Positions 1-32,671 of a DNA stretch of 32,671 bases are shown one piece after another. Within the stretch, counting starts at the first letter, position 1. Every line of letters begins with the position of its first letter. Below the pieces are notes generated by a model, which saw only the letters and a list, made by a program, of their open reading frames with translations, had not been told where the DNA came from and did not search any database. This DNA is from Paludibacteraceae bacterium (lineage in GTDB: Bacteria; Bacteroidota; Bacteroidia; Bacteroidales; Paludibacteraceae): NCBI GenBank assembly GCA_016280845.1, contig JAEEHO010000324.1, forward strand, positions 1 to 32,671. Direction: 5' to 3'. The position numbers and the translations under genes are program-made.

Positions 1-2
1 CA

Positions 3-692
3 TATGGCTACTGGGAAATCTATGGAAGTGATTCTACTGTCATGGTAGATCTGTCCAACGCAGGTAAAATTGATCATGTAGCAGGTGAGTATGCTATCTC
101 GGCACTCGACCCTGAGTATTCTTACATCAAGACCCAAACTGACTCGATTTGGTTCCTTCAAGGTAGCATTACTTTGACCGTTGAAGACGGTGGTAAGAAA
201 GTAATTGCTAAGGGTGAGGTCCTTGGTTCTGATAGCTTGACCTACAAGCTGAATATTGTTTACACTGAGCCGACTGCGCAGAAGACCAAGAATGTTAATA
301 TCCCTGATGCAATCTACGAGGGATCCTACGCTGATTATGGATTGTACGGTGTTTATGGTAAATCAGCAGATGATATCTTAGTTCAGTTGTTTATCTGGGG
401 TGAGGAGTTCGACGGAACATTCACCGAAGATGACCTTGATGATATGGTATTCGGTAGCGGTATTTTGGATGGTGAAGAGATGGTTGAAATCTATGCTGCT
501 GCAATAGAGGTTGAACCGGCTGCAGGTGGATCCTATGGCGTATCCGGAACTATCCTTGGTTACAACAACACACAGTACAATCTTAGTATGACTGCTACTC
601 CAAAAGCTGGTGCATCCAAGCCGGCTAAGGTTGCTAAGGCATCGGCAAAAAGCATCAAATTCGCTGAACCAAGAAAAAAGATCAGCAAGTAA
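3..692 (+). CDS. Secreted/lipoprotein-family protein, 5' end missing
   Basis: The reading frame is open from the first complete codon, so the ORF-track start at 42 is only an internal Met; the true start lies upstream of the window. It reads YGYWEIYGSD before that Met, matching KYGFWELNAAD in the next gene. The two proteins then stay collinear (AGKIDHVAGEY against SGKLINVVAGEY; VIAKGEVLGSD against VIAKGKVIGSD), so they are tandem paralogues. By analogy with its neighbour it is probably an exported lipoprotein of about 270 residues with beta-rich domains, but the signal sequence is not visible here. It has a Lys/Ala-rich basic C-terminal tail (about the last 25 residues) that the paralogue lacks. 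I do not recognise a named family. A hairpin terminator follows directly. Confidence 0.8.
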   Translation, partial: YGYWEIYGSDSTVMVDLSNAGKIDHVAGEYAISALDPEYSYIKTQTDSIWFLQGSITLTVEDGGKKVIAKGEVLGSDSLTYKLNIVYTEPTAQKTKNVNIPDAIYEGSYADYGLYGVYGKSADDILVQLFIWGEEFDGTFTEDDLDDMVFGSGILDGEEMVEIYAAAIEVEPAAGGSYGVSGTILGYNNTQYNLSMTATPKAGASKPAKVAKASAKSIKFAEPRKKISK

Positions 693-719
693 TCAACTTG
701 ATGTGATATTCTAAAAGGG

Positions 720-745
720 GCTGCCAATCGGCAGCTTCTTTTTTG
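720..745 (+). terminator. Rho-independent terminator
   Basis: GCTGCC (720-725) pairs with GGCAGC (730-735) around a 4-nt loop, and a T-rich run follows. It sits 28 bp after the stop of the partial gene. Confidence 0.8.
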
Positions 746-754
746 TGGAAAAGA

Positions 755-786
755 TTTGCACATCTCAAAAAAATATATTACCTTTG
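755..786 (+). promoter_or_regulatory. Bacteroidota-type promoter
   Basis: TTTG at 755-758, a 20-bp spacer, then TACCTTTG at 779-786 match the Bacteroidota consensus TTTG/TAnnTTTG. It lies just after the terminator and 32 bp before the ATG at 819, so the second lipoprotein gene has its own promoter. Confidence 0.8.
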
Positions 787-818
787 CACCCATTTTTACA
801 TCACACATTACTACAACA

Positions 819-1616
819 ATGAAAAAGATTATTTCTTTTGTGGCTGTTGCCGCTATTGCGCTTGGCTTCGCATCGTGCAAACCGGAAGTGGACAACACTA
901 TCGACGTTACCATCTCCACACTTGGTACAAGCAAAAATGTAACCTTTTGGGATGGAACAGTGAAACCATCCAAGTATGGTTTCTGGGAACTCAATGCCGC
1001 AGATACTACTTATGCCGTTAAGTTGCGCAATTCCGGAAAACTTATTAATGTAGTGGCTGGAGAGTATGATGTAGCGAAACTGGATGACGAAAACTCGTAT
1101 ATTCTCAAATTGGCTGATTCGACCAAGATTCATTTTACTTCCGGTAAGATCACAGTCATCGAAGATGACGGCGGAGACAGGGTTATCGCTAAGGGCAAGG
1201 TTATCGGTTCGGATAACAATGCTTACAATCTGAGAATTGTGTTCCAGGCACCTTATGCTTTTGAGACCAAGGAGATTACGGCTTAAAATGCTATTGTTGA
1301 CGAGAGCATGGCTTCTGCCTACAAACTTTTCGGTGTCTATGGCGGAACATCTGATGCAAAGTATTATACACAGCTTTACTGGTATGGTGATACTATCACC
1401 GGCACATACTATCGTTGTGATCTGGAAGAACAGTTCTGCGGTATCAACGAGTTGGACGGTGATATCAGTTTGGACGGCTCTGATATCTATAGTGCCAATC
1501 TTTCGGTGCAAGTAGATTCAAGTAAAGTTTATTACACAATTGTTGGAAGTGTATTATGCTATAACAATACGCTCTACAAGATCGATATGAAGGCTCTGAG
1601 AGCTCCGAGACCATGA
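819..1616 (+). pseudogene. Lipoprotein paralogue interrupted by in-frame TAA
   Basis: I start it at ATG 819 because that yields a clear lipoprotein signal, MKKIISFVAVAAIALGFASC, with lipobox Cys20. The longer ORF-track start at 756 lies inside the promoter. Translation stops at TAA 1284-1286 (codon 156), yet the same frame continues without another stop to TGA 1616. The continuation (AYKLFGVYG, VLCYNNTLYKI) aligns with the C-terminal half of the upstream paralogue (YGLYGVYG, ILGYNNTQYNL). Removing the stop gives a protein of about 265 residues collinear with its neighbour. The simplest reading is a nonsense mutation leaving a 155-residue N-terminal half. A sequencing or assembly error, or a stop-codon polymorphism, is possible. 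The function is unknown; the protein would be anchored in the envelope. Confidence 0.75.
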
Positions 1617-1670
1617 CCTGTAAAAGAGGAAGTAATTAAGTAATATTCGGACGGAATTTTGTATCTTTCC

Positions 1671-1708
1671 AAAAGAGAGGTTGTCGCGCGATTGACAACC
1701 TCTCTTTT
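1671..1708. terminator. Long bidirectional terminator hairpin
   Basis: A 15-bp perfect stem (AAAAGAGAGGTTGTC at 1671-1685 with its complement at 1694-1708) and an 8-nt loop. The A-run and T-run flanks would let it work in both directions. It ends the lipoprotein transcript. Confidence 0.85.
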
Positions 1709-1734
1709 ATGTGTAGAGCAATAGAACATCGACC

Positions 1735-1858
1735 TGTTGAAAACTCACAAAAAGAACAATTGTATTCTGTTGATAACTTTTTATTTTGGAAAACTTTTTG
1801 TATTCTCAAAAATCATAAAACACACATAATGAGATGGATATATTTTTGTTTTGGATAA
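1735..1858 (+). other. Cluster of DnaA-box-like motifs in AT-rich spacer
   Basis: Four near-matches to the DnaA box (TGTGGATAA on this strand) lie in one AT-rich stretch: TGTTGAAAA at 1735, TGTTGATAA at 1768, TTTGGAAAA at 1785 and TTTGGATAA at 1850. The one at 1768 differs by a single base, the others by two or more. They sit upstream of the nrdD promoter. In AT-rich DNA such matches can arise by chance, so this is weak. Confidence 0.2.
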
Positions 1859-1895
1859 CTTTTAAAAATTGATTGCAAATTTTCTTGTCAAAAAG

Positions 1896-1927
1896 TTTGC
1901 ACAATTAAAAAAAATGCATTACCTTTG
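1896..1927 (+). promoter_or_regulatory. Promoter of nrdDG
   Basis: TTTG at 1896-1899, a 20-bp spacer and TACCTTTG at 1920-1927. The start codon of nrdD is about 200 bp further on, so the transcript has a long 5' leader. That leader contains an 8-bp stem TGCAGAAG (2035-2042)/CTTCTGCA (2068-2075). Confidence 0.8.
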
Positions 1928-2033
1928 CACTCGATTTCCCGAGTTATCGAAATACCAACTTACTCTCGGATTTTATCGAGTCGTTATCGTCCCGTTATCC
2001 TCTCGTATTTGTCTCGTGAGTAAGTGATCAGAA

Positions 2034-2099
2034 ATGCAGAAGCAGTCTAAAAAATGCGTTAGTTGTTCTTCTGCACGGAAATCGTGTTGTTTATATTGA
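2034..2099 (+). CDS. Possible 21-residue Cys-rich leader ORF
   Basis: ATG 2034 to TGA 2099 encodes 21 residues including KCVSCSSARKSCC, with four cysteines and several basic residues. It lies wholly in the nrdD leader, overlaps the leader hairpin and ends 29 bp before the nrdD start. There is no strong Shine-Dalgarno, though Bacteroidota often lack one. It may be a regulatory leader peptide or a chance ORF. Confidence 0.2.
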   Translation: MQKQSKKCVSCSSARKSCCLY

Positions 2100-2128
2100 G
2101 GTAAGAAAATTTTTATAACAAATATATT

Positions 2129-4234
2129 ATGGAAACATACATCATCAAGCGCGATGGCAAAAAGGAGTTATTCGCCATCGACAAGATCAAAAATGCCATT
2201 TCCAAGGCGTTCTTGGCAGTAGGAGCATTTGCAACAGAGGAAACTCTGACAAACGTTCTTTCGCATTTGCGAGTTAACGGCGAGACTTCCGTAGAGGAGA
2301 TTCAAAACCAAGTGGAGGTTGCTTTGATGACCGAAGGATACTATCAGGTGGCAAAGGCGTATATGATATATCGCTATCAGCACACAGAGGATCGTGATAC
2401 CCAACGTCGTTTGGATTTCATGATGAACTATGTGCAGGCCAGCAATGCGGCAGAAGGTAGTAAATTCGACGCAAACGCAAACGTAGAGCATAAGAATATT
2501 GCTACGTTGATTGGAGAGTTGCCTAAGCAGGGCTTTATCCGTCTGAACCGCCGTCTGCTGACCGAGCGTATCAAGACTATGTTCGGCAAAGAGCTGGCAG
2601 ATCGCTATATGCAATTGCTTACCCAGCACTTCATCTATAAGAACGATGAGACCAACTTGGCAAACTATTGTGCATCTATTACGATGTATCCGTGGCTGAT
2701 TGGCGGAACCAAATCTATCGGTGGTAACGCAACTCCTCCTCACAACCTGAAGTCGTTCTGCGGCGGATTTATCAACATGGTGTTCATGGTTTCGTCCATG
2801 CTCTCAGGTGCGTGCGCTACGCCCGAGTTCCTTATGTATATGAACTATTTCATTGAATTGGAGTTCGGTCCTGATTACTACAAACGTGCTGACGAGGTGG
2901 TAGATATGAGTCTGAAACGTCGTACTATCGACAAGATTATCACCGATTGTTTCCAACAAGTTGTATACAGCCTCAATCAACCGTCAGGTGCACGTAACTT
3001 CCAGTCGGTATTCTGGAATATCAGCTACTATGACCGCTATTATTTCGAGTCGTTGTTCGGCAACTTCTATTTCCCGAACGGAGAACAGCCGCACTGGGAT
3101 AGCCTCGACTGGTTGCAGCGCCGTTTCATGCGTTGGTTCAACGACGAGCGTACCCGTTGCGTTTTGACTTTCCCGGTTGAGACCATGGCTCTGCTCGCTG
3201 AGAACGGCGATGTCAAGGACAAAGAGTACGGCGATTTCACCGCAGAAATGTATGCTGCCGGACATTCGTTCTTTACCTATATCTCGGACAACGCAGACTC
3301 ACTCTCCAGTTGCTGCCGTCTGCGCAATGAGATTACCGACAACGGCTTCAGTTACACACTGGGTGCCGGTGGTGTATCTACCGGTTCTAAATCCGTGCTG
3401 ACCATCAACCTGAACCGTGCTATCCAATACGCTGTGCGCAACAATATTCCGTATCAGTCGTACGTAGAAGATATTGTTGACCTGATGCACAAAGTGCAGT
3501 TGGCTTACAACGAGAACCTGAAGAACCTGCAAGAGAAAGGTATGTTGCCACTGTTCGATGCCGGATATATCAACATTGGCCGTCAGTACCTCACCATCGG
3601 TGTTAACGGTTTGGTTGAGGCTGCTGAATTCCTCGGTATTGAGATCAAAGACTCGCCTGAATATGCCCACTTTGTTCAAGAAGTGCTGGGTATCATCGAG
3701 AAGAAGAACAAACAGTTCCGTACTAAGGATGTGATGTTCAACTGCGAAATGATTCCTGCAGAGAACGTAGGTGTAAAACACGCCAAGTGGGATAAGGAAG
3801 ACGGATATATTGTTCCGCGCGACTGCTACAACAGCTATTTCTACAAAGTAGAAGATACAACCATCAATGTGCTTGATCGCTTCCGTCTGCACGGCAAGCA
3901 GTATATCGAGCACCTCACCGGTGGATCGGCACTACACTGCAACCTGGAGGAGCATTTGTCCAAGGAGCAGTACCGTCAGTTGCTGCGTGTTGCTGCTCAG
4001 GAGGGATGTAACTACTTCACTTTCAATATCCCGAACACAATATGCAACGACTGCGGTCATATTGACAAACGTTATCTAAAGGAGTGCCCGCATTGCCACT
4101 CTAAGAATGTGGACTACCTGACACGTGTCATCGGTTATATGAAGCGTGTAAGCAACTTCTCTGAGGCTCGTCAGAAAGAAGCAGCACAACGCTACTATGC
4201 AGAACCGTCCAAAGCGCCGAAATGCTCAAAATAG
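2129..4234 (+). CDS. nrdD: Anaerobic (class III) ribonucleoside-triphosphate reductase
   Basis: Reduces ribonucleoside triphosphates to deoxyribonucleotides under anaerobic conditions, using a glycyl radical installed by NrdG. The N-terminal ~95 residues (YIIKRDGKKELFAIDKIKNA) form an ATP-cone allosteric domain. The body carries typical NrdD sequence, and the C-terminus has a zinc ribbon with Cys639/642 and Cys653/656 (CNDCG, CPHCH). The glycyl-radical motif RVIGY follows, with Gly669. The 701-residue length is normal for the family. nrdG starts inside the last codons (13-bp overlap), which implies translational coupling. Expression comes from the promoter at 1896-1927 through a ~200-nt structured leader. 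I see no good palindromic NrdR box. Confidence 0.97.
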   Translation: METYIIKRDGKKELFAIDKIKNAISKAFLAVGAFATEETLTNVLSHLRVNGETSVEEIQNQVEVALMTEGYYQVAKAYMIYRYQHTEDRDTQRRLDFMMNYVQASNAAEGSKFDANANVEHKNIATLIGELPKQGFIRLNRRLLTERIKTMFGKELADRYMQLLTQHFIYKNDETNLANYCASITMYPWLIGGTKSIGGNATPPHNLKSFCGGFINMVFMVSSMLSGACATPEFLMYMNYFIELEFGPDYYKRADEVVDMSLKRRTIDKIITDCFQQVVYSLNQPSGARNFQSVFWNISYYDRYYFESLFGNFYFPNGEQPHWDSLDWLQRRFMRWFNDERTRCVLTFPVETMALLAENGDVKDKEYGDFTAEMYAAGHSFFTYISDNADSLSSCCRLRNEITDNGFSYTLGAGGVSTGSKSVLTINLNRAIQYAVRNNIPYQSYVEDIVDLMHKVQLAYNENLKNLQEKGMLPLFDAGYINIGRQYLTIGVNGLVEAAEFLGIEIKDSPEYAHFVQEVLGIIEKKNKQFRTKDVMFNCEMIPAENVGVKHAKWDKEDGYIVPRDCYNSYFYKVEDTTINVLDRFRLHGKQYIEHLTGGSALHCNLEEHLSKEQYRQLLRVAAQEGCNYFTFNIPNTICNDCGHIDKRYLKECPHCHSKNVDYLTRVIGYMKRVSNFSEARQKEAAQRYYAEPSKAPKCSK

Positions 4235-4692
4235 CATCGTTTGATATCGTTTTTCAAGAGATTCCCGGAGAGGTGACGCTTGCGCTCAACCTCTCCGGTT
4301 GTCCTTGTCACTGCAAGGGTTGCCATAGCCCGCATTTATGGGAAGATATAGGTGAACCGTTGACTACAGAACTGCTGGATGGTTTGCTTGACCGATACGG
4401 CAGCCAGATAACATGTGTTTGTTTCATGGGCGGAGATCAAGCTCCCGAAGAGGTTTCCCAATGGGCTAAGCGTGTTCACCAATTATCCTTCCGTTCGTCG
4501 CCGCTGCGCACAGCATGGTACTCCGGACGAATGAATATGCCCGAATCAGGAGCTTTTGATTATGTCAAACTAGGACCGTACGTAGAAGCACTTGGTGGCT
4601 TGAAAAGCGAAAAAACCAACCAGCGTCTCTACAAACGAGTAGGGAATGAGTGGCAGGATATTACTTCTTCTTTTTGGAAGAAAACGCTATAA
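4222..4692 (+). CDS. nrdG: Anaerobic ribonucleotide reductase activating protein
   Basis: Radical-SAM activase that cleaves S-adenosylmethionine to generate the glycyl radical on NrdD. The CxxxCxxC cluster-binding motif is Cys27/Cys31/Cys34 (GCPCHCKGCH), followed by a glycine-rich FMGGD segment that corresponds to the SAM-contacting GGE-type motif. At 156 residues it is the usual size. The ATG lies within the 3' end of nrdD, so the two are cotranscribed and coupled. The gene ends 31 bp before a bidirectional terminator that separates it from the convergent giant gene. Confidence 0.96.
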   Translation: MLKIASFDIVFQEIPGEVTLALNLSGCPCHCKGCHSPHLWEDIGEPLTTELLDGLLDRYGSQITCVCFMGGDQAPEEVSQWAKRVHQLSFRSSPLRTAWYSGRMNMPESGAFDYVKLGPYVEALGGLKSEKTNQRLYKRVGNEWQDITSSFWKKTL

Positions 4693-4718
4693 TCACAATC
4701 TTTTAATATTGGAACACA

Positions 4719-4749
4719 ATAAACCCCGCGAATTGCTCGCGGGGCTTAT
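4719..4749. terminator. Bidirectional terminator between convergent genes
   Basis: CCCCGCGA (4724-4731) pairs with TCGCGGGG (4737-4744) around a 5-nt loop. AATAA/TTATT flanks extend the stem. It can serve nrdG (+) and the giant surface-protein gene (-). Confidence 0.85.
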
Positions 4750-4754
4750 TGTTG

Positions 4755-7700
4755 TTAGTAGATCAGCACTTTGTGACTTGATACTTTTTCACCCTGACGT
4801 GCTCGTATGAAGTATATTCCACAAACGAGTGGTAGTGTAACTTTTGTCTCGCCTTCTTCGAATGTGCCGGTTGAGATGAACTTTCCTGTAGATGAATAGA
4901 GCTCATATTCACCTTGAATCAATGCATCAATGGTAACTACAGGCATATGTCTTGGCGCTTGAGTCGGATAGACAATAATCGGGTTCACGTAAACATCCGG
5001 ATTTGGGTCAACGATAGTGAGCGGGCAACTCGGGATGAAGTAGTTTTCTCCGGCGCGCATAGCCTTCATAACGACTTGGTCGCCTGCATGCAGTTGTTTG
5101 CTATACAGATAGCCGGCTCCGTTATTTGGTTGCAGCACATCGTTCACATACCATTCTGTTTGTGCGAACTCGTAACCTCCGTTATAATCAGCCTTGAGCG
5201 GAGCGACTACATCACCCCAGTTTTGCTCAATAATCCAACTCGGGTACTTGACAAGCACGCGGATACTATCGGAGCGACTGAGACCGCAAACGCCATTATC
5301 GAGTACAAGACGCATGGTATAGTAGTCCGGACGAACATAATACGGATGGTTCTGGTAAACGACACTTGCGAACTGCGGCAAATCAACGTGAACAAGCATG
5401 TCTTCCTTGAATGCCTCATTGATGACATCCTCAAATCCTTCTCGTTTAGCAAGAGCATCAAAGTAGATGCTGTAATGTGTCGGCCGTTGTCCTGCGTACT
5501 CGAAGGATATGTCAAAGCCGTCGCCGTCTGCGCATGCATCGCTAGCGCGAGCCGAAGTGATCGTAGTCGGGTGGGCAATACTCAGTTGCAGCGAATAGAT
5601 AGCCGATATGTTAGCCTCGAGTTGGCGTACTGTATCGGTATAATATCCTTCGGTGTCATATACATTGCCACGCCAGGTGTAAGCCTGTCCTTCGCAGATA
5701 ATCACTTCCTCTGTAGCCGGGCGTTGGGTCTCTACTACATTCAGGCGTAGCGTGTATGTGCTGTCGCAATCGAGGTGCGTAGGCCATGTGCGATCGTATG
5801 TACCGGCAGAAGTATACGTGCGGCCCATCCATGTGTACGACTCATAGTCCGTGATCGTAGCATCCTGAATGAAATGGTACGACGGATTGACTGTCAAATC
5901 GAGGTGTAGGATACTATCGCAACCTTCTTTTGTCTTGAGCGTGAAGTCATAGTGTCCGCCGCGTGTGATGGACCTGCCGGCAAAGACAGCAGTATCACCA
6001 TCGCAGATAGTCATGCGTTCGGTTGGTAGATCATATGCCGGTGAATCATATATCTCTACTCGGTAGAGACTATCCATCGCTCCGCTCACCTTAGAGCGAC
6101 GCGGGAAGGTATACAAACCGGCCTGCGTGATTACTTCACCGTCAATCTTAATCTCCGAACCCGGACACAACGGCATCGGGTACCATGGCGACAAGTGCTT
6201 AGCTATCACAATCTGGAAGCGAACGATACTATCGCAACCATATTGGTTCCTCAGCGAATCAACATAGACGGTGTCTCCCTTCGGATACATTTGCCCATCA
6301 CGGAAATATGGCAACTCGTCAGATGAGATATATGCTGTCGGAGCAATTGTGACTGATGCCGGGCGGTTGGAAACATCAATGGTGTAAATTGTATCACCAT
6401 GCTCTGTAGGATGTTCGTAGTGTCCTGCGCCTACTAATCTTCCGAAGAAATCGTAGTAACTACCGCGGCAAATCTCCACATTCTGATGTATTTCAGTCAC
6501 ACGTTTTGAGTTGACAACAATCTGATAGATACTATCACAACCGTGGATTGATATCAGCGTGTCGTAATACGTACCCGGTTGAGAGATATCAATGCCATGT
6601 ATCTTGGTCTCGTAACCAGGCACAATCTCCTGTTTCTCCTTGATGAAGTACGAATCGTGAACATTCACACGGATGTGGTAAACACTATCAAATCCGTAGC
6701 GAGTGGTCAAGAGACTATCGGTGTACAAACCGGATTTGGAGATCTCCTTACCATGCCAATGGATAGTATCCGGCTTACATAGATCAACGGAGTCGAAGAA
6801 GAAGTATGACGGATGTACCACCAGGTGGAGGTAATGTATACTGTCGCATCCAAACTTAGTGGTGTCTGAGTATACATAGTCGCCACCCTTCTTGAGTATA
6901 CGGCCATTGAAGTCAAAGGTCTGCTTATCGGATATGTGTACCGTGTCCTCGCGAGAGAATGTCGGATGAACACGAATGATATATCGTATGATAGAGTCGC
7001 AACCCAACAACGAAGGAATCGTATCAGCGAAGATGGTATCTTTGCGGTACTCTCGACCTTTGTACAAGTAGGTGTTTCCTTGACACAAGTTGATTACTCG
7101 TTCGTCACGTTTGGTCGGATGAACAATCAGGTGCAAAGTGGTGACTACGTGTGACGAGTCAGTCCATGTTGTACGCAGATCGTAGTCTCCCGTTTCGTTG
7201 TACGGTATACCGTGCCATATGTACGGCAGCTCATTGTCGCATATGATGGCGGTCGTGTCGCGATGTACCTCTCTGAGAACAGACAGGACGAGTTCGTGTG
7301 TATTGTAGCAATGGTTGCCGTTATCCACTCTGTGCGTGTACGTACCCGCGGTCTTGTAGTAGGTGCCGTAGAAGAGTATTGAGTCTCCTTCGAAGATAGT
7401 CTTTTGTTCACGCTGGAAGGATACCGGAATAATGGTGAGGTTGAGTTTGACAATACTGTCGCAACCATTAGCCGCAACCAGAGTATCGCGATATTCGCCT
7501 TGTATATTCAGGTTCTGTCCCTTGAATTGGTAGAATCCGTCGCTACAGATTGTGCGTGAAATAGTTGTATCCTTCGGTTGGTTGACAATCAGTTTCATGC
7601 CATAGTACATGCGCACGCCGTTGACATAGGTAGTGTCATTGCGATAGATACCGGCAGAGTATAGTGGCGTAACCATTCCATTCCACTTGTTAACCCATTG

Positions 7701-10700
7701 ATATGGCAGGTCATACGAGCAAACCGTAACCGTGGTATCCACAGCCGGATGAACAATCACTTTGAGGACCGTAGTGCTATCGCAACCGGAAGGAGTCTGA
7801 CCTTTCTGTGTGTAGATAGTATCTTCCGTAAAGATTTGACCATACAGACTCAAGGTTTGGCCTTCGATGATGTGCTCCTCGCGGTAATGGTAGTATGGTT
7901 TGTTAACTTTCAGAATCAGGGTGATGATTGAGTCACAACCCTTATCCGTCGTCAATGTGTCTCGGTATGTACCGGCAACCTTCAGATCTTGACCTGCAAA
8001 GGTGTAGAAGTTACGGTCGCTCTCGCATATACTATCATAGATAGTAGTGAAGACAGGCTCGTTAATAACAAGTTTCAAACCGTAGAACATACGTTCGCCG
8101 TTGACATAAGTTGTGTCGTTGCGGTATATGCCGGCAGCGCGGAGTTCGTTGACTTGTCCATTCCACTTGTTAACCCAACGATATGGCAGATCGTATGAGC
8201 AAACTGAAACTATTGTATCCACAGCCGGATGAACGATCACTTTGAGAACCGTAGTACTATCGCAACCCGAAGGAGTCTGACCCTTGTGAGTAATGATAGT
8301 GTCGCGGGTGATGAGTTCTCCGTTATAGCTGAAGTTTTGACCTTCCACTATATGCTCTTCGCGGTAGTTGTAGTACGGCTTGTTGACTGTCAGAATGAGC
8401 GTAACGATAGAGTCGCATCCGTTAGCAGCTACCAGCGTATCGCGGTAAGTACCGCCTACGGACAGATTCTCTCCATTGAAGGTGAAGAAGTTACCGTCCT
8501 TCTCGCATATACTATCGCGGATAATGGTATTCTTTACTTGCAGTACATTAACAACGCGTACGTAGGTGCTATCGTAGCCTTCTTTTGTTTGCAGGTGTTT
8601 GTAGTATGTGTCACTATTGTATATTCCCTCTTTGAATACCGCAGAATGATCTGCATTGTACCATGTGTATGGTGTCTCATTCGAGCAGATAGTAACAGTA
8701 TCGCGGAAGTAATATGTCGGGTGGATGCGCAAACTGAGGCTATCGATACTATCACAACCGGTAGTGGTAGTGAAATGATATGCATATTCTCCTGCAGCTT
8801 TCAATTGTTCGGAAGCAATCAGCGTACCGGCTTGCCAGTGTTCCCATGTATATGGTGTATCCACGTCGGCAATGTCAACCGATTGGTGACGATGGTATGT
8901 CGGGAATACATTAAGGCGCAACTCGATGATACTATCGCAACCGTATTGAACACTAGTCAGCGTATCGTAGTATATACCCTGGTTGGTCAGGAAGCGTGGT
9001 TGGTTGAGTTTGCTCAAACCGAAACGCAAAGAATCTCCCATACACAATGTGTCAACGATAGTGGTACGCAGAATCGGTAGCACGTCAATGTGACGCACGA
9101 GCGTGCTATCATATCCGTCATGAGTTTGCAGATGCTTGGTGTAGTCTCCACTGGTGTAGATATCCTTGATGCCTTCCCATTCGTATGGTGTTTGGTCTGC
9201 GCATATTGTTATCGTATCACGATACAGATATGTTTGATGAACGCGCAGGCTGAGGCTATCGATACTATCACAACCTGTTGATGCACTGAAGTGGTATGCA
9301 TATTCACCTGATGCATCGAGTTGCTGACTACCAATCAACACACCGTCTTGCCAGTGCTCCCATGTGTATGGTACTTCGCTGCTGGAGATATGCTTTGTAT
9401 CGTGGCGGCGATAAATCGGGAATGCATTGAGTCGCATCACAATTATCGAGTCGCATCCATTAGTCAAACGTGTCAGAGTGTCTTGGTAAACACCGGACTT
9501 TGACAAGAATCGCGGCATATGCATACGCGTCAGGCCGAAGCGTATCGAATCACCTTCGCATATATTCGAATCAAGATAAGTAACGGTGACCTCATTGTAG
9601 TGGACATACAGATCATAGATGCTATCTAATTTGATTCGTGTCTGCAGCGTGTCATAGTAGTGTATGTCTTGGTCTGCATCCGGAGCGGTGTAGGTCTGCT
9701 GATATCCGTCAGCCCAGTTGTGCTTCAGAGTAGATTTAGCAAGAGCACAAATGGTGATCGTATCGCAGAATACATGTGTTTGGTGAACCGATATGTGCAA
9801 ACTATCAACACTATCGCAACCATGGATGCTCGGCATCAGGAAACGATATTCTCCGGCAGCGCGAATGGTGTCGGTCGCATCCTTGAGTGTGCCATTCTCC
9901 CACCATGTATGTGTCCAATAATATGGTATCTCGCGGTCCGTAATCATTACCGACTTATGCGTTGCCGGAATGCGGTTGCGAACGTAGAGATGCAGGATCA
10001 AGATGCTGTCGCAGAGGTTTGTTCCTGGTACGGTGTCATAGTAGATACCGGCAGTATTGAGATAACGCTCTGTGGTAGTCGTTCCGTTGTGAATGTCAAA
10101 TCGCAGTGATGTGCCTTCACATATCGTGTCGTACAAATGAATGATCGGTATAAGACGAGTGGTGACATACAGATCATAAATGCTGTCACGACGGTCATGT
10201 GTCTTCAGCGAATCAATAACATGGAAAACAGAGTCGCGGCTGCCGGCATTGAATTCGCTGACATAACCGGTATTCCATCTGTATGTTAAGCGCTCCTTGT
10301 CTTTTGCGCATACATCTATTGAGTCGCGGAAGTAATATGCTGTGTCAACGAACAAATGCAGTGTATATGTCAGTCGGCACGGCTCACCCAATGTATTAAT
10401 CTCTTTGGCTGGACCGATAGAATCGTAAGCGCCCGTATAGTAACGCCATGCGCTGCCCCACCAGATAGAGTCGCCCATCAGGATATGTGCAGTTGTGTCT
10501 TTTTGTTCCGGATGAACAAACTTGATTGTCCAACGGGTGATACTATCGCACAGATAACCGCGGTCATTGTGCATATAACCATGTTGTACATCCATCCATG
10601 CCGAACTTGTTTGAACCGTGTCGTAATAGATGGTGTCCTTCTTTATCCACGTAGTCTTAGGCCAGAAGAGTTGTACCGAATCGCCTTCGCACAGGTAGTA

Positions 10701-13700
10701 TGTGGTATCTTTCGGTTGCTTCTGTCTCGGACGAACAATGATGTGGTGGTAGTAACTGCTGTCACAGTTATATACGATTGTGTCGCTGTGGTATTGTACA
10801 CCGTTCCATTTACCTTGCCATATGCCGGCGTACTGACCGCCATTTGCAGCGGCAAAGGTCGGGTTGACCAGATTACCCAATACAACAGGATTGTCCACTA
10901 TGTCTTCTTCGCAACGGAAGGAAGAGTCGTTCTTCGCTAGAGAAGGAATGATACGTAGAGTTAGATTGATAGTAGAGTCGCATCCACAAGCAGTTGTGTC
11001 TCTCCATGTGTAGAATCCTTCTGCCCAGATCTCTGTCGGATTTTGACGACCCAAGATGTACGGCAATTCATGCTCGCATATCGTATCAATTATATTTATG
11101 CTATAAGTGGTGTCAACTTTGATATGCAAAGTATAGATGGTATCACACGCGATGAGTGTGTCTCTAACGACAGTGTCTCTCTGGTAGTTCTTGTCGTTGA
11201 AAGTCACACCTTGTGGTAGGCATCCACGCAATGAGATAGCTGTATCAACCGGTATCTTGACTGTCAAGTCAAGTGTATGGAATGATTTGATACGCCCGTC
11301 GTCATAATATGCAGTATCGTGCCATATACCGGAAGTGTAGATGTAATCTGTGTGTCCGCTGAACGGAGTCCACTGATACGGTGTATCACACTGGAAGATA
11401 GTGGTAACCTTGTAGTCATCCTCGATTACAATCAATTCGTTAATACTGTCGCAACCTGTGATCTGGCTGGTTTGTAGATCGGTGTATGTACCGCCACTCG
11501 TAATCTCTTGTCCGTTCCAGAAGAGTGTCGAATCCTTGCGTAGGATGACGGTCTTTGTGCGTCGCTTAACCGGGAATTGATAGATCTCGGTATAGATAAC
11601 GCTATCGCAATTATTGCTTGAACGCAACATGGTTGTATCGCGATAGATGCTATCCGATCTTAGGTTGAAATAGCGTTTACCGTTGAGTTCTATATACTCG
11701 CCTTCACAGATGCTGATTTGTTGATACATTTCCTTAATCGGATAGATTGTCAAGGTCAGTTTGTAAATACTATCAAATCCGTTAACGGTGAGGTATTTAT
11801 ACTCATATGTCTTTGTTACACCCGGTTCGTGGGAGTGTTCTACATCAATCTTATCCTGCGGACCGTCCAACCAGAAGTACGGAGCTTCGTTCGCGCATAT
11901 TGCAGTATCTTTTGTGAAGGTATAGGTAGGATAGGTGAATACGACTAACTCTTCGCGGTTGTAGCATCCTCCTTCTGCCAATTCTTCATAGCGATATGTG
12001 CCTGCATGATTAATCTTTTGCTCATGCCAGAATCGTGTGGTGTCATTGTCTGCAATCTTCAGCGTGTCGCTAACAAAAGATGCTGTATTGAAATGCAGGA
12101 ATACCTTAACGATACTATCACAACCATGACGCGTAGTGAAATTAGTAATGATAGTGTCGTCCTTGGTGTAGTCCTGACCGTTATAACGAATCACACCGTT
12201 TTCGCTGCACGAGTAGATATGTCGCATAACAGTATCTATTCTCTCCGGCCAAACGGTTAGTTTCAATACGAAGATGGAGTCCGGAGTGGTTGGTGTTGAT
12301 TCTACAGAATCCACATATGTACCCGAAGTATAGTAGAGATTACCTCTCCATTCGAATACATCACCATCGCATATCTCTTTGAGCGTAGTGAAAGTGTTCG
12401 AGTGCTGTGTGGCAGGAATCATTCCGACACCGATCTCGTATGTACTATCACAACCTGTAACGGTGGTATGCTGGTCGCGGAACAAGCCTTCGGTGTTAAT
12501 ACTCAGACCATGCCATTCCAGAACCTCACCTTGTGTGATAGTGGCGGTGTCGTGGTAGTAGTAACTCTGTGACTTGTCAAAGTTGATGCGAACAATACTA
12601 TCGCAGCCATACTGAGTGGAGGTCAGTGTATCATAAACGACAACCGACTCGGTATAAGTCTTACCTTTCCAGATAACTTGGTTACAGAACTGTTCTGTGC
12701 GTGTAGTGCGAATAGCAGGTTTTACGGTCAGTTGCAGTTCATAGATGCTATCTTGGCCGGCAATTGTTTTGTAACGGTCAAAATAACTGGTTGTGGTGCC
12801 GACGCCTTGACGGCTCAGGTTGTTCCTGCCACGCCATGAGTAATCATCACCCTCGCAGATGGTTATTGTCTCAAGGAAATGATACTGGGTGTCGTCCAGA
12901 GTAAGAATGAGTCGATATGTTTCTTTACATCCTGTTTGCGAGTTGTCGTGATATCTGTTGTATGTACCGGCATCGCTGATTGTTACTGTTTCTTGTTGTC
13001 CCTCGTGACTGTAGATCCAGACATAATCGTCTTCTCCATCCCAAGTGGCATTTGTCACATGAACTTGTATCGGGTTCTTTAGGACGGTAATACGATATGT
13101 CGTGTCACAACTGTAGCGGTCAAAGTATGTTCCTGCATCCGAATAGGTCTTTCCGTTGAAACTAACGGTTTCTCCGTCGCAGATAGTCAACGTTTGACTC
13201 AATTCGTGAGACTCCAATACGGTCAGATGCAGACGATAGAGAATCTTGTTGTTTCCTTGTGTCTCTATACGTTCGTATGTCTTGGACTCGCGTCCGGTGA
13301 TACCGTGCCAATACAGAACTTCGTTCGGGCATACTGTGGCGACTGTATCAATCGTATCCACATAGTCGGTGAATAGAACCAGGCGAACGATACTATCGCA
13401 ACCAAATTGGTTGGTCAGCGTCAAGTCATAGATGCCCGGAACCGAGTATGTCTCTCCTGTTACAGACCATGTGTATTCTGTTGTTCCGTCTGTCAAATGA
13501 GGAGCCACCAAACTGGTGTCAATATCCATCACATTCAGAGTCAGTATAACAACTGAGTCGCAGCCGTCTTGATAGTATGTGTGTGTATATACACCCGGCT
13601 CGGTATATGTCATACCACCGAATGTCAAACTGTTACCGCGACAGATAGTCTTTTGAATGTTGGTAGCAGGAATATTCTTGACGGTCAGAATCAAACGATG

Positions 13701-16700
13701 GTAAATACTATCGTTGTTCCCGTCCTTGGTCTTCTCAATCTCCTGATACTGACCTTCTTGTGTGTAACGTCTGTTGCGCCAGTCATAGTAGTCGCCCGCG
13801 CATATGGTCGCGCGCGTTTCTTCTATTAGGTCGTGTTTGTTTGCTATTACAGTAACGATACTGTCACATCCGTTGGCTGTGGTGAAGATGAAATCGTGCG
13901 CTTCGCCCTGGTTGAACTGGTAACCGCGGTAGTAAACCGGGAATCTGACAAATTCAACCTGCTCTGTGGTATGCTTTATCGGATTGACGGTTAGTGTCAG
14001 GTGGTAGATGCTATCCATTCCGTTAGCGGTTTGCATCTCCTTGTAGAAATCGTAAACACCTGCATTCAACGAAGCGTATGTCTGACCATTGACAGGCCAA
14101 GTGTAATTGTCACCTTCGCATATGGTTGCATTTTGCTCAAAGTGGTAAGAACTGTTGTCTACAGTCAAAATCAGTCGATACAGATCGTTGCAGCCTGTGG
14201 TGTTGTTGTATTCCAGATGCGAATAGGTTCCGGCTGCGGTGATGACGGTGTCTTTTGTGGTTCCGTTGATAACTAACCGCCATGTGTATGCGTCATCACC
14301 GTTGAATGTCGCTTGCGTAACATACGTTGTTGACGGATTCTGAGAAACAGTTATGCGATAGATGGTATCGCAGTTGTATGCCACATCGTATGTTCCCGGC
14401 TGCGAATAGGTGTTTCCGTTGAAACCGACTGATTCGCCGGCACAGATAGAGAAGTATTTCTCTACTATCTTTTTGTTTAGACCTGTTACCTGCAGATCTA
14501 GGCGGAAGAGTATCTTGTCACCGTTTGCTTGTGTCTCTACGTTTTCGTAATGACCTGCGGTGTAGTAGCGTACGCCATGCCATTCGATGGAATCGCCGCT
14601 ACATATGGTTGCAGCGGAATCAACGGTGTCCACATGGAATGCGGTCAGTACCAATCGAACGATACTGTCGCAACCAAGTGCATTCTGCATGATGGTATCG
14701 CAGGTGTAAGGCGTAGTATATGTTTTGCCGGTTACATCCCAAGTGAATGTCTGACCTTCATCGCGACGGAATACCTGAGTGGATACGTTGACGTCAGCAA
14801 TGTTTAGGTGTAGCGAAACGATTGAATCACAGCCGTTTGACGCTATCAGGGTGTCATAATATACACCTCTCTCTGTCAGTTGTTTGCCACCGAAAACGAT
14901 GTAGTTTCCGCGGCAGATGATGGTATCTCTCGAACCACCGATTACTGACGGCAGTACGGTCAGTTTCAAGCAATGATAGATGCTGTCATAGCGGCCGTTT
15001 TTGGTCTTCTCTGTCTCGTTGTATTCGCCTGCAACGGTGTAGCGCTGGCCGCGCCATTCGTAGTACGAACCTTGGCAGATAGTCTTTTCTTCGATGTCTC
15101 TGACGATGCGGCGTGTGGCTATGATAGTGATTATGCTGTCGCAACCCGAAGCGTTAGGAATGGTGTCATAATAGGTTCCTTCGTCCGGCATAGTTATTCC
15201 GCGATAGGAAACCGGGAAAGAGAAGAACGTAATGTGCTCCGTACTGCGACCGATAGGATTAACTGTCAGATGCAGAGTGTAAGTGCTGTCTTTGCCGGCG
15301 ATAGTAACGTAATTGTCCACATAATCAAACGTTTGACCGATGTGTTGCGTGCCGAGATTAGTATGCCCGTGCCACTCGAAATCTTCGCCTTCACAGATGG
15401 TCCGGCTCTCTTCAAAATGATACTCGTTGCTATCCACCGTCAAGATGAGGCGATAGATATCCAGACAGCCTGCGGCATTCGGGAACGAATATTCGTATGT
15501 TCCGGCTTCCGTTTCCGGATAGGAGTGCGAGGTTCCGTCTTGGGTATCGAAATTCCAGTTGTATGTGTCCTTGCCGTTGAAGGTAGCATTGGTAATGTAT
15601 ACGGAGTTCGGCTGGCGTGATACGTTGACATAATAGGTCGTGTCGCACGTGTAATAGTCTTCGTACATACCCGGTTCGCTGTAGGTCTTGCCGTTGAATA
15701 TGACGGACGTGCCTTCGCAGAATGTGAGTTGCTTGTTGATGACAACCTGTTTCTTGACGGTCAGATGAAGGATATATAATCGCTTGTCACCATTCGGAAG
15801 ATCCACCAAGCGGGTGTAGTCGCGCGTAGCGTAGCCGACTATTCCATTCCATTCCAAGGAATCTCCCGGACAGATAGTAGCGCTATACTCAATGGTGTCA
15901 ACATGTTGGGTCGTTAAGATCAATCTTGCTACCGAGTCACAGCCGAATCGGTTGATGAATGTGCGATCGTAAACACCTGTTTCTGTGAATGTTTCTCCAT
16001 TCCATACGAACGAGTTACCGGCTGTTATAGTATGCGGGAAAATAGTCGTATCCGGCTTGACGACATTCAGTGAGAGTACTACTATAGAGTCACAACCGGA
16101 CACCTTGAACGTGTCTCGGTGAATGCCGGTGGTTGTGTAGCGCTTACCTGCGAGAGAATAGTAACCACCGTTACATATCGTAGCGTTGGTGTATGTTACC
16201 GGGATGTTTCTTACCGTCAGGTGCAGTATGTGTGTGATACTGTCGCGAAGTCCGTCTTTGCTCATCTCCTGAACAGTATAGGTTGCTCCTTCGGTGAATC
16301 GCCATCCTTGCCAGTCATAGTATTCGCCCTCGCAAATAGAAGCATACTTCTCGTCCACAACATTTCGCTGGTTGACGGTGACATGATATATGCTGTCGCA
16401 ACCGAGCGAGGAAATGTACGTTATATCTTGCGTACTCGGAAAATCAAATCGCATGTTGCGGTAGTAGAATGGGAAAGCGCTCTCATCCACTTCGATCATT
16501 TCGTTTTTCTCGAAGCGCGGAACTACGGTCAGGTGCAGCGCATAGATGCTATCGCGACCGTTTGCGGCATTGTGCTTGATTCTGTAGTCAGTATCCGAGG
16601 TATAGTAGGCTGTGCCTTCCCATACATAGGGCGCATCATCTTCGCAAATAGTAGTGTCTTTCACGATGTAGAAGGCTGTGGATGGGAAGCGTTCTGTTAC

Positions 16701-17075
16701 TGTCAGCGTGTACGTACTGTCGCAGCCCGTGCGTGACTTGTATGTACGCTCGTATGTGCCGGGTTTGTTGATGGTCAGGTTGCGCCATACAAACGATTGT
16801 CCGGCCTCCAGCTCACGAGTTTCGCTGAAGTGGTAGGAAAAACCGAAATTGACAACATAAACGTGAATGCTGTCCTCGTTTGGGCTCGCCACCTTAATGG
16901 TATCTCGAATGATTGTGTCCTTGAAAACTTGGTTAATGCCGTCAAAAGATATCGTATCACCCGGACACAGGTTAAAATGTCGAATGTCAATAATACCGTT
17001 CGCTGCGTAACCATTTACCACAGCTGCGCACATCAACGTTGCGCAACACAATAGTGTATACAAGTGTTTTTTCAT
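4755..17075 (-). CDS. Giant multi-repeat T9SS-secreted surface protein (4106 aa)
   Basis: The protein begins with a signal peptide (MKKHLYTLLCCATLMCAAVV...) and ends in a type A T9SS sorting domain, about residues 4029-4106 (VCGIYFIRARQGEKVSSHKV). It should cross the outer membrane through the type IX system and be anchored or released at the surface. Nearly everything between is a tandem array of about 65-70 modules of ~55 residues. Each follows a pattern like TICEGD.Y.W.G..Y...G.Y.DT....GCDSI..L.LTV, usually with one Cys near the start and one in the GCDSI strand. Some copies have lost a Cys (for example GRDSIYALHLTV). Non-repeat sequence fills about residues 3820-4029. Such arrays suggest a long extended adhesin- or stalk-like fibre; that role is inference. 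It lies 42 bp downstream of an outer-membrane barrel gene, probably in the same operon. The single uninterrupted frame over 12.3 kb argues for selection. Confidence 0.93.
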   Translation of the reverse strand: MKKHLYTLLCCATLMCAAVVNGYAANGIIDIRHFNLCPGDTISFDGINQVFKDTIIRDTIKVASPNEDSIHVYVVNFGFSYHFSETRELEAGQSFVWRNLTINKPGTYERTYKSRTGCDSTYTLTVTERFPSTAFYIVKDTTICEDDAPYVWEGTAYYTSDTDYRIKHNAANGRDSIYALHLTVVPRFEKNEMIEVDESAFPFYYRNMRFDFPSTQDITYISSLGCDSIYHVTVNQRNVVDEKYASICEGEYYDWQGWRFTEGATYTVQEMSKDGLRDSITHILHLTVRNIPVTYTNATICNGGYYSLAGKRYTTTGIHRDTFKVSGCDSIVVLSLNVVKPDTTIFPHTITAGNSFVWNGETFTETGVYDRTFINRFGCDSVARLILTTQHVDTIEYSATICPGDSLEWNGIVGYATRDYTRLVDLPNGDKRLYILHLTVKKQVVINKQLTFCEGTSVIFNGKTYSEPGMYEDYYTCDTTYYVNVSRQPNSVYITNATFNGKDTYNWNFDTQDGTSHSYPETEAGTYEYSFPNAAGCLDIYRLILTVDSNEYHFEESRTICEGEDFEWHGHTNLGTQHIGQTFDYVDNYVTIAGKDSTYTLHLTVNPIGRSTEHITFFSFPVSYRGITMPDEGTYYDTIPNASGCDSIITIIATRRIVRDIEEKTICQGSYYEWRGQRYTVAGEYNETEKTKNGRYDSIYHCLKLTVLPSVIGGSRDTIICRGNYIVFGGKQLTERGVYYDTLIASNGCDSIVSLHLNIADVNVSTQVFRRDEGQTFTWDVTGKTYTTPYTCDTIMQNALGCDSIVRLVLTAFHVDTVDSAATICSGDSIEWHGVRYYTAGHYENVETQANGDKILFRLDLQVTGLNKKIVEKYFSICAGESVGFNGNTYSQPGTYDVAYNCDTIYRITVSQNPSTTYVTQATFNGDDAYTWRLVINGTTKDTVITAAGTYSHLEYNNTTGCNDLYRLILTVDNSSYHFEQNATICEGDNYTWPVNGQTYASLNAGVYDFYKEMQTANGMDSIYHLTLTVNPIKHTTEQVEFVRFPVYYRGYQFNQGEAHDFIFTTANGCDSIVTVIANKHDLIEETRATICAGDYYDWRNRRYTQEGQYQEIEKTKDGNNDSIYHRLILTVKNIPATNIQKTICRGNSLTFGGMTYTEPGVYTHTYYQDGCDSVVILTLNVMDIDTSLVAPHLTDGTTEYTWSVTGETYSVPGIYDLTLTNQFGCDSIVRLVLFTDYVDTIDTVATVCPNEVLYWHGITGRESKTYERIETQGNNKILYRLHLTVLESHELSQTLTICDGETVSFNGKTYSDAGTYFDRYSCDTTYRITVLKNPIQVHVTNATWDGEDDYVWIYSHEGQQETVTISDAGTYNRYHDNSQTGCKETYRLILTLDDTQYHFLETITICEGDDYSWRGRNNLSRQGVGTTTSYFDRYKTIAGQDSIYELQLTVKPAIRTTRTEQFCNQVIWKGKTYTESVVVYDTLTSTQYGCDSIVRINFDKSQSYYYHDTATITQGEVLEWHGLSINTEGLFRDQHTTVTGCDSTYEIGVGMIPATQHSNTFTTLKEICDGDVFEWRGNLYYTSGTYVDSVESTPTTPDSIFVLKLTVWPERIDTVMRHIYSCSENGVIRYNGQDYTKDDTIITNFTTRHGCDSIVKVFLHFNTASFVSDTLKIADNDTTRFWHEQKINHAGTYRYEELAEGGCYNREELVVFTYPTYTFTKDTAICANEAPYFWLDGPQDKIDVEHSHEPGVTKTYEYKYLTVNGFDSIYKLTLTIYPIKEMYQQISICEGEYIELNGKRYFNLRSDSIYRDTTMLRSSNNCDSVIYTEIYQFPVKRRTKTVILRKDSTLFWNGQEITSGGTYTDLQTSQITGCDSINELIVIEDDYKVTTIFQCDTPYQWTPFSGHTDYIYTSGIWHDTAYYDDGRIKSFHTLDLTVKIPVDTAISLRGCLPQGVTFNDKNYQRDTVVRDTLIACDTIYTLHIKVDTTYSINIIDTICEHELPYILGRQNPTEIWAEGFYTWRDTTACGCDSTINLTLRIIPSLAKNDSSFRCEEDIVDNPVVLGNLVNPTFAAANGGQYAGIWQGKWNGVQYHSDTIVYNCDSSYYHHIIVRPRQKQPKDTTYYLCEGDSVQLFWPKTTWIKKDTIYYDTVQTSSAWMDVQHGYMHNDRGYLCDSITRWTIKFVHPEQKDTTAHILMGDSIWWGSAWRYYTGAYDSIGPAKEINTLGEPCRLTYTLHLFVDTAYYFRDSIDVCAKDKERLTYRWNTGYVSEFNAGSRDSVFHVIDSLKTHDRRDSIYDLYVTTRLIPIIHLYDTICEGTSLRFDIHNGTTTTERYLNTAGIYYDTVPGTNLCDSILILHLYVRNRIPATHKSVMITDREIPYYWTHTWWENGTLKDATDTIRAAGEYRFLMPSIHGCDSVDSLHISVHQTHVFCDTITICALAKSTLKHNWADGYQQTYTAPDADQDIHYYDTLQTRIKLDSIYDLYVHYNEVTVTYLDSNICEGDSIRFGLTRMHMPRFLSKSGVYQDTLTRLTNGCDSIIVMRLNAFPIYRRHDTKHISSSEVPYTWEHWQDGVLIGSQQLDASGEYAYHFSASTGCDSIDSLSLRVHQTYLYRDTITICADQTPYEWEGIKDIYTSGDYTKHLQTHDGYDSTLVRHIDVLPILRTTIVDTLCMGDSLRFGLSKLNQPRFLTNQGIYYDTLTSVQYGCDSIIELRLNVFPTYHRHQSVDIADVDTPYTWEHWQAGTLIASEQLKAAGEYAYHFTTTTGCDSIDSLSLRIHPTYYFRDTVTICSNETPYTWYNADHSAVFKEGIYNSDTYYKHLQTKEGYDSTYVRVVNVLQVKNTIIRDSICEKDGNFFTFNGENLSVGGTYRDTLVAANGCDSIVTLILTVNKPYYNYREEHIVEGQNFSYNGELITRDTIITHKGQTPSGCDSTTVLKVIVHPAVDTIVSVCSYDLPYRWVNKWNGQVNELRAAGIYRNDTTYVNGERMFYGLKLVINEPVFTTIYDSICESDRNFYTFAGQDLKVAGTYRDTLTTDKGCDSIITLILKVNKPYYHYREEHIIEGQTLSLYGQIFTEDTIYTQKGQTPSGCDSTTVLKVIVHPAVDTTVTVCSYDLPYQWVNKWNGMVTPLYSAGIYRNDTTYVNGVRMYYGMKLIVNQPKDTTISRTICSDGFYQFKGQNLNIQGEYRDTLVAANGCDSIVKLNLTIIPVSFQREQKTIFEGDSILFYGTYYKTAGTYTHRVDNGNHCYNTHELVLSVLREVHRDTTAIICDNELPYIWHGIPYNETGDYDLRTTWTDSSHVVTTLHLIVHPTKRDERVINLCQGNTYLYKGREYRKDTIFADTIPSLLGCDSIIRYIIRVHPTFSREDTVHISDKQTFDFNGRILKKGGDYVYSDTTKFGCDSIHYLHLVVHPSYFFFDSVDLCKPDTIHWHGKEISKSGLYTDSLLTTRYGFDSVYHIRVNVHDSYFIKEKQEIVPGYETKIHGIDISQPGTYYDTLISIHGCDSIYQIVVNSKRVTEIHQNVEICRGSYYDFFGRLVGAGHYEHPTEHGDTIYTIDVSNRPASVTIAPTAYISSDELPYFRDGQMYPKGDTVYVDSLRNQYGCDSIVRFQIVIAKHLSPWYPMPLCPGSEIKIDGEVITQAGLYTFPRRSKVSGAMDSLYRVEIYDSPAYDLPTERMTICDGDTAVFAGRSITRGGHYDFTLKTKEGCDSILHLDLTVNPSYHFIQDATITDYESYTWMGRTYTSAGTYDRTWPTHLDCDSTYTLRLNVVETQRPATEEVIICEGQAYTWRGNVYDTEGYYTDTVRQLEANISAIYSLQLSIAHPTTITSARASDACADGDGFDISFEYAGQRPTHYSIYFDALAKREGFEDVINEAFKEDMLVHVDLPQFASVVYQNHPYYVRPDYYTMRLVLDNGVCGLSRSDSIRVLVKYPSWIIEQNWGDVVAPLKADYNGGYEFAQTEWYVNDVLQPNNGAGYLYSKQLHAGDQVVMKAMRAGENYFIPSCPLTIVDPNPDVYVNPIIVYPTQAPRHMPVVTIDALIQGEYELYSSTGKFISTGTFEEGETKVTLPLVCGIYFIRARQGEKVSSHKVLIY
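7575..8535 (-). repeat. 480-bp tandem duplication (3 modules x 2) inside giant gene
   Basis: Matching segments lie exactly 480 bp (160 residues) apart: TTCCACTTGTTAACCCA starts at 7681 and again at 8161, and CACAGCCGGATGAAC recurs at the same offset. In protein both copies carry SICE.D.NF.TF, then TPSGCDSTTVLKVIVHPAVD, then a YRNDTTYVNG block. A partial third copy continues towards ~7430. Boundaries are approximate. Confidence 0.85.
8545..9780 (-). repeat. ~516-bp tandem repeat (3 modules) inside giant gene
   Basis: CCAGTG-centred blocks encoding YTWEHWQ.G recur at 8835 and 9351, 516 bp (172 residues) apart. The surrounding PRFL..GVY/IYYDTLT, GCDSIDSLSLR and RDT.TIC segments are collinear. 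Two full copies and a partial third are visible. Boundaries are approximate. Confidence 0.8.
13050..16850 (-). repeat. Three ~1.27-kb super-repeats (8 modules each) inside giant gene
   Basis: The order of eight module types is repeated three times. An AT(F/W)(N/D)G.D.Y.W landmark occurs near 15576, 14301 and 13038, spaced 1275 and 1263 bp (425 and 421 residues). Between landmarks the same series recurs: a TICEGED-type module, a Tyr-Arg-Gly module, KTICQGSYYEWRG, an ICRGN.. module, a VDT...TIC module and a CDTTYRITV module. A partial fourth copy runs to about residue 1500. Boundaries are approximate. Confidence 0.85.
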
Positions 17076-17117
17076 AATCGCGTAAGTCTTTTTTGTTCTC
17101 TCTTAGGTTTAGGTATA

Positions 17118-18080
17118 TTAGTTGTAGCACATGCATCCATGGTGGAATCCCACGCGTGCCGTACGGCTACCTCCGATCAGGTAAGTCAGTTTCAGCCCCG
17201 TGAAGAACGGTACGGTGTGCGACGGGTGAGCAAAAGTGTTTACGTGAGGATTGATCATTACTTTGGTAGCATCCCACTTGCCGGGTTCTACCTCCGCGGT
17301 TAATTTGGTTTTCCATGTCTCGCCTTCACGGTCACGCAGCTGCGTGTTCAGTCCGTATTCGAAATAGAATGCTGCCTTCAGAATATGGCATATACGGCTC
17401 CGGGAAGGAACAAAAGAAAGAAGGTCGTATCCGATTTCGCCGACTATAGAAGCACCTACATTCAGATTGACGCGGTCGGTGCTCTCGTAGCTGTAGTCGG
17501 TATAGCCGTGCTCAGGCATATCTGCGAACGTCACCTGATATTCGTTGTTCGTTGCGCTCAGGTTAAATGTACCGTTGGTGCGAACGATAGGGTTGATGGC
17601 GTAACTCACTTTCACGCCACCGCCCACATGAAATCCACGAAAATAGTAACCTATCATAACAGGCACATCAACGTAGTTCCATTCCATATAGTCTGTCTGA
17701 CTGACGAGGTAATGAAAAGTTGTCGGTTTGTTTTGTGTGTCCAGGCCCTCGTGATTGTCGATATACTCGTCCACTTCCAACGAAGAACGATGGAAAGTCA
17801 ATTGTGCACCGACGCTGGTCCATAGACCGCTGTTGCGGAATTCATAGCCAAGGCCTACCGAACCACCGGTATCGCCATGTGGAGTAGAGTTAGGAAGTGA
17901 TGTTTGTAGCATCGAATATCCGACGCTGCCACTGATGTAACCAAAATGGAAATTGTCTCCGTCTTCGAACGCACTACGATGTCTGGTCCAGGTCTGGGCA
18001 CTTGCCCCAATAGCCACAATTAACACCAAAATGCAATAGAAAAGTCTCCGACTTGTTTGTCTTAGAAAAAAGTATCTCAT
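17118..18080 (-). CDS. Putative outer-membrane beta-barrel protein
   Basis: 320 residues with an N-terminal signal peptide (FYCILVLIVAIGASAQ) and alternating aromatic/glycine strand patterns typical of a small barrel (GSVGLGYEF, VPVMIGYYFRGFHVGGGVKVSYAI, FFTGLKLTYLIGG). It ends in a short CMCYN tail. It is the first gene of the likely operon with the 4106-residue T9SS protein, separated by only 42 bp. That invites comparison with barrel/giant-adhesin pairs such as SprF/SprB, though I do not see clear PorP/SprF family features. It could be a dedicated secretion or anchoring partner, or a generic PorT-like barrel. A promoter lies about 95 bp upstream. Confidence 0.7.
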   Translation of the reverse strand: MRYFFLRQTSRRLFYCILVLIVAIGASAQTWTRHRSAFEDGDNFHFGYISGSVGYSMLQTSLPNSTPHGDTGGSVGLGYEFRNSGLWTSVGAQLTFHRSSLEVDEYIDNHEGLDTQNKPTTFHYLVSQTDYMEWNYVDVPVMIGYYFRGFHVGGGVKVSYAINPIVRTNGTFNLSATNNEYQVTFADMPEHGYTDYSYESTDRVNLNVGASIVGEIGYDLLSFVPSRSRICHILKAAFYFEYGLNTQLRDREGETWKTKLTAEVEPGKWDATKVMINPHVNTFAHPSHTVPFFTGLKLTYLIGGSRTARVGFHHGCMCYN

Positions 18081-18147
18081 GGTCTTGTGTTTATATTCAA
18101 AATTAAGTATTAGGTAACGTAACGCGCAACACGCTTGTGACGCGTAT

Positions 18148-18161
18148 TTCTATATATAGAA
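18148..18161. repeat. 14-bp AT palindrome in barrel-gene leader
   Basis: TTCTATATATAGAA is a perfect palindrome in the 5' leader between the barrel promoter and its ATG. It could be an operator or a weak RNA hairpin. Confidence 0.35.
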
Positions 18162-18173
18162 TAAATCAGGGGG

Positions 18174-18205
18174 CAAAATTACAAAAAAAAAATGAAACAT
18201 GCAAT
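18174..18205 (-). promoter_or_regulatory. Promoter of barrel/giant-protein operon
   Basis: On the minus strand, ATTG (18202-18205) is followed after 20 bp by TAATTTTG (18174-18181). The -7 box is perfect and the -33 box is one base from TTTG. Confidence 0.65.
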
Positions 18206-18292
18206 TTTTTTAGAAAAAAAGTTAATTTTTTTTGCTATTTTTTTCCTTGATGTAGCAATTTTGGTACTTTTTTCAAAAAAAAACACGAAAGA

Positions 18293-18324
18293 TTTGCACA
18301 TGTCAAAAAAAAGCAGTACTTTTG
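18293..18324 (+). promoter_or_regulatory. Promoter of tRNA-His
   Basis: TTTG at 18293-18296, a 20-bp spacer, TACTTTTG at 18317-18324. It points at the tRNA gene 80 bp downstream. A GCGAGC/GCTCGC hairpin (18383-18397) sits between them. Confidence 0.75.
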
Positions 18325-18403
18325 CACCCGCTTTTGAAAAACGAAGCATTTGTACATCGTACTTTGTAACTTTGTACATCTCGCGAGCAATGCTCGCTCG
18401 ATG

Positions 18404-18476
18404 GTGGTCTTAGCTCAGTTGGCAGAGCATCGGATTGTGGTTCCGAGTGTCGTGGGTTCGAGCCCCACATTCCACC
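18404..18476 (+). tRNA. tRNA-His (GTG), acceptor stem with two mismatches
   Basis: D arm AGCTCAGTTGGCAGAGC, anticodon arm TCGGA-TTGTGGT-TCCGA with anticodon GTG, and T arm GTGGG-TTCGAGC-CCCAC are all intact. A G at 18403 supplies the extra G-1 of histidine tRNAs opposite C73, and CCA is not encoded. The acceptor stem GTGGTCT against ATTCCAC pairs at five of seven positions, with T-T and C-T mismatches at 5-68 and 6-67. The last 19 bp recur 283 bp downstream. It may be functional or slightly degenerate. Confidence 0.88.
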
Positions 18477-18480
18477 CTTC

Positions 18481-18508
18481 AGACATCCTTCGGGATGTCT
18501 TTTTTTTG
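18481..18508 (+). terminator. tRNA-His terminator
   Basis: AGACATCC-TTCG-GGATGTCT, an 8-bp stem capped by a UUCG tetraloop and followed by a T-run. Confidence 0.9.
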
Positions 18509-18616
18509 TTGTAGCCTGTACCTGCGGTACTTATTATCTGTTCGTCCAAGCGTATTTGTAAGCAAGCTTCCATACGCTTGTGCAAACCGCTAATATCCAT
18601 ACGGATTAGGCTACAA
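18509..18616. other. Cloverleaf-like nested inverted repeats (possible structured RNA)
   Basis: The outer stem TTGTAGCCT (18509-18517)/AGGCTACAA (18608-18616) encloses three further hairpins: GTAC-ctgcg-GTAC (18518-18530), AAGCGTAT/ATACGCTT (18548-18555/18572-18579) and ATCC-atac-GGAT (18595-18606). There is no ORF of interest. It sits inside the segment bounded by the duplicated tRNA end. It could be a small RNA, a palindromic mobile repeat or a relic. Confidence 0.35.
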
Positions 18617-18658
18617 TACAAAAAAAAATCGGTGGATGTGCGGGCTCTTAAACCCAGG

Positions 18659-18698
18659 TTCTTATCTCGCTGCGCTCGAACGATCTGCGCTTTGCGCT
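18659..18698 (+). repeat. GC-rich dispersed repeat, copy 1
   Basis: This ~40-bp block (TTCTTATCTCGCTGCG..., containing TCGAACGATCTGC) is nearly the same as a 38-bp block at 22486-22523 inside a DUF4250 gene. More CGCT-rich sequence and a CGGCGC/GCGCCG hairpin (18725-18739) follow here. The ORF called across it on the minus strand is an artefact of the repeat. Confidence 0.7.
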
Positions 18699-18741
18699 GT
18701 GCTCCGCCGCTTCGCTCTGTCGATCGGCGCAATGCGCCGTG

Positions 18742-18760
18742 CGAGCCCCACATTCCACCC
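18742..18760 (+). repeat. Direct repeat of tRNA-His 3' end (att-like)
   Basis: CGAGCCCCACATTCCACCC is identical to the tRNA 3' end at 18459-18477. Repeats of a tRNA 3' end are the usual footprint of site-specific integration. The 283-bp offset is too small for a functional island, so this would be a remnant or a miniature element. No integrase is visible in the window. Confidence 0.6.
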
Positions 18761-18761
18761 C

Positions 18762-18803
18762 AAAAACAAGTCAGCAGCCTTTAGGGTTGCTGACTTTGTT
18801 TTT
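18762..18803. terminator. Terminator-like hairpin after the tRNA-end repeat
   Basis: GTCAGCA (18770-18776) pairs with TGCTGAC (18788-18794), flanked by AAAAACAA and TTTGTTTTT, so it could act in both directions. It directly follows the duplicated tRNA end. Confidence 0.65.
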
Positions 18804-18842
18804 GTTGGAGTGTGTCTTGGCTCGAAGCCATTTTCATCGGGG

Positions 18843-18868
18843 TCCCCGAGAATTTAAATTCTTGGGGA
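18843..18868. repeat. 26-bp palindrome
   Basis: TCCCCGAGAATTT is followed at once by its complement (one G/T wobble), giving a 13-bp-arm palindrome with no loop. The rest of 18869-18978 shows no gene. Confidence 0.5.
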
Positions 18869-18978
18869 GAGCGCAGCGCAAGGCGAAAATAACCGACTTG
18901 TCTGAAAACGGCTGCAAAATTACTGCTTTTATTAGAACTGACCAAAAGTTTGTAACGTATAAGTGAATTTTTTTGAGA

Positions 18979-19410
18979 TTAGAAGCGGTATCGTTCCACT
19001 TTTTGCTTCTCCTCTTCGTTTTTATAGAACACGCGCATAAAGGTTGCCGGCATTATTCCTATTTCAGTAATCTTGCCTTGTTCATCATTCTTGACATAGA
19101 ATCCCATATATCCGCCTTGCTCATCACGCGCGTTGGTAACCATTAAATACGGGTAGCCACCATTATAGACCATCATCGCAAAATGGTATTCGCGATAGGC
19201 TCGTTGCATGGCTGATAATTTGTTTTCGAGATAATCCAAATACTCGTCTTTTGAATGCATCTCTTTCATTGCATAGAAAGTGTGATAGTGCAGATCATCG
19301 TGCAAGTATTTGCGTACAGGCTCATTAGTGTACGTCGTATACGCTTCCTCCAATGCGCGCAAGAACTCTTCTTGCAGTTTGATTGATTCTTCTTTAGTTT
19401 TGATTTCCAT
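18979..19410 (-). CDS. Hypothetical protein, possibly NTF2/SnoaL-like
   Basis: I prefer the start at 19410 (MEIKTKEESIKLQEEFL), giving 143 residues; the track's 21-residue extension is poorly protein-like. It opens with a helical segment, followed by a mixed strand pattern ending YMGFYVKNDEQGKITEIGIMPA. That resembles the small cone-shaped NTF2-like fold, but the resemblance is by eye only. There is no signal peptide or membrane segment, so it is probably cytoplasmic. It lies 107 bp downstream of the DUF2971 gene in the same direction and could be read through from that operon. No active-site motif is recognised. Confidence 0.6.
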   Translation of the reverse strand: MEIKTKEESIKLQEEFLRALEEAYTTYTNEPVRKYLHDDLHYHTFYAMKEMHSKDEYLDYLENKLSAMQRAYREYHFAMMVYNGGYPYLMVTNARDEQGGYMGFYVKNDEQGKITEIGIMPATFMRVFYKNEEEKQKVERYRF

Positions 19411-19517
19411 AAAATGTGTTGTTAGTTTGGTCAAACGTCTTGAGGTTATGTGCGTTTCCATCGAGGTGGCCAAACATGCTATTTGCTATAGAACTAAGAG
19501 CAACTCCAGGCGTAAAT

Positions 19518-20189
19518 TTATACAATTGCAACTTCTATGTTAAAACCATTTTGATGCAAGAGAGTTTCAATTTGTGCTTTTAATTCGTCTAAATTCTGAT
19601 GTGTTCTTTTCGAGGCAATTAGTACCGCAATTAGACATTCATGAGGTAGTTGCCGAATTATATGCTGCTTTCCATTAGATCTCTCATATACTTTTTCTCC
19701 TTCTTGGGGATTGAGGACTAATCTCCACTCTTTTTCATCTTGCCATTTTGTCCTTTTAACCCTAAAACCATTCATGTGAATTACAAACTTAGCTGCTATA
19801 TCTTCTATTGTTTTTCCAAAAACATTTGGGCAATTACTATCTGTATAAACACATGGCATGAATTCTACAATTCTTTGGAATATAGGTGTATTCCGTGAAC
19901 TAAGTACGAGAATAATATTTCCGTAGTCATCTGCGGCATCTCTCATAAACTCTCTACTCTCAGAGAAACAAGAGATGAAAGTGGCTATTAAAGCATCTTT
20001 AGGTATAAATTTGTTTTCGTAAACCCATTTCAATTCATCTGGATCATTCCTCATCTGATCGCTACGAGTAATATGTAATTCGAGGTCTCCATTGTGATTG
20101 AAGATGATTCCCGTAAAACCATTAATATCTGTACAATGATAAATGCATGCGGGTAAATCGGTCCTATGTGCTTTGTGTTCTTGCGCCAT
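19518..20189 (-). CDS. DUF2971-family protein
   Basis: 223 residues with the features I associate with DUF2971: an N-terminal segment leading to RSDQMRNDPDELKW (the conserved NDP-E block), a TFISCFSES strand, and a WQDEKEWRL motif near residue 165. It has no signal peptide and is presumably cytoplasmic. The biochemical function of the family is not established to my knowledge. It is the third gene of a tight run: 11 bp after the two-TM protein gene, which is 7 bp after the LRR gene. The coding DNA looks more AT-rich than the nrdDG or giant genes, suggesting acquired DNA. Confidence 0.7.
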   Translation of the reverse strand: MAQEHKAHRTDLPACIYHCTDINGFTGIIFNHNGDLELHITRSDQMRNDPDELKWVYENKFIPKDALIATFISCFSESREFMRDAADDYGNIILVLSSRNTPIFQRIVEFMPCVYTDSNCPNVFGKTIEDIAAKFVIHMNGFRVKRTKWQDEKEWRLVLNPQEGEKVYERSNGKQHIIRQLPHECLIAVLIASKRTHQNLDELKAQIETLLHQNGFNIEVAIV

Positions 20190-20200
20190 AGTAGTTTAAA

Positions 20201-20731
20201 TTATTCTTTTTCAAATATTTTATAACCGCGATAGATATAATAACGTCCCTTATGGTTCTTATTAGATAACATTGCCCATAAGTGAGTTTTTGAAACGCAT
20301 AAAGGATGGTTCTTATCTACTTTTATGATTTCTGTTGGCTCTGCATTCTCATCCTCTATTGCCGGATATAAATTGTATTCGTCATAAAAGTAGTCTTTTA
20401 TGTTATTAATGTCAGGGAAATCAATATTGTAACTTCCCATAGACCAGTGTTTTTCTTCTATCTTATACAATTTATGCATATATGAATCTCCTAACCCATG
20501 CTTTATTGCTTCGTTGATTTTATTATTCACATACCATCTATGTATGTAGTAGCACAAAAAGACAAATGCAATAATGCCAAGAATGGTCTCATAAGTATAC
20601 TCATTTAGCAAATTTATTCCAGAGAATATCGCTTCTAATCCATAGAATATTGCGATTAGAATAAAGGCGATAATCATTATTCCTAATAGATACATTCCGA
20701 CCGATTGAAAAAAAGACTTTAGCATATCCAT
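20201..20731 (-). CDS. Two-TM membrane protein of unknown function
   Basis: 176 residues. Two hydrophobic helices near the N-terminus (about residues 12-35, YLLGIMIIAFILIAIFYGLEAI, and 47-64, ETILGIIAFVFLCYYI) are followed by a soluble domain of ~110 residues. That domain is rich in Tyr, Asn and Asp and ends in a YYIYRGYKIFEKE strand. No family is recognised. Close spacing to both neighbours (7 and 11 bp) implies one operon with the LRR and DUF2971 genes. The pairing might put the LRR and DUF2971 proteins near the inner membrane, but that is speculation. Confidence 0.7.
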   Translation of the reverse strand: MDMLKSFFQSVGMYLLGIMIIAFILIAIFYGLEAIFSGINLLNEYTYETILGIIAFVFLCYYIHRWYVNNKINEAIKHGLGDSYMHKLYKIEEKHWSMGSYNIDFPDINNIKDYFYDEYNLYPAIEDENAEPTEIIKVDKNHPLCVSKTHLWAMLSNKNHKGRYYIYRGYKIFEKE

Positions 20732-20738
20732 GATATTT

Positions 20739-21806
20739 TTAATAATAAGTTATTTTATATGGAGTAAAAGGAACTATCTTCTTGCGCAAAAATTTTGGTA
20801 ATAAGGCTACACACAATTTAGCCTTTAGAGAGAGAGTTATGCGGTCTTGATATCTTTTCGGTACAGTAAGAGATAATGATGAGCACCACAAAAATGCATC
20901 ATCTCCAATGTACTTAATGCTTTGAGGAATTACCAAGCGTCTTAGTTCCTCGCACACAGAAAAAGCGCTAATACCAAGAGTCTTTAATTTGCTGCCTAAA
21001 TTTACTTCTTTTAGATTCCTACTTCCGCAGAAAGCCCTATCTCCGATCACTTCTATATTGTCCGGGAGTGTTATCTTTTCTAACGAAGTGCAATAAGAAA
21101 AAACACTTTCTTTTATTTCAGTAATACCTATTGGAATATTTATCTCAACGAGAGACTCACAATTTTGGAACGCCTGTTTCTCAATGTTAACAACGGTATC
21201 TGGTATAGTAATCTTAGTTAATGCTTTACATCCATAAAATGCTTTCTCTCCTATTGTTTTAACACCTTCAGGAATAGAATATTCACCTACCATGCCTTCT
21301 GGACATTTAATCACAGAAGAACAATCTTTACTATACATTACTCCATTTATTGAACAATAATTGGGATTCTCAGGTGATACACTTATCTGCTTCAAGCCAT
21401 AAGGATAGGACTCAATGCTATATAAACTTTTGGGTATGTAGAGTGTTGTTGACTCATCACATGTGTGAAAAGATAAAGCTAAAGGTTCGATATGGGTGAC
21501 ACTTTCGGGGATGTTAATTGCTTTAAGACTAGTACACTCAAATAGTGTATCTCGAAGTCTTGTAATTCCTTCTGGTAAGTTGACTTCTGTTAACTTTATA
21601 CACATACTGAATGCACCGCGCCCTATTTCTGAGACACTATCTGGCAATGTGATTTTCTCAATGTATCCACACATGCAAAATGCATGTTTTTCGATTGTAG
21701 TAACCCCATCGGGTATTATATATGCTCCTCGAAAATCTTTTGGACATTTAATAAGTGTCTTGCGGTCTTCGGAGAATTCAACCCCATATTTATCAATGTA
21801 TGCCAT
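20739..21806 (-). CDS. BspA-type leucine-rich repeat protein
   Basis: I start at 21806 (MAYIDKYGVEFSEDRK) because the longer track start reads through the promoter palindrome. The 355 residues contain about ten LRR_5/BspA-type repeats of ~23 residues, with the pattern IP..V..IG..AF..C..L..I. They come in two blocks, each introduced by a GV.YS.D...(L/V)IKCP cap (about residues 8-20 and 158-171). Unlike classic BspA adhesins it has no signal peptide or T9SS/lipobox signal, so it is probably intracellular. Such LRR sheets bind proteins. It is the first gene of the LRR/2TM/DUF2971 operon, with a promoter immediately upstream. Confidence 0.85.
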   Translation of the reverse strand: MAYIDKYGVEFSEDRKTLIKCPKDFRGAYIIPDGVTTIEKHAFCMCGYIEKITLPDSVSEIGRGAFSMCIKLTEVNLPEGITRLRDTLFECTSLKAINIPESVTHIEPLALSFHTCDESTTLYIPKSLYSIESYPYGLKQISVSPENPNYCSINGVMYSKDCSSVIKCPEGMVGEYSIPEGVKTIGEKAFYGCKALTKITIPDTVVNIEKQAFQNCESLVEINIPIGITEIKESVFSYCTSLEKITLPDNIEVIGDRAFCGSRNLKEVNLGSKLKTLGISAFSVCEELRRLVIPQSIKYIGDDAFLWCSSLSLTVPKRYQDRITLSLKAKLCVALLPKFLRKKIVPFTPYKITYY

Positions 21807-21812
21807 GGTAAT

Positions 21813-21836
21813 GTAATTTTGCGGCCGCAAAATTAC
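21813..21836. repeat. 24-bp perfect palindrome overlapping the LRR promoter
   Basis: GTAATTTTGCGG followed by its exact complement. It contains a TAATTTTG -7 box on each strand and lies 7 bp upstream of the LRR start codon. It may be an operator. Confidence 0.6.
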
Positions 21837-21859
21837 TAAAAAAAAATGATATAAGCAAG
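21828..21859 (-). promoter_or_regulatory. Promoter of the LRR/2TM/DUF2971 operon
   Basis: Minus strand CTTG (21856-21859), 20-bp spacer, TAATTTTG (21828-21835). It would give a very short leader before ATG 21806. A second minus-strand -7 box, TACCTTTG, lies at 21971-21978 without a clear -33 partner. The spacer 21873-22099 otherwise holds nothing I can name. Confidence 0.6.
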
Positions 21860-22099
21860 TTTTTCTTCTCAATTCGTCCAGAATTGTGCATTTAGAAACA
21901 AAAATCTTGCGTTAGGGATTGGAAGGACTACGGTTTCTTGATGATTTGTTATATGGAGGCATTTCGCCTGCAAAGGTACTACTTTTCTTGAAATATGTAA
22001 GTTTGGAGCAAAATTTGCTATTTATATGTTACTTGGGGGTGTTTTGCTTGGTTATGGAGGCAATAACGAAATTGCGGAGAAGTTGGTAAGGCTTGGCGG

Positions 22100-22354
22100 C
22101 TATTTAAGGTATAGCATCCTCTCCAGTGCATTCACGGCGGAAGTTATGTCTTGTTCAAAGCGAGTGTGTTCCTTCAGAAAATCGGCCTTGCCGTCAGAGA
22201 TCGTCCTCAATAACTCTCCGCTCATTTCGTCCACGTAAGACGCGATGGCATATTCGATGTCATCCTTCTGCCAATCGAGCGAGGAATGAATATAGACGTT
22301 CCGCTTCTGATGCAGAAAACTATAGGCTATTTCTATGGCTTCCTTCGTAATCAT
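22100..22354 (-). CDS. Small conserved-looking hypothetical (84 aa)
   Basis: A compact, mostly helical protein (MITKEAIEIAYSFLHQKRNV... to NALERMLYLK) with many charged residues and no signal or membrane segment. Its ATG overlaps the stop of the upstream DUF4250 frame as ATGA, so the two were translationally coupled. That coupling must now be impaired, because the DUF4250 gene is frameshifted and its ribosomes would stop elsewhere. No family is recognised. Confidence 0.7.
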   Translation of the reverse strand: MITKEAIEIAYSFLHQKRNVYIHSSLDWQKDDIEYAIASYVDEMSGELLRTISDGKADFLKEHTRFEQDITSAVNALERMLYLK

Positions 22355-22592
22355 GCGTCGTAACCGATGGGTCTAAACTGCTGCTGTTTGTCGCTCCATA
22401 CGAAGCCATTGGTGAGGAGGTGATTTTTCATTTGTTCCGGTTCCCGGTCAAATGCATAGCAAAGCGCTTCGAGCGAGTCGAACTCTTCTTATCTCCGCTC
22501 CGCTTCGAACGATCTGCTGCGCTGTATGCATCACGCAGGAGCATGTTCACGCTCGATACGAGTATAGCAGGGTTTTGTGGTAGATGGTCCAT
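22351..22592 (-). pseudogene. DUF4250 gene disrupted by a 38-bp repeat insertion
   Basis: The frame opens with MDHLPQNPAILVSSVNMLLR, a DUF4250-type start, then runs into SAADRSKRSGDKK and shifts. The other half (DSLEALCYAFDREPEQMKNH...GFVWSDKQQQF) lies in another frame and ends in the TGA overlapping the next gene. The whole interval is 242 bp; removing the 38-bp block 22486-22523 leaves 204 bp, exactly 67 codons plus stop, in the DUF4250 order. The block is a copy of the GC-rich repeat at 18659. DUF4250 proteins are small proteins of unknown function. Confidence 0.8.
22486..22523 (+). repeat. GC-rich dispersed repeat, copy 2 (inside DUF4250 gene)
   Basis: A 38-bp block beginning TTCTTATCTCCGCTCCGC and containing TCGAACGATCTGC. 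It matches 18659-18698 apart from small indels. Removing it restores the host reading frame, which fixes its boundaries to within ambiguity at the ends. Confidence 0.8.
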
Positions 22593-22630
22593 ATCTTAAT
22601 GTTCTCTTATAAGTTGCTCAGTATTGATGA

Positions 22631-23494
22631 TTATTTACTAAATAGTTGCCGAAAAAATTCTACGGCACTATTCACTACTTCGTTGCGGTGGGAGGTGATG
22701 GTGTGATTGACGCCGTGAATGACACGAAGCATAGCCTGGTCTCCGTATGTCTCTGCGTATTTCTCGCTACACCAAAGCGGCACAATCGTATCTTTGTCGC
22801 CATGCAGCAGTAAGACCGGTCCGTGATAAGCCGCGGCAGTTCCAAAGATGTCGAGTTGCTGCGTGGTGAGCAAGTATTCCCGGCCAAGTCTCATGACGCC
22901 CCAACAGCGGATGTACTCCGGCGGGTTCTGCGGGTCAAAGCGTGCGTTGAAGAACTTACCGGCTTGGCACGCCTCTTTGATGACCGATCCGGGAGCCACC
23001 AGCACAACTCCTGCAGGCTTCTTTGGCTCAGAAGCCAGACGTCCGGCTGTCATAGAAGCAATCACGCCGCCTTGCGAATGGCCGAGTAATCCCACCTGGC
23101 TGACGTATGGCAATGTCTGAACGTAGTCCCACACGGTGCGTGCGTCCGCCAGTTCTTTCTCGATGGTCATGTCCTGCATACGTCCTTCGCTCTTGCCATG
23201 TCCGTTAAAATCGAGGCGAATGGAAGCGATACCTGCCCGGGCAAGACCCTTGGCGAAGGATGGGATAGGTACGAAGTCCTTACTGGCGAAGATACCATGC
23301 ATCAAAATCACCATCGGCACCCGGTCTGTCATCGGGTCAAAACCCTTAGGGAGTGTGATGGTGCAAGCTATCTTACCCTGCGGTCCCGAGAGGTAGAGCT
23401 TCTGTTCGTTCTTGCCGCATGCATGTAAGGGGAAGACGAGCATGAGCAGCAAGGCTATTGCTACGCTATAGCGTTGTATGAATCGTTTTTTCAT
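22631..23494 (-). CDS. Alpha/beta-hydrolase lipoprotein (serine esterase-like)
   Basis: 287 residues. An N-terminal hydrophobic signal ends in lipobox LHAC (Cys26), so it is likely envelope-anchored. The hydrolase core shows an oxyanion HG (LMHGIFA, about 65-70), nucleophile elbow GHSQGG with Ser140, acidic residue Asp235 in HGDKD and catalytic His264 in GVNHT. That is a complete triad in the expected order. The size and layout resemble secreted feruloyl-esterase/dienelactone-hydrolase-like enzymes; the substrate cannot be read from the sequence. It stands between a terminator (23543-23581) and the broken DUF4250 gene. I found no clear promoter, though AGGAG lies upstream of the ATG. Confidence 0.88.
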   Translation of the reverse strand: MKKRFIQRYSVAIALLLMLVFPLHACGKNEQKLYLSGPQGKIACTITLPKGFDPMTDRVPMVILMHGIFASKDFVPIPSFAKGLARAGIASIRLDFNGHGKSEGRMQDMTIEKELADARTVWDYVQTLPYVSQVGLLGHSQGGVIASMTAGRLASEPKKPAGVVLVAPGSVIKEACQAGKFFNARFDPQNPPEYIRCWGVMRLGREYLLTTQQLDIFGTAAAYHGPVLLLHGDKDTIVPLWCSEKYAETYGDQAMLRVIHGVNHTITSHRNEVVNSAVEFFRQLFSK

Positions 23495-23542
23495 ATTTTA
23501 TTCATTTTGTTCTCCTTCGACACTCTGTCGATTATAATCAAA

Positions 23543-23581
23543 GAAAAAGCCAGCCCTAGCTCCTTGATAGGAGGGGGAAGG
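23543..23581 (-). terminator. Terminator of the PH/HTH operon
   Basis: Read on the minus strand, AGCC...CCC..CTCCT pairs with AGGAG..GGG..GGCT, and TTTTTCTTT follows. It begins right after the HTH gene's stop codon. Confidence 0.7.
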
Positions 23582-23926
23582 CTATGTTTTCTTTATGCTC
23601 TGGAGCCATTCGGCGCACTCGTCGGCCATTAGGGCAATGAGTTTGGTGTAGTAGGCGTTCAGTTCCGCTTCGGACATTCGGTTCAGTCCGGCCATGTTGT
23701 GTTGCAGCGTCAGCAGGATGCGCAACATGCGCCGCGTGAACTGCTCATCGTCAAAGTAATTGATGAGGGCAATGATGTGCTTGTATGGGCACAGACGGTG
23801 ACCGCATTCCCAGGCGTTGTAGGTGGCATGAGATATGTTCAGACTCCATGCTATCTGTTCTTGTGTCGCTCCTTTGCGCTGACGTGCTTGCAGCAAAGCA
23901 CTCGAGAAATCATACAGTATATCCAT
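23582..23926 (-). CDS. XRE-type helix-turn-helix protein
   Basis: 114 residues. The N-terminal ~60 residues form an HTH of the Cro/C1 kind (LLQARQRKGATQEQIAWSLN, then ISHATYNAWECGHRLCPY). A C-terminal helical region of ~50 residues may mediate dimerisation. It is a DNA-binding regulator by family; the target is unknown. It follows the PH-domain membrane protein gene by 6 bp and is surely cotranscribed with it, so it may regulate that operon. Confidence 0.85.
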   Translation of the reverse strand: MDILYDFSSALLQARQRKGATQEQIAWSLNISHATYNAWECGHRLCPYKHIIALINYFDDEQFTRRMLRILLTLQHNMAGLNRMSEAELNAYYTKLIALMADECAEWLQSIKKT

Positions 23927-23932
23927 AGCGCA

Positions 23933-24460
23933 TTAGGATTTAGTGGTTGGGTTGTCTGTTCCGCCTTTCAGAAAGTACGGCATGAACTCGTCCGGTTCGT
24001 CCACGCTGATAGCAATCGGGCACCCTTTGCGGCGATAGATCAGGAATGCTTTTTCGCGGTCGGTGACGTAGGCGCGATAGTGGCCTATACCTTTGGTGTG
24101 AAACCAACCTATATTGCCGAACACGCCGCCTATGCCGAAGGTGCGGACCGTGTTGGTTATGCTCATCAGTTTGTCTGCCCGTTCTATACGGTCTATGTTC
24201 TCATAGGGTATATGTATCGTGCGCAGGAGCGTGTGTATACCTATTCCTTCGTCGGTGGTGATGATGTACTGCGGATAGACGAAGAAGGCCGAGAGCATGC
24301 TGAGCAGTAGAACACCGGTGAGAATCAGCACGGTTTTCACGTCTGCACCCAGTGTGACGGAGTAAATCAGGTCGCCGATAGCAAACAGCACTACCACAAA
24401 GCATATAGCTGTTGAGTAGCGAATCGTTTTGCTCATCGAACATTCATAAATGGTTTTCAT
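23933..24460 (-). CDS. Membrane PH-domain (YdbS/bPH2-like) protein
   Basis: 175 residues. Two transmembrane helices (about 15-35 and 42-62) are followed by a soluble strand-rich domain with YIITTDEGIGIHTLLRTIHIPYENIDRIE. That is the typical start of bacterial PH domains, and RAYVTDREKAFLIYR continues it. It is likely an inner-membrane protein of unknown role. ATG 24460 is the first start after the -7 box TACCTTTG at 24487-24494; an internal Met9 (MSKTIRYS) is an alternative. It forms an operon with the HTH gene. Confidence 0.75.
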   Translation of the reverse strand: MKTIYECSMSKTIRYSTAICFVVVLFAIGDLIYSVTLGADVKTVLILTGVLLLSMLSAFFVYPQYIITTDEGIGIHTLLRTIHIPYENIDRIERADKLMSITNTVRTFGIGGVFGNIGWFHTKGIGHYRAYVTDREKAFLIYRRKGCPIAISVDEPDEFMPYFLKGGTDNPTTKS

Positions 24461-24486
24461 AAGCGTAGTGTTTTCAAATTCCGGTG

Positions 24487-24494
24487 CAAAGGTA
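24487..24494 (-). promoter_or_regulatory. -7 box of the PH/HTH operon
   Basis: Minus-strand TACCTTTG, about 27 bp before the start codon. No convincing -33 element stands 20 bp upstream. Confidence 0.5.
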
Positions 24495-24592
24495 CTGCTT
24501 TTTTCCTCTCGCTCTTATCAGTTTTGTTGATAAAATGCACCACAGGCCTCAAAAGTCAAGTTTTTTACGTAATAAACTTGACAATTCTACTG

Positions 24593-24624
24593 CAAAATTA
24601 CAAAAAAAATCCCACATACGCAAG
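24593..24624 (-). promoter_or_regulatory. Second promoter for the PH/HTH operon
   Basis: Minus-strand CTTG (24621-24624), 20-bp spacer, TAATTTTG (24593-24600), the same pair as at the LRR operon. Its -33 half lies in the loop of the terminator at 24610-24635. Confidence 0.5.
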
Positions 24625-24635
24625 TTTTTGTGGGA
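24610..24635 (-). terminator. Terminator of the MBL-fold gene
   Basis: Minus strand: TCCCACA (24629-24635) pairs with TGTGGGA (24610-24616), followed by a run of T. It lies 18 bp after the stop of the metallo-hydrolase gene. An A/T-run on both sides makes it potentially bidirectional. Confidence 0.8.
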
Positions 24636-24652
24636 CTTTTTTGTTTTTTCTA

Positions 24653-25726
24653 TCAATATTTCACCACTGTTCCTATAGGAGCATCCAATAGGTTGATATG
24701 GTTTTTCGTTGCTATGTCGTGTGCCACGCTGTCCGGCTCGTACCATGGATGGACAGAAAGAGCGAACTTGTCATGATGGACGGTGAAGACCTGCTTGGCT
24801 TGAAGATCAAGGATGACCTTCTCAAGGTCTTCCGGCGTGGTGTGGATGTATTTCCAATTGGCATTGTATTGTCCATTCTCCAATAGCGCCAAATCAACCG
24901 CTCCGAAATGTTCATGTATTTCCGCAAACCGTTTATCATAACCTCCGTCACCACCGACATAGACCTTACGGCCATCGGCTTCCACCATGAACGATGCCCA
25001 AAGTGTCTGATTACGTTTGCCCAACAATCTGTTGCTAAAATGCCGACTTGGTAAGCAGGTGATTGTTATCGTGTCTCGAATAGCTGTCTGCCTGCGGAGG
25101 CTCTCTGCCCAATCCATCTCTGTGATTTGCTCATTCGTATAGCCCCAATAACGCAGATAATCGGCGATTCCAAGTGGACAGACAACCATCTTCACGCGCT
25201 CACGGATGTCACGCAAGGTCGCATAATCCATATGATCCCAATGCTCGTGCGTGATGATGAGCACATCGATATCCGGCAAGTCTTCCGGTCGATAGATGTC
25301 CGTGCCCTCAAAGGCTTTCAGCATCATTGACGACGGCCATTCGGGTTTCAGCAATGGATCAACCAAGTACCGCTTGCCGTTCAAACAAAACAGGTACGAC
25401 GAATGTCCGAACCATACGAGCCAATCGCTATCGGTCGGCAGGTTTTTGAGGTCGGTCTTAACCGCAGGTATCGGTTGTTGCGGCACACGCAGCGTGTCTT
25501 TGTTCGTCAGAAAACGCCATAATGTACCCCTCGTGCTTGCGGAGTCCCCTGTGAATTGCGGAGTCGTCACCTGGTTCTGGAACATCCCGTCTCTGTAGTT
25601 CGGTGATGCCTCAATACGCTCCTTTGATACATGTCTCCACAGCCCGAACGCGGGATGTGACAATACCGCCAACCCTGCTCCGACAAGCAGCAGAATGACA
25701 CTTAATATGATTAGTAACACTTTCAT
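24653..25726 (-). CDS. Membrane-anchored MBL-fold metal-dependent hydrolase
   Basis: I start at 25726 (MKVLLIILSVILLLVGAGLA) since AAAGAG lies 8 bp upstream; MQMK at 25732 is equally possible. The upstream 21 residues of the track ORF overlap the ogt remnant in another frame. An N-terminal membrane helix is followed by a metallo-beta-lactamase fold with the metal-binding motif THEHWDH, downstream ligands CLPSRHF and VGGDGGY, and a late VHHDKF His. This layout resembles the UlaG/NAPE-PLD-like group (VWFGHSSYLF, DPLL..P). The substrate is unknown. The gene sits behind an ogt-like promoter and fragment, so it probably uses that promoter. Confidence 0.85.
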   Translation of the reverse strand: MKVLLIILSVILLLVGAGLAVLSHPAFGLWRHVSKERIEASPNYRDGMFQNQVTTPQFTGDSASTRGTLWRFLTNKDTLRVPQQPIPAVKTDLKNLPTDSDWLVWFGHSSYLFCLNGKRYLVDPLLKPEWPSSMMLKAFEGTDIYRPEDLPDIDVLIITHEHWDHMDYATLRDIRERVKMVVCPLGIADYLRYWGYTNEQITEMDWAESLRRQTAIRDTITITCLPSRHFSNRLLGKRNQTLWASFMVEADGRKVYVGGDGGYDKRFAEIHEHFGAVDLALLENGQYNANWKYIHTTPEDLEKVILDLQAKQVFTVHHDKFALSVHPWYEPDSVAHDIATKNHINLLDAPIGTVVKY

Positions 25727-25739
25727 TTGCATATCTCTT

Positions 25740-25838
25740 TCAGGTCTCCATGAATCGCAATCCGACCAGCGCTTCTCCGTCTGACTCAAGAACAATCATT
25801 CCCAACGGCGATAAATATGTTGCCGTGTATAACTTCAT
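25740..25838 (-). pseudogene. ogt: N-terminal remnant of O6-methylguanine-DNA methyltransferase
   Basis: ATG 25838 to TGA 25740 encodes 32 residues including TYLSPLGMIVLESDGEALVG. That matches the opening strands of Ogt-type methyltransferases (Y-SPLG-L-L-SD--GL-GL-F). The rest of the enzyme, including the PCHR active site, is absent, so this is a truncated relic or a decoy short ORF. The next gene begins 14 bp beyond the stop. A perfect promoter lies 45 bp upstream. Confidence 0.5.
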
Positions 25839-25882
25839 AATGCATACTATTTATTCATACTGTCAAATTTAAAAGTTGCTTG

Positions 25883-25914
25883 CAAAGGTACTACAAAATA
25901 ATTAATTGTGCAAA
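25883..25914 (-). promoter_or_regulatory. Promoter of the ogt remnant/MBL gene
   Basis: Minus-strand TTTG (25911-25914), 20-bp spacer, TACCTTTG (25883-25890): a full consensus match. Confidence 0.8.
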
Positions 25915-26005
25915 TTATTTGGCCTAATATATATAAAATGCTTGCATAATTTAAGGTTATTGTGGTATTTTACTTTTGACTTTTGTGGTGTTGATGGTCA
26001 TGTTA

Positions 26006-26057
26006 TTACACTTTTTCAAACGAATAAAATGTGTTTTGTTACACTTTTTCAAACGAA
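26006..26057 (+). repeat. Pair of 19-bp direct repeats
   Basis: TTACACTTTTTCAAACGAA occurs at 26006-26024 and 26039-26057, 33 bp apart (about three helical turns). The pair lies between two minus-strand promoters that also share a ~20-bp block. It could be a regulator-binding site. Confidence 0.6.
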
Positions 26058-26068
26058 AAAACTGCTTG

Positions 26069-26100
26069 CAAAGGTACTACAAATTTTCCAAATATGCAAT
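26069..26100 (-). promoter_or_regulatory. Upstream tandem promoter, minus strand
   Basis: Minus-strand ATTG (26097-26100), 20-bp spacer, TACCTTTG (26069-26076). The surrounding GCTTGCAAAGGTACTACAAA also occurs at 25878-25897. Confidence 0.55.
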
Positions 26101-26114
26101 AAAAACTATAAAAA

Positions 26115-26146
26115 TTTGCTCAAATCGAAAAAAAATTGTAATTTTG
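26115..26146 (+). promoter_or_regulatory. Promoter of the type I RM locus
   Basis: TTTG at 26115-26118, 20-bp spacer, TAATTTTG at 26139-26146. It is the only full promoter I see on this strand before hsdM. It implies a leader of about 250 nt before the 32-residue ORF and about 400 nt before hsdM. Confidence 0.75.
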
Positions 26147-26275
26147 CAGGCGGAAAAGAAAGGCACATACCAACCACTTTCCCATTAAACGTTCATTCGT
26201 TACACATTACACTTTACACATTGCACAAATTTGCTACACATGTATAATCATAACTCGCACATAATCAGCGTAATA

Positions 26276-26284
26276 GGGGGGGGG
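26276..26284 (+). repeat. G9 homopolymer tract in the RM leader
   Basis: Nine consecutive G in an AT-rich, non-coding leader between the promoter at 26146 and hsdM. Such tracts are prone to slippage. Confidence 0.85.
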
Positions 26285-26325
26285 TAAATCGCTAACCTCG
26301 AATAACTATTGTGTTCCCGTATCAG

Positions 26326-26362
26326 GCGGCCACTATCTTCACGGATAGTTGCCGCTTGTTTT
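26326..26362 (+). terminator. Terminator-like hairpin in the RM leader
   Basis: GCGGC-c-ACTATC (26326-26337) pairs with GATAGT-t-GCCGC (26344-26355) with one mismatch and a 6-nt loop, then TTGTTTTTG. It lies downstream of the promoter and upstream of hsdM, so it may attenuate the operon or end a short leader RNA. Confidence 0.6.
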
Positions 26363-26400
26363 TGTGTGTGGGTATGAGAAAGAAATGAAAGGATAAAATC

Positions 26401-26499
26401 ATGTTAAAAACTATTGGAATTGTCATATTAGGAATTCTTGCCTGGTTGTTAGGGCTATATCTTTTCAACTGGATTATGGAAGAATTAATGAATCGCTAA
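26401..26499 (+). CDS. 32-residue single-TM small protein
   Basis: ATG 26401 to TAA 26499 encodes a hydrophobic helix (IGIVILGILAWLLGLYLF) followed by a short polar tail, NWIMEELMNR. An AAAGGATAAAATC sequence sits just upstream as a plausible ribosome site. It is too short for the ORF track but looks like a genuine small membrane protein. It lies 50 bp before hsdM and on the same presumed transcript. No function can be assigned. Confidence 0.5.
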   Translation: MLKTIGIVILGILAWLLGLYLFNWIMEELMNR

Positions 26500-26549
26500 A
26501 TTACTACAGATATACAAACACTCAACAGGATAAGAAATAAATACAATAT

Positions 26550-27995
26550 ATGAAATACGAATCCACCTTTAACGCCATTGACGGCATACTCCGCAATGAA
26601 GCCGGTTGTAGTAACGAACTCGACTACATTGAGCAGACTTCGTGGCTGCTTTTTCTTAAATATCTCGATGACCTTGAGACCGAGCGCGAAATGGAAGCGC
26701 AACTCAATGGCAAAGAATACAAAAGGCTGATTACCGGTTTTAACCGGTGGAGTTCTTGGGCTGCACCCAAGACGAAAAAAGGGGAATTAGATGTCATCAA
26801 CGCGATGACGGGCGACGACCTTGTGGATTTTGTTAACAATAAACTTTTCCCTGCGCTCAAGCAATTCAAAAACTCTGCGCCTACAGCGGATACACTCGAA
26901 TATAAGATTGGCGAGATTTTCTCTGAGCTCCGCAACAAAATCAATAGTGGTTATAACATGCGCGAGATTATCAATAAGATTGACACGCTGCATTTTCAGT
27001 CTGCGGACGATAAGCATGAAATGACCGTCCTTTATGAGGACAAAATTCGTCGTATGGGTAATGCTGGACGAAATGGTGGCGAGTACTACACTCCCCGTCC
27101 ACTTATTCGCTCTATCGTGCAAGTAGTCAATCCGACTATTGGTGAGACCGTCTATGACCCTGCTTGTGGTTCGGCCGGCTTCCTCTGCGAAGCGTTCAAC
27201 TATATGTCCGAACAAGTTAAGTCCGTGTCAGATGCCGACAAGTTGCAAAAATCCACTTTCTATGGTAAGGAGAAGAAAGGACTGCCGTATATTATTGCTA
27301 CGATGAACATGATTTTCCACGGTGTAGCAGCCCCCAATATCGTGCGCGGAAACACTCTTGCGGAGAACCTTACGGGCATTATGGAGAAAGACCGCAAGAA
27401 CGTCATCCTTGCCAATCCTCCCTTTGGTGGTAGTGAGCGTGCAGAGGTACAGCAGAACTTCGATATCAAGACCTCCGAAACGGCATATATGTTCATGCAG
27501 CATTTCATCAAGATGCTCAAGGTCAACGGTCGTGCAGGTATCGTCATCAAGAACACTTTCCTCTCCAACGGCGATGCCGCTGCCGTACGTCGCAAACTAC
27601 TGGAGGAATGTAATGTACACACGATCCTCGACCTGCCTTCGGGAGTGTTCACCGGTGCAGGCGTCAAGACCGTGGTGATCTTCTTTACCAAAGGCGAACC
27701 GACACGTAAGATATGGTACTACCAACTCAATCTCCCTCGTACCCTCGGTAAGACGAACCCCCTTTCCGAAGCCGATTTGGAGGAGTTCATCCGTCTGCAA
27801 AAGACCCAAACCGAGTCCGAAAACTCATGGCTGCTCGATGTCTCTACTTTAGGCGAGGACTGCGACCTGTCCGTCAAGAACCCCAATAAGCCCGAGATCA
27901 TCGACGACCGCACTCCGTCGCAAATACTCGATACCATCGCGTCTCTCAACGCGGACTCCGCTGAACTTATCCAACAAATCCGTGAAATGCTATGA
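26550..27995 (+). CDS. hsdM: Type I restriction-modification DNA methyltransferase subunit
   Basis: 481 residues. The N-terminal helical HsdM domain (ILRNEAGCSNELDYIEQTSW) is followed by an N6-adenine methyltransferase fold. The SAM-binding motif I is DPACGSAGF (203-211) and the catalytic motif IV is NPPF (289-292). It methylates adenine in the bipartite site specified by HsdS. Its stop overlaps the hsdS start (ATGA), so translation is coupled. Transcription probably starts at 26146 through a leader carrying the G9 tract and a hairpin. Confidence 0.97.
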   Translation: MKYESTFNAIDGILRNEAGCSNELDYIEQTSWLLFLKYLDDLETEREMEAQLNGKEYKRLITGFNRWSSWAAPKTKKGELDVINAMTGDDLVDFVNNKLFPALKQFKNSAPTADTLEYKIGEIFSELRNKINSGYNMREIINKIDTLHFQSADDKHEMTVLYEDKIRRMGNAGRNGGEYYTPRPLIRSIVQVVNPTIGETVYDPACGSAGFLCEAFNYMSEQVKSVSDADKLQKSTFYGKEKKGLPYIIATMNMIFHGVAAPNIVRGNTLAENLTGIMEKDRKNVILANPPFGGSERAEVQQNFDIKTSETAYMFMQHFIKMLKVNGRAGIVIKNTFLSNGDAAAVRRKLLEECNVHTILDLPSGVFTGAGVKTVVIFFTKGEPTRKIWYYQLNLPRTLGKTNPLSEADLEEFIRLQKTQTESENSWLLDVSTLGEDCDLSVKNPNKPEIIDDRTPSQILDTIASLNADSAELIQQIREML

Positions 27996-29101
27996 GAGAG
28001 CTAAGAATAAAAGATATATGCGATAAGGGTTCTTCTAATCTCAAACAAAAAGATGTAGAGAACGGCAAAGGAAAGTATCCTGTTTATGGAGCAAGTGGTA
28101 TTAGTGGTTATATAGATACGTACCATCAAGAAAAAGAATATATATCGATAGTAAAAGATGGTTCTGGCATTGGTCGTGTTTCATTCATGCCTGCTCGTAC
28201 ATCTGTAATTGGAACTTTGCAGTATATTTTGCCCAAAGAGGGTTATAATATAAAATATATATCATATTGTTTACAAAGTCTCAATTTGTCTGAATATAAG
28301 CAAGGAGCCGCTATTCCTCATATTTATTTTCGCGACTATGGAGAATTTGTCGTGAAGGTAGAAGAAAATATAGCCGAGCAAGAGCGGATAGTGGCTCTTT
28401 TAGATGATCAGTTTGCGAAAATTGATGCCCTAAAAGCCAATGCCGAGCAACAACTCCAAGCCGCCAAAGACCTCTTTCAATCCGCCCTCAAAGAAATGCT
28501 TACACCTAAAGAGGGATGGGATGAAAAAGAATTAAAATCTATTGGTAAAACGCAAACGGGCTGTACTCCCTCTATGTCTCATAAGGAGTATTACAATGAG
28601 GACTATATACCATTTATAAAACCATCAGAAATTAATTACGATGGTATAGGAGGTATCAATTATGATACTCAAAAACTCAGCAAATTAGGAGCTGAAAATG
28701 GAAGAGTGTTTGAAGCGGATTCGATTTTTATGGTGTGTATTGGAACTATTGGCAAATTGGGGTATAGCAAAAAAATTGTATCATGTAATCAACAGATAAA
28801 TGTTGTAACCCCTCATGATGAGTACTATTCCAAGTTTGTGTATTATGCATTATTAAATCCTACATTTCAAAAAAAAGTTGAAATAATTGCAAGAAGCGCA
28901 CAAGCTACATTGCCTATAATTAGCAAAGGAAAGTGGGAAAAATTAACTGTTCAAATCCCCTCTCTCCCCGAGCAAGAGCGCATCGCTGCACGCCTTGACG
29001 CCATATCGGAAAAGGTGAAAGCCCTACAAGAGAATTACGACAAGACATTAACCCTCTGCAATGACCTCAAACAGGCATTGCTTAAATCTATATTTGAATA
29101 A
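27992..29101 (+). CDS. hsdS: Type I restriction-modification specificity subunit
   Basis: 369 residues with two target-recognition domains (TRDs): about 1-125 and 175-320. Each is followed by a conserved helical spacer opening with EQERI (129-170 and 326-369). The subunit sets the recognition sequence of both HsdM and HsdR. TRD1 is short for the family. The TRD coding DNA (about 28000-28370 and 28520-28940) is visibly more AT-rich than the helix coding DNA, a sign of domain shuffling. hsdR starts on its last base (TAATG). Confidence 0.95.
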   Translation: MRELRIKDICDKGSSNLKQKDVENGKGKYPVYGASGISGYIDTYHQEKEYISIVKDGSGIGRVSFMPARTSVIGTLQYILPKEGYNIKYISYCLQSLNLSEYKQGAAIPHIYFRDYGEFVVKVEENIAEQERIVALLDDQFAKIDALKANAEQQLQAAKDLFQSALKEMLTPKEGWDEKELKSIGKTQTGCTPSMSHKEYYNEDYIPFIKPSEINYDGIGGINYDTQKLSKLGAENGRVFEADSIFMVCIGTIGKLGYSKKIVSCNQQINVVTPHDEYYSKFVYYALLNPTFQKKVEIIARSAQATLPIISKGKWEKLTVQIPSLPEQERIAARLDAISEKVKALQENYDKTLTLCNDLKQALLKSIFE

Positions 29102-31599
29102 TGGACGAATCAACGACCAGACGAAAGAAGATTGACCCCGCCCTCTATGCCGTAGGCTGGGAGCAAGTACCGGGCAGTGAAATCCTGAACGAGCAACGAG
29201 CGTACCTTATTGCTCCGGGACGAGTAGAGCGCGCCAAAGAAAACCGCCACCCGAAAAAGGTGGACTATATCCTTGAATATAAGGGTATCAAATTGGCTGT
29301 CATTGAAGCTAAAGCCGATGAGATAGATGTGGCTATCGGCATCAAGCAAGCCAAAGAGTACGCTTCTATGTTGCAGATACGATATGCGTATTCCACCAAC
29401 GGTGATGAGATCTACTTTATCGACATGGGTGTCCGCGATGCTATGGGCAACTATCTTATCCCGTCCACAGAAGGGTTGATTGACCATTTCCCGTCACCGC
29501 AAGAGTTATGGCAAATGACTTTCCCGGATGTCAATGAGTGGCGCGATAAATTCAACCTCGAACCCTTCAACCGTGGAGGAGGCCGTGAACCGCGCTATTA
29601 TCAGGAGATAGCCATTACTAACGTCCTCAACGCGGTCGCCAATGAGCAGAACCGTATTCTGCTGACTATGGCAACGGGTACGGGTAAGACATACGTCGCT
29701 TTCCAGATTTGTTGGAAACTCTTCCAAACCAATTGGAACAAGCGCCACGACGGCAAGAAGCCCCGTATTCTCTTTATCTCTGACCGTAACGTCCTCGCCA
29801 ACCAAGCTTCCAACGACTTTGAGCAGTTCAACGAAGATGCGATGGTGCGTATTACGCCCGAATGGCTGCACAAAAATCATGACATAGTACCTACGGCACG
29901 GCATATATACTTTACTATCTTCAATACGTTTATGGTAAATGATGAATCGGGCAAACCATACTATAAGCAATACCCTGCGGATTTCTTCGACTTCATCATT
30001 ATAGACGAGTGTCATCGTGGCGGTGCTAACGACGAGAGCCAATGGCGCGAACTGATGGACTATTTCTCCGATGCCTACCAACTCGGTATGACCGCCACAC
30101 CTCGCCGTCAAGAGAACGCCAACACCTATCGGTATTTCGGTCAACCCGTCTATTCTTACTCCCTCAAACAAGGTATCGAGGACGGTTATCTCACGCCCTT
30201 CCGCGTATGTATATCCGAGAGCAATATTGACGAATACAAATTCGACCCGGACGATGACGTTGAGGGCGATATAGACCCCGACAAGACGTACAAAGAGAAG
30301 GACTTTTATAATGGCGATATTTATATTCGTCAGCGTGATGAGCACCGTGTGGAGGAACTGCTTGCACAAATCAACCCCAATGACAAGACGATTGTCTTTT
30401 GTGCTACACAAGCACACGCGGCCATTATATGCTCGATGATCAACCAACGCAAGAAAAACCCATCGCCGTACTATTGTATGCGCGTTACTGCTGATGACGG
30501 AAACGAAGGAGATGAAGCACTCAAACTATTCCAGAATAACGAACGTACATTGCCGACTATCCTAACGACATCAAGAAAACTTTCTACCGGTGTAGATGCA
30601 CGCAACGTGCGAAACATCGTTCTCATGCGCCCGATAAATAACATGGTCGAGTTTAAGCAAATCATCGGTCGTGGTACGCGTCTGTTTGATGATAAGTATT
30701 TTTTCACGATATATGACTTCGTAGGCGCAAACAAGAACTTCAAAGATGCCGAGTGGGACGGCGACCCGTTCTGCCCGATATGCGGCAACTACCCCTGTAC
30801 GTGCCATAAACATGAGCCATGCCCTAAGTGCGGTAAATATCCGTGTGAGTGCGAGAAAGAACCACCTACGCCTCCGGAGCCATGTCCTGTTTGCGGACAT
30901 CTGCCGTGTACTTGCGAAGGTGGTCAACCCAAAAAGAGGATACGCGTCAAACTATCTGAGAAACGAGAATTGGCTCTCAAAACCGAGTGGACTGAGAAAT
31001 TCTATTTCGGAGATAAACTCATCACCATCGAAGAGTTTGTCAAAGAACTCTTCGGGCGTCTGCCTATGTTTTTCAACGGTCCTGATGACTTACGCCACCA
31101 ATGGGAGAACCCGACAACACGGCAACAACTTCTTGACCAACTTGCGCGGGAAGGTTTCGTTGAAGAAAAACTCAATATGGTGCGCCGCCTAATGGGTTGT
31201 GAGAAGTGTGACCTGTACGACATCCTTTCGTATCTCGCCTATGAAACCACACCGCTTGAACGTGCAAGACGAGTGGAGATCGTTCGACAAGATTACATGA
31301 ATTCGCTTTCAAAACCGGTTCAGCAACTTGTCGAGTTCCTTATGGCGCAGTATGTCACAAACGGCTACAAGGAAATGGCGGAAGACCACCTGTCCACCCT
31401 CTTGAAGATGAAATACGGCTCACCCGTAGATGCTACACAACAACTACATATGCAGATTCCGCAAATACGCGATACCTACTTCGAGTTCCAACGCCAACTT
31501 TACAAAGCGTCCGGTCCGGTAGGAGGCGGCATCACCCTTAATTTCTACGGAAACGGCTCTAATTATTACGATAACAGCAATCATATTACATTACAATAA
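29101..31599 (+). CDS. hsdR: Type I restriction endonuclease, motor/nuclease subunit
   Basis: 832 residues. The N-terminal nuclease carries a PD-(D/E)xK site: Asp55 (VDYILEYKG), Glu69 and Lys71 (VIEAKADE). Superfamily 2 helicase motifs follow: Walker A MATGTGKT (190-197), DECH (302-305), GMTATP and QIIGRGTRL. HsdR translocates DNA and cuts unmethylated DNA. After the motor, three CP.CG..PC.C knuckles (residues 558-605) form a Cys-rich linker. The protein ends in a glycine/asparagine tail, FYGNGSNYYDNSNHITL, that resembles the start of the next protein. It is coupled to hsdS by TAATG. Confidence 0.97.
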   Translation: MDESTTRRKKIDPALYAVGWEQVPGSEILNEQRAYLIAPGRVERAKENRHPKKVDYILEYKGIKLAVIEAKADEIDVAIGIKQAKEYASMLQIRYAYSTNGDEIYFIDMGVRDAMGNYLIPSTEGLIDHFPSPQELWQMTFPDVNEWRDKFNLEPFNRGGGREPRYYQEIAITNVLNAVANEQNRILLTMATGTGKTYVAFQICWKLFQTNWNKRHDGKKPRILFISDRNVLANQASNDFEQFNEDAMVRITPEWLHKNHDIVPTARHIYFTIFNTFMVNDESGKPYYKQYPADFFDFIIIDECHRGGANDESQWRELMDYFSDAYQLGMTATPRRQENANTYRYFGQPVYSYSLKQGIEDGYLTPFRVCISESNIDEYKFDPDDDVEGDIDPDKTYKEKDFYNGDIYIRQRDEHRVEELLAQINPNDKTIVFCATQAHAAIICSMINQRKKNPSPYYCMRVTADDGNEGDEALKLFQNNERTLPTILTTSRKLSTGVDARNVRNIVLMRPINNMVEFKQIIGRGTRLFDDKYFFTIYDFVGANKNFKDAEWDGDPFCPICGNYPCTCHKHEPCPKCGKYPCECEKEPPTPPEPCPVCGHLPCTCEGGQPKKRIRVKLSEKRELALKTEWTEKFYFGDKLITIEEFVKELFGRLPMFFNGPDDLRHQWENPTTRQQLLDQLAREGFVEEKLNMVRRLMGCEKCDLYDILSYLAYETTPLERARRVEIVRQDYMNSLSKPVQQLVEFLMAQYVTNGYKEMAEDHLSTLLKMKYGSPVDATQQLHMQIPQIRDTYFEFQRQLYKASGPVGGGITLNFYGNGSNYYDNSNHITLQ

Positions 31600-31625
31600 G
31601 CATTTATATTTGAAGATAACATAGC

Positions 31626-32036
31626 ATGAACAAAAACTATTTCGCACCCGGCGCTAACTATTACGATAACCATAAGGAAATAACAATCAATAATCCGGGA
31701 AGTAATTCTATAGACTTGCTTAGGGCTGCATTGGCCGAAGACATTCAACCGGTACAGGAGGTTGACGATATCCCGTTGTTCAAGTATATCCATCCTTCTG
31801 TAACGGAAGACAATGAAAAGTGGCAGATCCATCGAGAGGTACAAAACCTTGTGCAATACTTGCCCTTGACGGAGATTTGCAAGTATTTGCGACAGATGTA
31901 TAAAGAGAAACGCGTATATCTGAATGTAAAAGCAGAAGCCATGTATAATGAATTGCACCGATTAGGAATGCCGGACGAGACCACACAAGGCTTCTCACAA
32001 AAGAATTTTCAAAACTATTTTAACATCAACGAATAG
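31626..32036 (+). CDS. Small RM-linked hypothetical protein
   Basis: 136 residues, 26 bp after hsdR and before the operon terminator, so it is part of the RM transcript. The N-terminus NYFAPGANYYDNHKEITINN closely resembles the C-terminal tail of HsdR (FYGNGSNYYDNSNHITL), in both cases a G.NYYDN...IT core. A Pro/Asp-rich linker and a C-terminal helical region (QIHREVQNLVQYLPLTEICKY... to NFQNYFNINE) follow. No family is recognised. The shared motif hints at a common oligomerisation or interaction element. Confidence 0.75.
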   Translation: MNKNYFAPGANYYDNHKEITINNPGSNSIDLLRAALAEDIQPVQEVDDIPLFKYIHPSVTEDNEKWQIHREVQNLVQYLPLTEICKYLRQMYKEKRVYLNVKAEAMYNELHRLGMPDETTQGFSQKNFQNYFNINE

Positions 32037-32055
32037 TAATTTCTATTCGCAATAA

Positions 32056-32083
32056 GCACCTCAAAACGAGGTGCTTTTTTTTT
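32056..32083 (+). terminator. Terminator of the RM operon
   Basis: GCACCTC-aaaac-GAGGTGC, a 7-bp perfect stem, followed by nine T. Confidence 0.92.
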
Positions 32084-32186
32084 GTGTCTATTAGGATTTT
32101 ATGGAATTGTTTAAGGTATTTCGGGAAGTATTAAGAAACGGTAGGATAGTACTTTGAAATATACTGATTTATCCATAAAAAAACAC

Positions 32187-32194
32187 TACCTTTG
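32187..32194 (+). promoter_or_regulatory. -7 box upstream of the HNH gene
   Basis: TACCTTTG at 32187-32194. The -33 position 20 bp upstream reads ACTG, a weak match. The leader 32195-32330 shows no other feature; the ORF called at 32192 is out of frame with the real gene. Confidence 0.5.
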
Positions 32195-32330
32195 CACTGT
32201 CATTCAAAAATGGATGATGGTGTTTTCGCTATTGAGAGCGACACCTTGTTATTAACTTGCGGAAGTTTTGAGACTTGTGCGCACAAGAACGGCCGTTCAA
32301 TCAAAGCCAAGCACAAAACATTCTGTAACT

Positions 32331-32671
32331 ATGCAAAACTTCAATTCCTACGTGCCGTCACTCATGTTGGAAGACGGCACCGAGGTGCGACTCTGCCCGC
32401 TCGATTTGACCAAGGGCAAGCCCCTCTATTGCTCGGCCGATGGCCGGTTTTACCACCTCACACGTGGTCGGCTATCCCACATTCGGCACTCCTTCTCTCC
32501 GGCTCACTACATGCCGGGCAAACAATGCCATAACGGCAAGCGGGGGAACCTCTATCCCTTTATGCGCGATTTTGGAGCGATCAATTGCCACGTTCTCATT
32601 GCCTCCACATGGATTGGCCCACGTCCTTTGCATCACGAGTGCGACCACCTCAACGGCATCGTCACCGACTA
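32331..32671 (+). CDS. HNH-endonuclease-like protein, 3' end missing
   Basis: ATG 32331 (MQNFNSYVPSLMLEDGTEVR) opens a frame that runs to the window end (113 codons). It is not in the ORF track because no stop is reached. It ends with STWIGPRPLHHECDHLNGIV, the start of an HNH motif (first His pair, Asp-His-Leu-Asn) as found in phage- and mobile-element-linked HNH nucleases. The preceding YCSADGRFYHLTRGRLSHI segment is like NUMOD-type regions that precede such motifs. The remaining Asn/His residues lie outside the window. Confidence 0.7.
   Translation, partial: MQNFNSYVPSLMLEDGTEVRLCPLDLTKGKPLYCSADGRFYHLTRGRLSHIRHSFSPAHYMPGKQCHNGKRGNLYPFMRDFGAINCHVLIASTWIGPRPLHHECDHLNGIVTD

What the first reader, a model, noticed from the sequence alone, without database searches (positions are those of the whole stretch)
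22351..22592. 38-bp dispersed repeat inserted into a DUF4250 gene
A GC-rich block nearly identical to one at 18659-18698 breaks the gene; deleting it restores exactly 67 codons plus stop and an intact DUF4250 sequence. This is direct evidence that the short element moves or is copied into genes.
Basis: seen in the sequence. Interest (0 to 1): 0.6.

Follow-up and report, generated by a model that had tools for sequence, protein, structure and literature searches.

The report
Tiny genus-specific element inserted in genes
A 41-base hairpin-rich DNA element has jumped or been copied into a small bacterial gene and broken it; hundreds of relatives occur only in this one gut-bacterial genus, and about a dozen sit in the reading frame of working genes such as a tRNA synthetase, so it is a newly recognised, still unexplained mobile element that rewrites proteins.

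Summary
The block is real. Eleven DUF4250 orthologues from the same genus lack it, and the insert is exactly 41 bp (+ strand 22488-22528, not 38). It follows a pre-existing TT, has no target duplication, and shifts the frame. It belongs to a family C-TTATCTC-[hairpin 1]-TCGAACGATC-[hairpin 2]-GTATG, with conserved linkers and variable hairpins that covary (hairpin 1 clearly, hairpin 2 weakly). A covariance model finds it in 166 of 178 genomes of this genus (Paludibacteraceae, related to Candidatus Colicola), in none of the other 32 genera of the family, and in none of 148 other genomes of the order. Copies within a genome are mostly identical and differ between genomes, so each lineage amplifies its own version. 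A second empty/filled pair, in histidyl-tRNA synthetase, gives the same boundaries with an exact 42-bp, in-frame insert. About a dozen conserved genes read through a copy in frame, nearly always antisense. Over half of full-length copies sit in 7-bp tandem arrays that continue in phase across the element. No Y1/RAYT transposase was found in this genome or beside the copies examined, so the mobilising enzyme is unknown. It behaves like Rickettsia palindromic elements: a new variant of a known kind.

The parts
22488..22528 (+). The inserted element, 41 bp: C-TTATCTC-h1-TCGAACGATC-h2-GTATG
   Evidence: single 41-bp gap against 11 congeneric orthologues; covariance-model hit 50.2 bits. By base ambiguity it could equally be 22489-22529.
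22486..22487 (+). TT target dinucleotide present before insertion (empty site CTCTT|CATCACG)
   Evidence: orthologue alignment; -3 T 100% and -2 T 92% over 89 copies
22489..22495 (+). conserved linker TTATCTC
   Evidence: invariant in alignment A1
22496..22504 (+). hairpin 1 position (CGCTCCGCT, a poor hairpin in this copy)
   Evidence: non-standard pairs marked
22505..22514 (+). conserved linker TCGAACGATC
22515..22523 (+). hairpin 2 (TGCTGCGCT)
22524..22528 (+). 3' end GTATG
22529..22592 (-). 5' part of the DUF4250 gene (start codon at 22592)
   Evidence: PF14056 positions 1-24; alignment
22351..22487 (-). 3' part of the DUF4250 gene, out of frame with the 5' part
   Evidence: PF14056 positions 19-55, 27.9 bits
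18661..18702 (+). Second copy in the window (h1 GCTGCGC, h2 TGCGCTTTGCGCT, end GTGC)
   Evidence: 54.7 bits, E 6.8e-10
18632..18647 (+). Left arm of an inverted repeat enclosing the second copy (inverse copy of the tRNA-His 3' end)
   Evidence: sequence; similar arms around copies L048 and L210, which lie by tRNA-His, and L057
18743..18758 (+). Right arm of that inverted repeat (direct copy of the tRNA-His 3' end GAGCCCCACATTCCAC)
   Evidence: sequence

Best explanation
The block is one insertion of a very small (39-42 bp in typical full-length copies), genus-restricted, non-autonomous mobile palindromic element. SHOWN: it inserts as a unit (C...GTATG) after a pre-existing TT, with no target-site duplication or loss; it keeps two hairpin slots (covariation is clear for hairpin 1, weak for hairpin 2) separated by conserved linkers; it amplifies within each lineage; and it enters coding genes. 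There, total insert lengths that keep the frame survive as extra peptides in conserved proteins, whereas the 41-bp copy here shifted the frame of DUF4250 and disabled it. INFERRED: spread is by a strand-specific, hairpin-directed cut-and-paste or copy-and-paste reaction supplied in trans, in the manner of IS200/IS605-type ends (hairpin at each end, short 5' target motif, no duplication), by an enzyme not yet identified. That enzymatic step is the weak part (about 0.4).
For: Exact 41-bp gap against 11 orthologues and exact 42-bp in-frame gap in hisS against an 88%-identical orthologue, same element ends, both after TT. Phase: across 89 copies the flanking 7-bp arrays match across the element at offset 0 (63%), against 25-29% at every other offset for period 7. 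Covariation: 42 cells changed on both sides against 8.7 +/- 2.3 shuffled; hairpin 1 97% paired. Distribution: 166/178 genomes of the genus (E<=0.01), 0 genomes in the other 32 genera of the family and 0/148 others of the order (E<=1e-4). Within-genome identity of both hairpins 62% of pairs, between genomes 2%. In-frame copies in HisRS, PdxB, QueA, SufS, DHH phosphoesterase, Melibiase, MATE, TrmO and others.
Against: No Y1/HUH transposase in this genome (85% complete MAG), none beside the copies examined, and no correlation visible across the genus. Intergenic copies between co-directed genes show no strand bias (38 vs 27), which a replication-strand-coupled mechanism would predict. The arms are too short to fold stably: single-strand DNA folding beats shuffles in only 2 of 4 copies, and not for the copy in DUF4250. 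Nearly all genomes are drafts.
Confidence: 0.8

Rival explanations
1. No enzyme: copies spread by replication slippage or template switching at the 7-bp tandem arrays and hairpins, carrying the element along as part of array expansion.
For: Over half of full-length copies (47/87) lie inside 7-bp arrays, which are about 11 times denser within 150 bp of elements than elsewhere; G018 holds tandem copies spaced 63-77 bp in such arrays; tRNA-linked copies show snap-back inverted copies of the tRNA ends.
Against: The DUF4250 insertion has no array on either side, yet has the same exact ends. Copies in unrelated genes share only the element, not its flanks. Slippage does not explain fixed ends after TT at dispersed sites.
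Confidence: 0.2
2. It is a RAYT-mobilised REP sequence (TnpA_REP).
For: Short palindromes with a conserved tag, dispersed, lineage-specific, mostly intergenic.
Against: No Y1_Tnp in this genome; none of the 12 best Y1 loci carries the element within 1.5 kb; G128 has a clear Y1 gene and no copies, while G140 with about 36 copies has only a weak hit. No GTAG/CGTC tag.
Confidence: 0.08
3. Domesticated RNA or DNA signal (for example a transcription or processing site in tRNA leaders) that spread because it is useful.
For: Copies sit at the same place in tRNA-Pro and tRNA-Arg leaders of several species; genic copies are antisense in 12 of 14 cases, while intergenic copies show no antisense excess, suggesting the sense strand is harmful inside an mRNA.
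Against: Most copies are in no consistent position relative to genes, and about a dozen are inside proteins.
Confidence: 0.12
4. Assembly or binning artefact in this draft MAG.
For: Genome is 85% complete in 375 contigs; the 41-bp copy has an odd hairpin 1.
Against: The copy differs in sequence from all other copies of this genome, so it cannot come from collapsing repeats; the same ends occur in an independent gene and species.
Confidence: 0.03

Closest known systems
Rickettsia palindromic elements (RPE) and Wolbachia palindromic elements
   Same: Small palindromic repeats inserted in frame in unrelated housekeeping genes; found in particular lineages; mobilising enzyme unknown as far as I know (reviewed in PMC10969869 and PMC2996958).
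   Different: RPEs are about 150 bp (PMC10969869); this one is 39-42 bp with two hairpin slots, a TT target and association with 7-bp arrays; different phylum, homology not tested; the genic copies here are nearly all antisense to the element strand.
REP / REPIN elements with RAYT (TnpA_REP)
   Same: 20-40 bp palindromes, intergenic bias, lineage-specific sequence.
   Different: No GTAG/CGTC tag seen in the alignment (tags as named in PMC3733652), no RAYT gene associated.
IS200/IS605-derived non-autonomous elements (PATE)
   Same: Hairpin near each end on one strand, insertion 3' of a short motif, no target duplication (architecture from general knowledge).
   Different: No TnpA found; only about 40 bp in all; no replication-strand bias detected.
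Heptamer direct repeats (TAACTGA) of Beggiatoaceae, cyanobacteria and some Bacteroidetes including Paludibacter (PMC4679880)
   Same: 7-bp tandem arrays, mostly between genes, of unknown function.
   Different: Different heptamers here (e.g. GTTGATA, GTCATTT), and here they carry the element.

Membership tests
RPE-like coding palindromes | in-frame insertion into conserved protein genes, absent from orthologues | tested here: met
   HisRS exact 42 bp against the orthologue; MATE insert absent from an 86%-identical orthologue, boundaries not clean; extra segments relative to solved PdxB, QueA and SufS proteins. The DUF4250 copy itself is out of frame.
RPE-like coding palindromes | sequence homology to RPE families | not tested
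   RPE sequences were not compared; the covariance model has no hits outside this genus in its order
REP/RAYT | associated Y1 TnpA_REP gene flanked by the repeats | tested here: not met
IS200/IS605 derivative | no target duplication, insertion after a short fixed motif | tested here: met
IS200/IS605 derivative | ends shared with an autonomous tnpA element | tested here: not met
   no Y1 gene in own genome; none of the 12 best Y1 loci of the genus carries the element
MITE (DDE type) | terminal inverted repeats and target-site duplication | tested here: not met
   ends CTTATCTC/GTATG are not inverted; no duplication
Rfam RNA family | match to a known RNA family | tested here: not met
   only tRNA-His (RF00005) and one sub-threshold sRNA match in 17500-23500

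The most novel reading that the evidence does not exclude
A minimal (about 40 bp) transposing element class whose only conserved content is two linkers and two hairpin slots, moved in trans by an enzyme type not yet known, which preferentially lands in 7-bp arrays and systematically donates 13-14-residue peptides to conserved proteins of one bacterial genus.
Probability: 0.3. Interest if true: 0.8.

Novelty: new variant of a known kind. Interest (0 to 1): 0.6.

Why it matters
Coding palindromes that insert in frame into conserved genes are best known from Rickettsia and Wolbachia, where to my knowledge the mechanism has stayed unknown. Here the same behaviour appears in a gut genus with 178 sequenced species, species-specific variants, exact ends, a target motif and several empty/filled comparisons, which makes the mechanism and the protein consequences directly testable.

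Tried and rejected
Ungapped pattern search found only the two window copies plus one further true copy among chance matches; the covariance model was needed to find 7-8 own copies. Plasmid BLAST gave only weak partial matches. The viral-contig scan gave 19 single matches that were not followed up. Local GC-skew bias of orientation (+0.036) was discarded because the arrays themselves are skewed. A single long hairpin joining both palindromes (suggested by folding of two copies) was rejected: types such as CTTACAG...TGCTTCGCT cannot form it, while each hairpin slot pairs with itself. No paper describing this element was found.

Full report
1. Observation. On the minus strand a DUF4250 gene runs from 22592 to 22351. 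PF14056 matches its N-terminal and C-terminal halves separately and in different frames. Alignment with 11 orthologues of the same genus shows one insertion of exactly 41 bp, + strand 22488-22528, in an otherwise intact gene. The empty site is CTCTT|CATCACG. The element begins C-TTATCTC and ends GTATG, and nothing is duplicated or lost.

2. The family. Two copies are in the window (18661-18702 and 22488-22528). Searches of the genus with the linkers TTATCTC...CGAACGATCT found 77 places in 40 of 178 genomes, and none with the reversed pattern. Alignment gives C-TTATCTC-h1-TCGAACGATC-h2-GTATG, with invariant linkers and two variable hairpins. Pair counts support the structure: 88.7% paired against 74% shuffled, and 42 double changes against 8.7. 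Nearly all of this support is in h1; h2 has few double changes and its second pair is usually not a standard pair. It finds none in the 32 other genera of Paludibacteraceae and none in 148 other genomes of the order. The genus is linked to Candidatus Colicola through matching contig positions.

3. Movement. Within a genome 62% of copy pairs share both hairpins exactly; between genomes 2% do. Each lineage has amplified its own variant. Shorter types that lack the typical 3' half also exist, for example three in this genome.

4. Exact ends. In hisS of G191 the insert is exactly 42 bp, C...GTATG after TT, compared with an 88%-identical orthologue. In 47 of 87 full-length copies the element interrupts an array of 7-bp repeats that continues in phase on the other side. 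Period-7 arrays are a feature of these genomes on their own (0.19 per kb away from elements, other periods at most 0.06), and are about 11 times denser next to elements.

5. Inside proteins. Among 117 distinct copies examined, 14 lie inside genes; 12 are antisense to the gene. Read-through proteins include HisRS, erythronate-4-phosphate dehydrogenase, QueA, SufS, a DHH phosphoesterase, a Melibiase, a FAD-dependent protein, TrmO and the MATE transporter of this very genome. The MATE insert is absent from an 86%-identical orthologue, although the junctions there are not clean. Since intergenic copies between co-directed genes show no such bias (38 vs 27), the antisense excess probably reflects selection against the sense strand inside mRNAs, or against its peptides; this is inference.

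6. Mechanism. Boundaries, target and absence of duplication resemble IS200/IS605-type single-strand insertion, but no Y1 transposase was found in this genome, near the copies, or in step with copy number. The enzyme, if any, is unknown. Slippage at the 7-bp arrays is the main rival, but the DUF4250 site has no array.

7. Placement. It works like Rickettsia palindromic elements (PMC10969869, PMC2996958), but size, structure, target and host differ and homology was not tested. It is filed as a new variant of a known kind.

8. Limits.

Noticed in passing
window 18404-18762: A tRNA-His gene is followed by the second element copy, enclosed in an inverted repeat made from copies of the tRNA-His 3' end; the same arrangement recurs by tRNA-His in L048 and L210, and with similar arms in L057.
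   Followed up: partly
L046, L050, L054, L067, L224 (tRNA-Pro); L059, L069, L070 (tRNA-Arg): Element copies lie in the leaders of tRNA-Pro(TGG) and tRNA-Arg(CCT), where the 3' arm of the second hairpin is the 5' end of the tRNA itself, so leader and tRNA could form alternative folds.
   Followed up: partly
genus-wide, e.g. L277-L286, L287-L290: Arrays of 7-bp tandem repeats (GTTGATA, GTCATTT, CAGATTT and others), species-specific, also translated in frame inside proteins (e.g. SPLTSHL repeats in L068).
   Followed up: partly
L194 (G108:C17), L197: A common hairpin GATCCTGAAACAAGTTC-AGGATGACG is interrupted by the element in L194; a reverse-complement form without the element occurs in L197.
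   Followed up: no
L340, L342, L353, L356, L364 (hisS): The HisRS loop that holds the element in G191 carries other insertions in other species (up to about 23 residues): an insertion-tolerant site.
   Followed up: no
window 4755-17075: A 4106-codon open frame on the minus strand with many diverged internal repeats, possibly a giant surface protein.
   Followed up: no
G000:C323:8063-8230 (L020): A second, intact DUF4250 gene in the same genome, which may make loss of the window copy tolerable.
   Followed up: no
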